From positions 1 through 64,000 of the forward strand of contig NZ_AOCK01000013.1 of NCBI RefSeq assembly GCF_000348945.1: a stretch of DNA of 64,000 nt, given 5' to 3'. Shown here piece after piece: positions 1-64,000 of the stretch (within the stretch, counting starts at the first letter, position 1; the number at the start of each line of letters is the position of its first letter). The DNA comes from Paeniglutamicibacter gangotriensis Lz1y (lineage in GTDB: Bacteria > Actinomycetota > Actinomycetes > Actinomycetales > Micrococcaceae). The position numbers and the translations under genes were made by a program. Under the pieces are notes generated by a model. The model was given only the letters and a program-made list of their open reading frames with translations. It searched no databases and was not told the DNA's origin.

Positions 1-622
1 AGTCGTAGGTGTAGGCCAGGCGGCGGACTTGGTCGGTGAGCATGCGCTCTCCCATACCTTCCAGGGCACCGGGGGAACGGAGCAGGTCTGCGTCGAGCTG
101 TTGGCGGTCTGCCGCCAGCAGGTGCGCGGATTCCTTGTCGATGATCATGGCCTGGGTTTCGTTGATGTCCCCGGCCAGTAGGGCTGCGAAGGTCAGGGGC
201 AGGTCGGCGATCATGCGGGCGCAGTAGGCCATGAAGGCCCGGCCCTTGGCCGAGGATTCGCGGCGGGCTTGGCCTGCTTGGACTCCGATGCCGTAGGCGG
301 GATTGTTTTCGTGGGTTCCGGATTCGACACGGATCTCCACCAGGCCTTTTTCCATCATGGATGCTGCAACGACTTGGGCTCCGCAGGCGGTGCCTTTGAT
401 CCGTTCGATCCTTTCCATGATTTCGTATTGCTCTGCGGCGGTGCCGCCGGGGAATAGTTGCGCTAGTCCGTTGCGGATGGTTTCGAGGTAGGCGAGGTCT
501 TCGGTGTGGCTCCTGCCCGGGCGCGGTGGGGCGGGAATGATCCGGGGTGTGGGGTGTCCGGATCCAACGGTTTCGTCTGGAGGTTCGCCTCGCGAACCTG
601 TTTGATTCTTTTCTTCGAACAT
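1..622 (-). CDS. DUF222 domain protein (HNH endonuclease type), 3' part missing
   Basis: Reading frame runs from an ATG at 622 off the left edge, so about 207 N-terminal residues are visible. The sequence fits the DUF222 domain that in actinobacteria usually precedes a C-terminal HNH nuclease motif; conserved-looking stretches include GIGVQAGQARRESSAKGR and FAALLAGDINETQAMIID. These proteins occur in many copies in Arthrobacter-type genomes and their role is not settled. The HNH part would lie outside the window, so nuclease activity cannot be judged. The start is odd: GGAGGT abuts the ATG with no spacer. It is divergent from the glycosylase-like gene at 813. Confidence 0.8.
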   Translation of the reverse strand, partial: MFEEKNQTGSRGEPPDETVGSGHPTPRIIPAPPRPGRSHTEDLAYLETIRNGLAQLFPGGTAAEQYEIMERIERIKGTACGAQVVAASMMEKGLVEIRVESGTHENNPAYGIGVQAGQARRESSAKGRAFMAYCARMIADLPLTFAALLAGDINETQAMIIDKESAHLLAADRQQLDADLLRSPGALEGMGERMLTDQVRRLAYTYD

Positions 623-776
623 ACCTCCATTCTACGCTTGGGAACCGACGATTTGAAGAGGTAACTCTTTCTTGGGATTCGCTAAAGTCTCATGTCAGGT
701 GTTGATTTTGGTTATCCACAGTACGACGGTAGACCCTTGACAAACCGGGCATCCCCGGAGCGCCAAAAAATCGAAA

Positions 777-806
777 TTGAGCCTGACAACTACTCCAAGC
801 GATAAT
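777..806 (+). promoter_or_regulatory. Candidate promoter of a leaderless gene
   Basis: TTGAGC (777-782) and GATAAT (801-806) are separated by 18 bp, and the downstream ATG begins 6 nt after the -10 box. That spacing puts the transcription start at the ATG itself, and there is no Shine-Dalgarno sequence. Read from sequence only; leaderless genes are common in actinobacteria. Confidence 0.5.
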
Positions 807-812
807 GAATAG

Positions 813-1718
813 ATGCTTCCCTCCACGCTCACCTGGCTGCCCGAAGAGCAGTGGCGATCCGCGGCCGACGCCCACCGGGCACGAGCCACACGATTTGGCG
901 AGCCTTTCACCGAGCGTCGAATGAAGCGACAAAAACACCCCGTCGAAGATTTCCTCTTCACCTATTACACACAGAAGCCCGGCCAGCTCTACCGCTGGCA
1001 TCCGGGCCCCGGTGTGGTGCTCGCCGGAGCCGGGGCCGAGGAACGCGCGAACTGGAAGTTCTATCTCGAGGTTGTGCATCCCGAAACCGGCGAGCGCGGC
1101 TACACCGTTGACCTCGAGTCCTTCGCACACACCCGCACCGATGCCATTCGTTTTGCCAACGTCATCCTGGCCGGTGCCGTCACCCGCCCCGGGAACTTTG
1201 CTTGCTTCGGGCTGCACGAGTGGGCGATGGTCTACAAATCCGCGGGAAACGGGATCCGGCACGAATACTTGCCGTTGCGTCTGGGTGCCGAGGGGACCGA
1301 CGCGGTGGTCGAGGAACACCGGATCCGCTGCACGCATTTTGATGCCTTTCGCTTCTACACACCCGAGGCCGTTCCTTTGAACGCACTGCAGCCCACCCGC
1401 GAGACCCAGCGCGACCTGGAGCAGCCCGGATGTCTGCATGCCAACATGGACCTGTACAAATGGGCCTACAAGCTGACCCCGGCGGTACCTAGCGACCTCG
1501 TAATGGACTGCTTCGAACTGGCCTGGGACATTCGCAGCATGGACATGCAGGCCTCCCCCTACGACCTGTCCGATTGGGGACAGGAACCCATCCGCATCGA
1601 GACACCGGCGGGCAAGTCCGAGTATGTACGCCTGCAGAAGGACTTCGCCGACCGGGCCCAAGAGTTGCGCGCCCGTCTGCTGGCCGTTGCCCAATCATTG
1701 CCCTTGCCACAGACTTAA
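813..1718 (+). CDS. 3-methyladenine DNA glycosylase-like protein
   Basis: A 301-residue soluble protein resembling an actinobacterial family that databases label 3-methyladenine DNA glycosylase; the hallmark near the N-terminus is KHPVEDFLFTYY. If the label holds, it would remove alkylated bases in base-excision repair, but I see no helix-hairpin-helix and cannot identify a catalytic residue, so the reaction is inferred from family naming only. The ATG at 813 lies 6 nt behind a -10-like GATAAT and lacks a ribosome site, suggesting a leaderless mRNA. The lipoprotein gene follows after 48 bp. Confidence 0.6.
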   Translation: MLPSTLTWLPEEQWRSAADAHRARATRFGEPFTERRMKRQKHPVEDFLFTYYTQKPGQLYRWHPGPGVVLAGAGAEERANWKFYLEVVHPETGERGYTVDLESFAHTRTDAIRFANVILAGAVTRPGNFACFGLHEWAMVYKSAGNGIRHEYLPLRLGAEGTDAVVEEHRIRCTHFDAFRFYTPEAVPLNALQPTRETQRDLEQPGCLHANMDLYKWAYKLTPAVPSDLVMDCFELAWDIRSMDMQASPYDLSDWGQEPIRIETPAGKSEYVRLQKDFADRAQELRARLLAVAQSLPLPQT

Positions 1719-1766
1719 GGGAGCTGGCCAACGTTCCCGGCCGGCGTCAGGCTGGAGGGCCGCACC

Positions 1767-2243
1767 ATGCAGCGCACGATGACTTTGTTGTTAGCCGGGC
1801 TGTTGTTGGGTGCCGCCGCACTGCTGGCCGGGTGCGCGGACGATGGCGGAAGCAGCCAGAGCCCCGCTTCGCCCTCATCCACGGGTTCCTCCGTTGAAGC
1901 GCCCCTGACCGATCTGCAGGTCTCGATCAGGGCCGATGGCGCCGTCGAGAGTGCGCACTACCGTCTGGTCTGCGACGGAGACGCGCCACTGCCCGAAAGC
2001 CAACACCCCAACGCGGCAAAGGCCTGTGAACTGGTTCAGGCCACCCCGGCCCTGCTGGCCAGCCCCAAACCCGGCGTCAACGACGCCTGCACCATGCAAT
2101 ACGGTGGACCGGCGGTGGGCGTGGTCAGCGGGACGCTGGACGGGCGGGTGGTGAACCGCGAATTCAACGTGCGCGACGGCTGCGGTATCTCGGACTGGGA
2201 TGCGGCCGTGCCGCTGTTGGTCGAGATGCCCTCCCTGCAATGA
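1767..2243 (+). CDS. Lipoprotein with subtilisin-inhibitor (SSI)-like domain
   Basis: 158 residues. A hydrophobic signal peptide ends in the lipobox LLAGC (Cys23), followed by a Ser/Pro/Gly-rich tether and then an SSI-like domain of about 110 residues with four cysteines outside the lipobox and the family-like stretches CTMQYGGPAVGVVSGTLDG and CGISDWDAAVPLL. SSI proteins are secreted serine-protease inhibitors of actinobacteria; a lipid-anchored version would protect the cell surface or act on a surface protease. GGAGGG precedes the ATG. It converges with the response regulator at 2260 with only 16 bp between the stops and no clear terminator. Confidence 0.7.
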   Translation: MQRTMTLLLAGLLLGAAALLAGCADDGGSSQSPASPSSTGSSVEAPLTDLQVSIRADGAVESAHYRLVCDGDAPLPESQHPNAAKACELVQATPALLASPKPGVNDACTMQYGGPAVGVVSGTLDGRVVNREFNVRDGCGISDWDAAVPLLVEMPSLQ

Positions 2244-2259
2244 TCCCGGTGCGGTGGGC

Positions 2260-2925
2260 TCAGTCTTGGACCAGGTAGCGATGCTCGGGCCGGCCCCTGC
2301 TGCCATAGACCAGCTCGAGACGCAGCGACCCTGCTTGGACCAGGTTGGCTAGGTAGCGTTGCGCGGTGGCGCGGGAGATCCCTACGGCGGTGACCACCTC
2401 CATCACGGTGGCAGGCTCCCCCGCCGCTGCCACCGCTGCCAGTACGGCAGCCTCGGTGGGGGTCGCCGCGGCCACCCCGGCCTCCTCGCCGGAAAGCAGC
2501 GCGCGCTGCGCCCTGTCGATGCCCTGCTGGTCAAGTCCCGCGGAACCTTCCAGCTGCCGGCGGTAGCGGGCGTAGCCGCGCAGCCGTGAGGCGAGCACCT
2601 TCGGGTCGAAGGGCTTCACCAGGTATCCCAGCGCGCCGCGCCTGATGGCGGTGCGCACCGCATCGACCTCGGTGGCCGCGGAAAGCACAAACGCGTCCAC
2701 ATCCAAGGTCGCCAGCAAATCCAACCCGGACCCCTGCGGTAGGTACACATCCAGCAGCAGCAAATCGGGGCTTCCCTCGGCGACAGCACGGGGCACCATC
2801 CGGGCATCGTGCACCGGAGCCAGGGCGCGGAAGCCCGGCACTGCGTCGACGTAGCCGGCGTGCAGCGCCGCGACCCGGAAATCGTCGTCGACGACCAGGA
2901 CCTTGTAGTCGGTGTTCTCGCTCAT
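2260..2925 (-). CDS. CitB/DcuR-type response regulator
   Basis: About 221 residues. The N-terminal receiver domain has the acidic pair (VVDDD), the phospho-acceptor region LLLLDVYLP and the conserved lysine in YLVKPFD. The C-terminal part carries a helix-turn-helix (GISRATAQRYLANLVQAG). This layout is typical of the CitB/DpiA/DcuR group that answers extracellular di- and tricarboxylates. I prefer the ATG at 2925 (AGGGAAG 8 nt upstream) over a GTG at 2931. The site lies within the last codons of the kinase gene, so the two are translationally coupled. The likely target is the divergent CitMHS transporter. Confidence 0.85.
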   Translation of the reverse strand: MSENTDYKVLVVDDDFRVAALHAGYVDAVPGFRALAPVHDARMVPRAVAEGSPDLLLLDVYLPQGSGLDLLATLDVDAFVLSAATEVDAVRTAIRRGALGYLVKPFDPKVLASRLRGYARYRRQLEGSAGLDQQGIDRAQRALLSGEEAGVAAATPTEAAVLAAVAAAGEPATVMEVVTAVGISRATAQRYLANLVQAGSLRLELVYGSRGRPEHRYLVQD

Positions 2926-2927
2926 CT

Positions 2928-4640
2928 TCACTTCTTCCCTTCGAAGGTTCCGTGTGCCGCCGTGCCCTGCCCTGAGGACAGCACCCCGGGAAGTCTGGCG
3001 GCAAAGACCGCTCCGGTGTGTTCGTCGCCGCGGCCCTCGAGCTCCGATCCGGGATCGGCGATCCAGACGTCCCCGCCGCGGGTGCGGGCCAGTCGGCGGA
3101 TCAGCGGCAGTCCCACGCCCTGGCCGTGTTCCTCTGATTCGGGCAGCGTCCCGGTACTGACGCCTTCGGCGAAGACCTCAAGCCCCGGTTCGACCCCCGT
3201 CCCGGAGTCGGCCACGGCCAGGTGCAAGGTGCTGCCCTCGGAGAGCAGGTCCACCTCGACCCAGCGCGGCGTCGGGCCTTGCACCGCGGCACGCAGCGCA
3301 TTGTCGATCAGGTTGCCCAGCACCGCGGTGGCGTCCTGCGCGTCGTTCAGCCGCCCATAGAGCGCGCTGGCCTCTCCGACCCGCAGCACCACGCCGCGTT
3401 CGTACGCCTGGACGCCCTTGGCCCCGAGGAAGGCGCGCAGGTAGGTGTCCTCGATGGCCGCAAGGTTCTGCACCGGTTCGCGCACCGGCCCAGAATCGAT
3501 GACTTCGCCCAGATAGTCGCGGGCTTCGGCCACGTCCCCGTGGTGCAGCAACCCGGAGATGGTGTGCAGCCGGTTGGCGAACTCGTGGCGTTGGGCGCGC
3601 AGCGCGCCGGCCATGGTCTCCACCGCATCCAACCGCTCACCGAGGGTCTCGATGGTCGTGACATCACGCAAGAGCACCACCTGGCCCAGGTCGGAGCCGT
3701 CGCGGGTCACCTGGTGCACGGTGGCGACCAGTGCAGCCTGCTCGGTTTCCAGGCGCAGTGTGGCCCCGGTGCCCTCGGCGATGGCAGCAACCAACGGCGC
3801 GGGCAGCTTCGCTTGGGCATAGGGCAAGCCGATGATGTCGTCCGATTCGTGGCGGTGCGGCAGGCCAAGCATGATCCGGGCGGCCTTGTTGCGCACCGAA
3901 ATCCTTCCGTCCGGTCCGATGCCGATGACGCCGTCGGCCACTCCGTAGAGCACCGCGTCGCGATCGCGCAGCAGCTGTGCCATCTCGGCCGGCTCCAAGC
4001 CCAAGGTCTGGGATTTGAGCCGACGCACCAACCAGCGGGTGGAGACCGCGGACAGGAGCAACGCTCCCAGCCCCAGACCCAGCACCCAGGCGGTGGCGGT
4101 GCGCAGCCGCACGGCAAGTTCCTGGACCCCGACCCCGACGCTGACCTCGCCCACCACCGTGCCGGTGCCCGGGGCGAACACCGGGACCTTGGCGCGCACC
4201 GATTCGCCCAGGGTGCCGTGCTCGCGGGAGACCGATTCGCTTCCGGACAGCGCCGCCGGGTGGGTGGAAACCTTCTGCCCGATCAAGGCGGGTGTCGGAT
4301 GTGCCAGGCGGATCCCGCGGTCCTCGGTAACCACCACAAAAAACGCGCCGGTGCGCAGCCGCACGGCCTCGGCCGCCTCCTGCACCGGCCCGGCGCGCAG
4401 CGCTGCCGAATCCAGATCCTGCGCGTCGGCGTAGCGCTTCACCTGCGTTTGGAGTTCCGGGTCGGCTGCCAGTGTGCGGGCGATGGCCAGGGCCCGTCCC
4501 TGCGCCTGGTCGTTGACGCGCTCGACGGTCACCCACAGGGCGCCGGCCGCGGCCGCCAGAATCATCAGCCCGACCACCACAAACTGCAGGGTCATGATGC
4601 GGGCGGCGAAGCCGCGCCCGGGCTTGGGCTCGTGAGGCAT
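2928..4640 (-). CDS. CitA/DcuS-type sensor histidine kinase
   Basis: About 570 residues from the ATG at 4640. An upstream ATG at 4721 is in frame, but the cytoplasmic start PHEPKPGRGF followed by the first membrane helix (about residues 17-38) fits the family better. A periplasmic sensor region of about 145 residues follows, then a second helix (about 185-205), a PAS-like region, the phospho-acceptor region QRHEFANRLHTISGLL, and a HATPase domain with NLIDNALRAA. Kinases of this group sense citrate, malate or other C4 acids. The adjacent CitMHS transporter points to citrate or a relative. It overlaps the regulator's ribosome site. Confidence 0.85.
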   Translation of the reverse strand: MPHEPKPGRGFAARIMTLQFVVVGLMILAAAAGALWVTVERVNDQAQGRALAIARTLAADPELQTQVKRYADAQDLDSAALRAGPVQEAAEAVRLRTGAFFVVVTEDRGIRLAHPTPALIGQKVSTHPAALSGSESVSREHGTLGESVRAKVPVFAPGTGTVVGEVSVGVGVQELAVRLRTATAWVLGLGLGALLLSAVSTRWLVRRLKSQTLGLEPAEMAQLLRDRDAVLYGVADGVIGIGPDGRISVRNKAARIMLGLPHRHESDDIIGLPYAQAKLPAPLVAAIAEGTGATLRLETEQAALVATVHQVTRDGSDLGQVVLLRDVTTIETLGERLDAVETMAGALRAQRHEFANRLHTISGLLHHGDVAEARDYLGEVIDSGPVREPVQNLAAIEDTYLRAFLGAKGVQAYERGVVLRVGEASALYGRLNDAQDATAVLGNLIDNALRAAVQGPTPRWVEVDLLSEGSTLHLAVADSGTGVEPGLEVFAEGVSTGTLPESEEHGQGVGLPLIRRLARTRGGDVWIADPGSELEGRGDEHTGAVFAARLPGVLSSGQGTAAHGTFEGKK

Positions 4641-4847
4641 GCAACCAGTGTAGAACCCGCGGTGGGCTTTATGAGCAAAAAAGGTTTTAGGGGAAGAACG
4701 GGGCTTTGTGCGCACAACCACATCGGCGTGATCGGGAACACGTAGCGTTATGCATCACGGCGCACGGACCGGTTCTCGTTTCCTCTTCCGCGTCGCCGAC
4801 TCCCATCATCTGCGTTTACACGCACCACTTTTCGAAGGAGACCCCCC
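4641..4847. promoter_or_regulatory. Divergent control region with 12-bp palindrome
   Basis: This 207-bp gap separates the two-component genes from the citrate transporter. It contains the perfect palindrome TTGTGCGCACAA at 4706-4717, a plausible binding site for the CitB-type regulator or another factor. No clear -35/-10 pair could be chosen. The transporter has a strong ribosome site (AAGGAGA) at about 4836-4842. Confidence 0.4.
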
Positions 4848-6275
4848 ATGCTGGTAGCACTCGGGTTCCTGATGGTCGCCACCTTCATGGCGCTCATCAT
4901 GACCAAGCGCATGACCCCGTTGCTGGCGCTGATCATCGTCCCGACCGTCTTCGGCCTGTTCGCCGGCGCCGGCCTGGGACTGGGCGATATGGTCATGGAC
5001 GCCGTGAAGTCCATGTCCGGAACCGCGGCCCTGTTGATGTTCGCCATCATGTACTTCGGCATCATGATCGACGTGGGGCTCTTCGACAAGCTCGTCGACG
5101 GCATCCTGAAGCTGGTCGGCAACGACCCGGCCAAGGTCGTCATGGGCACCGCGGTGCTCACCGGACTGATCTCGCTGGACGGCGACGGATCCACCACCTT
5201 CATTGTGGTCACCGCCGCGCTGCTGCCGATCTACCACCGTCTGGGCATGAGCCCGGTGGTGCTGACCTGTGTTGCCGGCTTGACCAACGGCACGCTGAAC
5301 ATCGTCCCGTGGGGAGGCCCGACCGCCCGTGCCGCCGCGGCCCTGCACGTGGATGCCTCGGAGATCTTCGTCCCGATGATCCCCGCGCTAGCCGTGGGCC
5401 TGATCGTGGTCTTCGGCTTCGCCTGGACCATGGGCGTCTCCGAACGCAAGCGCCTGCAGCGTGAGGACCCGCTGCGCTGGGGCCCGGGTTCGGTCATGAC
5501 CGAAGGCACCGGCGGAACCGGTGGAACTTCCGGCTCCGGCAAGACCCCGGCCGGTGGCCGCGGCGTCGCCCTGCTGGACAAGGTTGCTGTCCGCGGCGAC
5601 GGCACCGAGTCCGCCACCATGGACGGCACCGTGCTGGACCCGACCCGTCCGACCCTGCGCCCGAAGCTGTTCTGGTTCAACCTCTCGATGACCGTGGCCA
5701 TCTTCGTGCTGCTGATCGCCGATGTGCTGCCACTGTCCTACCTGTTCATGATCGGCACCGCCGTGGCCCTGCTGGTGAACTTCCCGAAGATTTCGGACCA
5801 GGCGAAGATGATCTCCTCCCACGCTTCCTCGGTGATCGCGGTGGTTTCCATGGTGCTGGCCGCCGCGGTACTCACCGGCGTGCTCTCGGGCACCGGCATG
5901 GTCGATGCGATGAGCACCTGGCTGGTCGACGTGATCCCCACGACGATGGGCCCCTACCTGGCTATCCTCACCGGCATCATCTCCATCCCCGCCACGTTCT
6001 TCATGAGCAACGACGCGTTCTACTTCGGCATCCTGCCGGTGCTCACCGAGGCCGGCGCCCACTACGGCATCGGTGCCGTGGATATGGCCCGCGCCTCGAT
6101 CACGGGCCAGCCGGTACACATGCAATCCCCCTTGGTCCCCGCGATCCTGCTGCTGGTCTCGATGTCCAAGGTCGATTTGGGCGATCACCACAAGAAGGTC
6201 CTCTGGCGTGCCGCGATCGTCGCACTCGTGATGCTCGCCGTCGGTGTGCTCACCGGCGCCATCGGCATCGGCTAA
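4848..6275 (+). CDS. citM: CitMHS family citrate/metal symporter
   Basis: 475 residues, mostly hydrophobic, about 11-12 membrane segments. It matches the CitMHS family, which takes up citrate complexed with a divalent metal together with protons. Recognisable stretches are GLISLDGDGSTTFIVVTAAL, NGTLNIVPWGGPTARAA and the second-half repeat ending QSPLVPAILLLVSM. A Gly/Thr-rich cytoplasmic loop (about 220-245) links the halves. Metal preference (Mg or Ca/Fe) cannot be read from the sequence. It is divergent from the CitA/CitB-type genes, the standard arrangement for ligand-induced uptake. A strong hairpin terminator follows at 6296. Confidence 0.88.
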   Translation: MLVALGFLMVATFMALIMTKRMTPLLALIIVPTVFGLFAGAGLGLGDMVMDAVKSMSGTAALLMFAIMYFGIMIDVGLFDKLVDGILKLVGNDPAKVVMGTAVLTGLISLDGDGSTTFIVVTAALLPIYHRLGMSPVVLTCVAGLTNGTLNIVPWGGPTARAAAALHVDASEIFVPMIPALAVGLIVVFGFAWTMGVSERKRLQREDPLRWGPGSVMTEGTGGTGGTSGSGKTPAGGRGVALLDKVAVRGDGTESATMDGTVLDPTRPTLRPKLFWFNLSMTVAIFVLLIADVLPLSYLFMIGTAVALLVNFPKISDQAKMISSHASSVIAVVSMVLAAAVLTGVLSGTGMVDAMSTWLVDVIPTTMGPYLAILTGIISIPATFFMSNDAFYFGILPVLTEAGAHYGIGAVDMARASITGQPVHMQSPLVPAILLLVSMSKVDLGDHHKKVLWRAAIVALVMLAVGVLTGAIGIG

Positions 6276-6295
6276 GCAACACCGCACCACACCGC

Positions 6296-6327
6296 AGCAG
6301 GCGGGGAGCCTTGGCTCCCCGCCTGCT
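6296..6327 (+). terminator. Rho-independent-type hairpin after citM
   Basis: Perfect 15-bp inverted repeat (AGCAGGCGGGGAGCC and its complement) with a 2-nt centre, 20 bp after the stop. There is no T-run, as is common in high-GC actinobacteria. Confidence 0.8.
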
Positions 6328-6404
6328 GGCGTTTGGGCCCGCGCGTCAGCAGGGCCCACCGAGATGTGAAAAACTGGGGGCACACATCTTGAGGGGAAAC
6401 ACCC

Positions 6405-7976
6405 ATGGAATTCCTGCTGTTGCTCATCGGCCTGCTCTTCGGCACGGTGCTGGTGGTGGGGCTCGGCGAACGGATCCGACTTCCCTACCCGATCTTGATG
6501 CTGATGTTCTCCGCCGGTGCCGCGTTCCTGCCCTTCATCCCCGAGGTCCACATCAAGCCGGAACTGATCCTTCCGCTCTTTTTGCCGCCGCTGCTCTACG
6601 CCGCCGCGCAGCGCAGCTCCTGGTCGATCTTCAGGTTGCGCTGGCGTTCGCTGGTGCTGTTGGCGGTGCTGCTGGTGGTGGCGACCACCGCCGTGGTGGC
6701 CTCGGTGGCCTGGCTGATGATCCCGGCCATGGCCCTGCCGGCGGCGATCGCGCTGGGCGCCATCGTTGCCCCGCCGGACCCGGTGGCAGTGGAATCTGTC
6801 GCCGGCAAGGTCAAGATGCGCCGCAAGCTGATCACGGTGCTGCAGACCGAAGGCCTGTTCAACGATGCCATGGCCATCGTGATCTTCCAGGTTGCTGTCA
6901 CCGCCGCGCTCAGCGGCGGCGAGGTCGGCTGGGATCTGGTTCCCCGGTTCCTGATCGGCGCGGCCGGGGCGATCGTGCTGGGTCTGGCCATGGCCTGGCT
7001 GGTCGGCACGCTGAACCGCTTCGTTCCGGACCTGGTCGCCCGCTCGGCCACCACGCTGGTGGCCCCCTATGCCATCTATTTGATCGCCGAAGAAGTGCAT
7101 TTCTCTGGTGTGGTCGCGGTGGTGGTCACGGCGCTGGAATTGGGCCGGCGCGCCCGCCCGCAGGACTCCGAAGAGCGACTGACCCGCACCGCCTTCTGGG
7201 ACGTGGTGGAGCTGCTAACCACCGGGGTGGCCTTCGGCCTGGTCGGCATCGAGATGCGCTATATCATCGAAGACGAGGGCGCGAACCTGCTCTCCTTCAT
7301 TCCCGGGATCGTGGCCATCTGCGCCGCGGTAGTGTTGGTGCGCTTCGCCTGGATGATGGCGATGTACAAGATCGGCGGCACCGAGAAGAAGAACAAGACC
7401 CCCGGTTCGCTCAAGGAGGTACTGGTGCTCTCCTGGTGCGGTATGCGCGGACTGGCCACCCTGGCCCTGGCCCTGGCGCTTCCGGCCACGATGTCCAGCG
7501 GTGAGCCGTTGGAGGGCCGTAACTTCGTGGTGGCCACAGCCTGCGCGGTGCTCATCACCACGCTGGTCCTGCCCGGGCTCACGCTGCCGGCGTTGATGCG
7601 CGCGCTGAAGCTGCCCAACGATCATGCGGTGGAAGAACGCACCCAGCGGGCGCTGGCCCGCCGCGCGGAGAAGGTCGCCCTGGAAACCATGAAGCGTTCC
7701 ACAGCGGCCTCGGCGCTGCCGCAAAAGCGTCGCGAGGCGCTGGCCCGACGCATGTCTTCGCTGCACACCATCCTCGAGTCGGACCTGGAGCAGGACCCTC
7801 AGAAGATGCTTCAGCTCAAGGCGATCCTCACCGTCATGGACGAGGTGCAGCGCGAGGCTCTCGATGCTGCCCGCGGCGAAATGCTCAAGGCCCGCAATGA
7901 GCCGGGCAACGACCCGGAGCTGGTGGACCGGGTGCTGCGCCGGCTGGATCTGCGCACCGTCACCCTGGATCACTAG
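6405..7976 (+). CDS. Na+/H+ antiporter, CPA1/NhaP family
   Basis: 523 residues: about 12 membrane helices in the first 400 and a hydrophilic C-terminal tail of about 115. The CPA1 signature is clear: APPDPVAVESVAGKVKMRRK followed by ITVLQTEGLFNDAMAIVIF, which contains the ion-binding acidic residue in the FND motif. These proteins exchange Na+ (or K+) for H+ at the cytoplasmic membrane for pH and salt homeostasis; the tail is usually regulatory. The start is supported by GAGGGGAAAC before the ATG. It is monocistronic and converges with the ABC ATPase gene at 8010. Confidence 0.88.
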   Translation: MEFLLLLIGLLFGTVLVVGLGERIRLPYPILMLMFSAGAAFLPFIPEVHIKPELILPLFLPPLLYAAAQRSSWSIFRLRWRSLVLLAVLLVVATTAVVASVAWLMIPAMALPAAIALGAIVAPPDPVAVESVAGKVKMRRKLITVLQTEGLFNDAMAIVIFQVAVTAALSGGEVGWDLVPRFLIGAAGAIVLGLAMAWLVGTLNRFVPDLVARSATTLVAPYAIYLIAEEVHFSGVVAVVVTALELGRRARPQDSEERLTRTAFWDVVELLTTGVAFGLVGIEMRYIIEDEGANLLSFIPGIVAICAAVVLVRFAWMMAMYKIGGTEKKNKTPGSLKEVLVLSWCGMRGLATLALALALPATMSSGEPLEGRNFVVATACAVLITTLVLPGLTLPALMRALKLPNDHAVEERTQRALARRAEKVALETMKRSTAASALPQKRREALARRMSSLHTILESDLEQDPQKMLQLKAILTVMDEVQREALDAARGEMLKARNEPGNDPELVDRVLRRLDLRTVTLDH

Positions 7977-8009
7977 CCGGCAGCCCCGGAAAAACCCGCC
8001 TCTGCGCCC

Positions 8010-9119
8010 TCAGTGCTTGATCCCCTGCAGTGCCACCGGCACTGGGTCGAATCCCAGTTCCACACGCTGGCCCGCCGTGTAGGCGGTGTGGGCATCGTGC
8101 TGGACGGCAACGGATGTTTCTCCGGCGTGGTCCTGGACCGCGACCACGGTGCGGCGCATCGAGCCCAGGAACCCCGAGGAGACGATCGTGCCTGGCAGCC
8201 CGCCGGCCCCGGGGTCCTCCGCCGTGAAGATCCGAATGTGCTCGGGGCGCACGTAGGCGATCGCCGGCTGCCCGGGTACCGCCCCGTTCTCCGAGGCCAC
8301 GGGAAGCTGCTGTCCGTGGATCGTGAACCGCCCGTCCTCGAAGCTGCCGGTGATCTGGTTGGAGATCCCCACGAACTCGGCAACAAAGGGGGTTGCCGGG
8401 CGATGGTAGAGCCCCTCGGGGGTATCAAACTGTTCGATGCGCCCGGCATTCATCACCGCGACCCTATCGGAGATCGCCAGGGCCTCCTCCTGGTCGTGAG
8501 TCACGAACACCGTGGTGATGCCCAGCTCCGTGACAATGGCGCGGATCTGTTCGCGCAATCGGATGCGGACCTTGGCATCCAGTGCCGAGAGCGGCTCATC
8601 AAGCAGCAGCGCCCGGGGCCGTGTGACAAGTGCGCGGGCCAGGGCCACGCGCTGCTGCTGGCCGCCGGAGAGCTGGTGCGCATAGCGGTCCCCGTAATCG
8701 GCCAGCCCCACTGACTCCAGCGCCTCGGCGACCCGCCGGACGCGTTCGGCGTGCGGAACCTTGCGCATACTGAGTCCGAACTCCACGTTTTTCGCCACGC
8801 TCAGGTGCGGGAACAGCGAGTAGGCCTGAAAGACCATACCGATGTCGCGGCGGTTGACCGGAACACCGGAGACGTCCCTCCCGTCGATGAACACCTCACC
8901 GCTGGTGACTTCCTCAAGCCCGGCCAGGACGCGCAGCGCGGTGGTCTTTCCGCAACCCGAGGGGCCCAGCAGGCACACCAGTTCCCCCGGCTTGAGCTCC
9001 AGGTCGATGCCGTGCAGCACGGTGTTGGAGCCGTAGTTCTTGCTCACCTGCCGCAGCGCGATCCCCGTGCCTTCGGGGACGACTGCAGTGGTGCCGCCGG
9101 TAACTGGATCATGTGGCAT
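8010..9119 (-). CDS. ABC transporter ATPase (PotA/FbpC-like)
   Basis: About 369 residues from the ATG at 9119, which overlaps the permease gene by 11 bp. It carries Walker A GPSGCGKTT (residues 52-60), the signature LSGGQQQRVALARAL, Walker B LLLDEP and the switch histidine in FVTHDQEEA. A C-terminal TOBE-type domain (about 280-369) is typical of the iron, polyamine and 2-aminoethylphosphonate groups. It energises the permease pair encoded upstream. Substrate is not determined by the sequence. An in-frame upstream start at 9206 was rejected because it lies inside the permease gene and lacks a ribosome site. Confidence 0.9.
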   Translation of the reverse strand: MPHDPVTGGTTAVVPEGTGIALRQVSKNYGSNTVLHGIDLELKPGELVCLLGPSGCGKTTALRVLAGLEEVTSGEVFIDGRDVSGVPVNRRDIGMVFQAYSLFPHLSVAKNVEFGLSMRKVPHAERVRRVAEALESVGLADYGDRYAHQLSGGQQQRVALARALVTRPRALLLDEPLSALDAKVRIRLREQIRAIVTELGITTVFVTHDQEEALAISDRVAVMNAGRIEQFDTPEGLYHRPATPFVAEFVGISNQITGSFEDGRFTIHGQQLPVASENGAVPGQPAIAYVRPEHIRIFTAEDPGAGGLPGTIVSSGFLGSMRRTVVAVQDHAGETSVAVQHDAHTAYTAGQRVELGFDPVPVALQGIKH

Positions 9120-9957
9120 GTGAAACCTTCTTTTGCTTCGGGGTGCGTGCAGGCGCCATCCTGCCGCGGGTGCTTCCCATGCCGGAGACCAACGCCAACA
9201 GGACAAACATGATCAACAGGGACAGCAGAGAAACCAGCACGGCGAGGTAGGGATCGGTCTGCGAGATCTGCAGCAACCCGGTCTGGAAGGTGTCACGGCT
9301 CAACAGCGAGGACACCGTGAATTCACCCATGACGATGGCCACGGTGAGCAGCGAGGCCGAGAGCAACCCGCGGCGCAGCCCGGGGATGAGCACCTTGATG
9401 AACACCGCCGGCCATCCGGCGCCCAGCGAGCGGGCCGCCTCGCTGAGCACTCGGGCGTCCATGCCGTGCAGGTCCGCGGCGATCGCGCGATAGGCAAAGG
9501 GCAGCACCAGCACGCCGTAGGCGAGGAACAGCGTCCATTCCCCGGAGCCCAGGGTGCGGCCCAGGATCCGGTAGATGGGGGCGAACCCGACCACCAGGGC
9601 GATGGCGGGGATCGCGATGGGCAGCACCGTCAACAAATCAAGCATCCGCTGCAGCCGCGCAAAGCGCAGGTGCACCCAGATGATCGTCGGGGCGAACACG
9701 CACAGCACCAGGCCCAGCGACAGTGCCGAGAGCACCAACGAGTTGCCCAGTCCCCGGGTCAGTGCCCGGTACTGGCGACTGTCCTGCAATTCACCGAGGC
9801 CCGCCCAATGTTCGAAGCCGTAGCCGCCGGTGGTGCTGCGCAGCGTGAACTCGGCCATGGCCGCCAGTGGCAGCAGGAAGAGCACCGAGATGACCAAGAG
9901 GATGGTGCGGCGCAGGGCCGGACTTGGCGGCGTGGAGACCTGGCTCATTGCTGCCAC
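9109..9957 (-). CDS. ABC transporter permease, second subunit
   Basis: 282 residues with about six membrane helices and a BPD-type permease loop around residues 175-205 (EAARSLGAGWPAVFIKVLIP), where the ATPase docks. It is the second of two half-permeases in a PotBC/FbpB-split importer. The gene overlaps both neighbours (13 bp with the first permease and 11 bp with the ATPase), implying coupled translation. The C-terminal tail is Arg/Lys-rich. Confidence 0.88.
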   Translation of the reverse strand: MAAMSQVSTPPSPALRRTILLVISVLFLLPLAAMAEFTLRSTTGGYGFEHWAGLGELQDSRQYRALTRGLGNSLVLSALSLGLVLCVFAPTIIWVHLRFARLQRMLDLLTVLPIAIPAIALVVGFAPIYRILGRTLGSGEWTLFLAYGVLVLPFAYRAIAADLHGMDARVLSEAARSLGAGWPAVFIKVLIPGLRRGLLSASLLTVAIVMGEFTVSSLLSRDTFQTGLLQISQTDPYLAVLVSLLSLLIMFVLLALVSGMGSTRGRMAPARTPKQKKVSHAT

Positions 9958-10844
9958 CGTGCTGCCCTACGCATCAGCAGGCTGTACAGGACCATGACCA
10001 CGGCCATCACCAGGATCATGCCTAGCGCCAGCACCCCGGCGGTGTTGGCCACCGAAGCCCCCGTCTCGCCGATCAGTGCTGCACGGATCTGCAGCGGGAC
10101 GATCTGCGCCCCCTGGCTGATCAAGGCAGCTGCCGTGGCATAGGAGGAGAAGGAGTTGGCAAAGAGCAGCAACAGGGCTCCCAAGAACGAGGGGGCAAGC
10201 ACGGGGAAGCCGATGTGCCGCCAGTATTGCCAGCGGTTGGCACCGAGCGTGGCGCTGGATTCGACCCACTGCGGGCGCAGACGCTCGATCGCTGGCAGGA
10301 AGGTGATCACCATCAGCGGGATCTGGAAGTACAGGTAGGGAAGGATCAATCCCGGCAGCTGGTAGAGCCAGACTCCTTCGCCATAGATGTCGATGCCCCA
10401 GGTGTCGCGCAACCACACCCGCAGGATGCTTTGCGCTCCCATGGTCGCGATGAAGGCGAAGGCCAGCATCACGCCGCCGAATTGGGCGAGCACCGAGGCA
10501 GCTGCGTCCATAGAGCGGCGCAGCGGACCGTCGCTTCGCACCCCGGTCAAGGCCCAGCACACCAGGGCACCGAGCACCGCCCCGATGAGTGCGGTGAGAA
10601 GGCCGATGAGGCTCGAGGAGCCGAAGGTCTTCCAGATGACGGGGTTCTCGTAGACGGAGAAGTTACCCAGGGTGAAGCTGCCGTCGGCATCAACAAAGCC
10701 GCTGCCGATGGCCAGCAGCGTCGGCACCCCCAGGAAAGCGAGGATGTAAAGCGTGAAGGGAAGAAGTCCCAGCCACGAAAGCTTGCGCTTCAGGGGAAAC
10801 CAGCGCTCCTTGGAATACTCGGTGGGTCCGGGCGGGGCTGCCAC
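9945..10844 (-). CDS. ABC transporter permease, first subunit
   Basis: 299 residues with about six membrane helices; the first lies at about 22-44 after a basic N-terminus. The ATPase-contact loop (ESSATLGANRWQYWRHIGFP) has the expected EAA-loop pattern. It pairs with the overlapping permease gene to form the channel of the importer. It starts 39 bp after the binding-protein stop in the same operon. Confidence 0.88.
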   Translation of the reverse strand: MAAPPGPTEYSKERWFPLKRKLSWLGLLPFTLYILAFLGVPTLLAIGSGFVDADGSFTLGNFSVYENPVIWKTFGSSSLIGLLTALIGAVLGALVCWALTGVRSDGPLRRSMDAAASVLAQFGGVMLAFAFIATMGAQSILRVWLRDTWGIDIYGEGVWLYQLPGLILPYLYFQIPLMVITFLPAIERLRPQWVESSATLGANRWQYWRHIGFPVLAPSFLGALLLLFANSFSSYATAAALISQGAQIVPLQIRAALIGETGASVANTAGVLALGMILVMAVVMVLYSLLMRRAARWQQ

Positions 10845-10883
10845 TGCGGCACGCCCCGCCCGGCGGATCTGCGAGGATAAAAA

Positions 10884-12008
10884 TTACTGGGTGAGTTCCG
10901 ACCAGCGCTCGCCCAGCAGCGTGTTTGCCGCCTTGGTTTCGGCTTCGCTGGGCGAGACCCAGTCCGCCGAGGTGGTGCCGAAGGTCGTGCTCTGCAGCAG
11001 CGCCTCATCGACGGTGCCGGATTCCTTCAAGGCATCGACTCTCACCGGCACCGAGTTGCCTTCCATGAAGAGCAGTTGTACCTCGTCGGAGAAGATCCAT
11101 TCCTGCCACAGGCGGGCGGCGGCGGGGTGCGGCGCGTCGGCGTTGATCGCCTCGTTGTAGAACGAGACATATGCTGCGCCCGGCAGGATGGTTGCCTTGA
11201 AATCGGGGTTTCCCGCGGTGGCGGCGGCGTTGTTGAAGGACCAGTCGAAGACTACCGGGGTCTCGCCCGAGGCGATGGTCGCCGGCGTCGGATCGACGGT
11301 CAGGAAGTTTCCTGCGTCCTTGAGCTTGAGCATCCAGTCGATGCCCGGGCCGAAGTCAGCCACGCTTCCGCCGGCCAACTCAGAGATGGTACCCATGGCC
11401 GCGAAAGCGGCCCCCGCCTGCGTCGGGTCCCCATTCAGGGCCACTGCGCCCTTATAGTCCTCGCCCAGCAGCCCCTCTAGGTCCTTGGGCTCCGGGACGT
11501 TGGACGAGTCGTAGCCCACCGACATGATCCCGGTGTAGTTGTTGACCCACAATCCTTCGGGGTGTTTGTTGGCCTCGGGAATCGAGTCCCAGGTCTCGAC
11601 CTTGTACGGGGCGAATTTGTCGGTGTTTGTCAGGGCGACTGCCGCCCCGAGGTCAAAGACGTCGGGCGCAGTGTCCTGGCCCTTCTGGTTGACTGCCGCC
11701 TGGATCTCCTCCGCCGAGGAGGCATTCGGGTTGGCCGAGTTCACCTCGATATCGTATTTTTCCTCAAACCCGGTGATGACTGCGCCGTAGTTGGCCCAGT
11801 CTTCCGGAAGTGCGATGACGTTCAACTCGCCTTCCAGTTCGGCTGCCTCGACCAGCTTCTCGATGCCGCCGAAGTCCGCGGCGCTGACGGCGGTGGCCGC
11901 GTCGATACCGTCGACGGATGCGGTGGACCCACCCCCCGAACCACAGGCGGCAAGTGTGGTGGACAGCGCAAGCACGACCGAAACGGCCAGCAAAGAACGA
12001 CGCTTCAT
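10884..12008 (-). CDS. ABC transporter substrate-binding lipoprotein
   Basis: 374 residues from the ATG at 12008 (GGAAGGAAC upstream). The signal peptide ends at lipobox LAAC, so the mature protein is lipid-anchored on the outer face of the membrane. The fold is that of PotD/AfuA-like binding proteins (type II periplasmic-binding). Relatives bind polyamines, ferric iron, thiamine or phosphonates; I see no residue set that fixes the ligand. It is the first gene of a four-gene operon with two permeases and an ATPase, so expression probably starts in the gap at 12009-12241. Confidence 0.88.
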   Translation of the reverse strand: MKRRSLLAVSVVLALSTTLAACGSGGGSTASVDGIDAATAVSAADFGGIEKLVEAAELEGELNVIALPEDWANYGAVITGFEEKYDIEVNSANPNASSAEEIQAAVNQKGQDTAPDVFDLGAAVALTNTDKFAPYKVETWDSIPEANKHPEGLWVNNYTGIMSVGYDSSNVPEPKDLEGLLGEDYKGAVALNGDPTQAGAAFAAMGTISELAGGSVADFGPGIDWMLKLKDAGNFLTVDPTPATIASGETPVVFDWSFNNAAATAGNPDFKATILPGAAYVSFYNEAINADAPHPAAARLWQEWIFSDEVQLLFMEGNSVPVRVDALKESGTVDEALLQSTTFGTTSADWVSPSEAETKAANTLLGERWSELTQ

Positions 12009-12241
12009 GTAAGAGGTTCCTTCCCCCAAGAATTCACAAACCATTAAAGGGCATGACTGACGCGACTACGTTCAGCATCCTTGGATCGGATGGCCCACTG
12101 ACACAACCTACGGATGCCGAGAGGCCGAGGCATGGACCGAAATTGAACACTCCATGAAATCCCGGGTAAATCGCCGCCTCATCTTCTCCGCGGACCCTGG
12201 CGGCGCGCACCGACGGAACCTGTGCGTGCGGAACAACAAAA
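12009..12241 (-). promoter_or_regulatory. Upstream region of the ABC importer operon
   Basis: The gap between the ABC operon and the oxidoreductase stop spans 12009-12339. Its right part holds the terminator at 12242-12282. The left part must contain the ABC operon promoter, but I could not single out boxes, and I saw no convincing operator, small gene or RNA. Confidence 0.4.
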
Positions 12242-12282
12242 GCGGCCCCGACTCCCCGTGTTTCCCGGGGAATCGGGGCCGC
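12242..12282 (-). terminator. Hairpin terminator after the oxidoreductase gene
   Basis: A long GC-rich inverted repeat (GCGGCCCCGA.. with ..TCGGGGCCGC) lies about 60 bp after the minus-strand stop at 12340 and separates that gene from the ABC operon. Confidence 0.75.
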
Positions 12283-12339
12283 GTAGCACCTCGTCGGAGC
12301 ACCTATTGGCTGCAGGCGACCGACGGAGCCCGTCGAACG

Positions 12340-13281
12340 TCAGTCCGTGAAGCCGGTCAGCACGATTTTGCCTCCGGCGTGCCCGCCCATGCTTTCGGTG
12401 ATTGCCGCGGCGGCCTCCTGCATCGGGTAGCTGGAGACGACGTGGACGCCGAGTGTGCCGGCCTCAACCAACTCGTTGAGCCGGGCCAGTTCCCGCCCAT
12501 CGGGCCGCACCCAGATGTAGCGTCCGCCGTGCTCGCCCACGGATCCATCGGCGATCGACACGTGCTTCCCCGATTCCTTCAGCACCGCCAGGGTGTCCTC
12601 GAGCGCCTCACCGTGGAAGTCCGCCACCGCGTCGACTCCCTCGGGAACCAGCGCACGCACCGCAGCAACCAGACCCGAACCATAGGTGAGCGGTTCGGCG
12701 CCCAATCCGGCGAGCAGGTCGTGGTTCTTTTCCGAGGCGGTGGCCAGCACCCGAACCCCGGCCTGATGGGCGATCTGGATCGCCGCCTGTCCCACACCTC
12801 CGGCGCCGTTGTGGATCAGCAGGCTCTGTCCGGGGGCCAGCTGAAGCGCATCAAGGGCGCGCAGCGCGGTCCCGCCGGTCAACGGCAGCGCTGCGGCCTC
12901 TTCGAAGGAGAGCTGCGTTGGCTTGTGCGCCACGGCCCCGGCGGGCAGCGTGAGGTATTCGGCGAAGGAACCGATCCCCACGGTGTCGCGCCGGCCGTAG
13001 GCGTGAACCTCGTCGCCGATATTGAACTCGGGGGTGTCAAAACCGACGGCATCCACCACGCCTGCAACATCCCAGCCGGGAACTGCCGGGAAGTCCACCG
13101 CCATGATCGGGTCGAGGTATCCGGCCATGACCTTCCAGTCCACCGGGTTCACTCCTGCCGCCTTGATCTTGATCCGCACCGTTCCCGGTCCGACCTTCGG
13201 CAGCGGAAGTTCGAGCTGCTCCAGTTTCTCCACGCCACCGTAGCTCGCATACGCCATGGCCTTCATCGTTTGCTCATTCAT
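12340..13281 (-). CDS. NADP-dependent oxidoreductase, MDR/quinone reductase-like
   Basis: About 313 residues from the ATG at 13281, chosen because AGGAAA lies at the right distance; a longer frame to 13593 has no ribosome site and poor coding character. It is a medium-chain dehydrogenase/reductase: a GroES-like N-terminal half (GWDVAGVVDAVG) and a Rossmann half with the nucleotide loop NGAGGVGQAAIQIAHQAG. Zinc ligands are absent, as in quinone oxidoreductases (QorA-like) rather than alcohol dehydrogenases. Natural substrate unknown. Monocistronic, with its own terminator. Confidence 0.85.
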   Translation of the reverse strand: MNEQTMKAMAYASYGGVEKLEQLELPLPKVGPGTVRIKIKAAGVNPVDWKVMAGYLDPIMAVDFPAVPGWDVAGVVDAVGFDTPEFNIGDEVHAYGRRDTVGIGSFAEYLTLPAGAVAHKPTQLSFEEAAALPLTGGTALRALDALQLAPGQSLLIHNGAGGVGQAAIQIAHQAGVRVLATASEKNHDLLAGLGAEPLTYGSGLVAAVRALVPEGVDAVADFHGEALEDTLAVLKESGKHVSIADGSVGEHGGRYIWVRPDGRELARLNELVEAGTLGVHVVSSYPMQEAAAAITESMGGHAGGKIVLTGFTD

Positions 13282-13636
13282 GGTTTTTCCTGCTTTCGTT
13301 TCCGGGTTGGCCGGTCTCCCCATGGACAACCACGCCCGGGCCGAAATTATTCGTGGTTTCCTCACCCCTGTGGGCAACGACATCGGCACGGGATCAGATA
13401 CGACGGCCCGACCCAGGACTTCTCCCATTATTCGCGTTGCTTCGCGGGCCTGCGCCCTGGTGTGCGCCCGCTTCCGGCCCGGCGCATCGTGGCGCCGGCC
13501 AGCCCGGTTGCCGTGCTGTAGCAACACCAGCACCTTGACATAAACCCGCGATTCCGGGCCTTTACCGCGCCCGAGGCCTAGACTCATCACCATCGCCCCG
13601 GATGGGGGCTGCCCTAAACCTCAGGAGAATTTTCCC
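13282..13636. promoter_or_regulatory. Divergent promoter region, oxidoreductase and ald
   Basis: A 355-bp gap without a credible gene. A -10-like TAGACT at 13579-13584 could serve ald; a TTGACA at 13535-13540 is too far away to pair with it. The ald ribosome site AGGAGAA precedes the ATG. No palindromic operator stood out. Confidence 0.35.
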
Positions 13637-14755
13637 ATGATCGTTGCCGTGCCCAAGGAAACCAAGGACAACGAATTGCGTGTGGCCATCACCCCGGCCG
13701 GTGTTTCGGAGTTCGTGGCGCACGGCCACCAGGTCGTCGTCCAGGCTGGTGCCGGAATCGGCTCGGGCATCGAGGACGCCCACTACCTCGAGGCCGGAGC
13801 ACGGATCGCCGACGACGCGCAGGCCACGTGGGCAGCAGGGGACATGGTGCTCAAGGTCAAGGAGCCCATCAACGAGGAATACGGCTTGCTGCGTGCCGGA
13901 CAGATCCTGTTCACGTACCTGCATCTGGCGGCCTCCCGCGAGTGCACCGATGCGCTGCTCGCCGCAGGAAGCACCGCCATCGCCTATGAGACCGTGACCA
14001 GGGGCCGGACCCTGCCCCTGTTGGCCCCGATGAGCGAGGTCGCCGGCCGGCTGGCCGCACAGATCGGCGCCTACACCCTGCTGCAGCCCGCGGGAGGTTC
14101 GGGGATCCTGATGGGCGGTGTTCCCGGGACCCGCCCGGCCAAGGTCCTGGTGATCGGCGGCGGTGTCGCCGGGGAAAATGCCGCGGCAGCTTCCGCAGGA
14201 CTCGGTGCCGAGGTCACCATCGTCGATGTGAACCTGGCCCGCCTGAAGGAAATTGACACCACGCACAACGGCCGGATCAAGACTTTAGCCTCCTCCACCC
14301 ACGCCATTGCCCTCGAGGTCGCCGATGCCGACCTGGTCATTGGCTCGGTGCTGATCCCCGGGGCCGCGGCACCGAAACTGGTCACTCTGGAGATGGTTCA
14401 GAAAATGCGTCCGGGCTCGGTGCTGGTGGACATCGCCATCGACCAAGGCGGCTGCTTCGAGGGCTCGCACCCCACCACGCACGCGGCACCGACGTTCACG
14501 GTGCACGACGCCCTGTACTACTGCGTGGCCAATATGCCCGGCGCCGTCCCACAGACTTCGACCGCAGCGTTGACCAACGCCACCCTGCCATACGCGCTGC
14601 GCATTGCCGACAAGGGCTGGAAGCAGGCGATGGCCCAGGATGCGGGCCTCGCCAACGGTCTGATGGTGCATGAGGGCTCGTTGGTCTTCGGGCCTGCGGC
14701 TGAGGCCTTGGGTCTGGAGCACGTGTCGATCGAGAGCGTGCTGGCCGGGGCCTGA
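13637..14755 (+). CDS. ald: Alanine dehydrogenase
   Basis: 372 residues, the usual length. It catalyses NAD-dependent interconversion of L-alanine and pyruvate plus ammonia in the cytosol. The N-terminal catalytic part begins IVAVPKETKDNELRVAITP, with the substrate-binding Arg and Lys in that stretch and a later LKVKEP. The Rossmann loop VLVIGGGVAGENAA binds NAD, and a C-terminal segment HDALYYCVANMPGAVPQTST is typical. AGGAGAA precedes the ATG. In actinobacteria ald is often controlled by an AldR (Lrp-type) regulator; none lies next to it here. A bidirectional hairpin follows. Confidence 0.96.
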   Translation: MIVAVPKETKDNELRVAITPAGVSEFVAHGHQVVVQAGAGIGSGIEDAHYLEAGARIADDAQATWAAGDMVLKVKEPINEEYGLLRAGQILFTYLHLAASRECTDALLAAGSTAIAYETVTRGRTLPLLAPMSEVAGRLAAQIGAYTLLQPAGGSGILMGGVPGTRPAKVLVIGGGVAGENAAAASAGLGAEVTIVDVNLARLKEIDTTHNGRIKTLASSTHAIALEVADADLVIGSVLIPGAAAPKLVTLEMVQKMRPGSVLVDIAIDQGGCFEGSHPTTHAAPTFTVHDALYYCVANMPGAVPQTSTAALTNATLPYALRIADKGWKQAMAQDAGLANGLMVHEGSLVFGPAAEALGLEHVSIESVLAGA

Positions 14756-14776
14756 GCACGCCGCATCCGTTAACGA

Positions 14777-14820
14777 CTGACGCCGGCTACTCGCACCATG
14801 GTGGGAGTAGCCGGCGTCAG
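14777..14820. terminator. Bidirectional terminator between ald and ychJ-like gene
   Basis: A perfect 16-bp inverted repeat (CTGACGCCGGCTACTC and its complement) with a 12-nt loop between two convergent stops. Confidence 0.85.
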
Positions 14821-14837
14821 CTGGCGGTTCTTCCCGC

Positions 14838-15239
14838 TTAGTCTTCGCCGTCGACGTAGTACCAGCGACCGTCTTCGCGGACGAACTCGCTGATCTCGTG
14901 CTGGGAGCTTGAATGGTTCAGCAAGCTGTAGTGGGCCTCGAACTCGACGACGCCGCGGCTATCGAAGGGGCCACCGGACTCGGTGCGGATGATGTCCAAC
15001 CGGTGCCAGATCATGGCTTCGTCGACCACCAAGTCCGTCGGGCGGGTTTTTGCATGCCAAGTCGCCAGCAGGTATTCGGGCAGATTCACGGCGAAGGCGC
15101 TAAAGCGTGAGCGCATCAGCGCCACGGCGGTTCCCGGCCACGTCGGGGCCTGTGAGTCATTGAAACCTTGGTGATATCCACCACAGCAGGACCCGTAGGG
15201 TTCCCCGGAATTGCAGGGGCAGCGTGCGTCTTTTTCCAT
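14838..15239 (-). CDS. YchJ/UPF0225 family protein with SEC-C motif
   Basis: 133 residues. The N-terminus has a zinc-binding SEC-C-type motif (CPCNSGEPYGSCC), and the rest is the conserved YchJ domain (LMRSRFSAFAVNLPEYLLATW, then VEFEAHY). The biochemical function of the family is unknown; SEC-C motifs bind zinc and mediate protein contacts, as in SecA. The ATG at 15239 is preceded by a -10-like TAAGCT (15246-15251) with exactly 6 nt between, and no ribosome site, so the mRNA may be leaderless. Confidence 0.85.
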   Translation of the reverse strand: MEKDARCPCNSGEPYGSCCGGYHQGFNDSQAPTWPGTAVALMRSRFSAFAVNLPEYLLATWHAKTRPTDLVVDEAMIWHRLDIIRTESGGPFDSRGVVEFEAHYSLLNHSSSQHEISEFVREDGRWYYVDGED

Positions 15240-15439
15240 TGGACAAGCTTAAGGGCAGCAGGAAGCACAAAAAACCACTCGATGGTCCCCGGGTGTGGGG
15301 CTGAGTGCCCGGACACAAAATCAGCGGAACGACCCCGGGCCGGTAGACTGAGCAAGCAAGCTCGCGGAGCGCCCCCCACTAGGCGTGAGACGGCACCTCC
15401 GCAGGCGATTAACCACCCCTCGCGCACAGGAGAACCCGG

Positions 15440-15691
15440 ATGCCCCGGATCGTTGTTGATGTTATGCCCAAGCCCGAAATCCTTGACCCGCAGGGCAAGG
15501 CCATTGTTGGCGCACTTCCCCGCCTCGGATTCACCGCTTTCAGCCAGGTCCGCCAGGGCAAGCGCTTTGAACTGACCGTAGATGGTGAGGTCACCGAGGA
15601 AATTCTGGCTCAGGCCCGCACCGCGGCCGAGCGGTTGCTCTCGAACCCGGTCATCGAAGACGTGGTCAACGTCGAGGTTGTCGCAGACTAA
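15440..15691 (+). CDS. purS: Phosphoribosylformylglycinamidine synthase, PurS subunit
   Basis: 83 residues. PurS is the small structural subunit bridging PurL and PurQ in the three-protein FGAM synthase of Gram-positive bacteria, fourth step of purine biosynthesis. Typical stretches are [18 protein letters not shown] and [18 protein letters not shown] precedes the ATG. It is the first gene of purSQL, and its stop overlaps the purQ start (TAATG). A -10-like TAGACT at 15344-15349 may mark the operon promoter. No obvious PurR box or riboswitch was seen in the 200 bp upstream. Confidence 0.95.
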
Positions 15692-16446
15692 TGAGTGCAA
15701 CTGAACTTCCCCTGATCGGCGACTATTCAACGCCCGTCACCGCACTGTCCGGCGCCCGCATCGGCGTCGTCACCTTCCCCGGTACCCTCGATGACCGTGA
15801 CGCTGCCCGTGCAGTCGGCCTGGCCGGTGCCGAGGCAGTGTCCTTGTGGCACGCCGATTCCGACCTGGCCGACGTCGATGCAGTGGTCATCCCCGGAGGC
15901 TTCTCCTACGGCGACTACCTGCGCGCCGGCGCGATCTCCCGCTTCGCCCCGATGATGGACAAGATCATCGACGCGGCGAACTCGGATGCCAAGCTCCCGG
16001 TCCTGGGCATTTGCAACGGCTTCCAGATCCTGACCGAGTCGCACCTGTTGCCTGGCTCGATGATCAAGAACGACCACCTGAAGTTCCTCTGCCGCGACCA
16101 GGTGTTGCGCGTGGATAACAACAGCACGGCCTGGACCAACCAGTACGCCCAGGGTGAGGAAATCACCGTCGTACTGAAGAACCAGGACGGCCAGTACGTG
16201 GCCGACGAAAAGACCCTTGACGCCCTTGAGGCCGAAGGTCGCGTGGCCTTCAGCTACGTGGGCTGGAACCCCAATGGGTCCCGCCGCAACATCGCGGGCA
16301 TCACCAATGCCGCAGGCAACGTGGTGGGCCTCATGCCGCACCCGGAGCACGCAGTGGAGGCCGGGTTCGGCCCGGACCACACCGGAACCGACGGACTGGG
16401 AGTCTTCGCTTCCGTCCTGACCCACCTTGTTGGAGGCCAGAAGTGA
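15691..16446 (+). CDS. purQ: Phosphoribosylformylglycinamidine synthase, PurQ (glutaminase)
   Basis: 251 residues, a class I glutamine amidotransferase that supplies ammonia to PurL. The nucleophile elbow [10 protein letters not shown] contains the catalytic Cys, and the C-terminal MPHPEHAVE supplies the His and Glu of the triad. The oxyanion stretch [13 protein letters not shown] is also typical. The ATG overlaps the purS stop, and its own stop overlaps the purL GTG (GTGA), so all three are translationally coupled. It is about 20 residues longer than B. subtilis-type PurQ, at the N-terminus. Confidence 0.96.
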
Positions 16447-18770
16447 GCGCCGCGGAGCAAACTGCAGAGCAGAAGAAGTTCAACATGGACACCGTGGCCA
16501 ACGCCGCGGCCACTCCGCAGACCGAACTTCCCTGGGCCGAACTCGGCCTGAAGCACAACGAATTCGAGGAAGTCGTCAAGGTCCTGGGCCGCCGCCCCAC
16601 CGCGGCGGAACTGGCCATGTACTCGGTCATGTGGTCCGAGCACTGCTCTTACAAATCCTCGAAGAACCACCTGCGCCAGTTCGGCGACAAGGTCACCGAG
16701 GAGATGAAGAAGGACATGCTCGTGGGCATCGGCGAAAACGCCGGCGTCACCAACCTGGGCGACGGCTGGGCCGTGACCTTCAAGATCGAATCACACAACT
16801 CCCCCACCATGATCGAGCCGTACCAGGGTGCGGCCACCGGCATCGGTGGCATCGTGCGCGACATCATCTCCATGGGTGCACGCCCGGTGGCAGTGATGGA
16901 CCCGTTGCGTTTCGGGGCCATCGACCACCCGGATACCGCGCGGGTGATCCACGGCGCCGTTGCAGGCATCGGCGGCTACGGCAACTCGCTGGGTCTGCCG
17001 AACATCGGCGGCGAGGTCGTCTTCGACTCCGTCTACCAGGGCAACCCGTTGGTCAACGCTTTGGCAGTGGGCATCATGCGCCACGAGGACATCCGCCTGG
17101 CCAACGCGTCGGGACTGGGCAACAAGGTCGTGCTTTTCGGTGCCCGCACCGGTGGCGACGGCATCGGTGGCGCCTCGATCCTGTCCTCGGAGTCCTTCGA
17201 CGACACCAAGCCCTCCAAGCGTCCGGCCGTCCAGGTGGGTGACCCGTTTGCCGAGAAGGTGCTCATCGAGTGCTGCCTCGAGCTGTTCAAGGGCTCCCTC
17301 GTAGAAGGCATCCAGGACCTCGGCGCCGCGGGCATCTCCTGCGCCACCTCCGAGCTGGCTTCCAATGGCGACGGCGGCATGGATATCGAGCTGACGTCCG
17401 TGCTGCTGCGCGATCCTTCGCTGACCCCGGGCGAAATCCTGATGTCCGAGTCGCAGGAACGCATGATGGCCGTCGTCTCCCCCCAGAACGTGGCGGCCTT
17501 CGAAGCGGTCATGGACAAGTGGGCCGTGGAATACTCCTGGCTCGGCGAGGTCACCGACACCAACCGCTTGGTCATCAAGTGGGATGGCGAAGTCATCGTG
17601 GATGTCGATCCGCGCACCGTGGCACATGACGGACCGGTCTACGACCGCCCGTACGCTCGCCCCCAGTGGCAGGATGCGCTGCAGGCGGACACATTCAAGG
17701 CCTCCGCGGCCGGGCAGAACCTGCCGGCCACCGGCGCAGAGCTCCGGGCAGCACTGGTGGAGCTCATGGCTTCGCCGAACATGTGCTCCAAGGACTGGGT
17801 CACCAACCAGTACGACCGTTACGTCGGCGGCAACACCGCGCTGGCCACCCCGGATGACGCCGGAGTGATCCGCGTCGATGAGGAAACCGGCATGGGCGTG
17901 GCCCTGGCCACCGACGCCAACGGCCGCTACACCTACCTGGACCCGTACCACGGCGCGCAGCTGGCCCTGTCCGAGTCCTACCGCAACGTGGCGACCTCCG
18001 GTGCGATCCCGCTGGCGGTCTCGGACTGCTTGAACTTCGGTTCCCCCGAGGACCCGGATGTCATGTGGCAGCTGGCAGAGGCCATTCGCGGCCTCTCGGA
18101 TGCCTGCATGGAGCTCGGCGTCCCGGTCACCGGCGGCAACGTGTCGCTGTACAACCAGACCGGTACCACCGCCATCCACCCGACCCCGGTCGTGGCGATG
18201 CTGGGCAAGTTCGACGACATCGCACGCCGCACCCCCTCGGGCTGGCGCGCGGATGCCGACGGACAGGCCATCTACCTGCTGGGCACCACGTTCGATGAGC
18301 TCGATGGGTCGGAATTCGCGAACATCCGCGGGCACCTCGGTGGCATGCCGCCGAAGGTCGACCTTGCGGCGGAGAAGACCCTGGGTGCGATCCTGATCAA
18401 CGCCTCGCGCGATGGCATGATCGACTCGGCCCACGACCTCTCCGAGGGCGGCCTGGGCGCCGCACTGGGCGAGATGGCGCTGCGCTACGGCGTCGGTGCC
18501 CGCGTGGCTCTCGATGATCTGTGCGAGCGCGACGGTGTGGATGCTTTCACCGCGCTGTTCTCCGAGTCGCAGGCCCGCGCCGTCGTCGCGGTTCCGCGTT
18601 CGGAAGAGGTCCGCTTCAACGACATGGCCACGGCCCGCCAGTTCCCGGTGGTCCGCCTGGGCGTGGTTGATGCCGCGAGCACCTCGCTGGAGGTCCAGGG
18701 CCAGTTCGATTTGGACCTGGCCGAACTGCGCGAGGCCCACGAGGCCACGCTGCCGAAGTACTTCGGCTAA
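16443..18770 (+). CDS. purL: Phosphoribosylformylglycinamidine synthase, PurL (large subunit)
   Basis: 775 residues, the short type of PurL that needs separate PurS and PurQ, not the 1300-residue fused enzyme. It converts FGAR to FGAM using ATP and glutamine-derived ammonia. Recognisable stretches are [13 protein letters not shown], the ATP-binding [14 protein letters not shown]-like region (here [14 protein letters not shown]), and [18 protein letters not shown]. The GTG start at 16443 overlaps the purQ stop. A strong terminator at 18788 closes the operon. Confidence 0.96.
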
Positions 18771-18787
18771 GCACGCACAACAACAGG

Positions 18788-18824
18788 CTGCGGGGCGTAG
18801 GGGATTTTCCCCTACGCCCCGCAG
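18788..18824 (+). terminator. Hairpin terminator after purL
   Basis: A perfect 16-bp stem (CTGCGGGGCGTAGGGG and its complement) around ATTTT, 18 bp after the purL stop. The next 140 bp up to the repeat cluster at 18963 show nothing recognisable. Confidence 0.85.
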
Positions 18825-18962
18825 GCGTTTAAGACGTGTTCGGGGGCAACGGGCCTGATCCATCGACGGCAAGCCAGCAGAGCTCACCGGGACAGGACCT
18901 CTGCTGCCTGCTGCTTTCCGTTTTGGGAGGCATCCGGATCGATCCGGCCGCCTGCGGCACCG

Positions 18963-19046
18963 ACTCCAAATCAAAATTAGTATTTGGAGTTAATTTGGAG
19001 TTGGAGGTCTCGCGCCCGGGTGACTCAGGTTAGAATTACTCCAAAT
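18963..19046. repeat. TTTGGAGT repeat cluster upstream of fic (putative operator)
   Basis: Four exact copies of the 9-mer ATTTGGAGT or its complement lie here: ACTCCAAAT at 18963-18971, ATTTGGAGT at 18982-18990 and 18993-19001 (an 11-bp, one-helical-turn step), and ACTCCAAAT at 19038-19046. A TTGGAGG half copy abuts the third. The last copy lies 2 bp after a -10-like TAGAAT (19031-19036), so a bound protein would block transcription of fic. The 15-mer TTGGAGTTAATTTGG at 18984-18998 recurs after the gene at 20454-20468. Confidence 0.75.
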
Positions 19047-19084
19047 CCAAGCATCTACTTTGACTTTGAGTAAGAAGGTTCCCC

Positions 19085-20419
19085 ATGAAGCTTCCCATGC
19101 CAGCCCCGGACTGGACGCACCTACTGAACGTAACGCTGAAAGAGAACCCGAAGAAACTCAACGAGCTCCTCCTCACGCAGTTTGACGACAGCGCCTACCT
19201 TCACTGGGACCAGCTTCGATACAAGACACCACCGGCGGGACTAACCCACGAGGAATGGTGGCTCGCACTTAAGTTGCGCCGAAACCAACAACGTCGCCAA
19301 GTCGAGCTTTTCGACAAGGAAGGCAATCGTTTTTGGTTCTCGATGACAGATCGACTGCTTCGCCTCAGCGAAGAAGTCGCCCGCCGAGCAGGTGCAAGCA
19401 TTGCCAATCGCGACCAAATCCTCGGAGCCAAGAACCGCGAGAGCTACATCGTTCGCTCCCTCGTAGAGGAAGCTGTGACCTCGAGCCAGTTGGAAGGAGC
19501 CTCCACATCACGAAAGGTCGCCGTGGAGCTTCTGGATTCCGGGCGCGCCCCCCAAGACAAGTCCGAGATGATGATCGTCAACAACTATGTCGCGATGCAG
19601 CACGTCAAGGAATCGACAAAATCACCGTTGTCACCGGACTTCGTGCTGGAACTCCATGGAATCCTGACCGAGGGAACCCTCGACGACCCAAACGATGCGG
19701 GCAGACTTGAAACGCCGGACCACGATCGCGTTTCCGTCTGGGACAACGAAACCGAGGTCCACGCCCCACCTCCAGCGGAAGAACTACCTCGACGGTTGGC
19801 ACAATTGTGCGACTTTGCGAACGCCAGCGACGCAGAAGCCGCCTACATCCCCCCAGTGGTGCGCGCGATCATCATTCACTTCATGATGGGGTTTGACCAC
19901 TACTTTGCTGACGGGAACGGCCGCAATGCCCGGACCTTGTTCTATTGGTCAATGCTCCGGGAGGGATATTGGGTGAGCGAATACGTGACGATCTCGAGGC
20001 TCCTCAAGAAGGCCCCCTCAAAATACGGTGCCGCCTACCTGTTCACCGAGGACGACGACGGAGACCTCACCTATTTCATCCACTACCAACTCGATGTGTT
20101 CGTCCGCGCTCTCACCGATCTGGATTCCTACCTGAACGCCAAGGGGAAGGAATCAGCGGCCGTGCGTGCCGCACTTGCCGACGCTGGAATCGAACTCAAC
20201 TTCAGGCAAGCCGACCTATTGGAGAAGTTGGCGCGTCAAGAGGAAGAATCCACCTCAGCGCTGTCGTTTGCGCATAGATATAGGGTCACTGACCAAACCG
20301 CCAGAGCAGATCTGGACGCCCTGACGAAACGTGGCTACCTAGTGAAGCACCGCAAGGGTCGCGCCTTCATCTGGAAGGCCACCGAATCCCTGGCAGTCAA
20401 GCTCACTCCCAATTCCTAA
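19085..20419 (+). CDS. Fic family protein with C-terminal winged helix
   Basis: 444 residues. An N-terminal helical region (1-110) contains LHWDQLRYKTPPAGLTHEEWW, typical of long Fic proteins. The Fic core has the catalytic motif HYFADGNGRNAR (residues 272-283), matching HxFx(D/E)GNGRxxR with the catalytic His and both Arg intact. The inhibitory motif SSQLEG (133-138) fits (S/T)xxxE(G/N), so it is a class II, self-inhibited enzyme. A winged-helix region follows at about 370-440 (YRVTDQTARADLDALTKRGY). Fic enzymes usually transfer AMP to protein hydroxyls. The DNA-binding tail plus flanking repeats suggest autoregulation. The target is unknown, and no antitoxin gene adjoins. Confidence 0.9.
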   Translation: MKLPMPAPDWTHLLNVTLKENPKKLNELLLTQFDDSAYLHWDQLRYKTPPAGLTHEEWWLALKLRRNQQRRQVELFDKEGNRFWFSMTDRLLRLSEEVARRAGASIANRDQILGAKNRESYIVRSLVEEAVTSSQLEGASTSRKVAVELLDSGRAPQDKSEMMIVNNYVAMQHVKESTKSPLSPDFVLELHGILTEGTLDDPNDAGRLETPDHDRVSVWDNETEVHAPPPAEELPRRLAQLCDFANASDAEAAYIPPVVRAIIIHFMMGFDHYFADGNGRNARTLFYWSMLREGYWVSEYVTISRLLKKAPSKYGAAYLFTEDDDGDLTYFIHYQLDVFVRALTDLDSYLNAKGKESAAVRAALADAGIELNFRQADLLEKLARQEEESTSALSFAHRYRVTDQTARADLDALTKRGYLVKHRKGRAFIWKATESLAVKLTPNS

Positions 20420-20421
20420 GA

Positions 20422-20471
20422 ACTCCAAATTAGCTCCAAATTTGGATTTGGAGTTGGAGTTAATTTGGGGT
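20422..20471. repeat. TTTGGAGT repeat cluster downstream of fic
   Basis: It begins 2 bp after the fic stop. Copies: ACTCCAAAT 20422-20430, GCTCCAAAT 20433-20441 (again an 11-bp step), ATTTGGAGT 20446-20454, a half copy TTGGAGT 20454-20460 and a variant ATTTGGGGT 20463-20471. TCCAAATTTGGA at 20435-20446 is a perfect palindrome. As RNA the cluster could also fold into a hairpin and end fic transcription. It shares a 15-bp exact direct repeat with the upstream cluster, 1470 bp apart. Confidence 0.75.
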
Positions 20472-20557
20472 TCCGCCCGCCCCGCAGGGTCCAGTGCGCC
20501 CAATGCATTCTCGCGTTGACTACAGCCACTTGTGAGCCACCTCTCCGATACAGTAGA

Positions 20558-20611
20558 GTTCTGTATCACAGACCAAGTTCTACTATCGAACTCGGTGTTC
20601 TAATATCGAAC
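20558..20611. promoter_or_regulatory. Tandem GTTC-N7-GAAC operators before the hydroxylase gene
   Basis: Two near-identical boxes, GTTCTACTATCGAAC (20577-20591) and GTTCTAATATCGAAC (20597-20611), begin exactly 20 bp (two helical turns) apart. A degenerate third copy starts at 20558. The complementary form GTTCGATAnTAGAAC resembles boxes bound by IclR-family regulators of aromatic catabolism (PcaR/PobR type). No regulator gene lies nearby. The boxes end 49 bp before the GTG. Confidence 0.6.
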
Positions 20612-20660
20612 ACACTGAGACGATGGTCCGGACTCAATAGCAGCGAAAAGAGGAAATCCC

Positions 20661-22565
20661 GTGCAGTTCCACCACCACGGTTACGTATCCGGTGACCCGC
20701 GTATCAAGCCAGCCGCCGGAGTCGGCATCAACCGCCCGGAGGAACTCCCCGAGGAAGTCGACGTACTCATCGTCGGCTCCGGCCCCGCCGGCATGCTCAC
20801 CGCCGCCCAACTGTCCCAGTTCCCGGACATCACCACCCGCATCGTGGAACGCCGCGGCGGACGGCTGGAAATCGGCCAGGCCGATGGTATCCAGGCACGC
20901 AGCGTCGAGACCTTCCAGGCCTTCGGATTCGCCGAGGCCATCACCGCGGAGGCCTACCGGATCACCGAGATGGCCTTCTGGCGCCCCGACACCGAGAACC
21001 CGCAGAACATCGTCCGAGGAGGCCGCGCCCTGGATGACACCGTGGGCATCAGCGAATTCCCGCACCTGATCGTGAACCAGGCTCGCGTGCTCGACTACTT
21101 CGCCGAAGTTGCAGCCAACTCCCCCACCCGCCTGACCCCTGACTTCGGCTGGGAATTCCAAAACCTCGAGGTCACAGAGGAAGGCGAGTACCCCGTCAAG
21201 GTCACCCTGGTGCGCAGCGCCGGTGAGGATACGGGCACTACACGCATCGTGCACGCCAAGTACGTGGTCGGCGCCGACGGAGCACGCTCCAAGGTCCGCT
21301 CCGCGATCGGCTGCACCATGGCCGGAGACCAGGCCAACCACGCCTGGGGCGTCATGGACGTGCTGGCATCCACCGATTTCCCGGACATCCGCCTCAAGTG
21401 CGCCATCCAGTCCCACGACGGCGGCTCCATCCTGCTGATCCCGCGCGAGGGCGGCCACCTCTTCCGCATGTACGTCGACTTGGGCGTGGTGCCCGAGGGT
21501 GACAACGGCGCGGTGCGCAAGACCAGCATCGAGCAGATCACCGAGCAGGCCAACCAGATCATCCACCCGTACAAGCTCGAGGTGCGCAATGTCGCCTGGA
21601 GCAGCGTCTACGAGGTCGGCCACCGCCTCACCGACAGGTTCGACGATGTGCTCCCGGAAGACATCGGCACCCGCAATCCCCGCGTATTCATCACCGGGGA
21701 CGCCTGCCACACGCACAGTGCCAAGGCCGGCCAGGGCATGAATGTCTCCATGCAGGACGGTTTCAATATCGGCTGGAAGCTCGCCCACGTGTTGGAAGGC
21801 CGCAGCCCCGAATCCTTGCTGGCCACCTATTCGGCCGAGCGCCAGATCGTGGCCAAGAACCTTATCGACTTCGACAAGGAATGGTCGACGTTGATGGCCA
21901 AGAAGCCCGAGGAATTCGAGAACCCCTCGGATCTCGAGGACTTCTACGTGCGCACCGCCGAGTTCCCGGCCGGGTTCATGACCGAATACGCGCCCTCCAT
22001 GCTCACCGGCACCCCGACGCACCAGGAGCTGGCCACCGGCTTCCCACTGGGCAAGCGCTTCAAGTCCGCCATGACCTCGCGAGTCTGCGACACCAACCCG
22101 ATGCACCTGGGCCACCACGCAACTGCCGATGGCCGCTGGCGCATCTATGTCTTCGCCGACCCGGCTGCCCCCGGCGCCGAGTCCCCGGTGGCCGAGCTGG
22201 CCCAGTGGCTGGCCACTTCCACCGAGTCTCCGCTGGCTGCGACACCTCAGGGCATGGACCTCGATGCTTGGTTCGATGTGAAGGTCATTTACCAGCAGAA
22301 GCACGAAGACATCGACATCAATGCGGTCCCCTCGGTCTTCAAGCCGGAGGTTGGCCCGTTCAAGCTCACCGAATACGAGAAGGTCTACGGTGTCGTTGAA
22401 GACAATGACATCTTCGACGTGCGCGGACTCTCCCGCGACGGCGTCATGGTCGTGGTGCGTCCGGACCAGTACGTTGCTAACGTCCTGCCGCTGAGTGCCA
22501 CCGACGAACTTGCCGAATTCTTTGCGCAGATTCACGCGGAACTGCCCAAGAAGGCCACCGCCTGA
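20661..22565 (+). CDS. FAD-dependent aromatic hydroxylase (phenol 2-monooxygenase / 3-hydroxybenzoate 4-monooxygenase type)
   Basis: 634 residues. The N-terminal FAD motif VLIVGSGPAGMLTAAQL, the second FAD motif GDACHTHSAKAGQGMNVSMQD and the middle ADGARSKVR are those of class A flavoprotein hydroxylases. The C-terminal thioredoxin-like extension (about 450-634) is found in phenol 2-monooxygenase and 3-hydroxybenzoate 4-monooxygenase (MobA), which add one oxygen ortho to a phenolic OH using NADPH. Which phenol is used cannot be told. The GTG is chosen because AAGAGGAAA precedes it. It is monocistronic behind tandem operators and followed by a strong terminator. Confidence 0.85.
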   Translation: MQFHHHGYVSGDPRIKPAAGVGINRPEELPEEVDVLIVGSGPAGMLTAAQLSQFPDITTRIVERRGGRLEIGQADGIQARSVETFQAFGFAEAITAEAYRITEMAFWRPDTENPQNIVRGGRALDDTVGISEFPHLIVNQARVLDYFAEVAANSPTRLTPDFGWEFQNLEVTEEGEYPVKVTLVRSAGEDTGTTRIVHAKYVVGADGARSKVRSAIGCTMAGDQANHAWGVMDVLASTDFPDIRLKCAIQSHDGGSILLIPREGGHLFRMYVDLGVVPEGDNGAVRKTSIEQITEQANQIIHPYKLEVRNVAWSSVYEVGHRLTDRFDDVLPEDIGTRNPRVFITGDACHTHSAKAGQGMNVSMQDGFNIGWKLAHVLEGRSPESLLATYSAERQIVAKNLIDFDKEWSTLMAKKPEEFENPSDLEDFYVRTAEFPAGFMTEYAPSMLTGTPTHQELATGFPLGKRFKSAMTSRVCDTNPMHLGHHATADGRWRIYVFADPAAPGAESPVAELAQWLATSTESPLAATPQGMDLDAWFDVKVIYQQKHEDIDINAVPSVFKPEVGPFKLTEYEKVYGVVEDNDIFDVRGLSRDGVMVVVRPDQYVANVLPLSATDELAEFFAQIHAELPKKATA

Positions 22566-22608
22566 TTCAGTCTTTTTGAACAGTCGACCCGCAGACGCGG
22601 ATCGGCAA

Positions 22609-22649
22609 TGTAGTGCCCGCGGCTCCTGCCGCGGGCACTACACTTTTTT
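22609..22649 (+). terminator. Rho-independent terminator after the hydroxylase gene
   Basis: A 15-bp perfect stem (TGTAGTGCCCGCGGC type) with a 4-nt loop, directly followed by a run of six T, the clearest intrinsic terminator in the window. Confidence 0.92.
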
Positions 22650-22825
22650 GTGCAAGCACCCTCAAGAGCGCCCGGGAAGCACCGCCCGAGCACGGTCGGC
22701 ACCACCAATAAAGACCCAACAAGGCCGCCTCGCCGCAGGTCACCCAGGAATATTTCAAAAGATACATGTGTTTGCATATATAGCGGTGATCATCCCCGCT
22801 GAACTGATCGAAGGGAATTCCACAC

Positions 22826-23608
22826 ATGCAGAGGTTCGAAGACAAGACCATCATCATCAGCGGCGCCGGTTCCGGCCTGGGCCGCGCAGCGGCCATCCAG
22901 ATCGCCAAGGAAAAGGGCAATTTGGCGCTGGTCGACCTGAACCCCGCCGGGCTGAAGGAAACCGAAACGGCCATCCGCGAACTTGTCCCGAACGCGGAAA
23001 TCCTGTCGCTGAGAACCAACGTCGCAAATGAGTCGGAGGTCGAGGAATACGTCGCTGAAACCGTCAAGCGCTTCGGCCGCATCGATGGTTTCTTCAACAA
23101 CGCCGGCATCGAAGGCAAGCAGAACCTGACCGAGGACTTCGGCTCGGACGAGTTCAGCAAGGTCGTCGACATCAACCTCAACGGTGTCTTCTACGGGCTC
23201 AAGCATGTCCTGAAAATCATGCGCGCCCAGGGCTCCGGCGCCGTGGTGAACACCGCGTCCGTCGGCGGAATTCGAGGGGTGGGCAACCAGTCCGGCTACG
23301 CCGCGGCCAAGCACGGCGTGGTGGGCCTGACACGCAACTCCGCCATCGAATACGGCCAGTACGGCATCCAAATCAACGCCATCGCACCCGGTGCCATCAT
23401 GACCCCCATGGTCGAGGGCTCACTCAAGCAGATCGATCCTCAGAACTGGGAAAAGGTCGGCGAGTCATTCGTCGAGCCCAACCCGATGAAGCGCTTCGGC
23501 AAGCCCGAGGAAGTTGGCCAACTGGTCGCATTCTTGCTTTCCGGAGATGCTGGCTTCATCAACGCCGCAGTCATTCCGATCGACGGCGGCCAGTCTTACA
23601 AGTACTAA
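22826..23608 (+). CDS. SDR family oxidoreductase, levodione reductase-like
   Basis: 260 residues, classical short-chain dehydrogenase. The cofactor motif SGAGSGLGRAA lies at about 12-22, Asp in LVDLNP suggests NAD preference, NNAG is present, and the catalytic Ser, Tyr and Lys lie in NTASVGG and YAAAKHG. Stretches such as GRIDGFFNNAGIEGKQN and NTASVGGIRG closely resemble levodione reductase from the actinobacterial genus Leifsonia (formerly Corynebacterium aquaticum), from memory. The physiological substrate is unknown; cyclic diketones or secondary alcohols are possible. AAGGGAA precedes the ATG. The 183 bp between terminator and gene hold its promoter. Confidence 0.88.
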   Translation: MQRFEDKTIIISGAGSGLGRAAAIQIAKEKGNLALVDLNPAGLKETETAIRELVPNAEILSLRTNVANESEVEEYVAETVKRFGRIDGFFNNAGIEGKQNLTEDFGSDEFSKVVDINLNGVFYGLKHVLKIMRAQGSGAVVNTASVGGIRGVGNQSGYAAAKHGVVGLTRNSAIEYGQYGIQINAIAPGAIMTPMVEGSLKQIDPQNWEKVGESFVEPNPMKRFGKPEEVGQLVAFLLSGDAGFINAAVIPIDGGQSYKY

Positions 23609-23647
23609 TAATCCAAGAACCCGGCCCACCAGGGCCATGGCCTAGGC

Positions 23648-23690
23648 ATGAGGCGGGGTCCGCAGCGATTCGCTGCGGACCCCGCCTCAT
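23648..23690. terminator. Bidirectional hairpin between convergent genes
   Basis: A perfect 20-bp inverted repeat (ATGAGGCGGGGTCCGCAGCG and its complement) with a 3-nt loop between the SDR stop and the MhuD-like stop. Confidence 0.85.
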
Positions 23691-23708
23691 AGCTGTGCGG
23701 CACCGGAA

Positions 23709-23999
23709 CTATCCCAGGTCGACGACCTCGAACTCGAGCAATTCCATGCCGCTGGCTACCGGTGCCTGAGCCGAGTGGTCGTGCCCGGCCCGGTTGGCAC
23801 GCCAGTTCTCGAAGTCCTCGCGGGTGGCCCACTGGGTATAGACGAAGTAGCGGTCTTCGCCTGCCACGGGGCGCAAAAGCTTAAACCCCTCGAAACCCGG
23901 GGAACCATCCACCGAGTGTTTGCGTGCTGCGAAGCGCGCCTCCAATTCGGATCCGGCCTCGACGGGGACCTTGAGCGCGTTGATGACAACGATGGACAT
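23709..23999 (-). CDS. MhuD-like haem-degrading monooxygenase
   Basis: 96 residues, ABM (antibiotic biosynthesis monooxygenase) fold. It aligns by eye along its length with Mycobacterium tuberculosis MhuD: both start with VV.INA..VP and share SPGF.GF.LLRPV.GE.RYFV. The MhuD haem-site residues Asn7, Trp66 and His75 are all at the same positions here. MhuD opens haem to mycobilin and iron, so the likely role is iron release from haem in the cytosol. GGAAGGAG precedes the ATG. It is downstream of, and probably separate from, the alkylation-repair gene; no haem transporter is adjacent. Confidence 0.8.
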   Translation of the reverse strand: MSIVVINALKVPVEAGSELEARFAARKHSVDGSPGFEGFKLLRPVAGEDRYFVYTQWATREDFENWRANRAGHDHSAQAPVASGMELLEFEVVDLG

Positions 24000-24092
24000 T
24001 TGTGCTCCTTCCGGGCCCGGCGCCGGTGCGCGGGCCGCTTATTCTTCCAAGCTACCGCATCGCACCGAGGCGCCACGGACGGGCCACTATGA

Positions 24093-24758
24093 TCAGCTTT
24101 TTCGATCCACCATTGCGTTGATCCAGATCGGCGCGAACGGGGAGGTGCAGTTCGGTGGCGTCGGATAATCCTTGAGGACCTCCAGGCGTTCGCCGATGTC
24201 CAGCGCCCGGGCACGGTGCTCGGCGTGTTCGATGCCAATGGTGGCAAGGGCCTGGTTCATGGCCCACTGCAGCCGATCGGGCTCATCCTTCATCCGGGCC
24301 TCGATGACATCCAATAGGGCGGGCAGATTCAGCCCCTCGGGCTTCTTCGCGATCCGTTCGCTGGTCAGCGCCCACCCCGCGCTGGCAACCACAGCATCGG
24401 TATCCGCGCTCCAAGCCATCCGCAATTCTTCGGCGTGCTTGGACTTCTTGACCACGTAGTTCACCAGCCAGTCGTGCACCTTGGGTGAGCGCGCCTCGCG
24501 CAACATGGTGTCCAGTTCCCGGGGCGTAAATTCCTTGGGCCGGCAGATCAACAGGGCCAGCAGTCGCGCGGCGGTGTCATTGGTGGCCCACAGTCCACGG
24601 GCCAATCCATGGTTGGTCTTCACCTTTTTGGCCACGGCCCGCAGCTTGGTCAGGTTCACCCCGTGGTCATCCCCGCGCTTGAGATTCGCCTCGCGAACCT
24701 TCGGATCATCGAGCGCGGCCAGCTCGGCCATCACCTCTGCCATTGTCATCTCAGACAT
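24093..24758 (-). CDS. DNA alkylation repair protein (AlkD-like HEAT-repeat)
   Basis: About 221 residues from the ATG at 24758, supported by GGGAGG. The protein is helical and matches the DNA-alkylation-repair/AlkD-like family of HEAT-repeat proteins, with stretches such as LARGLWATNDTAARLLALLI and VHDWLVNYVVKKSKHAEELR. AlkD enzymes excise N3- and N7-alkylpurines; many relatives lack the catalytic Asp and Trp, and I cannot confirm either here, so glycosylase activity is only inferred. It stands alone between the MhuD-like gene and the DUF2236 fusion. Confidence 0.75.
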   Translation of the reverse strand: MSEMTMAEVMAELAALDDPKVREANLKRGDDHGVNLTKLRAVAKKVKTNHGLARGLWATNDTAARLLALLICRPKEFTPRELDTMLREARSPKVHDWLVNYVVKKSKHAEELRMAWSADTDAVVASAGWALTSERIAKKPEGLNLPALLDVIEARMKDEPDRLQWAMNQALATIGIEHAEHRARALDIGERLEVLKDYPTPPNCTSPFAPIWINAMVDRKS

Positions 24759-24926
24759 GCCATCCTCCCGGTGTATGTTCTTGGTCAAGTCTACGGAGTC
24801 CACCCCGCGGAACAACGGTGTTTCGCAGCCGGGAGACGAATGCCCCGCACACCAATGCCGTACGGCAGAATGTTTAGAGCGTTAGGCATGGGGCCCCCGA
24901 CCAACACCTGTCGGTAACGCCGCGGT

Positions 24927-26330
24927 TCAGCTGCTGCCGGCCAGCCGGCGGGCGGCAGCGACATAGCGCCCGGTGACCACGCGCTGGGTGGCTTCGGTGA
25001 ACGGGGCCACCCACCGGTAGAACCGGTTTCCATGGCGAGACACCGCGTTGATTTCCACATACACCGACCCGTCGGCTTCAAGCACCGCTTCGAAGGATTC
25101 CTCACCGGATTCGGGATGCCCGGCCAGCGTCCCATAGGCGAAGCCGCGCCGGGTCTCCGAGGAGATCAGCCTCACGACCCTGCAGGGCGCGGTGATGCGC
25201 GCCGGGCCCAGCCCGATTCCCAACGCGACGTGGCTGCCAATCCGTGCCTCGGGGGTGTCCGCCCTGACGTCCAACCCGGCGCCCTCGTGCAGCTTCCACC
25301 CCGCGATGCCCGCAGCCAGGGCCTCGAAGGCCGCCGGCCCGTGGCCCACGTATTCGCGCACGTGCAGGGACTTGTAACCGGCCGGCGCAGTGCCGCCGGC
25401 GCTGATGGCAAGTGCCGGGTAGCTCAGGTCAGTGAGTACCCCGAGACGGTATAGCCGTCGTCGGGCGGCCATCTCGGCCGGTCCGCGCTTACCGAGCAGC
25501 AAGCCCGCCATCCCCAGGACCGTCTTGCCTCCCAGTCTGCCCGGAAGTGGAACCGGGCCCAGTGCCGCCGGCTCGAGCCCCAGGAGCGTGCGATGGTTTT
25601 CCGGAAGAGTCGCCACGACCGCGGCAAAGAGCAGCCGGTAGCCGGGCAACACCGCTGGATCCAGCGGCGGGTTCTTCAGGAAGGAGACGACCTCGGCAAC
25701 GCGCGGTCCACCGGCCAGCTCGCCGCGGGACTCGTACCCGGCGATAGCTGCCTTGAGCTCGGCGTCGCTGCGCGGCGGGTTGGCCACGCCCATGAGTTCG
25801 CCTGCTGTGGCCCATTCGCGCACATACGCGTCGGCCCCTTGCGGGACGGGTCCGGTGAAGATCTCGTGGCTGCGCAAAAAAGCGTCGGCGAAGGCAATGT
25901 GCACCCAGGCCGAAAGGCCCGGGTCGTTGGCGGAATAGTCCTCACGCACCCCGACGCCCGAAACGTACCGACCGGTGACCGGGGTGTGGAGGTGCTTGAC
26001 CCAGTCGCAGGCGGCATCGGCAGCGGCGGTGTCCCCATAGGTCAGGGTGAAGATCCAGCGGATGGTACCGGCCAGCCTGGCCAGCGGGTCCACCTGGTAG
26101 TTGGAGTGTTCGGCGACTCCGGCCAGGGCCCCGGGGTGCAGCGCCTGGGTCAGCAGCGCCCGAATGCCTGCGGCAATCGGGCTCATCCCGCCGTGCACCG
26201 TCCAGACGGCGGAGTCGTGGGCGAAGTACCCGGCATCGTCCCCCGCATCCAGCGCACGCTCCCAGACGGGGTCGTAGCTTTCCTGGGCGGAAAATGTCTG
26301 GTGTAGTTTGAGCCGGAGTGCGGAGAACAT
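24927..26330 (-). CDS. DUF2236 (MpaB-type oxygenase)-DUF1990 fusion protein
   Basis: 467 residues. Residues about 1-290 match the DUF2236/oxygenase MpaB family (RALLTQALHPGALAGVAEHS, DPLARLAGTIRWIF, YGD), whose studied members are haem-dependent oxygenases such as latex-clearing protein. Residues about 318-467 match DUF1990, with its hallmark GFAYGTLAGHPESGEESF (396-413). I know these as separate proteins, so the single frame is a domain fusion. It starts 8 bp after the stop of the small monooxygenase upstream, so the two are probably co-translated. Substrate unknown. Confidence 0.75.
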   Translation of the reverse strand: MFSALRLKLHQTFSAQESYDPVWERALDAGDDAGYFAHDSAVWTVHGGMSPIAAGIRALLTQALHPGALAGVAEHSNYQVDPLARLAGTIRWIFTLTYGDTAAADAACDWVKHLHTPVTGRYVSGVGVREDYSANDPGLSAWVHIAFADAFLRSHEIFTGPVPQGADAYVREWATAGELMGVANPPRSDAELKAAIAGYESRGELAGGPRVAEVVSFLKNPPLDPAVLPGYRLLFAAVVATLPENHRTLLGLEPAALGPVPLPGRLGGKTVLGMAGLLLGKRGPAEMAARRRLYRLGVLTDLSYPALAISAGGTAPAGYKSLHVREYVGHGPAAFEALAAGIAGWKLHEGAGLDVRADTPEARIGSHVALGIGLGPARITAPCRVVRLISSETRRGFAYGTLAGHPESGEESFEAVLEADGSVYVEINAVSRHGNRFYRWVAPFTEATQRVVTGRYVAAARRLAGSS

Positions 26331-26338
26331 GGTGGGGG

Positions 26339-26665
26339 TTACTTCCCGATCTGCAATTCGCCCATTTCGCCCCAGGAATCGCCTTCCACCTTGCGCGAGA
26401 CGATCTTCGGGGTGGAGACCAGTGCTGGGCGCATGGCCTCGAGTCCTGCCTTGAAGTGTGCGGAATTCACGTGGGTTCCGGCGGCTTCGTCGTCAAGGAA
26501 GGCCTCCACGAGGACGAATTCGGCGGGGTCTTCGACGCTACGGGACCAGTCGAACCAGAGGTTCCCGGGCTCGGCGCGGGTGGCGGTGGTGAACGGGGTC
26601 ACCAGATCGATGAACTGTTCGGTGTAGTCGGGCTTGGTCTGGAATTTCACGACGATGAAGTACAT
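26339..26665 (-). CDS. Small ABM-domain monooxygenase (putative quinol monooxygenase)
   Basis: 108 residues with the ABM ferredoxin-like fold: YFIVVKFQTKPDYTEQFIDLV at the N-terminus and NSAHFKAGLEAM near the C-terminus, the pattern of YgiN-like quinol monooxygenases. These dimeric enzymes oxidise quinols or polyketides without cofactor, but many have no known substrate. It is cotranscribed with the DUF2236-DUF1990 gene, which may modify the same compound. GGGGAAT precedes the ATG. Confidence 0.8.
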   Translation of the reverse strand: MYFIVVKFQTKPDYTEQFIDLVTPFTTATRAEPGNLWFDWSRSVEDPAEFVLVEAFLDDEAAGTHVNSAHFKAGLEAMRPALVSTPKIVSRKVEGDSWGEMGELQIGK

Positions 26666-26689
26666 ATTCCCCAGCCTACCGATTCACCA

Positions 26690-27085
26690 TCAGCCGCGCT
26701 CAACTAGGCCCTTCCAGCCCAGGGCCGCGCGTTCGGCGGCGGGCAGTGAGGCGACAACCAGGTCATAGGAATCCTCGATCATCGCCAGCATGGTTTCCGC
26801 ATCCAGGCCCGGAGCCACGGTGTTCCAGTGCTTTTTGCTCATGTGGTAACCCGGGGTGATTTGCGGGTTTGCCGCCCGCAGCTGCTCGGCCAGGGTCGGG
26901 TCGCACTTCAGGTTCAGGTTCACCACACCGTTTCGGTGAACCATCAGGCCGAACATCTTGGCCTTCTTGTTGTCCCTGCGGGAAATCTTGAACACCGCCC
27001 ACTCGGGGCCGAAGGGGAAGTCCTCGAATGCGCCGGGCATGGACAGAAGCACTGAGCGCCATGATTCGTAATCCACAGTGCCCAT
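26690..27085 (-). CDS. MmcQ/YjbR family protein
   Basis: About 131 residues from the ATG at 27085. The domain matches the MmcQ/YjbR family of small DNA-binding-like proteins (LSMPGAFEDFPFG, MFGLMV, NLKCDP, TPGYHMSKKHWNTV). Biochemical function is unknown. A longer frame to 27361 runs through the sortase terminator and has no family similarity, so it was cut back. It lies 24 bp upstream of the small monooxygenase and may head that operon. Confidence 0.85.
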   Translation of the reverse strand: MGTVDYESWRSVLLSMPGAFEDFPFGPEWAVFKISRRDNKKAKMFGLMVHRNGVVNLNLKCDPTLAEQLRAANPQITPGYHMSKKHWNTVAPGLDAETMLAMIEDSYDLVVASLPAAERAALGWKGLVERG

Positions 27086-27127
27086 CCTAGTCCCGCGAAA
27101 CTCTCCTGCGTGGAACAATCCTAATAA

Positions 27128-27171
27128 GGCCGGTCCGCCGTCTCCTGGGGGAAAGAGACACCGGACCGGCC
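27128..27171 (-). terminator. Terminator of the pilus operon
   Basis: An inverted repeat GGCCGGTCCG ... CGGACCGGCC with an inner GTCTC/GAGAC pairing. On the minus strand it is followed by TTATTAGGATT. It lies 70 bp after the sortase stop. Confidence 0.75.
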
Positions 27172-27240
27172 GGTCTGGGGTTCGCCGCCTGCAGGTTCGA
27201 GTCCTATAGGCCGCGAAGAAATCAGCGAGGCACTGCGTGC

Positions 27241-28209
27241 CTAGGCCCGGCGCCGGGCCCTGCGCCGCACCGCCGCGGCGCGCTTGGCATCGGAGTAACC
27301 CGAGCGCCACACGTAGGCACCGATCAGCAATAGGCCGCTCAAGTAGGCAAGTGCCCACCACGGAAATCCGGGAATCGTCGGGTCCGCCCCGGCCTCGCGG
27401 ATGTCCTGGATAGGGGTGGGAGTGACGCGTTCACCAGTCACCAGAATCCGGTGGGAGTTGATGCCCAACGGGGTGCAGGTCACCAACGTGACCATGTCCT
27501 TGCCCGCGACGGTCAGCAGGGTGTCGGTGTCCTCTGGTTCAACAACCTTGGTTTCACGCACCTGGTAGGTCAGTACTTCACCGAATACCTCCACGGTGAA
27601 CGTATCACCGACAGCGACCCGGTCGAGGTTGGAAAACATGGTGGATTGGGCCAAACCGCGGTGGGCGGTGAGCACCGAGTGGGTATCGGACCCGCCTACG
27701 GGCAGATGGGATCCTTCCAGGTGGCCCACGCCCTTGAGCAGCACCTCGTCGCTGGTGCCATGGTAGATCGGCAGGTCCACATCGATGGCCGGGATCCGCA
27801 CCCTGGCCATCACGTCGGAGCCGCTCGTGGAAAGGATGTTGTTGTAGATCAAGGTGTCATTGCTGGTGCTGCCGGCCCCGGTGGGCACATTGGTGTTGGC
27901 ATCCAGCCGCACCCCCGAGCTCAACGCATCGTTGTAGTGGTATGCCGCCTGCAATTGCTCCATGCCGCCCGGACTGGCGTTCTCGATCTGTTCCGAAAGA
28001 TCCCTGATGAGTTGCGACTGGTTGTAGGACGAGAGCCAGCTCGACCCTGAAGGATAGATCACGATGCTCAGACCGATCACCGCCAACAGCGCACTGACAA
28101 TGGTCAGCGCCCCTGGACGCCACCGTCGCTTGGTGGTGAGAGGCTGCATGTCGTCGGCGTCGGGGACGACCGCGACCGGTGCCGGGCTGGGTGCGGTGGA
28201 CATCTTCAT
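27241..28209 (-). CDS. Class C (pilus-assembling) sortase
   Basis: 322 residues. A first membrane helix (about 33-53), the extracytoplasmic catalytic domain, a second helix (about 283-303) and a basic tail are the class C layout. The catalytic His lies in LTAHRG, the Cys in TLVTC, and the Arg in GINSHR. Class C sortases cleave LPxTG sorting signals and join pilin subunits through a lysine isopeptide bond, here most likely the shaft and tip proteins encoded just upstream. The classical lid DPF/DPW motif is not evident. An ATG two codons in (28203) is better spaced from AGG and may be the real start. Confidence 0.92.
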   Translation of the reverse strand: MKMSTAPSPAPVAVVPDADDMQPLTTKRRWRPGALTIVSALLAVIGLSIVIYPSGSSWLSSYNQSQLIRDLSEQIENASPGGMEQLQAAYHYNDALSSGVRLDANTNVPTGAGSTSNDTLIYNNILSTSGSDVMARVRIPAIDVDLPIYHGTSDEVLLKGVGHLEGSHLPVGGSDTHSVLTAHRGLAQSTMFSNLDRVAVGDTFTVEVFGEVLTYQVRETKVVEPEDTDTLLTVAGKDMVTLVTCTPLGINSHRILVTGERVTPTPIQDIREAGADPTIPGFPWWALAYLSGLLLIGAYVWRSGYSDAKRAAAVRRRARRRA

Positions 28210-28286
28210 ACCTGTCTGGGCAATTCCTTGGTTGCGGGAGTACCCGCGGGCGCCGATGAGGGCGTGGTGTTGCGCTCAGGGCCGAT

Positions 28287-28317
28287 GCTGGCGGGGGAAC
28301 GGTGTTCCCCCGCCAGC
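28287..28317 (-). terminator. Intercistronic hairpin between pilin and sortase genes
   Basis: A perfect 14-bp stem (GCTGGCGGGGGAAC and its complement) with a 3-nt loop, extended outward by further pairing. It sits between the pilin stop and sortase start. Without a T-run it may act as a leaky terminator or mRNA stabiliser, so that sortase is made in smaller amounts than pilin. Confidence 0.6.
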
Positions 28318-28345
28318 GTCGGGCCGTGGCGCTAACAGCTAGCTG

Positions 28346-29821
28346 TTACTTCTGGCTTGTTGCACGGCGGCGGTTCAGCGCCACGAGGCCACCGGCGATC
28401 AGCAGGACCGCGGTGCCCCCGACAATCATGACCATCTGGCCGTTGGCGCCGGTGAGCGGCAGCTCAGGAACCTCCTGCTGGGTGTTCGTGATGGTCACGT
28501 CGAACCCGTTGGTGAGGCCCTTGGTGACGCTGACTGCGGTCAGGGCCTTGTCGCCTGCCGGGGTGACGAACCCGGAAGGTGCCTTGGTTTCCTTCAGCAC
28601 GTAGCAGCGGGCTTCGGCGTTGATCGACTCGTTGACGCTGTCGCTGATGAACAAGCCGGCGATGTTGATGCTGCCATCGGTGCCGGAGGTGAATACCGGG
28701 CTGCCGTTGATGCTCAATGCGGCACCCGTGATTTCCTTGCCGCAGGTCGCTGCGTACGGATTCGCGGCTGCGTAGACCTCGAACTCGGCACCTTCCAGGC
28801 CCTTGGCAGGCTTGGACTCGTCGGTCTTCAGGATCTTCACGTCACCCCAGTTGGTGGTGACAGGATCGGACGTCAGTCCGTTTTTGTTCTTGGGGTCGTT
28901 CACGAAGACGGTTGCCTCGTTGGTGATCGCGCCGTCACCGATTTTGGTCACGGTGCCCTGGAACGTGGTGACGATCTGCTTCCCGCCCTTGGTCTTCAAC
29001 CATGCCAGGCCCTCGGCGGTGAACTCGACGGTGGCCTTCTGGCCGACGGCCGATACCGCGTAGTAGGCAGCAGGAACATCGATGCCATCAAGCTTGACGG
29101 ATTCGACACCCGCCGAGCCCAGACGGGAGTCCAAGGTATCGGTGATGATGTAGTTCGCCAGTTTGGAATCCTTGCCGAACGTCGGGACGTCGGTGGTGAC
29201 AGGGAACTTGACGAGGCTTCCCAGAATCAGCCCCTCCTGCGGGGAGATGCTCTTCTCAATGCCGGAGGTACCGTTCTTCGGGTACACATTGACATCGTAG
29301 ATCCAACCCTGATCGTGCGGGAGCGGGATCGTGACGATGAAAGGCAACGCCCGGTCGACAACCTTCGCCGGGGCATCTGTTTCGCATACGAGGTAGGCGC
29401 CAACGGAGAGTCCCCCGAGCGTAGCCAAGCCGGCAGCATTGGTCACATCCGATGCCTCAGGACCGAAGGTCTGGCCCGGCAACGAGCAATCCGCACCCGG
29501 CTTCAGGTCCTTCAGCTGGCCCCACGCCGCCGAGTCGGACAGGTTGATGCTGGTGATCTTACGTGCGGTGAACGTGACGCCGGCAATCGGATCGGAGGGA
29601 ATTGCTGTGCCGCTTCCATCTGGGTTCTGGACCGCGTCGGTACCGTTCTGGTGTTTGTGCTTGTGGATGTTGATGCTGCCGGTGGCATCGTGATTGATGT
29701 TTCCGTAGTCCGTTGCCGCGGATGCCGCGGCACTGCCACCGATCAAGCCGGCGGCCGCCAGCGTGAGTGCTCCCATTCCGGCAAGCGCTCGTTTTCCCCA
29801 AGTAGCTTTTGAATCAGCCAT
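28346..29821 (-). CDS. Major shaft pilin (SpaA-type, LPxTG)
   Basis: About 491 residues from the ATG at 29821 (AAAGGAAC upstream). A signal peptide ends near ASA (about residue 35). The pilin motif WIYDVNVYPKN (173-183) supplies Lys182 for polymerisation. A D2-type isopeptide domain follows (DTLDSRLGSAGVESVKLDG region) and then a Cna-B-like domain with E-box YVLKETKAPSGF near residue 410. The sorting signal is LPLTG, about 33 residues before the C-terminus, then a membrane helix and NRRRATSQK. All parts needed for sortase C polymerisation are present. Confidence 0.92.
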   Translation of the reverse strand: MADSKATWGKRALAGMGALTLAAAGLIGGSAAASAATDYGNINHDATGSINIHKHKHQNGTDAVQNPDGSGTAIPSDPIAGVTFTARKITSINLSDSAAWGQLKDLKPGADCSLPGQTFGPEASDVTNAAGLATLGGLSVGAYLVCETDAPAKVVDRALPFIVTIPLPHDQGWIYDVNVYPKNGTSGIEKSISPQEGLILGSLVKFPVTTDVPTFGKDSKLANYIITDTLDSRLGSAGVESVKLDGIDVPAAYYAVSAVGQKATVEFTAEGLAWLKTKGGKQIVTTFQGTVTKIGDGAITNEATVFVNDPKNKNGLTSDPVTTNWGDVKILKTDESKPAKGLEGAEFEVYAAANPYAATCGKEITGAALSINGSPVFTSGTDGSINIAGLFISDSVNESINAEARCYVLKETKAPSGFVTPAGDKALTAVSVTKGLTNGFDVTITNTQQEVPELPLTGANGQMVMIVGGTAVLLIAGGLVALNRRRATSQK

Positions 29822-29932
29822 GTCAGCTGTTGTTCCTTTCGGTTTGTGGCGCCGCATCCCCAGCGGTGCCCATGTAAAATCCTGAAAAATCGTGTTGTTG
29901 TTTTTAGTCGTTCCCGCGCGCTCATCGTGGTC

Positions 29933-32740
29933 TCACAAGGACGCTCCCTTCCGGCGGCGCCAACCGACCAGGGCGAGGGCCACCAGCAGGGTGGCCCCTC
30001 CACCGAAGAGGAAGGATTGTGATCCCAGCCCGCCGGTCAAGGGCAGCGCAAGTGCCGGCTGCTGCTCATTGACGATCGGATCCAGGAGAACCGCAAGTTG
30101 GATCGGTGAGCCTTCGCCGATGACGACGTCGTGCACTGTCGCATCAAGCAGGTAGCCAGCCGGGGCGCGGGTCTCCACGAGCGTGTAGGTGCCCCAGTCG
30201 AGGTTCCGCAGCTCAAATCCCCCGGCGGACGGATCTCGGTCGGGCCCGGAGCATCCGGCGGCGCTGTCGGCGATGCAGTCCTTGATGGACAGCGGATCGG
30301 TTTCGCCCGGTCCTGTCAGTTCCCACTCGGCACCGGCCAAGGCGTTACCCAGGCCGTCAACCTTTTCCCAAGACAGCGAGCCGAAGATCGGGTGCTCGGT
30401 GCAGTTCTCGATTTCCGGGTCGCATTCCTCCGGAGGGTTCTCCCCCTTCGGCAGCAGGAAGTTGCGGGCGATGCCGTTGCCGAAGCCCGTTTCCTTCACC
30501 GTCACCGAGTAGGTCACCTTGACGGTTCTCTCAGCCGCAACGGAACCGGTGATCCGGATTTCGTTTCCGTCGCGGACAGCGGTGAGACCCGTGCCGTCGT
30601 ACGCGAACCCTGAGTTGAACACCGCATCGTCAAGCACATCCGTGAGGTGGTCGACGTGCTCAACGTCGATGCGCGAAGCGCCGGTGTTCTTGAACTCCAG
30701 CGTGTACTTCACGGTGCTGCCCGGTGCCACAAGGCTCCCGGATTCCGGGTCGGAGGACTTCTTCAGATCCAGGGCGCCCGGGATCGGGTGCTCGGTGCAA
30801 TTATCTTTCTTCGGGTTGCAGACCGGTTTCTCCCCCTTCGGAACGAGGAAGTTGCGGGCGATGCCATTGCCGAAGCTCTTGGTCTTGACCTTCACCGAGT
30901 AGGTGACTGTGACAGTCCCGCCAGGCTGCACCTCCCCGGCGATCCGGATGCCCTCGCCATCACGGACCGCCTGGAGTCCTTTGCCGGTGACCACGATGTC
31001 GTTGTTGAAGTCGGCGTCGTCCAGCACGTCGGTTAGGTGATCGACGTGGTCGATCGAGATCGGGAAGAATCCCTCGTTCTTGAACGACAGGGTGTACTTA
31101 ATAGTGTCGCCCGGTTTCACTTCCGTGCCCGATTTAGGGTCGGAGATCTTCGTGATGATCGGGACCGGCGGGAGCATCTTGTTGATGACTTCGCAGCTGA
31201 CTGCGTCCTGGCGCTTGATGACAACAGTGAATCCGAGATCACCTGAGTTGGTTACCGGAACATTCTGACCGGTGGCGTTGTTCACGCACTTGGCATTCTT
31301 TGCACCCTGGGTCTCCAGCGCGTACCCGGGCTGCTGCGTTTCGGTGAACTGTACGGTGCGGGTATCCGAAACCAGGTCGTTGACCTTGAAGTTCACGGTG
31401 CCATCACTCTGGGTCACGGCATTTCCTGGCGTGATGTTGTCTCCCGACCGAGCGTTGAAGGCCCAGCCAGCCGACGGTGCGAGGTTGCCATCCAGATCAC
31501 GCACCTGCTTCACGATGCTCACGGTTCCCTGGCAGTTCTTCAAGGCAATTTCAGCCAGTGCTGTCGCCAGCTGGTTGTAGTCACTGATCTGGTAATAGTC
31601 AGTCCCGGATCGTGTACCTGTAATCGCACTGATGTTGGCGAGGTTCACATCATTTCCAACTGCGAGGCCCATGACGAAGGCCCCGCTTCCTTTGAGTGCG
31701 TCGGAGGCCGTGACCGCACGCGACAGGTCGATGGCGTCAGACTTGGTACCAAAATCCGTATTGCCCTGTGGAATGGCTTGCCAACTGTTGGTGTGGGGCG
31801 TGCCATAGGCCGTGGGGTTTCCATCTGTTACAAATAGAACGATGTCGTATTGGCCCACCGGAATCTGCCGCAATGCTGCATCCCAGTTCGTACCGCCCAC
31901 GTCACTTGGTACCCGCTTGATGCCAGCGATGGCACTTGTTACCGAGTTTGCCCCTGCCGTCGTGGACACCGATGTCTTGGACACCGCGGTGTTGGTTCTG
32001 TCAGGAGCAAAGGTGGCAAAAGTATAGACGCCGATTGCTGACGGAGTCCCGCGCAAGCTATCAACGACGCCCGTCGCGGCCTTTTTCGAGGCAACTACGT
32101 GCTCGTCTTTCAAAGAGTTCGACAAGTCCAAGACTATTGCCACTGATAGGCCGCACTTTGCGGGCAGCTGAGGGTTTGCCAAGCGCGCTGCCAAGGCCAG
32201 TGCCCGGTTCTTGGGGGCGGCGGGGTCCTCCACGGCCTCGTCATCGGGAGCAGCAGTGGCCCCCTCTTGTTCCACTGTCGCGTCGGAGCTTTTTCCGGCT
32301 ACACCGGATTCTCGGCTTGCGGAATCGGGGGTCGCGGTGGTTCCTTCCGCAGGGCCCCCGGGCGATTTGCTGTCGTCGGCCTCGTTGTCGTCCGATGTGG
32401 GTACCTTCGGCATCAGTGATTGCTTGGGTTCCTCGGAAGCCACTGGAATGGTTTCGTCCGCAGGCCCGATAGTTGAGGGGTCCGCCACGGCGCTGTCCAA
32501 TGTTTGTTCAACAATTGGGTTGCTTTCTCCGGCTGGTGACGCGCTGGCGGGATTGAAACCACCGCTGCCGAACATCATGGTGGCTATAAGCGCTGTCGTG
32601 GCGCCGGCGCCAACGACGGAACGGACAACGTCGTTTGTCCAAAGTGCGCGCAGAAGTGACTCGCGCTGCGATGCGCGATGACTTCCACAGTTCCGTGCAG
32701 CTTTATCCCCAGATTTGCCGAACACGTTCAAGTACCCCAA
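29933..32740 (-). CDS. VWA-domain tip pilin/adhesin (LPxTG)
   Basis: 935 residues. A basic N-terminus and hydrophobic stretch (about 40-57) form an unusual long signal region. A Ser/Asp/Glu-rich linker follows (70-180), then a von Willebrand A domain (195-402) with intact MIDAS residues Asp205-x-Ser207-x-Ser209, Thr284 and Asp306. A Cna-B-like domain follows, then two tandem 130-residue units (about 533-652 and 663-785; each has DHLTDVLDD and FGNGIARNF). A final Cna-B domain has E-box TLVETRAPAGY, then LPLTG (899-903), a membrane helix and RRRKG. It is the likely adhesive tip of the pilus and first gene of the operon. Confidence 0.9.
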   Translation of the reverse strand: MGYLNVFGKSGDKAARNCGSHRASQRESLLRALWTNDVVRSVVGAGATTALIATMMFGSGGFNPASASPAGESNPIVEQTLDSAVADPSTIGPADETIPVASEEPKQSLMPKVPTSDDNEADDSKSPGGPAEGTTATPDSASRESGVAGKSSDATVEQEGATAAPDDEAVEDPAAPKNRALALAARLANPQLPAKCGLSVAIVLDLSNSLKDEHVVASKKAATGVVDSLRGTPSAIGVYTFATFAPDRTNTAVSKTSVSTTAGANSVTSAIAGIKRVPSDVGGTNWDAALRQIPVGQYDIVLFVTDGNPTAYGTPHTNSWQAIPQGNTDFGTKSDAIDLSRAVTASDALKGSGAFVMGLAVGNDVNLANISAITGTRSGTDYYQISDYNQLATALAEIALKNCQGTVSIVKQVRDLDGNLAPSAGWAFNARSGDNITPGNAVTQSDGTVNFKVNDLVSDTRTVQFTETQQPGYALETQGAKNAKCVNNATGQNVPVTNSGDLGFTVVIKRQDAVSCEVINKMLPPVPIITKISDPKSGTEVKPGDTIKYTLSFKNEGFFPISIDHVDHLTDVLDDADFNNDIVVTGKGLQAVRDGEGIRIAGEVQPGGTVTVTYSVKVKTKSFGNGIARNFLVPKGEKPVCNPKKDNCTEHPIPGALDLKKSSDPESGSLVAPGSTVKYTLEFKNTGASRIDVEHVDHLTDVLDDAVFNSGFAYDGTGLTAVRDGNEIRITGSVAAERTVKVTYSVTVKETGFGNGIARNFLLPKGENPPEECDPEIENCTEHPIFGSLSWEKVDGLGNALAGAEWELTGPGETDPLSIKDCIADSAAGCSGPDRDPSAGGFELRNLDWGTYTLVETRAPAGYLLDATVHDVVIGEGSPIQLAVLLDPIVNEQQPALALPLTGGLGSQSFLFGGGATLLVALALVGWRRRKGASL

Positions 32741-32955
32741 TTACCCCAAGGGGCGCGGCAACCACACCGTAAACACCGTTTATGGCCCAGCGCAAGCCGG
32801 CCCGTTGGTTTAGTTCAAACCCCAAGTCTGAACTACACCCGATATTTACTTAGGTCCCCAGCACCCAGATTATGTTTTTTACGCTTCGCATAGCCAACCA
32901 CACACTGCCAGGGAATCAAAATCGTGAGTTTCAAAGGGGCCGGACCGCTGGCCAG
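32741..32955 (-). promoter_or_regulatory. AT-richer promoter region of the pilus operon
   Basis: This 215-bp gap is visibly richer in A+T than its surroundings and should hold the promoter of the adhesin-pilin-sortase operon. I could not choose one -10/-35 pair or operator. Confidence 0.4.
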
Positions 32956-33384
32956 CTAGAGGTTTCGTACTTCGATCATGGGACAGGTGTCCATGACAAC
33001 GTCCATCCCTGCTGCCCTCGCGCGCTGCACGGCGGCTTCATCAACCACACCGAGTTGCAGCCAGACGGCGTCGGCACCGATGGCAATGGCCTGGTCGACG
33101 ATGTGGCCGACTTTTTGCGAGTTCACAAAACAGTCCACGACATTGATGTGGCCTGGGACTTCGCTCAGCCGCTTGTATCCAACGTTGCCCGTGACATCCT
33201 CGCCGCTCAGGGAAACGGGGATGATTTCCATGCCCAGTTGATCTTGTAGGAAGCGTGAGACCTCGGGCGCCACGCGGCGGGGATTATTGGTCAGTCCGAC
33301 CACCGCCCAGCGTGCAGGGGTTTTCAGGAGCCGACGAATCACGGCTGGATCATTGACGTGGCGCCGGCCAGCCTCACTATTCAT
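32956..33384 (-). CDS. CoA-binding protein, YccU type
   Basis: About 142 residues from the ATG at 33384. The Rossmann-like CoA-binding domain is recognisable by WAVVGLTNNPRRVAPEVSRF, the middle VDCFVNSQKV and AVWLQLGVVDEAAV, and the end VVMDTCPMIE. YccU proteins resemble the CoA-binding domain of succinyl-CoA synthetase, and their role is not established. It follows the organosulfur operon in the same direction, behind a hairpin, and a second family member (53999) follows metY. Confidence 0.88.
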   Translation of the reverse strand: MNSEAGRRHVNDPAVIRRLLKTPARWAVVGLTNNPRRVAPEVSRFLQDQLGMEIIPVSLSGEDVTGNVGYKRLSEVPGHINVVDCFVNSQKVGHIVDQAIAIGADAVWLQLGVVDEAAVQRARAAGMDVVMDTCPMIEVRNL

Positions 33385-33444
33385 GACACCCACGCTACAT
33401 CCATGATCCGTTTCCCGGGGCCTGGCCAAGGCCCAATATTTGCA

Positions 33445-33494
33445 GCGATGGGCGAGCAGGGAAGCTCGTCAGAGCTTGTCGACCCGCCCATCGC
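33445..33494 (-). terminator. Terminator of the first organosulfur operon
   Basis: GCGATGGGCG and CGCCCATCGC enclose an inner AAGCTC/GAGCTT pairing, 22 bp after the stop of the flavin monooxygenase gene. It may be leaky towards the CoA-binding gene downstream. Confidence 0.7.
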
Positions 33495-33515
33495 CTTCAT
33501 ACATTGAGCAGACAG

Positions 33516-34934
33516 CTAGTGCGCACGCTCTAGGGTCTGCTCCGTATTCGCGGCGGAGTATTCCCCGAAGACCCCGCGGAAACGCGCCGCCGGATGTGAC
33601 TCCTCAAGTCGGGCCCCACGGCCAAACACCTTCTCGCGCAAGGTGCCTGGCGCGTACTCGGTCTGCGCGAGGCCGCGCTTGTGCAGCTCGGGCAGGATCC
33701 CGTCGATGAAGTCGGTGTAGGAGCCGGGCAGGATCTGGTTCATGATGTTCAACCCGTCCATGCCCGCATCCTGCCAGCGCTCGATTTCGTCCACGATCTG
33801 CTCCGGGGTTCCGGATATTTGCTGTGCCTTGGCGCGGTAGCGTGCCAGGTCGCCAATGGTCGGCTTGCCGCCGGGCACCGAGGCGATGGCCGCCTCGAGA
33901 ACACCGCGGGCGCCCTCGGTCTCGATGTCGCCCAGCGGGGTGTCAAGGTCCAGTCCGCCCAGGTCAGCACCGATGCCCCCGCCAATGTGGGCGACAATCG
34001 CATGCAGGTCGAGGTATTCGTCGTACTCGGCTTCCTTGCGTTTGGCTTCTTCCTCGGTGCTGCCCACCACGAAGGACAGTCCCGCAAAGATCTTGACATC
34101 CCCCGTGGCACGTCCCGCCGCTGCCTCGAGCTCACGGATCTTGCCCACCTGCTTGGCAACGTACTCCGGGTGCGGGGCGAAGAGGAAGGTTGCCTCCGCG
34201 TGTTCGGCTGCGAACTGCTTGCCTCGAGTAGAGGAACCCGCCTGGAACAGGAACGGGGTGCGCTGGGGACTCGGCAGGGCCAGGTGCGGGCCCTCGATGG
34301 AGTAGCGCTTGCCCTGGTGGTGGATCTTGTTGACCTTGGCCGGGTCGGCGAAGATACCCGATTCCTTGTCGGCCAGCAGCGCGTCGTCTTCCCAGGAACC
34401 CTCCCACAATTTGTAGGTGGCCTCCACGTATTCCTCGGCCCAGTCGTAGCGGTCGTCGTGGGCTGCCAGCCCTGCCGCACCGAAGTTTCGATGCGAGTTC
34501 TCCAGCACGCTTGTCACGATGTTCCATGCCACCCGGCCGTTGGAGATGTGGTCGAGGGTGGACAGCTGGCGGGCGAACTGGAAGGGGGACGCCTGCACCA
34601 CGGAGCTGGTCATGGCCAGGCCGATGTCGCTGGTCGTCGCGGCAAGCGCCGAAAGCAGCACCATTGGGTCGTGCGAGGGAACCTGCATGCCCTTGCGGAC
34701 CATGGAGGCCCAGCCTCCCTCGTGATCGCCGTATAGGCCCACGACGTCGGCAAAGAACAGGTTGTCGAACTTGGCGTCTTCGAGTTGCTTGGCTAGATCG
34801 GTCCACAGCTTCAGCTCGTTGAAGCGGTGTTGCTGGGCCTCCGGATGGCGCCATTGGCCACCCAGAATGTGGCTTGAGGTGTTCATGAGGAATGCGCTGA
34901 GCAGCAGCCGGGGCCGTGCGTTGAAAGTACCCAT
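33516..34934 (-). CDS. LLM-class flavin monooxygenase (NtaA/SnaA/DszA family), copy 1
   Basis: 472 residues, TIM-barrel luciferase-like flavoenzyme of the NtaA/SnaA/DszA group, about 450-480 residues as expected. Typical stretches are HPEAQQHRFNELKLWTDLAK, LDHISNGRVAWNIVTS, and QRTPFLFQAGSSTRGKQFAA. These enzymes use FMNH2 from a separate reductase and O2 to cleave C-S or C-N bonds, as DszA does with dibenzothiophene sulfone. Substrate here is unknown. The ATG directly follows the stop of the DszC-like gene, within an operon headed by a SAM riboswitch, which argues for sulfur release. Confidence 0.85.
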   Translation of the reverse strand: MGTFNARPRLLLSAFLMNTSSHILGGQWRHPEAQQHRFNELKLWTDLAKQLEDAKFDNLFFADVVGLYGDHEGGWASMVRKGMQVPSHDPMVLLSALAATTSDIGLAMTSSVVQASPFQFARQLSTLDHISNGRVAWNIVTSVLENSHRNFGAAGLAAHDDRYDWAEEYVEATYKLWEGSWEDDALLADKESGIFADPAKVNKIHHQGKRYSIEGPHLALPSPQRTPFLFQAGSSTRGKQFAAEHAEATFLFAPHPEYVAKQVGKIRELEAAAGRATGDVKIFAGLSFVVGSTEEEAKRKEAEYDEYLDLHAIVAHIGGGIGADLGGLDLDTPLGDIETEGARGVLEAAIASVPGGKPTIGDLARYRAKAQQISGTPEQIVDEIERWQDAGMDGLNIMNQILPGSYTDFIDGILPELHKRGLAQTEYAPGTLREKVFGRGARLEESHPAARFRGVFGEYSAANTEQTLERAH

Positions 34935-36170
34935 TTACTTGCTCTCCGATTTCGAGTCTTTAGCTTCACCGATGGAGTGCAGCCCGGTCGGGATCGTGCC
35001 ATTGATGTAGTGGTCGCCCACCGAACGGGCCTTGAAAGCCACGGGATTGTGTGTCGCCACCGTCCGGGCGTTGCGCCAATGGCGGTCCAGGGACTTTCCA
35101 CGCGACACCGAAGATGCCCCGGTGACGTCGAAGAGTTCGCTGGTGGCATCCAGGACGAGCTTCGGAACGGCAACATGGGCCTGTTGCACGGCAATTTCGG
35201 CGCGGATGAACGCCGCGGTCGGGTCCAGCCCCAGCGACCGGTCAACTGCGGCATCCAGATCACGGGCCGCGGCAAAGACGATCGAGTCCGCGGCGTAGAC
35301 TGCTGCAGCAATCCTGCCGACCTTTTCCTGGATCAGCGGATCGTTGCGGAACAGGTCGCCGGAACCGGTGTTGAATGTCCGGGTGCGGTTGCGCACCAGG
35401 TCCGCCGCATCCTGCAGCGCCGCGCGGCCAATGCCGGCAAGCACGCTCAAGAGCGCGAGCTGGAAGAAGGCAGGTTCGAGCGTGGAGGAGACCTTGCGCT
35501 GGATGATGTCGTCGAATTCCACTACGACACCATCGAAGATCGCGGTGCCGGTGCCGGTCAACGGCTGTCCGAAGCCGTCCCAGTCATCAATGATCCGCAC
35601 GCCCGCGGCATCCGCACGGACGATCGCATACTGGCGCCCCTCGACACCCTCGGTGCTGGCCATGACGACCACCCAGTCGGCAAAGATGGATCCGGTGGTG
35701 TAGTACTTTTCACCGCTGAGCAACCAACTGCCGGCCGCTTCGCGCAGCTTTGTATTTGTGGTGCCCAGCGCGTTGCCGCCCTTTTCGGTGGCGGCGTTGC
35801 CGAAGATCTCCCCGGCGAGAACGCGCGGGAACCAGCGAAGCTGGAACTCCTCCGGCTGGAGGGCGATGGTTTCGACAAAGGAAAAGTGTGAGCGCAGCAG
35901 ATGACCCACGTTGGAGTCGGCCGCGGAAAGTTCAACTATCAGTCGGAAAAGATGTTCGTGGCTAACCGGGTCCCCGCCATGCGTGGCCGGGACCCGCAGC
36001 GTCGTAAAACCAGCGGCCTTCAACCATTTCACTGGTTCGAAGGGCAATACGTGGTTGTTTTCCCGTTCGACAGCGCCTTCCGCGATGCGCGCGAACACCG
36101 GGGTGAAGCGCGCGCTCAATTCGGCGTAGCGGGCTTCTGCGCTTCGTTCATGGACCTGCGTTGTACTCAT
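34935..36170 (-). CDS. Acyl-CoA-dehydrogenase-fold flavin monooxygenase (DszC/SfnB-like), copy 1
   Basis: 411 residues with the acyl-CoA dehydrogenase fold, but of the monooxygenase branch (DszC, SfnB): LRVPATHGGDPVSHEHLFRL, the mid-region WLLSGEKYYTTGSIFADWVVV, and the C-terminal HWRNARTVATHNPVAFKARS, which is characteristic of the DszC group. The general-base Glu of true dehydrogenases is not evident. DszC-like enzymes oxygenate sulfide or sulfoxide sulfur with FMNH2. AAGGAAG precedes the ATG. It sits between the ABC importer genes and the DszA-like partner, so a two-step oxidation of an imported sulfur compound is plausible. Confidence 0.82.
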   Translation of the reverse strand: MSTTQVHERSAEARYAELSARFTPVFARIAEGAVERENNHVLPFEPVKWLKAAGFTTLRVPATHGGDPVSHEHLFRLIVELSAADSNVGHLLRSHFSFVETIALQPEEFQLRWFPRVLAGEIFGNAATEKGGNALGTTNTKLREAAGSWLLSGEKYYTTGSIFADWVVVMASTEGVEGRQYAIVRADAAGVRIIDDWDGFGQPLTGTGTAIFDGVVVEFDDIIQRKVSSTLEPAFFQLALLSVLAGIGRAALQDAADLVRNRTRTFNTGSGDLFRNDPLIQEKVGRIAAAVYAADSIVFAAARDLDAAVDRSLGLDPTAAFIRAEIAVQQAHVAVPKLVLDATSELFDVTGASSVSRGKSLDRHWRNARTVATHNPVAFKARSVGDHYINGTIPTGLHSIGEAKDSKSESK

Positions 36171-36216
36171 TTGTCTTCCTTTGCATCAATAAGTTTCAAA
36201 GAATCACTAGTCAAAT

Positions 36217-37854
36217 TCAGTTGTTGGCCATCTCGCGCAGCAGTGCCCCGGGGTTCGAATCCAAGAGCAATCTGGTGTACTGGCTGGCAGGGTTGCCAAA
36301 CACCTGTTCCGTGGTCCCGACCTCGACCAGTTGGCCGCTCCGCATCACTCCCACGTCGTGGGAAATGCGTTCGACAACGTGTAGGTCGTGGGAGATGAAC
36401 AGGTACGACAGTCCCTGGTTGACCTGCAAGTCTTCGAGCAACCTCAGGATCTGGGCCTGGGTCAGGACGTCGAGTGCCGACAAGGCTTCGTCAAGCACCA
36501 GCGTCTTGGCGCCCAGGGCCAAGGCCCTGGCGATGGCTACCCGCTGGCGTTGGCCGCCGGAGAGTTCCTTGGCCCTCAGCTCTGCCATACGGCTGGGGAG
36601 GTTCACAGCGTCAAGAAGTTCCGCAACCCGGGTCCGCCGTTCTGCCTTGCTTCCGATGTTGTAGTTCTCCAACGGTTCGCTGATGATCCGGGAGACCGAG
36701 TAGCGCGGGTCAAGCGCCGAATCGGGGTTTTGGTAAACCAGCTGCAGGCTGCGCCACAGGTCTCGCTTGGCTGCCCCCTGCACGTTTGTGACATCCTGCC
36801 CGTGGATCTTCACCGCGCCGGCAGTGGGTTCCAGCAACCGCATGACCATCCGTGCGGTAGTGGATTTCCCGGAACCCGATTCCCCCACCAAGGAAAATGT
36901 CGTGCCGGGGCGCACCACGAACGAGACCTCGTCGACTGCTGCACGCCGGGTTTTGCCGTGGCCGTAGACCTTCGTCAGGCCCACCACCTCGATGGCTGGA
37001 ACTTCGGGGGCTCCCGCGCGTTCCCCAGTCCGGGCCCGGAAATCTGCCGGGGTGGCCTCGTCGAGCAGCATCCGAGTGTATGGATCTTCCGGCGCCCGCA
37101 GGATCTCCCGCACGGTATTGTCTTCCCTGATCCTTCCGTGCTGCATGACCACGATCCGGTCGGCAATGTCGGTGGCCACGGCCAGATCGTGGGTCACGAA
37201 GATGACAGCGGTGCCGAGTTCGCGGGCGAGTTTGGTGAAGACTTCCAGGACCGTCAGTTGCACCGTGACGTCCAGGGCGGAGGTGGGCTCGTCGGCAATC
37301 AGCAGCTCGGGTTCCAAGGCGAAGGCGATGGCGATGAGGACCCGCTGCTTGAGCCCGCCTGAAAGCTCGTGCGGGTACTGGCCAATGCGCTGTTCCGGGG
37401 TATCGATGCCGACCAGCTCCAGCAATCGGATGACTTCCGTGCGCAACTGGGCCTTGGAGCGCTTGTGTCCTTGGGGATGCAGGCGGAAGACTTCGGCAAT
37501 CTGTGAGCCGATGGTCTTCACCGGGTCCAAGGAGGCACCCGGATCCTGCGGAACCATTCCGATACGTCGTCCGCGCACTTCCTGCATCTGTTTGTTGGTG
37601 TGTGCCAGCAGGTTCTCTCCCGCCAGTTCGACGGCACCGCCGGCAATGTGTGCCGAGTCTGGAAGCAACCCGATGATGGCCTTGGCGAGGGTGGTCTTGC
37701 CGGAACCCGACTCCCCGACCAGGGCAACGATCTGCCCGGCCTTGAGTTCAAGGTCGAGGTGGTCCGCGGCAATGACAGCGTCTTTCCCGGTGCCGTATGT
37801 GATGCTAAGCCCACGGATATCCAGCAATGTGGGTGTTGAGGTGTTGGTGCTCAT
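36217..37854 (-). CDS. Fused dual ATPase of a peptide/nickel-type ABC importer (DppD-DppF)
   Basis: About 545 residues from the ATG at 37854 (GGGGAA upstream). It carries two complete ATPase domains. The first has Walker A GESGSGKTT (47-55) and signature LSGGLKQRVLIAIAFAL; the second has a second GESGSGKST and LSGGQRQRVAIARALAL. DppD and DppF are usually separate, and this fused form is common in actinobacteria. It powers the permeases encoded just upstream. It is shortened from a frame to 38091 whose extra part overlaps the permease gene. Confidence 0.9.
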   Translation of the reverse strand: MSTNTSTPTLLDIRGLSITYGTGKDAVIAADHLDLELKAGQIVALVGESGSGKTTLAKAIIGLLPDSAHIAGGAVELAGENLLAHTNKQMQEVRGRRIGMVPQDPGASLDPVKTIGSQIAEVFRLHPQGHKRSKAQLRTEVIRLLELVGIDTPEQRIGQYPHELSGGLKQRVLIAIAFALEPELLIADEPTSALDVTVQLTVLEVFTKLARELGTAVIFVTHDLAVATDIADRIVVMQHGRIREDNTVREILRAPEDPYTRMLLDEATPADFRARTGERAGAPEVPAIEVVGLTKVYGHGKTRRAAVDEVSFVVRPGTTFSLVGESGSGKSTTARMVMRLLEPTAGAVKIHGQDVTNVQGAAKRDLWRSLQLVYQNPDSALDPRYSVSRIISEPLENYNIGSKAERRTRVAELLDAVNLPSRMAELRAKELSGGQRQRVAIARALALGAKTLVLDEALSALDVLTQAQILRLLEDLQVNQGLSYLFISHDLHVVERISHDVGVMRSGQLVEVGTTEQVFGNPASQYTRLLLDSNPGALLREMANN

Positions 37855-37867
37855 GCTGTTCCCCTGA

Positions 37868-38758
37868 CTACAAACGGAAGATCTTGTGAAGTTGGCGCCC
37901 CAGGCCCGCCAGCAGGATGACCACCGCGACGATGACCACGCCCGGAAGCGTCGTAAGCCACCAGGCCGAAGCGAGGTACTGGCGTCCCTCGGCAATGAGC
38001 AGGCCCCATTCGGGGGTCGGCGGCGGGGAACCGAAGCCCAGGAACCCGAGCCCCGAGATCGCCAGGATGGCCACCCCGAGATCCACGGCAAGAAGTGCCA
38101 GGACCGGACCGCAGGAGTTGGGCAGGATGTGCTTGAAGACCACTGACCAGTAGGTTCCGCCGTTCATGAACGCCGCTTCCACGTAGTCCAGGCTTCGAAC
38201 ACGCAGGACTTCGGAACGGACGACACGGGCAAACGAGGCGATTGAGGCAATACCGACGCCCACGCCCAAGGAAATCGGTCCGGGGGCAAATGCCGTAACG
38301 ATGATCAGTGAGATCAGGAATCCCGGGACTGCCAGCAGCACATCAATCAGACGCATGGTGACCGCATCGGCGGCCCGTCCGGCCGTCGCGGCAATCAGTC
38401 CAAGGCCGGTCCCCACTACAAGCCCGATGGAAACGGCCAGTCCCGCAGTGAGCAGTGTCTGGCTGGTTCCATGGACCACCCGGCTAAAAACGTCCCGTCC
38501 GAGGTGGTCGGTACCGAACCAGTGGCCCGCCCCGGGTGCCTGGAATTTCTCGGCGGGGACGCCACTGATGGGGTCGAATCCGCTGAACAACGACGGGAAC
38601 AGTGCCCACCCCAGGACCATGACAAGTGGAGCGCAGGTGAGCCAGAACATGGGGGAACGCAGGGCGCGCGCTTCCTTCTTCGGCGCGGCGATGACTTCAA
38701 CGTCGAAGGGTGCAACCACGGCGGCCCGAGTCAATGGTTCTTCCAGCTTGATGCTCAT
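37868..38758 (-). CDS. Peptide/nickel-type ABC permease, DppC-like
   Basis: 296 residues: an N-terminal cytoplasmic stretch (1-35), about six membrane helices and the ATPase-contact loop (EVLRVRSLDYVEAAFMNGGT). GHWFGTDHLGRDVFSRVVHG is the DppC/OppC hallmark. It pairs with the DppB-like gene 18 bp upstream, and the ATPase gene follows after 13 bp. It belongs to the riboswitch-led sulfur operon. Confidence 0.9.
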   Translation of the reverse strand: MSIKLEEPLTRAAVVAPFDVEVIAAPKKEARALRSPMFWLTCAPLVMVLGWALFPSLFSGFDPISGVPAEKFQAPGAGHWFGTDHLGRDVFSRVVHGTSQTLLTAGLAVSIGLVVGTGLGLIAATAGRAADAVTMRLIDVLLAVPGFLISLIIVTAFAPGPISLGVGVGIASIASFARVVRSEVLRVRSLDYVEAAFMNGGTYWSVVFKHILPNSCGPVLALLAVDLGVAILAISGLGFLGFGSPPPTPEWGLLIAEGRQYLASAWWLTTLPGVVIVAVVILLAGLGRQLHKIFRL

Positions 38759-38776
38759 GTTTTTCTCCGTTCGTTC

Positions 38777-39736
38777 CTAGGCCACGAGCGCGCGCGGTGC
38801 CCCGTGCGTTCCACTCTTGAGGATCCGTGGATCCAATAACGGGTACAGCAGATCAACGGCCAGGTTCACCACAACGAATGCCGTGGCCGTCAGCAGCACG
38901 AGCCCCTGAACCAGGGCCACGTCCTGCGCGGTGACGGCCTGCAGCACCACCTGGCCGAGGCCGGCGCGGGCAAACACCGTCTCGGTGATGACCGAACCGG
39001 CCAACAGGGTTCCGACGGTGATGCCGCTGATGGTCATGGCCGGCGCCGCAGCGTTTTTCAGGACGTGTCGGAAGAAGATCCAGGACGGCGAGGCGCCCTT
39101 GGCCCGCAACACATCCACGAACGGTTGTGTGTATACGTTGTCCACGCTCTTGAGCAGCACCTGCGCGATCGGGGCCGAGACATGGATTGCCAGGACCAAC
39201 ACCGGAACGGCGATCGAGGCGAAGGATCCGTCCGGGAAGAGCGACATGACACCGAGCTGGATGGACAACACCTGCAGGAGCACCAGTCCAAGCCAGAACA
39301 CCGGGACCGCAGCGAAAAGCGGCGGCAGGTTGATGATCAACCGCTTCAGCCACGCGTGGCGGGCCAACGTGGCAGCAGCGACCAACAGCACCGCGAACAG
39401 CACCGCGGTGACGAAGGCGCTGGAGGCCAGCACCAGCGTCGAGCCGACCACGGCGCCGATGCGTTCGGCGACCGGCTGGCCCGAGGCCAGCGAGTAGCCG
39501 AAGTCCCCGGTGAAGAGGCCGGCCAGTTGGCTGAAGTACTGCACGAGCAACGGCTGGTCGTAGCCGTACTGCGCCTTCATGGCGGCAATGGTGGCCGGGT
39601 CGGCCGCAGCATCGGCTGAAAGGAAGATCGTTACCGGGTCATTGGGCAGCAGCTGCACGGCCAGGAAGACCAGGGTGTAGGCAAGCCAAATGACCAGTAA
39701 TGCTTGTCCGATGCGTCGCGCGATGTATGCGGCCAT
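38777..39736 (-). CDS. Peptide/nickel-type ABC permease, DppB-like
   Basis: 319 residues with six membrane helices. The start AAYIARRIGQALLVIWLAYTL and the large extracytoplasmic loop between helices 1 and 2 (FLSADAAADPATIAAMKAQY) are typical of DppB/OppB. The ATPase-contact segment is FVDVLRAKGASPSWIFFRHV. Its start lies 6 bp beyond the binding-protein stop. Confidence 0.9.
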   Translation of the reverse strand: MAAYIARRIGQALLVIWLAYTLVFLAVQLLPNDPVTIFLSADAAADPATIAAMKAQYGYDQPLLVQYFSQLAGLFTGDFGYSLASGQPVAERIGAVVGSTLVLASSAFVTAVLFAVLLVAAATLARHAWLKRLIINLPPLFAAVPVFWLGLVLLQVLSIQLGVMSLFPDGSFASIAVPVLVLAIHVSAPIAQVLLKSVDNVYTQPFVDVLRAKGASPSWIFFRHVLKNAAAPAMTISGITVGTLLAGSVITETVFARAGLGQVVLQAVTAQDVALVQGLVLLTATAFVVVNLAVDLLYPLLDPRILKSGTHGAPRALVA

Positions 39737-39742
39737 GGTTGG

Positions 39743-41401
39743 CTACTTTCCGGTCTTCCAGGCGCCCTGGAAAATCGGGGCGGTGCCGGAGGTGAATTCA
39801 ATGTGCGCATCCGAATTGCCGCCGTAGACCTGGACTTCGTCCCACAAGACGAGGGACAGGGCCTTTTCGGTGACCAGCTGGCGCTGTTCCTCGGCGACAA
39901 GTTCCTTGTGCTCCGCGTCGCTGGTGGCGGCGCGTTCCTTGGCGAACAGCGCGTTGAGCTCGGTGTCGGCGTTCAGCGTCTGGGTGTTGTTGGCCGGCCC
40001 GAAGACCGGGCCCAGTCCGCCGTAGGCAAACTGGCGGGTTCCGAAGAACTCGATGTTCTTGTCGATCATGGCCGTGGCCAGGAAGGTGTTGTCGGCGGCG
40101 CGGTTGATGAGTTTGACGCCGATTTCGCGCCACTGTTGTTCGATCAATTCGAAGGCGGGCTTGATGACAACGGAGTTGTTCGAGCTGGTGATGGTGAGTT
40201 CCAGCTTCTTGCCGTCCTTCTCGCGGACGCCGTCGGCTCCCACGGCCCAGCCCGCCTCGTCAAGCAGGGCCTTGGACTTTTCGGGGTTGTAGGCCAGGTC
40301 CGCGGACAGGTCGATGAATCCGGGTGCCGCATGGTTCAGGACCGAGTCGGCAATGACGTAGCTGTCTGATAGCACCGTGTCCTTGATGGACTGGCGATCG
40401 ATTCCGGCCTGGAGCGCCTGGCGTACTTTGGCATCTGCGAGCGTGCCGCTGCCGATACGAACTGCTGCCATGTTGGTGGTCAAGTCAACGCCTTGGGCGG
40501 GAAGAACCTGGTCGCCGCTGCCCTTGAGCGCTTGCTCGTCCACGGGCTGGAGTCCGCGGACCAGGTCGACCTGGCCGGTTTGCACCGCACCCGCCCGGTG
40601 GGCCACCTCGGGCAGGTACTTCACCACGAGCTTGTCCAGGTATGCGGCTCCCTGGTTGGCGGCCGTTTCCGGGGCCCACTTGTAGTCGGCACGCTTGGCG
40701 AACGTGACCTCCTCATCGGTCTTCTCGGATTCGAAGACAAACGGGCCGGAGCCAACGATCTTGGCGATCGCCGACTGGCCGGCGTTATCCAGCTTCAGGG
40801 TGGCCGGGGAAACGAGGCCCGCGGTGACGGACGACGTGGCACGAAGGAAGTTGGCGTCCGGATCCTTGAGCGTGACCTTGACCTTGTTCTTTCCCACGAC
40901 TTCGGCGGATTTGTAGGCAGTGAAGTCGACGTTGGGTGCAACCTGTGCGTTCTTGATGCCCAGCCCCAGGGCGTCAAGGTTCCCCTTCACCGCTGCGGCA
41001 TCAAGTGCTGTGCCGTCGGAGAAAGTCACGCCATCACGAATCGTGAAGGTGAATTCGGTCTGGTCCTTGTTGGCGCCGAATTCCGAGGCAATCCAGCCCT
41101 CGAGCTTCCCCGTTTCAGTATTGAAGTAGGTCAGGCGGTCCAGCACGCTGTTCAGTACGTTGGATTTCTCATAGAAGCGCGCTGCCTGGGTCTGCCAGTT
41201 GTTGATCGGGGTGACCTCTGCATATACGAAGGTGCCACCCTGGACTGGTTCGGTGCTGACCGGGCCCGCGGCATTGCCCGCGGCCTGCCCGCCCGAACCG
41301 CAGGCGCTCAGCGCGAGGGTGGCAACGGAAAGGACGGTAAGGAGCTTGACGCCGAGGCTGGCGCGATCGCGCCGCTTCGCCGGTGGGTTGGTGTTTCCCA
41401 T
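39743..41401 (-). CDS. Peptide/nickel-type substrate-binding lipoprotein (SBP_bac_5)
   Basis: About 552 residues from the ATG at 41401; GAGAGGAAA lies 8 nt upstream, so the ATG seven codons further out (41422) was rejected. The signal peptide ends at lipobox LSAC. The SBP_bac_5 fold is recognisable from TQAARFYEKSNVLNSVLDRL, FTFTIRDGVTFSDGTAL and LDEAGWAVGADGVREKDGKK. Members bind peptides, nickel, opines or other small molecules; here the SAM riboswitch and neighbouring monooxygenases suggest an organosulfur ligand, which is inference. It is the first gene of the operon and follows a 108-nt leader after the riboswitch. Confidence 0.88.
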   Translation of the reverse strand: MGNTNPPAKRRDRASLGVKLLTVLSVATLALSACGSGGQAAGNAAGPVSTEPVQGGTFVYAEVTPINNWQTQAARFYEKSNVLNSVLDRLTYFNTETGKLEGWIASEFGANKDQTEFTFTIRDGVTFSDGTALDAAAVKGNLDALGLGIKNAQVAPNVDFTAYKSAEVVGKNKVKVTLKDPDANFLRATSSVTAGLVSPATLKLDNAGQSAIAKIVGSGPFVFESEKTDEEVTFAKRADYKWAPETAANQGAAYLDKLVVKYLPEVAHRAGAVQTGQVDLVRGLQPVDEQALKGSGDQVLPAQGVDLTTNMAAVRIGSGTLADAKVRQALQAGIDRQSIKDTVLSDSYVIADSVLNHAAPGFIDLSADLAYNPEKSKALLDEAGWAVGADGVREKDGKKLELTITSSNNSVVIKPAFELIEQQWREIGVKLINRAADNTFLATAMIDKNIEFFGTRQFAYGGLGPVFGPANNTQTLNADTELNALFAKERAATSDAEHKELVAEEQRQLVTEKALSLVLWDEVQVYGGNSDAHIEFTSGTAPIFQGAWKTGK

Positions 41402-41509
41402 GAGTATTTCCTCTCGGTTCACCCGAGGAACGCCGCGACACGGCCGATCATTCGAACACCCTACGAAAGCATCGGGGTATTCGGCGGACCGCGCAGAGTT
41501 TGGCTATCT

Positions 41510-41598
41510 CCATCGGTCCTGGCGGTAGCACCGGCTTCCCATGACGGGAGTGGTTGCTGCGGCGTCAACGAGCCAGGTCTCTCAGCCGCTCTGGATGG
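41510..41598 (-). promoter_or_regulatory. SAM riboswitch a (S-box)
   Basis: Read on the minus strand it starts CCATCCAGAGCGGCTGAGAG, has the S-box core GACGCCGCAGCAACC, then GGTGCTACCGCCAGG, and ends CGATGG, which pairs with the first CCATC to form P1. This is the SAM-I type aptamer; a covariance search would decide between SAM-I and SAM-IV. The start codon is 108 nt downstream and no terminator is evident between. The rest of the gap 41402-42026 shows only presumed promoter DNA. Confidence 0.88.
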
Positions 41599-42026
41599 TG
41601 TGTGCGCAAGATGGCTGGTTTGCCAACCTCGAACAGCTCAAGTGTGTCGCAGGATCTTCGATACGACCAACCAAAAAGCCCTCCGAATGAAACATTCCGA
41701 CGCACAGGGTGGATTTTGGCCCGGGATTGCTTCACGAAACGTCACAAGACGGATTGTGAAGCACGAATCACCAACGGCTTGCGTCATCGCCGCGTCATAG
41801 TGATAATGCAGGGGCCATGCTTCCTGGTGCAAGGCATGGCGCCGGAACCCCGGCGCGGTGGCCAAGGGTCGTCCGTTGCCAGGATTGGCTGGGGGCCCCG
41901 GGGGTTTTGGATCGAGCACCTCCCCACTCTCGGAATCCGGTCTCCCAACCACAGGAGCACACCTCTGCGCCGGGGAACAATGCGTGGCAGGATCAACTCA
42001 TGAAAAGCACACGATGACGGCGTTCG

Positions 42027-42650
42027 TTGCACCGCAGGCTGCGCGTCCTGGGAATGCTCGGTGCCGGCATTGCCGCCGCCGGCCTGACCGCTGCACTGGG
42101 CCAGTGGCTCTATGCGCCGGCAGTGGGCTGGACCATCGCGGCCCTGATCTACAACGTCACGGTGTGGCTGAGCATCGCACCCATGGACCATGTGCGAACA
42201 GCCGACCACGCCCAGGAAGAGGACCCCGGATTGCAGACCACCGACCTGCTGATCATCTTGGCCGCCGTCGGTTCGTTGGCGGCGGTTGTGCTGGTTATCG
42301 CCGGAAGCAAGGATGTGGCGGGATCGGCCAGGCTGCTACTGGCATTGTTTGCCCTGATGTGCACGGCGATGTCGTGGCTGATGGTTCACACGCTCTATAC
42401 GCTGCGCTACGCCACGATTTATTATGGCGCGGTTCCCGGTGGCATCAGCTTCAACCAGAACGAACCTCCGCAGTATACGGATATCGCCTACATGGCCTTC
42501 AGCGTCGGGATGACCTATCAGGTCTCGGACACCGATATCACCACCCGTGAGATGCGCTCGGCCGTTTTGCGCCACAGCCTGCTGGCGTTCCTCTTTGGCA
42601 CAGGCATCCTGGCCACGACCATCAACCTGGTCGTCAGCCTGGCCGCTTAA
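42027..42650 (+). CDS. DUF1345 family membrane protein
   Basis: 207 residues with about five membrane helices; conserved DUF1345 stretches are VHTLYTLRYATIYYG and YMAFSVGMTYQVSDTDI. Function unknown. The start is uncertain: the earliest in-frame start is TTG at 42027, just after an in-frame TGA at 42015, and an ATG nine codons later (42054) is possible. Neither has a good ribosome site. It lies between two minus-strand sulfur operons but points the other way, so it is probably unrelated to them. Confidence 0.75.
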   Translation: MHRRLRVLGMLGAGIAAAGLTAALGQWLYAPAVGWTIAALIYNVTVWLSIAPMDHVRTADHAQEEDPGLQTTDLLIILAAVGSLAAVVLVIAGSKDVAGSARLLLALFALMCTAMSWLMVHTLYTLRYATIYYGAVPGGISFNQNEPPQYTDIAYMAFSVGMTYQVSDTDITTREMRSAVLRHSLLAFLFGTGILATTINLVVSLAA

Positions 42651-42657
42651 ACGCCTC

Positions 42658-42692
42658 GGGTGGTGGCGCTCCCCCAAGCAGCGCCACCACCC
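42658..42692. terminator. Bidirectional terminator between convergent genes
   Basis: A perfect 13-bp stem (GGGTGGTGGCGCT and its complement) with a 9-nt loop between the DUF1345 stop and the flavin-monooxygenase stop. Confidence 0.8.
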
Positions 42693-42719
42693 AAAACTAC
42701 TGGCCGTAATTACGCCAAG

Positions 42720-44123
42720 CTACTTCACCCCGGCGTTGACGAACCGGTAGTTCGCCGCACGGTGCGAGTCTTGGACGCGGTCACCCTTGCCGAAGAGCTT
42801 GTTGCGCAGCGTTCCCTCGACGTAATCGGCCGGGTAAGCACCGCGGGCTTGCAGCTCGGGAACGATGAACTCGACGATGTCCTCGAAGGTGCCCGGGGTG
42901 ATGGCGTAGGCCAGGTTGAACCCGTCCACATCCGTTTCCTGGACCCAATCGATGAGTTTGTCGGCGACCTCGGTCGGCGAGCCCACGGTGATCGGGCCGA
43001 AGCCGCCAACACCTACCCATTCGGCCAGCTGGCGAATGGTCCAGGGGTTGCCGTCGTCTCCGCTGGCCTGCTGGAACATCTCAACGGACGACTGGATGGC
43101 GTTGGACTTCACGTTGGCACCGATGACGTCGTCCGGCCCATAGGTGGACAGGTCGACGCCCATCCAACCCGAGATCAGTGCCAGCGCCCCGTCGATGTCG
43201 GCATAGGACTTGTAGTCCTCGAACTTGGCCTGCGCGGCGGCGGAGTCCACATCGGTGATGATCGTCTGCATGGCGTAGATGCGCACGTCGTGGCGTCCAC
43301 GGCCGGCGGCCTCGGCGGCGTCGCGGATCTTGGTGACAGTCGCCTTGAGCATGTCCTTGGTGGGGCAGGTGACGAAGACCGCCTCGGCATTGGCCGCGGC
43401 GAACTTCATGCCGCGCGAGGAGGTTCCAGCCTGGAAGATCACCGGGGTGCGCTGCGGGCTGGGCTCGGTGATGGCGATGCCCGGGACCTTGAAGTACTTG
43501 CCCTCGTGGTTGATGTCATGGACCTTGGACGAGTCGGTGAAGATGCCGCGCTCGACGTCCTTCACCACCGCGTCTTCTTCCCAGGAACCCTCGAGCAGCT
43601 TGTAGACGACCTCGAGGTACTCGTCGGCATGGTTGTAGCGCTCGTCGTGCTCGAGCTGGTCTTCCTGGCCCATGTTCCGGGCAGCGGAGGGCAGGTAGCC
43701 GGTCACGACGTTCCAGCCGATGCGGCCCTTGGTCAGGTGGTCAAGGGTCGCCAAGCGGCGGGAGAAAGGGTACGGGTGTTCGTAGGAGGTGCTGGCGGTG
43801 ACGCCGAAGCCGAGGTTCTCGGTCACAGCGGCCATCGCGGAGACAAGCATGAGCGGGTCGTTGACCGGGACCTGGGCGCCGGTGCGCAGCGGAACCTCGT
43901 TGGATCCGCCGAAGACGTCGTAGGTGCCCAACACATCGGCGATGAAGATGCCGTCGAACTTGCCCTTTTCCAGGGTCTTGGCCAGATCGGTCCAGTAGGA
44001 CAGGTCCTTGTAGCGCGCGGACTGGTCCTTGGGGTGCTTCCATAGCCCTGGGGACTGGTGTCCGACGCAGTTCATGTCGAAGGCATTGAAGCGGATTTGG
44101 CGGGGGGCGGGATTCGTACTCAT
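42720..44123 (-). CDS. LLM-class flavin monooxygenase (NtaA/SnaA/DszA family), copy 2
   Basis: About 467 residues from the ATG at 44123 (AAGGACA upstream). Same family as the copy at 33516: RYKDLSYWTDLAKTLEKGKF, LDHLTKGRIGWNVVTGYLPS, and PQRTPVIFQAGTSSRGMKFA. It is closer to the DszA/SnaA subgroup, with the N-terminal FNAFDMNCVGHQSPGLW. It would cleave a C-S bond with FMNH2 and O2; substrate unknown. It follows a DszC-like gene after 79 bp, under SAM riboswitch b, and needs a flavin reductase that is not encoded here. Confidence 0.85.
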   Translation of the reverse strand: MSTNPAPRQIRFNAFDMNCVGHQSPGLWKHPKDQSARYKDLSYWTDLAKTLEKGKFDGIFIADVLGTYDVFGGSNEVPLRTGAQVPVNDPLMLVSAMAAVTENLGFGVTASTSYEHPYPFSRRLATLDHLTKGRIGWNVVTGYLPSAARNMGQEDQLEHDERYNHADEYLEVVYKLLEGSWEEDAVVKDVERGIFTDSSKVHDINHEGKYFKVPGIAITEPSPQRTPVIFQAGTSSRGMKFAAANAEAVFVTCPTKDMLKATVTKIRDAAEAAGRGRHDVRIYAMQTIITDVDSAAAQAKFEDYKSYADIDGALALISGWMGVDLSTYGPDDVIGANVKSNAIQSSVEMFQQASGDDGNPWTIRQLAEWVGVGGFGPITVGSPTEVADKLIDWVQETDVDGFNLAYAITPGTFEDIVEFIVPELQARGAYPADYVEGTLRNKLFGKGDRVQDSHRAANYRFVNAGVK

Positions 44124-44202
44124 TTTTGTCCTTCGCGGAGTGTTGGGTATTAACGGATCCGGTGATGCGCGGATCAAGTTTTTGGTTCGGGTGGTCGAAG
44201 TT

Positions 44203-45540
44203 TTACGGGACGCCGGTTGGTGGGGTCGCACCCACATCGCCAATGGCATTGAGTTGTTGCGGTGCCGTCCCGTTGACTTCGTAGTCACCGATGATGCGGG
44301 ACTTGTAGATGGCAGGGTTGTGGGTTGCCACGGTGCGCGCATTGCGCCAATGACGGTCCAGGTTGCAGCCCCTGGCCGTAGCCGATGCGCCAAGTCCGTC
44401 GAAGAGCTTGGTAGCCGCCGAGAGCACCAACGGTTGGACAACGGCCTGGGCTCTGTCGGCGGCGAGCTCACACACCGCGAACCGTTCGGCCGGGCTCAGC
44501 AACGCATCAGCCAACGCAACTTCGATCTCTGCCACGGAGGCCAGCACGATCGAGTCCACGGCAAACGCCGTTCCGGAGATTTCACCCACCAGCTGCAGCA
44601 CTTGGGGCTCCTCGCGCACCGGGACACCCGTACCGGTACTGAAGGACCGGGTCCGGGCCTGGACCGAGGAGCGCACGTCGTTGAGCACCGCACGGGCGAT
44701 TCCGGCCTGGACCCCGAGGAGCACCAGCTGGAAGATCGAGGATTCCGGATCATTGATCTGCTGTTCGTCGGGCAGGATCGTGTCGACAGGAACGTTCTCG
44801 AAGGTGGTCGAGCCCGTACCGGTGAGCTGCTGGCCGAAACCGTCCCAGTCATCGAAGATCTTGACCCCGGAATGCTGCGTGGAGACCACGGCGATCTGCC
44901 GTCCGGCCCGTGCCGGGTGGGCCACAGCCACGGCGACCCAATCGGCGTAGATCGTGCCGGTGCAATAATACTTTTCCCCGTTGAGAATCCAGCGCTCTCC
45001 GGACCGGGTGATGGTGGTGTTCAGGGTCCCCAACTGGTTGCCGCCGCGCTCGGTATAGGCGTTGCCGACGATCTGCCCGGCCACGATGCGTTCGATCCAG
45101 CGATGCCGGACGGCTTCGTCCTGGAGCTGAAGCACCGATTCCACGAAACCTATGTGCGAACGCCACAGGTGAGCCACCTGCGAGTCGGCTTCGCCGAGCT
45201 CGATGAGCAGGCGGAACAGATCCAACAGACTGGCTCCGTAGCCGCCCTCGCTTTCCGGGATGCGCAGGGCACCGAAGCGCACACGATTCAGCCATCCGAC
45301 GGGTTCGAAGGGAAGAATCCTGCCGGCATCGCGTTCGCTGGCGCCCTCCGCGATCTTGGCGAAGACCGGACGGAATATCGCGGCCAGCTCATCATAGTGC
45401 CCGTCCCGGGGCACCCCGGGTGTGAGCTTGAGCAGATGGCGCGCAGGCGTGCTGCTGGTGAAGGCATCAAGGGTGACGCCCCCAAAAATGTTCGGGTCTG
45501 TTTCGACCAGGTGTGCCTCGGCGTACGACTCAACAGCCAT
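44203..45540 (-). CDS. Acyl-CoA-dehydrogenase-fold flavin monooxygenase (DszC/SfnB-like), copy 2
   Basis: About 445 residues from the ATG at 45540. It has the same DszC-group features as the copy at 34935: LRIPESEGGYGASLLDLFRL, WILNGEKYYCTGTIYADWVAV and the hallmark HWRNARTVATHNPAIYKSR. The N-terminal 35 residues are extra compared with copy 1. The start lies only 9 nt after riboswitch b, and the ribosome site GGAGAG shares bases with the P1 stem, so translation should be blocked when SAM is bound. It forms an operon with the DszA-like gene at 42720. Confidence 0.83.
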   Translation of the reverse strand: MAVESYAEAHLVETDPNIFGGVTLDAFTSSTPARHLLKLTPGVPRDGHYDELAAIFRPVFAKIAEGASERDAGRILPFEPVGWLNRVRFGALRIPESEGGYGASLLDLFRLLIELGEADSQVAHLWRSHIGFVESVLQLQDEAVRHRWIERIVAGQIVGNAYTERGGNQLGTLNTTITRSGERWILNGEKYYCTGTIYADWVAVAVAHPARAGRQIAVVSTQHSGVKIFDDWDGFGQQLTGTGSTTFENVPVDTILPDEQQINDPESSIFQLVLLGVQAGIARAVLNDVRSSVQARTRSFSTGTGVPVREEPQVLQLVGEISGTAFAVDSIVLASVAEIEVALADALLSPAERFAVCELAADRAQAVVQPLVLSAATKLFDGLGASATARGCNLDRHWRNARTVATHNPAIYKSRIIGDYEVNGTAPQQLNAIGDVGATPPTGVP

Positions 45541-45549
45541 AAATTCTCT

Positions 45550-45640
45550 CCATCGGTTCTGGCGTGAGCACCTACCGCCCAATGAAGGGGAGGGGTTGCT
45601 GCGGCGTCATCGAGCCAGATCTCTCGGCCGCTCTGGATGG
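45550..45640 (-). promoter_or_regulatory. SAM riboswitch b (S-box)
   Basis: On the minus strand: CCATCCAGAGCGGCCGAGAG, GATGACGCCGCAGCAACC, a longer P3 arm, GGTGCTCACGCCAG, and closing CGATGG pairing with CCATC. The final GG of P1 is also the start of the ribosome site GGAGAG, and the ATG follows at once, which implies translational control without a separate expression platform. Confidence 0.9.
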
Positions 45641-46067
45641 TTGTTGGTCATATTTCTACACGGCCCGGCGCGGCGGTGACAACCCGGTTCGTCACACTTG
45701 AAGGGTGCGTCACAGGACAAAACGCGATTCCCGGGCCGTCGAGGCAAGGGAGGAGCACCGGCGCACCGGCATTCCGCCAGCCGTTCGTTCGATGGCGGCG
45801 GGAGCAATGTTGGAGACCCCTGCACCAGAGGCCCCGTATGCCACCGGCCCGCTGTGCACGAGTTCCCGGGGTCTATGCCGACGATCCCGAGTACGGCATC
45901 CGCTGCCTGTCTCTCTCAAAGTCCCACAATCTGATTGAACGAATGATCCACGATTTTCCGCAGATCATTCGACACAGGATTGTTAATTTCCTTCTTGTCG
46001 AACATTCCGTCATATTACGACGGGTTTGCTCCAATGGCGCCACATCGACTTTGATAGGGGTCATAAG
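45641..46067. promoter_or_regulatory. Divergent promoter region between riboswitches b and c
   Basis: This 427-bp gap must hold the promoters of both the DszC-like and the ssuBAC operons. No credible gene was found. The right part (about 45930-46020) is richer in A+T, fitting promoter DNA. I could not assign boxes or a CysR/McbR-like operator. Confidence 0.4.
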
Positions 46068-46151
46068 CCATCCCGAGCGGCCGAGAGATCTGGCTCTATG
46101 ACGCCGCAGCAACCACCTTTTTGAGGCCGGTGCTACCGCCAGGTCCGATGG
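46068..46151 (+). promoter_or_regulatory. SAM riboswitch c (S-box)
   Basis: CCATCCCGAGCGGCCGAGAG, TATGACGCCGCAGCAACC, GGCCGGTGCTACCGCCAGG and closing CGATGG form the aptamer. GATGG of P1 runs directly into the ribosome site GGAGAG, and the ATG of the ATPase gene starts 7 nt after P1, so SAM binding should hide the ribosome site. Confidence 0.92.
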
Positions 46152-46158
46152 AGAGATC

Positions 46159-46971
<813 letters not shown>

Positions 46972-47068
46972 TCCGGCACCCAGGCACAGCCATTTCGCTT
47001 CACATCCCTCGCATCTCTTGAACGGCCGTCATTCTTGGCATGCGTTCACCCACTCAAGGAATTCACCC

Positions 47069-48097
47069 ATGAACCGAAACTTCTTCACACGCCGCACCCT
47101 CATTGCCACCACCGCACTGGCGGCTGCAACCGCGTTGCTGACCGGTTGCGCCGGCGAAGGCTCCGGCGCCGCCAGCGCCGAGGCAGCCACGACCCTCAAC
47201 ATCGACTTCGCCACCTACAACCCGTTGTCCCTGGTGCTCAAGGAAAAGGGATGGTTGGAAGCCTCGCTGACGGACCAGGGCGTCACCGTCAACTGGGTGC
47301 AGTCGGCCGGTTCGAACAAGGCCAACGAAGCGCTTCGCGCGGGGGCAATCGACGTGGGATCCACCGCGGGATCCGCCGCCTTGCTGGCCCGGTCCAACGG
47401 TTCCTCGATCAAGACCATCGACATCTATTCGCAGCCAGAATGGGCTGCCTTGGCCGTTGCCAAGGACTCACCCATCAAGGAAGTGAGCGAGCTCAAGGGC
47501 AAGTCGGTCGCCGCCACCAAGGGCACGGATCCTTACTTCTTCTTGCTGCAGGCCCTGGAACAGGCAGGCCTTGGCCCGGACGATGTGACCGTGGAGAACC
47601 TCCAGCACGCCGATGGCCGCGCCGCCCTGGAGAACGGTTCCGTGGATGCCTGGAGCGGATTGGACCCGATCATGGCCGGCGCGGAGGAGAATGGCGCCAC
47701 CTTGATCTACCGCAACCTGGATTTCAACACCTATGGTGCCTTGAACGCGACGGAATCCTTCCTGAAGGATTCGCCGGAAATCGCCCAGGTCGTGGTGGAC
47801 TCCTACGAAAAGGCCCGCGAATGGGCGGCCGAGAACCCGAAGGAAACCGCCACGGTCCTCGCCGACGTGGCGGGGCTGGAAACACCGGTTGCCGACAAGG
47901 TGATCCTCGAGCGTTCCAACCTTGATGTCTCCGCGGTGCCCGGCCAAAAGCTGGTCGACGTCTTGGCTGTCGTGGGACCGATCTTTGTCGAGACCGGCGA
48001 TGTCACCAACCAGGCCAAGGTCGACAAGGCCTTGGGTTCGCTCATCGATGATTCCTTCGCCAAGAAGGCCGACGCCTCGAAGGTCAAGGGTTCGTAA
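47069..48097 (+). CDS. ssuA: Sulfonate-type ABC binding lipoprotein (SsuA-like)
   Basis: About 342 residues from the ATG at 47069 (AAGGA upstream). A Tat-like RR pair (FFTRRTLIATTALAAA) precedes the lipobox LLTGC. The fold is the NMT1/SsuA type: KANEALRAGAIDVGSTAGSA and VAATKGTDPYFFLLQALEQA are diagnostic. It captures aliphatic sulfonates or taurine outside the cell for SsuBC. A longer frame to 46781 overlaps the ATPase gene and is spurious. Its stop overlaps the permease start (TAATG). Confidence 0.88.
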   Translation: MNRNFFTRRTLIATTALAAATALLTGCAGEGSGAASAEAATTLNIDFATYNPLSLVLKEKGWLEASLTDQGVTVNWVQSAGSNKANEALRAGAIDVGSTAGSAALLARSNGSSIKTIDIYSQPEWAALAVAKDSPIKEVSELKGKSVAATKGTDPYFFLLQALEQAGLGPDDVTVENLQHADGRAALENGSVDAWSGLDPIMAGAEENGATLIYRNLDFNTYGALNATESFLKDSPEIAQVVVDSYEKAREWAAENPKETATVLADVAGLETPVADKVILERSNLDVSAVPGQKLVDVLAVVGPIFVETGDVTNQAKVDKALGSLIDDSFAKKADASKVKGS

Positions 48098-48918
48098 TGT
48101 CGACAGACTCGTCCCTCGACACCAGGGAAGCGACGCCGACCAGCACCTCCGGGTCGCGGATCCCAGGCTCCGCCCTGGGCCGCATCGGGCTCGGCGCACT
48201 GGTGCCGCTGCTTGTCCTCGCCCTGTGGCAAAGCGCCACCTCCCTCGGCTGGGTCACCTCCGCACAGCTCCCATCCCCGGCTTCGGTGTATTCGGCCGCA
48301 GTGGACCTGATCGAGCGCGGGGAACTTGCCACGCACATCGGCATCTCCACCCAACGCGTCTTGGTGGGCTTCGCCATCGGTGCGGTGCTTGGGCTTGGTT
48401 TTGGCGCCTTGGTCGGGCTCTCGCGGCTAGCCGACGCCTTGCTTGGCCCGACCATCGGGGCCTTCCGTGCGGTGCCGTCGTTGGCTTGGGTTCCCCTGCT
48501 GATCCTGTGGATGAAGATCGGTGAGGACTCGAAAATCACGCTGATTGCCATCGGTGCCTTCTTCCCGGTGTTCACCACCGTGTACCTGGCGCTGCGCCAT
48601 GTGGACAAGAACCTGATCGAAGCCGGACGTGCCTTTGGCCTCAAGGGGATCAAGTTGCTGACCACCATCCAGCTTCCCGCCGTGGTTCCTGCAATATTCT
48701 CCGGCCTCCGGCTCGCCCTGGCACAGGCATGGCTTTTCCTGGTGGCCGCGGAACTGATCGCGTCTTCCATGGGACTTGGCTTCCTGCTCACCGATTCACA
48801 GAACAACGGCCGGATCGACAGACTGATTCTGGCAATCATCCTGCTGGCTGTGATCGGCAAGGCCACCGATGCACTGGTGGGTCTGGCCGAACGCTGGGCC
48901 GTCAAGCGCTGGGCCTAA
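48097..48918 (+). CDS. ssuC: Sulfonate-type ABC permease (SsuC-like)
   Basis: 273 residues with about six membrane helices after a 30-residue cytoplasmic start. The ATPase-contact loop is NLIEAGRAFGLKGIKLLTTI, and FRAVPSLAWVPLLILWMKIG is typical of SsuC/TauC. It is translationally coupled to ssuA by the TAATG overlap. The 105 bp to the next gene contain riboswitch d and no terminator, so the acs-type gene is probably part of the same transcript with its own extra control. Confidence 0.9.
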   Translation: MSTDSSLDTREATPTSTSGSRIPGSALGRIGLGALVPLLVLALWQSATSLGWVTSAQLPSPASVYSAAVDLIERGELATHIGISTQRVLVGFAIGAVLGLGFGALVGLSRLADALLGPTIGAFRAVPSLAWVPLLILWMKIGEDSKITLIAIGAFFPVFTTVYLALRHVDKNLIEAGRAFGLKGIKLLTTIQLPAVVPAIFSGLRLALAQAWLFLVAAELIASSMGLGFLLTDSQNNGRIDRLILAIILLAVIGKATDALVGLAERWAVKRWA

Positions 48919-48932
48919 AGCCAACCAACCAC

Positions 48933-49016
48933 CCATTTCGAGCGGCCGAGAGTTCTGGCTTGATGACGCCGCAGCAACCACCTTGTCGAGGCCGGTGCCA
49001 CTGCCAGGAGAAAAGG
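48933..49016 (+). promoter_or_regulatory. SAM riboswitch d (S-box), inside an operon
   Basis: CCATTTCGAGCGGCCGAGAG, GATGACGCCGCAGCAACC, GGCCGGTGCCACTGCCAGG, and GAAAAGG, which pairs with CCATTTC except for one A-A mismatch. The closing strand contains the ribosome site AAGGA of the following gene, whose ATG is 7 nt further on. P1 is weaker than in the other four copies, so the switch may respond at higher SAM. Confidence 0.85.
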
Positions 49017-49023
49017 ATAAAAA

Positions 49024-50994
49024 ATGACTGAAACTCTGTCCCCCGCAGCCGGCATAGCCGACGATGAAACTTGGACCGAAGACGAACGCCTCGCGTTCTG
49101 GGACGCCGCGGCGCGGCGCCTGAGCTGGTCCGATCACTGGCACACTACCCACACCAGCACCGGCGTCGACGCCGCGGCGCGCCGAGGCCCCGAGCTGCGC
49201 TGGTTCGAGGGCGGCAAGCTCAATGCCGCCTACAACTGCGTGGACCGCCATGTGGAGGCCGGCCGCGGCGACAAGGTCGCCCTGCACTTCGAGGGCGAGC
49301 CCGGCGACAGGACCACCGTCACCTACCAGGACCTGCAGGACCGAGTCTCCCAGGCGGCCAATGCGCTGCTGGCCCTGGGCATCACCAAAGGGGACCGCGT
49401 GGTCGTCTACCTGCCGGTGCTCATCGAGACCATTGTCATCACCCTGGCCTGCGCCCGCATCGGCGCGGTGCATTCGCTGGTCTTCGGCGGGTTCTCCGCC
49501 GAGGCGCTGAAGTTCCGCGTCGAGGACACCGGTGCGAAGCTCCTGGTCACCACCGACGGACAGTTCCGCCGCGGGAGCGCCGTTCCGGTCAAGGACAATG
49601 CCGATGCCGCGGTCTCCGGGGAGAACAGCATCGAGCATGTGCTGGTTCTGCGCCGCACCGGGTCGGAGATCGCTTGGACCGAGGGTCGGGATGTGTGGTG
49701 GCACGAGGCGGTCGACACGGCAAGCACCAAACATGTGCCCGAGGCCTTCGACGCAGAGACTCCCTTGTTCATTATGTATACCTCTGGGACCACCGGCCAG
49801 CCCAAGGGGCTGGTCCACACCACCGGCGGCTACCTGACCCAGACCTCGTGGAGCCACGAGTTCCTCTTCTCAAATCCGGATGCCTCGCAACGCGAGAACG
49901 ATGTCCACTGGTGCACCGCGGACCTGGCTTGGGTCACCGCCCACACCTATGAGATCTACGGCCCCCTATCCAACGGCGTCACCCAAGTCATCTACGAGGG
50001 CGTGCCCAATGCTCCGCACCCAGGCCGACACTTCGAGATCATCCAGCGTTACGGCGTAACCAGCTACTACACCGCGCCCACCCTGGTGCGCTCACTGATG
50101 GGCTGGTTCCCCGACGGCGTCCCCGCCGCATACGACCTCTCCTCGATCCGCTTGTCCGGCACCGTCGGCGAGGCAGTAAACCCGGAAGCATGGCGCTGGC
50201 TGCGTAGCCAGGTCGGGCGCGACACCGCGGCCGGCATCCCGATGGTCGACACCTGGTGGCAGTCCGAAACCGGCGCCACCATCCTCTCCCCGCGTCAGGA
50301 CGACACCGCGTTCAAGCCGGGTTGCGGTACCCGTGCCCTCCCGGGGGTGGAGGTAGACATTGTCGACGATGCCGCTCAAACCGTGGAAAAGAACCTGCAG
50401 GGCTACATCGTGGTGACCAAGACCGGGCCCGCCATGGCCCGCACTGTCTGGGGGAACCCCGAGCGCTACTTCACCAGCTACTGGGAGAAGTACGCGCAGC
50501 AGGGCTGGTTCCTGGCCGGCGACGGCGCACGCTTCGACGAAGACGGGGACATCTGGATCTTGGGTCGCACCGACGATGTCATCAACATTTCCGGGCATCG
50601 CCTCTCCACCATCGAGATCGAATCGGCTTTGGTCACCCACCCGGCCGTGGTCGAGGCCGGGGTATGCCCCATCAGCGATGCGAAGACCGGGCATGCTGCA
50701 ACGGCGTTTGTTGTGCCGTTCGACAAATCCGTGGTGGGAACGGACTTGAGTGGCAAAGCGCTGGAAAAGCAACAGGCCCTGGTCGCCGAACTGCGCAACC
50801 ACGTGGCAACCCAGATCGGGCCCATCGCCAAGCCACGAGAAATCGTTTTCGTGCCCGACGTACCCAAGACCCGCTCTGGAAAGATCATGCGCCGGCTGCT
50901 GACCCAGCTCTTCGAGGGAAGCACCCTGGGTGACACCACCAGCCTGCAGAACGAACCGTGTATCGCACAGATCAAGGAGATCTGCGACGCCTGA
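49024..50994 (+). CDS. acs: Acetyl-CoA synthetase-type AMP-forming acid-CoA ligase
   Basis: 656 residues, full length for Acs. The adenylate motif is YTSGTTGQPKGLVH, the middle has DTWWQSETG with the acetate-pocket Trp, and the C-terminal KTRSGKIMRRLL holds the catalytic Lys that is commonly acetylated. It activates acetate (or a related short acid) to its CoA ester with ATP. Its SAM riboswitch is unexpected for plain acetate metabolism: it may recycle acetate released by metY-type sulfhydrylation, or act on a carboxylate left after desulfonation. Which acid is used cannot be told. Confidence 0.85.
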   Translation: MTETLSPAAGIADDETWTEDERLAFWDAAARRLSWSDHWHTTHTSTGVDAAARRGPELRWFEGGKLNAAYNCVDRHVEAGRGDKVALHFEGEPGDRTTVTYQDLQDRVSQAANALLALGITKGDRVVVYLPVLIETIVITLACARIGAVHSLVFGGFSAEALKFRVEDTGAKLLVTTDGQFRRGSAVPVKDNADAAVSGENSIEHVLVLRRTGSEIAWTEGRDVWWHEAVDTASTKHVPEAFDAETPLFIMYTSGTTGQPKGLVHTTGGYLTQTSWSHEFLFSNPDASQRENDVHWCTADLAWVTAHTYEIYGPLSNGVTQVIYEGVPNAPHPGRHFEIIQRYGVTSYYTAPTLVRSLMGWFPDGVPAAYDLSSIRLSGTVGEAVNPEAWRWLRSQVGRDTAAGIPMVDTWWQSETGATILSPRQDDTAFKPGCGTRALPGVEVDIVDDAAQTVEKNLQGYIVVTKTGPAMARTVWGNPERYFTSYWEKYAQQGWFLAGDGARFDEDGDIWILGRTDDVINISGHRLSTIEIESALVTHPAVVEAGVCPISDAKTGHAATAFVVPFDKSVVGTDLSGKALEKQQALVAELRNHVATQIGPIAKPREIVFVPDVPKTRSGKIMRRLLTQLFEGSTLGDTTSLQNEPCIAQIKEICDA

Positions 50995-50998
50995 GGTT

Positions 50999-51646
50999 TC
51001 AGCCCCCGATTTCGAGGTACGCCATGGCCCCGCGGCGAGTGAGGCGGACCGGGCCGAGTTCGGCGGCCCGCGCTTGGTCAAAGAGTTCGGCTCCGGTACG
51101 TGCGGCGGCAATGTCACCATGGTTCTTCAGCAGGCCCAGATACGCATTTGACCAACTGGAGGCCTCGACCAAGGAGCCCAGATACATGGTTCCGTTGGGA
51201 GCCAGCTGCTGTCCCAGTGCTGCCACCACCGCTGGCACATCCGGCACCAGATGCAGCAGACCGAGACCAAGGATCGTGTCATAGCGTTTGTTTCCGGTCG
51301 CGGCGAGCATGTCCCGGCATTCCAGGGAGATCCTGTCCGGCAGCGTACCCCCGGCTGCCCGGGCAATGGACCGTCCGGCCAATGCCAGCATCGGCGCGCT
51401 CATGTCCACCAATGTCGTCTCACGCGAGCTGGCGACATGAAGTGTCGCGGTGGCCTGCGCCGTACCGACGGCGACTTCGAGCAGCGGCCCCCGCCTGGAC
51501 CCGATGGCCCGGGCAGCAAACTGGGCATAGTGCCGGGGGTTGGTTCCCCAGAAGATCCTGTTGTACAGAGCTGAGCCGACCATCGCGTCGTAGGCCTTCG
51601 CCCAACGGGCGTAATACTCCGGATCCCCAAAAAAGGTTTCGTCCAT
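50999..51646 (-). CDS. Class I SAM-dependent methyltransferase
   Basis: 215 residues. Motif I is LLEVAVGTAQATATL (a variant of E/DxGxGxG), followed by TTLVDMSAPML (motif II Asp) and YDTILGLGLLHLVPDVPAVV (motifs III/IV), so a UbiE-type Rossmann methyltransferase. Substrate unknown. It converges with the acs-type gene with only 4 bp between stops. It sits 32 bp downstream of the histidine phosphatase gene on the same strand. Confidence 0.85.
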   Translation of the reverse strand: MDETFFGDPEYYARWAKAYDAMVGSALYNRIFWGTNPRHYAQFAARAIGSRRGPLLEVAVGTAQATATLHVASSRETTLVDMSAPMLALAGRSIARAAGGTLPDRISLECRDMLAATGNKRYDTILGLGLLHLVPDVPAVVAALGQQLAPNGTMYLGSLVEASSWSNAYLGLLKNHGDIAAARTGAELFDQARAAELGPVRLTRRGAMAYLEIGG

Positions 51647-51678
51647 GCCAACATGGTGCGCTTTGGGAATGCCGTTTT

Positions 51679-52230
51679 CTAGTGCACGGGTGTGCCGAAG
51701 TATTCCCGTAGTTTCGCGACGTCCACGTGGACGCTTTCGCCGTTGCGCAGGATCGTGCTCCGGGTCCCACCGGTGATGGTGTCCAAGGCCAAGCGGATCA
51801 GCGTTCCGTGTGCCACAGCCACGATGCGCCGGCCTTCGTGGCGCTGGACGAGTTCGTGAAGAACTGCCAACCCACGGCTTGCCACGACTTCCTCGGGCTC
51901 GGCGGAGCGCAGCAGTTCATCGATCCGCGGGCGTGGAAGATCACGCACCACTTTTCCCTCGGCGTCGCCATAATGGCGTTCCTTCAGGTCCTCGAATTTT
52001 TCGGTGAGAGCCAGATCAAGCTTCCGTCCGATCAGTTCGGCCGTCTCAATGGCCCGCCCCAGCGAGGAAGAGACCAAAACGTCCCACGAATCCGCGCCAA
52101 GTTCCAGGCCGGCTGCGCGGGCCTGTTCCCGGCCCAAGTCGTTGAGCGGAATATCCGTTTGCCCCTGCAAGCGGCCTTCCGCGTTCCACGCAGTCTCGCC
52201 GTGCCTAACCAAAACCAATGTTGCACCCAT
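51679..52230 (-). CDS. Histidine phosphatase family protein (phosphoglycerate-mutase-like)
   Basis: About 183 residues from the ATG at 52230, chosen because LVLVRHGETAWNAEGRLQGQ starts right after it, as in the family; a longer frame to 52416 would run across riboswitch e. The RHG motif (residues 9-11) carries the phospho-acceptor His, and the second His lies in VAVAHGTLIRLAL. The branch includes CobC-like and broad-specificity phosphatases; substrate unknown. It is divergent from the metY riboswitch. Confidence 0.88.
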   Translation of the reverse strand: MGATLVLVRHGETAWNAEGRLQGQTDIPLNDLGREQARAAGLELGADSWDVLVSSSLGRAIETAELIGRKLDLALTEKFEDLKERHYGDAEGKVVRDLPRPRIDELLRSAEPEEVVASRGLAVLHELVQRHEGRRIVAVAHGTLIRLALDTITGGTRSTILRNGESVHVDVAKLREYFGTPVH

Positions 52231-52363
52231 ACCCACAAGCTTACCGGGCGGGAATGGCGTCCCACATTGATGCAGGATCTTCGATTTGTCGATCCCACCA
52301 CGCAACCTAAGCTCACATTCTTTGGCCATGGACCATTTTCTTGCCACAATGGATCGCAGACCA

Positions 52364-52453
52364 CCATCCCGAGCGGCCGAGAGATCTGGCTCACCGACGC
52401 CGCAGCAACCTTCCACACTCCGGTGGACAAGGTGCTACCGCCAGAAACGATGG
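52364..52453 (+). promoter_or_regulatory. SAM riboswitch e (S-box) before metY
   Basis: CCATCCCGAGCGGCCGAGAG, CGACGCCGCAGCAACC, a long P3 arm, GGTGCTACCGCCAG and closing CGATGG. The metY ATG is 175 nt further on, so control cannot work by hiding its ribosome site in P1. The spacer has a moderate hairpin (GGTCCATG with CATGGAACC) but no T-run. Confidence 0.9.
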
Positions 52454-52628
52454 AGAGCGCGCAAGCAATCTTTGGTGCCGACCGCCCCACGGGGTCCATG
52501 TGACCCATGGAACCGGCGGCAGGCATTGTTCCCGGGAAGATCCGCCATACAGCCCCACACCTCAGGGCACGGCAGTCCACTGACAGTGGAACGCCGCACC
52601 CGCACATGCAAGGAGTCAGCCACCGATC

Positions 52629-53999
52629 ATGGCCGAACATCAATTTGGATTCCGTACGCGCGCACTGCACGCCGGCGGCACGCCCGACGCCGAGCACGGC
52701 TCACGCGCCGTGCCGATCTATCAGACCACCTCGTTTGTCTTCAAGGATTCCGACGATGCCGCGAACCTCTTTGCGCTGCAAAAGTACGGCAACATCTACT
52801 CGCGGATCGGCAACCCGACGGTCGCCGCCTTCGAGGAGCGCATCGCTTCGCTCGAAGGAGGAATCGGCGCGGTGGCCACCGCGTCGGGCATGTCGGCCGA
52901 GTTCATCACCTTCGCGGCGCTGACCGGCGCCGGGGACCACATCGTGGCCTCCTCCAAGCTCTACGGCGGCACCATCACCCAGTTGGATGTGACCCTGCGC
53001 CGCTTCGGCGTAGAAACCACCTTCATCGACTCCACGGATCCGGCCGAATTCGCCGCCGCCATCCGGGAGAACACCAAAGCGATCTACACCGAGATCGTTG
53101 CCAACCCTTCCGGAGAGATCGCCGACCTCAAGGGCCTGGCCACGGTCGCCCGTGAAGCCGGCATCCCGCTGGTGGTCGACTCGACGATGACTCCCCCGTA
53201 CCTGTTGCGGCCCATCGAACACGGTGCTGACATCGTGATCCACTCCGCCACCAAGTTCCTCGGCGGGCACGGCACCACCCTGGGCGGGGTTGTCGTTGAA
53301 TCGGGCACCTTCAACTGGGGCAACGGCAAGTTCCCGTCCATGACCGAGCCGGTGGCCTCCTACGGGAATGTCTCGTGGTGGGACAACTTCGGCGAATACG
53401 GCTTCCTGACCAAGCTGCGCTCCGAACAGCTGCGTGACATCGGGCCCGCTCTGCCGGCACAGTCCGCGTTCCAACTGCTGCAGGGCGTCGAGACCTTGCC
53501 CCAGCGCATGGACTCGCACCTGTCCAATGCCATTGCCGTGGCCAACTGGCTCGAAGCCGATGATCGCGTCAGCTACGTGAACTTCGCCGGGCTCCCGTCC
53601 CACCCGCATTACGAACGCGCCAAGGAGCTACTGCCCCTGGGCGTCGGCTCGGTGTTCAGCTTCGGCGTCAAGGGTGGGCGTGCCGCAGGGTCCACCTTCA
53701 TCGAGGCGTTGCAGTTGGCCAGCCACCTGGCCAACATCGGCGATGTGCGCACCCTGGTGCTGCACCCGGCCTCCACCACCCACCAGCAGCTTTCCGCCGA
53801 CCAACTGGCCGCAGCAGGCGTCCCGGAGGATCTGATCCGCCTCTCCGTAGGCTTGGAGGATCTCGACGACATCCTCTGGGACTTGGACCAGGCCTTGACC
53901 GCTTCCCAGCAAGCGGCTTCGGCCCCGGCCGAGGAAAGCTATGACGGGGCGGCCTGCTCCGTGGATGCGGCCCGCGCCGCCGTGACAGGAGCCAAGTAA
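52629..53999 (+). CDS. metY: O-acetylhomoserine sulfhydrylase (aminocarboxypropyltransferase)
   Basis: 456 residues, PLP enzyme of the Cys/Met metabolism family, MetY branch. The PLP lysine lies in HSATKFLGGHGTTLGG; RTRALHAGGTPDAEHGSRAV and IYQTTSFVFKD at the N-terminus are typical. It joins sulfide to O-acetyl-L-homoserine to give homocysteine and acetate, the direct-sulfhydrylation route to methionine. A 25-residue Ala-rich tail is extra. It is controlled by riboswitch e. CAAGGAG precedes the ATG, and its stop overlaps the next start (TAATG). Confidence 0.93.
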   Translation: MAEHQFGFRTRALHAGGTPDAEHGSRAVPIYQTTSFVFKDSDDAANLFALQKYGNIYSRIGNPTVAAFEERIASLEGGIGAVATASGMSAEFITFAALTGAGDHIVASSKLYGGTITQLDVTLRRFGVETTFIDSTDPAEFAAAIRENTKAIYTEIVANPSGEIADLKGLATVAREAGIPLVVDSTMTPPYLLRPIEHGADIVIHSATKFLGGHGTTLGGVVVESGTFNWGNGKFPSMTEPVASYGNVSWWDNFGEYGFLTKLRSEQLRDIGPALPAQSAFQLLQGVETLPQRMDSHLSNAIAVANWLEADDRVSYVNFAGLPSHPHYERAKELLPLGVGSVFSFGVKGGRAAGSTFIEALQLASHLANIGDVRTLVLHPASTTHQQLSADQLAAAGVPEDLIRLSVGLEDLDDILWDLDQALTASQQAASAPAEESYDGAACSVDAARAAVTGAK

Positions 54000-54496
54000 T
54001 GACCGCAACAGCCATCCGCAGCTGGGTCGGACCGAACGCCGCCGAACGTCTAGAAATCCTGCGCAACACCAAGTCGATTGCGATCGTGGGCGCCTCCAAC
54101 AAGCCTTCGAGGGCCAGTTACTTCGTGGCCACTTACCTGCTCTCATCGTCCAAGTACAAGGTCTACTTCGTGAACCCCGTGCTAGATGAGATCCTGGGCC
54201 AGCCTGTCTACAAGTCCCTTGCCGATCTGCCCGAGGCTCCCGACCTGGTCGAGGTTTTCCGTAAGCACGACGATCTACCCGGGGTGCTGGAGGAGACGCT
54301 CGCCGCAGGCGCCAAGACCTTATGGCTGCAGCTGGGTACCTGGCACGAGGAGGTCGCGGCCCGGGCCGAAGCCAACGGGCTGAACGTGGTGATGGACCGT
54401 TGCGTGAAGATCGAACATGCCCGATTCCATGGCGGACTGCGTCTGGCCGGTTTCAACACCGGAGTCATTTCTTCCAAGCGCCAGTTGCTCGCGTAA
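53999..54496 (+). CDS. CoA-binding protein, YccU type, coupled to metY
   Basis: 165 residues with the CoA-binding Rossmann domain: KSIAIVGASNKPSRASYFVA, LVEVFRKHDDLPGVLEETLA, TLWLQLGTWHEEVAARAEA and VVMDRCVKIEH. Its start overlaps the metY stop, so the two are made together, which suggests a shared role. How a CoA-binding protein helps sulfhydrylation is unknown. A paralogue (32956) follows the other sulfur operon. A terminator follows at 54516. Confidence 0.88.
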   Translation: MTATAIRSWVGPNAAERLEILRNTKSIAIVGASNKPSRASYFVATYLLSSSKYKVYFVNPVLDEILGQPVYKSLADLPEAPDLVEVFRKHDDLPGVLEETLAAGAKTLWLQLGTWHEEVAARAEANGLNVVMDRCVKIEHARFHGGLRLAGFNTGVISSKRQLLA

Positions 54497-54515
54497 CCAC
54501 GCACTACTGGCATCG

Positions 54516-54556
54516 GCAGGCGGTGGCCGGACCCTCGGGTTCGGGCCACCGCCTGC
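54516..54556 (+). terminator. Terminator of the metY operon
   Basis: GCAGGCGGTGGCC and its perfect complement enclose a 15-nt loop, 20 bp after the stop. Confidence 0.82.
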
Positions 54557-54617
54557 TGTCTTTGCGGCCGGCGGCCTTGCCTCTGGCTCCGTTGATCGCA
54601 GGTTTCGGCTATCCGGT

Positions 54618-54779
54618 ATGGGTTGGGCCGGGCTGCTGTGGTTTTGCGCGGGGATCACGGTCTTCGCCACCGCATTGGCCGTGGCAAACCGACCGTTACG
54701 CACCCTGCCTAACCAAGCGAACTGGGCGGAGCACGCAGCTGCCCACGCCCGGGACGACGCCGCCCTCGAGGCACCCTAG
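54618..54779 (+). CDS. Possible small membrane protein
   Basis: An ATG at 54618 opens 53 codons. The product would have one membrane helix (GWAGLLWFCAGITVFATALA) and a short polar tail ending DDAALEAP. There is no clear ribosome site and I recognise no family. It lies just after the metY-operon terminator. The clean hydrophobic segment makes it worth listing, but it may be chance. Confidence 0.3.
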   Translation: MGWAGLLWFCAGITVFATALAVANRPLRTLPNQANWAEHAAAHARDDAALEAP

Positions 54780-54799
54780 GCGTTGACTCCTAACGCGAT

Positions 54800-55186
54800 C
54801 TACCAACCGGACTCATCATCGTCATCGGCCTCGGAAATCCCGAGGTGTGGCTGTTGGTTCGCATCGAATTCCGCCCAGGCTTCAGCAAACCCGAGGATGT
54901 CTTCGAGCGCCTCTTCCTCGTCGTCCTCCAGCAGCTCCAACGCGCCGGGCGTGTCAAGGATGGCGCCGATGGCCGCAGCCGGGTGCTCTTCAAAATAGTC
55001 TACGGGGGAATGTTCCGAGCTAAACGTCAGGTTCTTGCTCTGCTCATAGAGTTCGATGAAGGCACGAACAGCCTTCGGCACCCGGGCCATGTTAAGCCCG
55101 GTCAACGAGTCGTTGTAGGCCTGGGCGGTGGCTTCGGCCCATTCTTCGATGATCGCTTCGTTCATTTGAGAATCCGTAGTACCCAC
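54800..55186 (-). CDS. Acidic hypothetical protein
   Basis: About 128 residues from a GTG at 55186, preferred because GGCAGGA lies 7 nt upstream; an ATG at 55225 and an internal ATG (at MNEAII) lack such a site. The protein is helical and very acidic, with LELLEDDEEEALEDILGFAE and a C-terminal EADDDDESGW. I recognise no domain. It is monocistronic, with about 200 bp of non-coding DNA on its upstream side. Confidence 0.65.
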   Translation of the reverse strand: MGTTDSQMNEAIIEEWAEATAQAYNDSLTGLNMARVPKAVRAFIELYEQSKNLTFSSEHSPVDYFEEHPAAAIGAILDTPGALELLEDDEEEALEDILGFAEAWAEFDANQQPHLGISEADDDDESGW

Positions 55187-55388
55187 TGCGTTGTCCTGCC
55201 TAATCGGAGTTGCGTCGAGCATCAATAGTAGTGCGCAGCGCCCGGGGCGTACATGCCGAAAATGTGAAGTTCGTCGGGTCTGCCCGAGTCTGCTGAGTAC
55301 TGGGTCGCAGGATCCCCTGTCAACAGAAGAGACGGCCCGAGCGGATACCTACTTTGACCCGCCGGGACCGCTTCATACTGTCTCTTGC

Positions 55389-56168
55389 TTAGAGCCGGCG
55401 GTTCACCAACACCGGCAGAAATTCACGGACCTCGTCGATGCGACGCCGGGACACATCGGTGGTCACCACGGCTTCGGCATCGTCACCGAGATATTCGATC
55501 GGCACGCCCATGGGATCGAGAATTGCAGAGTGCCCAATGGTGTGTGCGGAACTGGTGCCGGCGGCCGCGACCCAGACCGTGTTCTCGATGGCGCGGGCCC
55601 GCAACAAGGTTTCCCAGTGCTCGATCTTGTGCTCGCCCTTGAACCAAGCGGCAGGAACCAACAAAAGCTCCGCACCCTCGTTGACCAGTCGTCGAGCGAC
55701 CTCCGGGAAGCGCAGGTCGTAACAGGTCAAGACGCCGACCTTCAGGCCACCGAACTCGAAGATCGGGACCTGGTCAACGTCCCCGGCTTTGATAGATTTC
55801 GATTCCTGATAGGAGAAGGCGTCGTAGAGGTGGATCTTGCGGTAGGTGCCACGGATCGTGCCCTCCGCATCCAAGACCACCAGAGTGTTGTAGGGGCGGT
55901 CCTCACCGCTTTGCTCGTAGCCGCCCGCCACGATCGCCACGCCGTTCTCGGCGGCAATAAATGACAGCTGCTGAACAAAGGTGCTCCAGCCTCCCTCGAC
56001 CGCAGCGGTCAAAGGGCCGGAAATCTTTGAAACGGCAAGCATGGCTTCCTCAGGGAACAGCACCAGCTCGGCGCCCTCGGCCTTCGCCTTGGCAACCAAT
56101 CCCTGGATGGTTTCCAGGTTCTCGGTGACGGACCCCGTGGGGGCGAACTGACCAACACTGACCTTCAT
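55389..56168 (-). CDS. Carbon-nitrogen hydrolase (nitrilase superfamily)
   Basis: About 259 residues from the ATG at 56168. The Glu-Lys-Cys triad is visible: Glu40/41 in LVLFPEEA, Lys111 in YRKIHLYD, and Cys149 in LTCYDLRFPE. The sequence and length fit the omega-amidase/Nit-like amidase branch, which hydrolyses amides such as alpha-ketoglutaramate or deaminated glutathione; specificity is not readable. It is divergent from the DHA2 exporter with about 100 bp between. Confidence 0.88.
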   Translation of the reverse strand: MKVSVGQFAPTGSVTENLETIQGLVAKAKAEGAELVLFPEEAMLAVSKISGPLTAAVEGGWSTFVQQLSFIAAENGVAIVAGGYEQSGEDRPYNTLVVLDAEGTIRGTYRKIHLYDAFSYQESKSIKAGDVDQVPIFEFGGLKVGVLTCYDLRFPEVARRLVNEGAELLLVPAAWFKGEHKIEHWETLLRARAIENTVWVAAAGTSSAHTIGHSAILDPMGVPIEYLGDDAEAVVTTDVSRRRIDEVREFLPVLVNRRL

Positions 56169-56266
56169 GGCGATTCCCTTCGTCGCTGTGTGCTTATCCT
56201 CCACCCTAACGACAATCACCCATCCGGTGGATCCGCTTCGAGAGTTTTAGTCTTAGCCTCGGTATT

Positions 56267-57895
56267 GTGACGAGAAAACATGACAACAAATGGCTGACGC
56301 TGGCGGTGCTGGCGGGATCCTTGGCCATGATCGTGCTCGATGGCACGATCGTCGGGGTTTCGCTTCCGGCGATGATCCAGGATTTGGGCATGGACCTGAC
56401 CCAAGGCCAGTGGGTGAACTCCCTGTATGCCGTGGTGATGGCGGCGCTGCTGATGACTTCGGGGCGACTCGGGGATCGGGTGGGCCGCCGAAAGCTGCTG
56501 GCCTGCGGTGTGGGGCTCTTCGTGCTGGGAAGCTTGGCCGCAGCACTGTCCACCGGTGCTGGCATGCTGATCGCCGCTCGTGCGGTGCAGGGCATCGGCG
56601 GGGCAGCCGTGCTGCCTTCCACCCTCTCGAGCATGAACGCGATCTTCCGCGGCAGGGAACGCGCCGCTGCATTTGGTGTGTGGGGCGCCGTCATGTCCGG
56701 GGCTGCGGCCATCGGGCCGTTGGCCGGAGGCGCATTCACCACCTACTTGGACTGGCGTTGGATTTTTTGGGTTAATCTTCCCTTGGGATTGTTGGTCCTG
56801 TTCGGAATCCGTCGTTTCGTCCCGGAAACTACCACCGCAAACACCCGGGGCGGCTTTGATGTGCTGGGGGTCTTGTTCAGCGCACTGGGATTCGGATTGC
56901 TGGTCTTCGTACTCATCGAGGGACCCAGCTGGGGCTGGCTGAGCCCTCGCCGGACGGTGGACATCGGCCCATGGCAGTGGCCAGCAGAGGCCGTGGTGTC
57001 ACCGATTCCCGTCCTCGGTGCCGTGTCTCTGCTGGCCCTGGCCGCATTCATTGGTTGGGAGCTGCGCCGGTCCCGGCACAAGCAGAGCACCCTGCTTGAC
57101 CTTTCACTCTTCTCATATTCGACGTTTACCTGGGGCAACGCCACGGCGGCCATGGTGGCAATGGGCGAGTTCGGACTGCTGCTCGTGCTCCCGTTGTACC
57201 TGATCAATGTGTGGGGAGCCGACCCCATGGGTGCTGGGCTGATCCTGGCCGGCATGGCCGCCGGGGCCTTCCTTTCCGGCGCCCTGGCCCGGCGTCTGGC
57301 CGCGCGCATGGGCGCAGACCGGGTGGTGGTGCTGGGGCTCGGGCTAGAAATTCTGGGAGTCGCCGCCCTCGTGTTGGTACTGCGTGTCGGGGCACCGATG
57401 CCGGCGCTGGTGGGGTTCTTGGTGCTCTACGGGCTGGGATTGGGGTTGGCCTCCGCACAGTTGACCAGCACCGTGCTGCGTGACATTCCTACTGCCGCCT
57501 CGGGGCAGGGCTCGGCCACTCAGAGCACCGTGCGGCAGCTGGGGTCCGGGTTCGGCACCGCAATTGCGGGCAGCGTGCTGGCAGTGGTCACCACGCACGC
57601 GGCAACGACCAAGCTGGAGGCGCTGTCACTGCCCGGGATCAACGCCGCGGAATGGGCCCAAAAACTCAGCGATTCTGCCGGCGGCTTGATCCCGCTGGTA
57701 CTACATACCCATGCCGGCGCCGCTTTCGGGGAACATGCCGCCCAGGTCGCGGGGCTTATGTCCGATGCCTTCACCAGCGGTGTGGAGGCCGCCATGGGCA
57801 CCGCCGGGATCTGCTTGATGGTGGGGTGGATCGGATCCCTACTGCTCAGCAGGGCGGCACAGCACAAGACACCGTTACCGCCGAGCGCACCCTGA
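56267..57895 (+). CDS. MFS drug exporter, DHA2 (14-helix) family
   Basis: 542 residues, about 14 membrane helices. The DHA2 hallmarks are LDGTIVGVSLPAMIQDL in helix 1, motif A GRLGDRVGRRKLL between helices 2 and 3, and WRWIFWVNLPLGLL in helix 6. It exports cationic or amphiphilic compounds in exchange for protons. The GTG at 56267 is preceded by TAGTCT at a distance that would give a very short or no leader, and there is no ribosome site. No regulator gene adjoins. Confidence 0.88.
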   Translation: MTRKHDNKWLTLAVLAGSLAMIVLDGTIVGVSLPAMIQDLGMDLTQGQWVNSLYAVVMAALLMTSGRLGDRVGRRKLLACGVGLFVLGSLAAALSTGAGMLIAARAVQGIGGAAVLPSTLSSMNAIFRGRERAAAFGVWGAVMSGAAAIGPLAGGAFTTYLDWRWIFWVNLPLGLLVLFGIRRFVPETTTANTRGGFDVLGVLFSALGFGLLVFVLIEGPSWGWLSPRRTVDIGPWQWPAEAVVSPIPVLGAVSLLALAAFIGWELRRSRHKQSTLLDLSLFSYSTFTWGNATAAMVAMGEFGLLLVLPLYLINVWGADPMGAGLILAGMAAGAFLSGALARRLAARMGADRVVVLGLGLEILGVAALVLVLRVGAPMPALVGFLVLYGLGLGLASAQLTSTVLRDIPTAASGQGSATQSTVRQLGSGFGTAIAGSVLAVVTTHAATTKLEALSLPGINAAEWAQKLSDSAGGLIPLVLHTHAGAAFGEHAAQVAGLMSDAFTSGVEAAMGTAGICLMVGWIGSLLLSRAAQHKTPLPPSAP

Positions 57896-57905
57896 GAAAA
57901 CGCCA

Positions 57906-57964
57906 AGGGGCGTGGCGCGGACGCCGCCAGGATGATTTCCTGTTGGTGTCCGCGCCACGCCCCT
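57906..57964. terminator. Bidirectional terminator between DHA2 gene and purA
   Basis: AGGGGCGTGGCGCGGAC and its complement form a 17-bp stem around a 25-nt loop, between convergent stops at 57895 and 57979. Confidence 0.8.
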
Positions 57965-57978
57965 GGTGCTGGTGGAAC

Positions 57979-59268
57979 CTAGTCGTTGATGAGATCGTGG
58001 CGGACGATGGTCTGCTCACGATCCGGCCCGACGCCGATCGCGGAGATCCGGGTACCGCTCATGGCCTCGAGCGCCAACACGTACTTGCGCGCGTTTTCCG
58101 GCAGGTCTTCCAGTGTGCGCGCGGTGGTGATGTCCTCGGTCCAACCATCGAAGTACTCGAAGATCGGCTTCGCGTGGTGGAACTCGGTCTGCGTCATCGG
58201 CATTTCGTCGTGGCGCACCCCGTCGACATCGTAGGCGACGCACACCGGGATCTTCTCGATGTTGCTCAGCACGTCAAGCTTGGTCACGAAGTAGTCGGTG
58301 AAGCCGTTCACACGCGAGGCCTGGCGGGCCATGACTGCGTCGTACCACCCGCAGCGACGTGGGCGGCCGGTGTTCACACCGAACTCGCCTCCGGTCTTCT
58401 GCAGGTATTCGCCCATGTCGTCAAACAGTTCGGTCGGGAACGGACCGGCTCCCACACGGGTGGTGTAGGCCTTGATGATGCCGATCGAACGGCTGATACG
58501 GGTCGGACCAATTCCCGAACCGACCGAGGCGCCGCCTGCGGTGGGGTTCGACGAGGTCACGAACGGGTAGGTGCCGTGGTCAACGTCCAAGAAGGTGGCC
58601 TGGCCGCCCTCCATGAGCACGACTTTCCCTGCATCCAAGGCATTGTTCAGCTCAAGGGTCGCGTCGATCACCAGCGGACGCAGGCGGTCGACGTAGGAGA
58701 GGAAGTATTCGACAATTTCCTCGACCTCGACGTCGCGGCGGTTGTACACCTTGACCAGCAGCTCGTTCTTCTGGCGCAACGCACCTTCGACCTTTTGGCG
58801 CAGGATTGACTCGTCAAAGACGTCCTGAACTCGGATGCCGAGGCGTCCGATCTTGTCCATGTAGGCCGGACCGATACCGCGGCCGGTGGTTCCGATGGCA
58901 CGCTTGCCCAGGAAACGTTCGGTGACCTTGTCCATGGTCTGGTGGTACGGGGCCACCAGGTGGGCGTTCGCCGAGACGCGCAGCTTCGAGGTATCGGCGC
59001 CGCGAGCTTCCAACCCGTCGATTTCCTCGAAGAGTGCCTCGAGGTTCACGACGCAGCCGTTGCCGATGATTGGGATGGCGTTGGGTGAAAGAATACCGGC
59101 GGGAAGGAGCTTGAGCTCATACTTTTCACCGCCAACGACGACTGTATGCCCTGCGTTGTTGCCGCCATTTGGCTTCACAACGTAGTCGACATGACCACCC
59201 AAAAGGTCTGTGGCCTTACCCTTGCCTTCGTCGCCCCACTGGGCTCCGACGATCACGATTGCTGGCAT
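57979..59268 (-). CDS. purA: Adenylosuccinate synthetase
   Basis: 429 residues from the ATG at 59268 (GGGGGAGG upstream). It makes adenylosuccinate from IMP, GTP and aspartate, the first step from IMP to AMP. The GTP-binding start is [20 protein letters not shown] with the catalytic Asp, followed by [10 protein letters not shown] with the catalytic His, and [15 protein letters not shown] and [10 protein letters not shown] later. It stands alone, away from purSQL. The frame can be read further upstream, but that part is not family-like. Confidence 0.96.
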
Positions 59269-59447
59269 GGGATCCTCCCCCTTGCATCGATTCAGCGCGG
59301 CCGGCAAATATACCGGGTCCCGGCGGTGCCGGGCGCAGAAATGCCCCTCGCTCTTCGAATGGCCCAAGCATGGATCAGGAAGAACAGTAAGGGGCTCTTA
59401 CGGCACGAGTTTACCCGATGAAGCATCAATGGGTGGATTTATGGTTC

Positions 59448-59798
59448 CTAGGGCTCGTCATCCGCCGCGTGCGCCGCGGTTAATGCTGCCCGCAACAAAG
59501 TTTCCCAGTGGGACATTGAACTCTCGGGGACACCGACCCAGTCCCGGAAGGGCCGACCCTGGCCCGAGGGGTCAAAGAGTTCTGCCCCGGGGTATCCCAT
59601 GGCGGTCCGCATTGCTTCGCTGCCACGGCCCACCTTGAACCCCATGACGTCCTCGAGCAGACAGGCGATTGCCTTCGACTCATATTTCAGGGCGTCCTTG
59701 CCAAACATCTTTCCCTCGACGATTCCTTCGCCGAGCGTGGCCCGGGCGATCCTCTGGAACTCGCCCATTGCCTCTGGGGTAGGAAATTGCATGCTCAT
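59448..59798 (-). CDS. Small conserved-looking protein, possibly TfoX N-terminal-domain-like
   Basis: About 116 residues from the ATG at 59798 (GGGGG upstream; an ATG two codons later is also possible). EGKMFGKDALKYESKAIACL and GYPGAELFDPSGQGRPFRDW resemble the small TfoX-N-type proteins that start with a K/RxMFG motif. This assignment is tentative. The family function outside competence control in proteobacteria is unknown. It lies 76 bp downstream of the holin-like gene on the same strand. Confidence 0.6.
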   Translation of the reverse strand: MSMQFPTPEAMGEFQRIARATLGEGIVEGKMFGKDALKYESKAIACLLEDVMGFKVGRGSEAMRTAMGYPGAELFDPSGQGRPFRDWVGVPESSMSHWETLLRAALTAAHAADDEP

Positions 59799-59873
59799 GC
59801 CCCCATCAAACCTCGCTACTGCCCCTCGCGTCGAGAGGTGAGCCACAAAGTTTTCGAGCGAATGCCAAAACGT

Positions 59874-60272
59874 CTAGGCTTCCTTTGCTTCCTTGCGCCG
59901 GTTGCGTTTTTCCCTCAGCCACCAGAACGGGAGCAGGAAGGTACCCAAGGCGCTGACAAGCCAGACCAGAAGAGCCCCCAGCACCCAGGTGCTGCCACCC
60001 CTGATCTCCAGCCCGCCGGGGAAAAGCTGGGCGATGAACAGTGCTAATGCGGTCGCCAGCAATCCGACTCCGCCCAGGAATGCCGAGGCGTAACGTTTGG
60101 CCATGGTCGCAACAAACGGGGTGATGATCCCCTGCACCACGGTGAACACGAGCACGGCAACGATGAATCCGGACACTTGGATCTTGAAGTTCTCCAGAAG
60201 CCAACTGGTCACGATGAGCCCAAGGGCCGATGAGACCACAAAGATAGCGAGTCTGATCAGGAAGCGGATCAT
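59874..60272 (-). CDS. Phage-holin-family (superfamily IV-like) membrane protein
   Basis: 132 residues with four membrane helices (about 5-25, 34-56, 63-85 and 95-117) and a basic tail REKRNRRKEAKEA. It matches the chromosomal 4-helix family named after mycobacteriophage holins (FKIQVSGFIVAVLVFTVVQG, TPFVATMAKRYASAFLGGVG). Chromosomal members are not thought to be phage lysis genes; role unknown. It is divergent from tetR and may be controlled by the palindrome between them. Confidence 0.82.
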   Translation of the reverse strand: MIRFLIRLAIFVVSSALGLIVTSWLLENFKIQVSGFIVAVLVFTVVQGIITPFVATMAKRYASAFLGGVGLLATALALFIAQLFPGGLEIRGGSTWVLGALLVWLVSALGTFLLPFWWLREKRNRRKEAKEA

Positions 60273-60302
60273 AGCCCCGAGTGTACGGCCAGCAACTTAC
60301 TC

Positions 60303-60352
60303 GGCATAGCCAGGTGGGGACGGAGTCCCCACCTGGCTATGCCGCCTAGACT
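60303..60352. promoter_or_regulatory. 41-bp palindromic operator and leaderless tetR promoter
   Basis: GGCATAGCCAGGTGGGGAC (60303-60321) and its exact complement (60325-60343) flank a 3-bp centre. A -10-like TAGACT follows at 60347-60352, 6 nt before the tetR ATG. The palindrome therefore covers the -35 position, and since it lies upstream of the transcription start it should act as DNA, not as an RNA hairpin. Likely bound by the TetR protein. Confidence 0.6.
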
Positions 60353-60358
60353 GGATCC

Positions 60359-60931
60359 ATGGCCCTGACTCGTGGACAACTTATCGATGCTGCTGTGGGC
60401 GTGCTTTCGGAATTTGGTCTGGCCGACCTGTCGATGCGCCGTCTGGCTAGGGAACTCGACGTCCAGGTGGGCGCGTTGTATTGGCATGTGAAGTCCAAAC
60501 AGGAACTTCTCGTGGATGTCGCCTCGAAGCTTCTGGATTCAGTACCGCGGCCCGAGACTCCCACTCCTGGCCTGGCCCCGATGGCGGTTGCCGTTCTGTT
60601 GCGCCACCTGCGCAATGCCTTGATCACGGTTCCGGACTCTGCAGAGGTGGTGCAGCTGGCCCTGTCAATGCGCCCGGAATCGCTTGATCCGTTGGGTTGG
60701 CTTCTGGATTTCTTGAAGATCGCAGGGCTCCCCGATCCCGAGGCCGGATTTGCTCGCCACGTGCTGGTCAACCACTTGTTGGGCTCGATCGCTGCGCACC
60801 AGGAAGCAGTGGCACTTGCCGCAGGCCAGGAGTCTTCTCAGATTTTGGCCGAGTGGGAAGACTCAGCCTTTGACTACGGGGTGCGGGTGATCCTGCAAGG
60901 GATCTCCGCGGAGCACCCGGCAACCATTTAG
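60359..60931 (+). CDS. TetR family regulator (TetR_C-type)
   Basis: 190 residues. The N-terminal helix-turn-helix is DLSMRRLARELDVQVGALYWHVKSKQELL, quoted here only by its ends DLSMRRLAR and YWHVKSK, the pattern of the true TetR branch. The C-terminal ligand domain (about 65-185) also resembles TetR_C. It should repress itself and the divergent holin-like gene through the 41-bp palindrome. The ligand is unknown. The ATG has no ribosome site and follows a -10 box by 6 nt (leaderless). Its stop codon overlaps the tdk stop on the other strand. Confidence 0.85.
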   Translation: MALTRGQLIDAAVGVLSEFGLADLSMRRLARELDVQVGALYWHVKSKQELLVDVASKLLDSVPRPETPTPGLAPMAVAVLLRHLRNALITVPDSAEVVQLALSMRPESLDPLGWLLDFLKIAGLPDPEAGFARHVLVNHLLGSIAAHQEAVALAAGQESSQILAEWEDSAFDYGVRVILQGISAEHPATI

Positions 60932-61554
60932 CTTCCCAGTCGGCCGTGCGAGGCTTCCAGGTAGCAGGATCCGCATAGCGATTCGTACCAGACCTCGTCT
61001 CCGTCAATAGCCACCTGGTCTCCGTCGAAAACAATCTTGTTGCCGAGGCGCCGGGTGTTGAAGACCGCTTTCCGGCCGCAGCGGCAAATGGTCTTGAGTT
61101 CCTCCAGGGTGTGCGCGATTTCCAACAGGCGCCGTGAACCGGGAAAGGCGTGGGTCCGGAAATCCGACCGGATCCCGTAGGCAAGCACCGGGACGTTGTC
61201 GAGGATTGCGACACGAAACAAGTCATCGACCTGTTCAGGACTCAGGAATTGGGCCTCATCGATCAATAGGCACGCCACCGGCGGCGCATCCACGTGCTGC
61301 AGTAGCGCGTCCGGATCGTCCCCGGACGCTTGTTGGGCAAATAATTCCCTGACATTGGCCGTCGGAGGGATCAGGAAATCCACGTCGCGGCTCATGCCCA
61401 GCCGCGACACAATACCGGAATCACCCTTCGTGTCCGCACCAGGCTTCGCCAGCAGGACTCGCTGCCCACGCTCCTCATAATTGAACGCGGCCTGGAGCAG
61501 TCCAGTGGACTTGCCGGAATTCATCGCGCCATAACGGAAATACAGCTTCGCCAC
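60928..61554 (-). CDS. tdk: Thymidine kinase
   Basis: 208 residues from a GTG at 61554 (AAAGGAAC upstream). It phosphorylates thymidine in the salvage pathway. P-loop GAMNSGKST (residues 9-17), the Walker-B-like LLIDEAQFLSPEQV, and a C-terminal zinc site from CRCG and CGSC are those of type II (human TK1-like) thymidine kinases. It converges on tetR, with overlapping stop codons. Confidence 0.95.
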   Translation of the reverse strand: MAKLYFRYGAMNSGKSTGLLQAAFNYEERGQRVLLAKPGADTKGDSGIVSRLGMSRDVDFLIPPTANVRELFAQQASGDDPDALLQHVDAPPVACLLIDEAQFLSPEQVDDLFRVAILDNVPVLAYGIRSDFRTHAFPGSRRLLEIAHTLEELKTICRCGRKAVFNTRRLGNKIVFDGDQVAIDGDEVWYESLCGSCYLEASHGRLGS

Positions 61555-61605
61555 ATCGTTCCTTTCGATTTGGACCCAGTGGACGATTCTATGCGATGGC
61601 GCGAA

Positions 61606-61659
61606 GGGGCCCGGTGTTGCCCGAACACCCAATTACTCGTTCCTACAACACCGGGCCCC
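61606..61659 (-). terminator. Hairpin between the permease remnant and tdk
   Basis: GGGGCCCGGTGTTG and its exact complement with a 26-nt loop, 35 bp after the end of the permease remnant. It is probably the old terminator of the permease gene. Confidence 0.7.
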
Positions 61660-61694
61660 ACCCAGGGGACGATCCACTAGCGATGGTTCGGCGG

Positions 61695-62093
61695 CTACAC
61701 CGATTCGTCGATCAGCTCGGTATCACCGTCGGGATTCCCCTCACCGCTCGATTCCTCTGCAGCGTCGTCCGCCGGGACCATGCACTTACGCATCACGAAG
61801 TAAAACACCGAGACGGCCGCGGCAAAGGGAACCCCGAAGATCAGCGTCATGGTGAATTTCTCGGTGAACAGCGTGGTGAATAGCAGAGCAGCCATCAGCA
61901 GAGCACCGCAATGAGCCCGCCGATGACGTAGCTGATGATGACGCGGGGCCCGCGAAAGAGATCGCGAACTTGCTGCCCAGGAACAGGCCCGTGCCGATGG
62001 CCCCGCCCTGAGCAATCATGCTCAATTGCGGGGATGTCAGCTGCCGGGAAAGCCCGGCCTCTCTTTTTTGATGTGATCCAGTGACGAACTCAT
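61695..62093 (-). pseudogene. Amino-acid permease remnant (APC family)
   Basis: On the minus strand an ATG at 62093 starts SSSLDHIKKERPG. After a frameshift come RQLTSPQLSMIAQGGAIGTG and LFLGSKFAISFAGP, the first helix of AAT-type amino-acid permeases. A second shift follows (RVIISYVIGGLIAVL), then the sequence jumps straight to a C-terminal helix and tail (ALLMAALLFTTLFTEKF, ending DGDTELIDESV). About 350-400 residues of the middle are missing. Two frameshifts plus the deletion make it non-functional. It lies after kynU in the same direction, so it may once have imported tryptophan or an aromatic amino acid. Confidence 0.82.
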
Positions 62094-62225
62094 GGGAGAC
62101 CTCGAATGATGTGGAGGGGGTGCTGCGACGGGAGTTTTTGGGTATGACGATTCCCGCGATGGGGTACCGGGCAGATTTCTCCCGTGCCCAACCGCTGAGG
62201 TGTGTTGTTGCGGTCGCCAGCGGGA

Positions 62226-63515
62226 CTAGGTGACGGCGTTGCGATTCCTGTAGGCCGGAACATCCCAGGCCCGGGTTTCAAGGATGTCGCGCAGGATCTC
62301 CACCGCGTCCCAGATATCGGTGTAGGAGAGGTAGAGCGGGGTGATGCCAAAGCGCAGTACTTCTGGCTCGCGGTAGTCGCCAATGACGCCGCGGCCGATC
62401 AGCGCTTGGATAATGGCGTAGCCCTCGGGATGACGGAAGCTGACGTGGCTTCCACGTTCTGCATGGTTTGTGGGGGTGATCAGTTCGAGCCCGAACTCGC
62501 CACAGCGCTCGTCGACCAGTGTGATGAACAGGTCGGTGAGCGCCAGCGACTTGTCCCGTACCGTGCCCATGTCTGCGTCTAATGCCACGTCGAGCCCACA
62601 TTCGACCATTGCCATGGAGGTGATGGGCTGGGTACCGCAGAGGAACCGGCGGACATCGTTGGCAGCGGTGTAACTATCTGCCATCTCGAACGGGGCCGCG
62701 TGCGACCACCAACCGGTCAGCGGCTGCCAGAAGCGGCCCTGGTGGCGGGCGTTGACCCAGATGAATGCCGGTGAGCCGGGACCACCGTTAAGGTATTTGT
62801 AGGTGCATCCCACCGCGTAGTCGGCGTTGGCACCGTTCAGGTCCACCGGGACGGCGCCTGCCGCATGGGCGAGGTCCCAGATGACCAGCGCGCCGGCCGT
62901 GTGTGCGGCAGCGGTCACTGCGTCCATGTCCCACATGGCACCGGTGCGGTAATTGACATGAGAGAGGGCCAGCACCGCCACCGAATCATCCAGGGCCTGC
63001 TCCAGCGACAGGTCCTCGTCGATCAGCCGCACTTCATAGTGCTCATTGGTTTCGGCGTTGACGGAGTTCAGGAAGTCGCTGATGCCCTCGGCAATGTAGA
63101 TGTCGGTCGGAAAGTTGTCGCGTTCGGTCAGGATCACCCGACGTTCCGGGGCGTCCTGCTGTTGAATGCGAACGGCGGAGGCAATGGCCTTGAAGAGATT
63201 CAGGCTGGTGGTGTCGGTGACAACGGTTTCACCGGCGTTCCCGCCGATGAGCTTCGAAAGCTTGTCTCCCAGACGGGATGGCATGTCAAACCAGCCAGCA
63301 TCGTTCCATGAGCGGATCAGTCCATTGGACCATTCCTCGTTGATGACCTGTGCCGCGCGTTCGGCAGCACCCACGGGGTGGGGCCCCAACGAGTTTCCGT
63401 CAAGGTAGATCAGGTCCTCGGGAAGGGAGAACCGCTCGCGGAACGGTGCCAAGGCATCGTTCTTGTCCGCTTCTTGAAGATCTGTGCGGCTGGTACGCAG
63501 GGCTGGAGTGCTCAT
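62226..63515 (-). CDS. kynU: Kynureninase
   Basis: 429 residues from the ATG at 63515 (AAGGA 10 nt upstream); a frame to 63605 was rejected. PLP enzyme that splits kynurenine into anthranilate and alanine. Diagnostic stretches are [32 protein letters not shown] and [15 protein letters not shown], with the PLP Lys in TYKYLN. No tryptophan dioxygenase or formamidase gene is visible here, so the rest of the pathway must lie elsewhere. It is divergent from an Lrp-type gene, the usual position of a kynurenine-responsive regulator (KynR-like). Confidence 0.95.
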
Positions 63516-63653
63516 GAGATGCTGGTCCTTCGTAGAATATTGAGAGTCAGCGACGATAGTCATGCTGGATCGATGCTCAAAGACCATCCTAGAATTATTC
63601 GTCACTCAATTGATAGCATGCTGAATAACTGATCAGATCCAAGGGGGAATCTC
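63516..63653. promoter_or_regulatory. Divergent kynU / Lrp-gene control region
   Basis: This 138-bp AT-richer gap contains an inverted pair TTATTC (63595-63600) and GAATAA (63623-63628), a spacing compatible with Lrp/AsnC binding on one face of DNA. A strong ribosome site AAGGGGG precedes the regulator GTG. No specific promoter boxes could be fixed. Confidence 0.45.
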
Positions 63654-64000
63654 GTGCTGAGTTCAGAATCGATCGGAAATCATCACCAACAGCTGAATAC
63701 AGTTCGGCTCGACGACGCCGATCTGATCATTCTTCGGGAGCTCAGCAAGGATGCCCGGACACCGAACAATTTGCTGGCTTCCCGTGCGGGGATAGCGCCG
63801 TCGACATGCCTGGGTCGCGTTCGCGCGCTTCAGGATGCGGGGGTCATCAGGGGGTTCCACGCCGACATCGACCCACAGCTGCTCGGATTGCACGTCTCCG
63901 CCATGATCTCCGTGATGGTGCGACCCGACTTCCGGCACGAGATGTTGAATTCCGCCCGCATGCTGCAGTCCCTGCCGGAAGTACAAGACGTATTTGTCCT
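63654..64000 (+). CDS. Lrp/AsnC family regulator, 3' end outside the window
   Basis: A GTG at 63654 with AAGGGGGAATCTC upstream opens a frame that runs off the right edge (115 codons seen). The N-terminal helix-turn-helix (LDDADLIILRELSKDARTPN, then LASRAGIAPSTCLGRVRAL) and the start of the effector domain (DPQLLGLHVSAMISVMV) are typical Lrp/AsnC. The start position and the divergent kynU suggest it regulates kynurenine breakdown. About 40-50 residues should be missing. Confidence 0.88.
   Translation, partial: MLSSESIGNHHQQLNTVRLDDADLIILRELSKDARTPNNLLASRAGIAPSTCLGRVRALQDAGVIRGFHADIDPQLLGLHVSAMISVMVRPDFRHEMLNSARMLQSLPEVQDVFV

Follow-up and report, generated by a model that had tools for sequence, protein, structure and literature searches.

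The organosulfur locus and its five aptamers

The window, a stretch of 64,000 nucleotides from Paeniglutamicibacter gangotriensis Lz1y, holds five aptamers, each of which precedes an operon or cistron for sulfur uptake, C-S cleavage, homocysteine synthesis or, in the case of Acs, CoA ligation (Table 1). An earlier note, made from the sequence alone, had read these elements as SAM riboswitches heading two importers, two DszC-like and two DszA-like monooxygenases, an Acs-type ligase and metY. Profile matches bear out the importers (one of the Opp/Ddp type, spanning 36217-41401 on the minus strand, and one of the Ssu type), the AcsA-like ligase and MetY. One monooxygenase of each kind lies inside the interval, but the second pair lies outside it, adjoining the Opp/Ddp-type importer on the same strand, and looks like part of one operon headed by the switch at 41507. 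The first SfnB-like protein falls under the curated TIGR04022 cut-off and is therefore named SfnB-like only; the NtaA/DmoA gene probably has its true start downstream of the ORF start at 44471. The AcsA-like ligase, with paralogs at other genome sites (52% and 37%), carries a DTWWQSETG motif, whose tryptophans presumably contribute to an acetate-type pocket; a role as a sulfur-compound ligase is not favoured, because the motif suggests such a pocket.

Table 1. Genes and RNA elements of the locus, in order of position.
Feature	Position	Strand	Evidence
Second NtaA/DmoA/DszA-like flavin monooxygenase	33570-34934	-	tblastn, 40.7% identity to first NtaA-like protein
Second SfnB/DszC-like oxidoreductase	34965-36137	-	tblastn, 48.7% identity to first SfnB-like protein
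Importer, fused ATPase ORF	36217-38091	-	
Importer permeases	37868-38758, 38777-39736	-	
ABC importer substrate-binding protein	39743-41401	-	Best TIGR04028, 369.3 bits (below cut-off 468.5); SBP_bac_5
Candidate hairpin that would sequester the SD of the substrate-binding protein gene	41408-41430	-	UUCCUCGG-GUGAA-CCGAGAGGAA, predicted from sequence
P4-less SAM-I-type aptamer, head of Opp/Ddp-type importer operon	41507-41601	-	RF00162 57.7 bits; R1 99.6 bits
P1 of importer-operon aptamer	41594-41598 (CCATC) with 41510-41514 (GATGG)	-	
NtaA/DmoA-family FMN-dependent monooxygenase (DszA-like)	42720-44471	-	TIGR03860 545.8 bits (above cut-off 279.7)
SfnB-like (DszC-like) sulfur acquisition oxidoreductase	44203-45540	-	TIGR04022 261.5 bits (curated cut-off 430.9)
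P4-less SAM-I-type aptamer 5' of sfnB	45547-45643	-	RF00162 55.6 bits
P4-less SAM-I-type aptamer 5' of ssuB	46065-46154	+	RF00162 55.3 bits
Ssu-type importer	46159-48918	+	SsuB-like ATPase 46159-46971, SsuA-like ORF 46781-48097, SsuC-like permease 48097-48918
Diverged P4-less aptamer, ssuC/acs intergenic	48930-49019	+	RF00162 40.6 bits; R1 78.5 bits
AcsA-like AMP-forming acyl-CoA ligase	49024-50994	+	TIGR02188 767.3 bits (above cut-off 724.95)
P4-less SAM-I-type aptamer 5' of metY	52361-52456	+	RF00162 57.7 bits, E 9.8e-11
Block directly behind P1, part of putative metY expression platform	52454-52475	+	Found in metY leaders of the genus (11 of 12, 2 altered)
MetY, O-acetylhomoserine sulfhydrylase	52629-53999	+	TIGR01326 587.7 bits (above cut-off 495.1)
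CoA_binding_2 protein, behind MetY	53999-54496	+	

In a cmscan of the whole window, four of the five proposed SAM-type elements exceed the RF00162 gathering score of 44.4 bits, at 55-58 bits. The fifth, 5' of acs, falls below it (match 48930-49030, plus strand), with an E-value of 3.7e-8 in a 251-base search and 1.5e-7 in the whole-genome search. The positions first proposed were right to about 3 bases. R1, a covariance model that we built from 60 training rows, scores the five elements at 99.6, 99.0, 97.1, 95.5 and 78.5 bits, a search that is not independent because all five are among those rows. The ssuB and sfnB switches are arranged back to back, while P1 of the acs aptamer begins 14 nt past the ssuC stop. 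A sixth RF00162 match (49.0 bits) lies on a different contig, 5' of a MetF-like gene.

Such switches are carried by 121 of 149 genomes of the family (Micrococcaceae), and all 15 sampled genomes of the genus have 4-7 such matches, mostly close together. The copies that we fetched lie mostly 5' of organosulfur and methionine genes. This differs from SAM-I at class level, where genomes have mostly one match, found 5' of threonine synthase in all four scanned, whereas family genomes have several copies, many of them 5' of organosulfur genes. Two points of the earlier note need correction: multiple copies are a habit of the family and not peculiar to this genome, since most listed family genomes with any match have at least two, and the stretch does not hold the whole regulon, given the switch of the MetF-like gene and four SAM-IV matches over the cut-off elsewhere.

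A SAM-I-type fold that lacks P4

The elements resemble SAM-I (RF00162) in their core, in a P2 with a kink-turn-like loop (judged from sequence only, in RF00162 alignments), in P3 and in the L2-J3/4 pseudoknot, but they differ in lacking P4 and in having a short, near-invariant P1. P4 is part of the SAM-I four-way junction. Its stem is absent from all five window elements and from the 179 fetched copies, 176 of which were judged by pattern and three by eye. The distance from GGTGC to P1 is 12-14 nt in 168 of the 179 family copies (three of the exceptions gave 18-20 nt and eight were unparsed), whereas the 30 best copies at class level have 24-35 nt there. P1 itself is a near-invariant 5-bp helix, CCAUC/GAUGG, with Shine-Dalgarno (SD) bases in its 3' strand; the CCAT stems reported at first are found in four elements, but the acs aptamer has CCATT/AAAGG with an A.A mismatch. 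The S-box assignment thus holds at the level of the SAM clan and not for standard SAM-I, and because P4 is absent we file the elements as a variant.

Covariation was assessed in 60 aptamers that we chose out of the 179 fetched. Standard pairs fill 99.8% of pair cells, and seven double-change pairs were observed against a shuffled mean of 1.3, with none of 500 shuffles equally high: three in P2a, one in P2b, two in the L2-J3/4 pseudoknot and one in P1. The pairs of P2a, P2b and the pseudoknot are kept in 100% of cells, with compensatory changes in each helix. All 60 rows have CG at both outer pairs of P1, whereas P2a is variable; covariation is hardly a test of P1, since this helix is nearly invariant. 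The aptamers might have changed their ligand or be decaying relics that recent duplication has kept, with the genes under a transcription factor, as could be argued from the loss of P4 and from the acs copy, whose score is under the Rfam cut-off in this genome and whose counterparts 5' of acs in three relatives are weak (L154, 53.5 bits; L158, 51.2 bits; L155, 22.8 bits). We consider this very unlikely, because core and pseudoknot are retained with compensatory changes over 60 copies and the type recurs across most of the family.

It is still less probable, to the point of being barely credible, that the elements are members of SAM-IV or SAM-I/IV filed by Rfam as SAM-I. SAM-IV (RF00634) shares with them an actinobacterial occurrence, a P1 that is short (its solved structure has four pairs) and the absence of P4, the structural points following PMC6890682. 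However, the RF00634 model matches five places in the genome at E-values up to 0.001, four of them over the cut-off, and none in the window; the matches over the cut-off include sites 5' of a flavin reductase, a MetY-like/MetX pair and an OsmC gene. The window elements further differ from SAM-IV in retaining the kink-turn-like P2. By eye, no PK-2/P5 was seen behind P1, where the coding start of the directly arranged genes leaves little room. The SAM-I/IV model (RF01725) has no match in the genome. Its members share the clan core, but they lack PK-1 and have P4 (PMC6890682), the opposite of the window elements, in which the L2-J3/4 pseudoknot is present and covaries. Both classes are rejected for the window elements, as neither model matches them. 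We conclude that the elements are a predicted P4-less variant of SAM-I, with SAM as the putative ligand. The switch type is already known, but in this trimmed form, which has multiplied within a single family, it may represent a variant not described before.

Shine-Dalgarno bases inside P1

At sfnB, the SD sequence GGAG starts within the P1 3' strand and the ATG follows at 45540; at ssuB, the SD lies within P1 and the ATG is at 46159. The ribosome binding site is thus clearly in the 3' side of P1 at both genes, and at acs by eye, where the SD AAAAGGA overlaps the diverged P1 3' strand. Across the 179 switches, in which start codons were chosen mechanically by script (ORFs of at least 90 codons), 96 have the start codon 8-19 nt past the first G of the P1 GG (73 ATG, 17 GTG and 6 TTG; two ORFs shorter than 150 codons). 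Among these 96 direct copies, 80 have their best anti-SD match overlapping GATGG and 14 have it immediately downstream; in two it stands apart. The arrangement depends on the gene: it is found at 25 of 25 ssuB-like, 27 of 36 sfnB-like, 16 of 20 acs-like and 9 of 20 NtaA-like genes, at 2 of 20 metY genes and at none of 16 importer substrate-binding protein genes. These classes are best tblastn matches to the window proteins, low-identity matches being distant relatives only and the 'OppDF' class consisting partly of MetN-like ATPases.

Direct attenuation of translation by SAM-I has been described (Barrick and Breaker, 2007), and the direct class resembles that type in its ribosome binding site on the 3' side of P1. 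Since the start codon stands directly behind P1 at sfnB, ssuB and probably acs, P1 would hide the ribosome site: SAM would close P1, the closed helix would bury the SD and a separate expression platform would be unneeded. We regard this direct mode as highly probable at sfnB and ssuB. The acs switch, sitting between two cistrons, also fits translational control.

Alternatively, the switches could act on transcription, through intrinsic or Rho-dependent termination, the SD bases in P1 being incidental. The importer, metY and metF leaders, at about 100-170 nt, would be long enough to hold an attenuator, and no SD hairpin could be found in that of metY. Yet the direct class has no room for a terminator in 96 of the 179 switches, and the acs switch follows a stop codon so closely between its two cistrons. 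Scans revealed no terminator-like site in 45500-46200 or 52250-52680 and two in 41300-41720, both on the strand opposite the switch, so that none of the four strong switches has a terminator-like site on its own strand in the leader region scanned. No sigma-70-like promoter was found in the same three regions, a scan that says little in this group. Transcriptional control therefore appears unlikely, and we favour, as the likely reading, SAM-responsive OFF switches that act through P1 on translation.

Leaders with a distant start codon

The importer and metY start codons lie 105 and 172 nt behind their aptamers, and neither gene has the ribosome binding site in P1. In the importer leader, the 5' arm of the candidate hairpin (Table 1) also shows complementarity to CCGA(U)GGAG, the 3' strand of P1. 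This suggests a distal mode in which, without SAM, the SD-like P1 3' strand would pair with the anti-SD arm of the hairpin and free the real SD, whereas with SAM the closed P1 would let the hairpin form and translation would stop.

The evidence that the SD-like strand of P1 may compete for this arm is mixed. Pairing was compared in 23 leaders hand-picked from 83 script-called distal ones, with metY and hairpinless leaders excluded. For 12 representatives, the mean pairing energy of the P1 tail was -18.8 kcal/mol with the cognate anti-SD arm and -16.2 kcal/mol with the arms of others, an excess reached by 1 of 10,000 permutations (12 of 10,000 when the tail was cut slightly differently), while three control segments gave no excess (8471-9952 of 10,000). 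When the tail is shortened to the 9 nt of the shared core, the cognate excess vanishes (2266 of 10,000), and for 12 of the 22 non-cognate arms (several being near copies) the window importer leader pairs at least as well as with its own. Partition-function calculations of SD accessibility scored 38 of the 83 distal leaders; 18, including the window metY leader, were dropped for having no SD near the assumed start, and 27 had no usable start. Leaving the P1 strand free made the SD more open in 12 of 13 metF leaders, often slightly, but in comparison with shuffled tails SD opening reached the top 10% in only 5 of 13 metF leaders, 6 of 16 importer leaders and none of 7 metY leaders. In the window importer leader, accessibility was unchanged (0.40 vs 0.40). 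We would give the distal mode, at the importer operon and the unlinked metF, an even chance on these sequence comparisons.

For metY, no convincing SD hairpin or antisequestor was found in the leader, and a search of it for other known RNA families gave a chance-level match only (E 5.5). We set its platform, which would include the block behind P1, apart from the direct and distal modes as a third type.

Discussion

Proteobacterial sfn/ssu/dsz systems are under transcription activators. The locus resembles these systems in its SfnB-, NtaA/DmoA- and SsuABC-like genes, but differs in that SAM-type riboswitches precede them; no R1 match over 15 bits was found at 11 Pseudomonas SfnB loci. When SAM is abundant, the five P4-less switches would repress translation of the genes for organosulfur scavenging and homocysteine synthesis. 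A more far-reaching reading, which we advance tentatively and with a little less than even confidence, is that a P4-less SAM-I subclass has expanded in the Micrococcaceae, in which the fixed P1 strand would have two uses: in some leaders it would be the ribosome binding site, in others it would mimic an SD and compete for the anti-SD of a downstream hairpin. Such a switch could be inserted 5' of any gene, including between two cistrons, and may have become the master control of organosulfur scavenging that replaces transcription factors.

If this is true, the family would offer a compact natural series of translational riboswitches, with the same aptamer and P1 strand with and without an expression platform, and evolution from the direct to an antisequestor mode would be testable by leader swaps. 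Unassigned SfnB-, NtaA- and Acs-like enzymes could also be approached through guilt by regulation, and the use of sulfonates, sulfones and thioethers by soil actinobacteria would be tied to the SAM level.

Five SAM-type aptamers and their genes

The earlier note had read five SAM riboswitches in the window. An Rfam scan of these 64 kb of a 4.32-Mb genome upholds four of them as matches to the SAM-I model RF00162 above its gathering score of 44.4 bits (57.7, 57.7, 55.6 and 55.3 bits), whereas the fifth (48930-49030) reaches only 40.6 bits. Among the genes behind them, the SfnB-like protein, so named because its TIGR04022 (SfnB) match stays under the cut-off, is 91% identical to its homologues in Paeniglutamicibacter quisquiliarum and P. 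sulfureus, which places the host within or beside that genus; the AcsA-like enzyme carries the motif DTWWQSETG and has a 52% paralog elsewhere in the genome. A back-to-back pair of switches within ~600 bases occurs at 13 of 15 Micrococcaceae SfnB loci; in L168 the two are separated by ~1.2 kb, and the sequence of L167 ends too early to show the whole locus.

Features of the window in relation to its SAM switches (window positions)
Feature	Coordinates	Strand	Relation to switches
Opp/Ddp-type importer	binding protein 39743-41401, two permeases, fused ATPase to 36217	-	headed by 41507 switch
Second SfnB-like and second NtaA-like genes	after importer, down to 33570	-	downstream of 41507 switch
DUF1345 gene	42027-42650	+	on the opposite strand, separates two minus-strand sulfur operons
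First SfnB-like gene, then NtaA/DmoA monooxygenase		-	headed by 45547 switch
Divergent intergenic region	45547-46154		holds two SAM switches back to back
SsuB, SsuA, SsuC homologues		+	headed by 46065 switch, back to back with 45547 switch
AcsA-like ligase		+	fifth switch upstream, beginning 14 nt past ssuC stop
metY, then CoA-binding protein		+	52361 switch upstream

Genome-wide, one further RF00162 match (49.0 bits) lies upstream of a MetF-like gene on another contig (TIGR00676, 227.8 bits, the cut-off of 293.7 not being reached). SAM-IV, found in 15 of 15 genus genomes, has four matches above cut-off here: one scores 62.7 bits, and the other three, on other contigs (L081, L082, L083), stand before a MetY-like enzyme of the Cys/Met PLP type with MetX behind it, a flavin reductase such as two-component monooxygenases require, and OsmC. 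In three relatives (G003, G007, G009; loci L037, L042, L045) OsmC instead has a P4-less SAM-I-type switch directly upstream; the two SAM riboswitch classes appear to have targets in common or to exchange them.

A P4-less variant on the SAM-I branch

The family set comprised 179 copies: all 91 RF00162 places of the 15 genus genomes, weak ones included, and 88 others from 26 further genomes, drawn from the more than 88 places that a 61-genome family sample yielded. Between GGTGC and P1 the distance measures 12-14 nt in 168 of the 179 and 18-20 nt in three, with eight unparsed; in the best-scoring 30 copies of a class sample, where 168 of 246 genomes had an RF00162 match, it spans 24-35 nt and holds P4. 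A P4-less pattern fits 176 copies, and the remaining three, diverged in P1, are also P4-less by eye. An alignment of 60 hand-chosen copies, five from the window, contains compensatory changes in P2a, P2b and the L2-J3/4 pseudoknot, with seven double-changed pairs overall, where shuffling gives 1.3 on average (none of 500 shuffles as high); P1 reads CCAUC/GAUGG in 59 of the 60, the sole exception being the window's acs element.

Two known classes were considered and set aside. A published comparison of the clan (PMC6890682) describes SAM-IV as having no P4 and an additional PK-2 connected to P5, and SAM-I/IV as having no PK-1. The window's elements share the missing P4 with SAM-IV yet do not match its model (RF00634); unlike SAM-I/IV as described there they keep PK-1, and its model (RF01725) does not match either. 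Lacking P4, keeping PK-1 and matching neither model, they are best classed, by predicted structure, with the SAM-I branch, as a variant without P4.

R1, a covariance model built from this variant, matches in 121 of the 149 family genomes searched and thereby in 27 of the 32 genera. Under strict filters, six genomes outside the family in the 246-genome class sample exceed 60 bits (five at 68.5-86.8, one at 61.4), other non-family matches listed being at most 53.6 bits; these six are P4-less by eye, with P1 sequences differing from the family's. Neighbouring ORFs at five of them have an aliphatic-sulfonate ATPase as best model, below cut-off (L214, L218), or are a peroxiredoxin (L215), an acetyltransferase (L217) and a 2OG-oxygenase/halogenase-like protein (L219); the last three indicate that organosulfur use is not the rule outside the family. 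Nineteen listed genomes from other families of the same order gave no RF00162 or R1 match.

Direct and distal start sites

In 96 of the 179 copies a script placed the start codon of an ORF of 90 or more codons 8-19 nt beyond the first G of the P1 GG (starts chosen mechanically: 73 ATG, 17 GTG, 6 TTG; two of the ORFs fall short of 150 codons). The best anti-SD match in the 96 overlaps GATGG in 80, lies just behind it in 14 and is separate in two. This direct mode, with the SD inside the P1 3' strand, is already known from the literature (Barrick & Breaker 2007). Whether a copy is direct or distal tracks gene type: direct are 25/25 ssuB-like, 27/36 sfnB-like, 16/20 acs-like (the window's and G003's copies scored distal only owing to their diverged P1) and 9/20 NtaA-like copies, as against 0/16 for importer binding proteins, 2/20 for metY, 4/12 for OppDF/MetN-like genes and 13/30 for others. 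In most of the 30 class-level copies a run of purines (GAGG, GAAGGG and the like being frequent) lies within GATGAG or immediately behind it, and a start codon follows; the next genes, scanned for four of them, are all threonine synthases. With R1 the acs aptamer is weak in three relatives (22.8 bits, L155 2042; 53.5, L154 1535; 51.2, L158 2041; all minus strand) and still precedes acs in each, and so this switch may be eroding.

In distal leaders the start codon lies further away. Importer leaders carry a hairpin of the type UCCUCGG-loop-CCGAGAGGA, and metF leaders one of the type CUCCCUCG-loop-CGAGGAG, directly upstream of the start codon. The sequences predict two alternative partners for the 5' arm: the SD and, with a single base bulged or mismatched, the P1 3' strand CGA(U)GGAG; the SD-like P1 strand would thus compete with the SD for this arm. 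A leader's own tail-arm pairing is stronger than foreign pairing: among 10,000 permutations none reached it for the full set of 23 leaders, hand-picked from 83 distal ones, one did so for 12 representatives, and 12 did so when the tail was cut slightly differently. Three control segments give no own-pairing excess. The signal resides in the extension beyond the SD-like core and is lost with a 9-nt tail, and partition-function folding lends distal leaders weak support, and the window's own importer leader none; for these reasons we consider the distal mode an even bet. Antisequestors in general are described in the text available from PMC2258182; an SD-like P1 strand serving both as SD and as antisequestor may be new. 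Alternatively the switches could act on transcription, which we regard as improbable. Scanning 41300-41720, 45500-46200 and 52250-52680 by pattern revealed no terminator-like site on the strand of the switch; this makes intrinsic-terminator attenuation unlikely in those leaders and slightly lowers the odds of the transcriptional reading.

Of 12 metY leaders in the genus, 11 (all but that of G006) have a block like GAGAGCGCGCAAGCAATCTTTGG behind P1 (window 52454-52475), a putative expression platform for metY; the metY leader (to 52629) yielded no SD hairpin and no Rfam family besides the aptamer. Similar blocks precede other genes in four genomes (G002, G051, G029, G058). P4-less switches also stand before MetE-like (Meth_synt_2) genes (L077 1057-2307, L145 1214-2425 and relatives), where several genus copies read GATGGAAAG, then a possible small GGCAATTGCC hairpin, then ATG, possibly a further start-site arrangement.

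Relation to known regulons

Searches of openly licensed literature that combined SAM riboswitches with sulfonates, sulfones, SfnB, Arthrobacter or Micrococcaceae, or SAM-I with P1, the RBS or P4 in the clan, showed no organosulfur regulon of this kind among the titles listed; those listed for one of them deal with Pelagibacter, metabolites of the ocean, Clostridium and Bacillus. Among Actinobacteria, a broad regulon survey covers Corynebacteriaceae and Mycobacteriaceae only, as far as the available text of PMC3766115 goes. The Micrococcaceae switches are described here, on comparative grounds, as a known riboswitch class in a well-supported variant form, not as a new class, with a large predicted organosulfur regulon.
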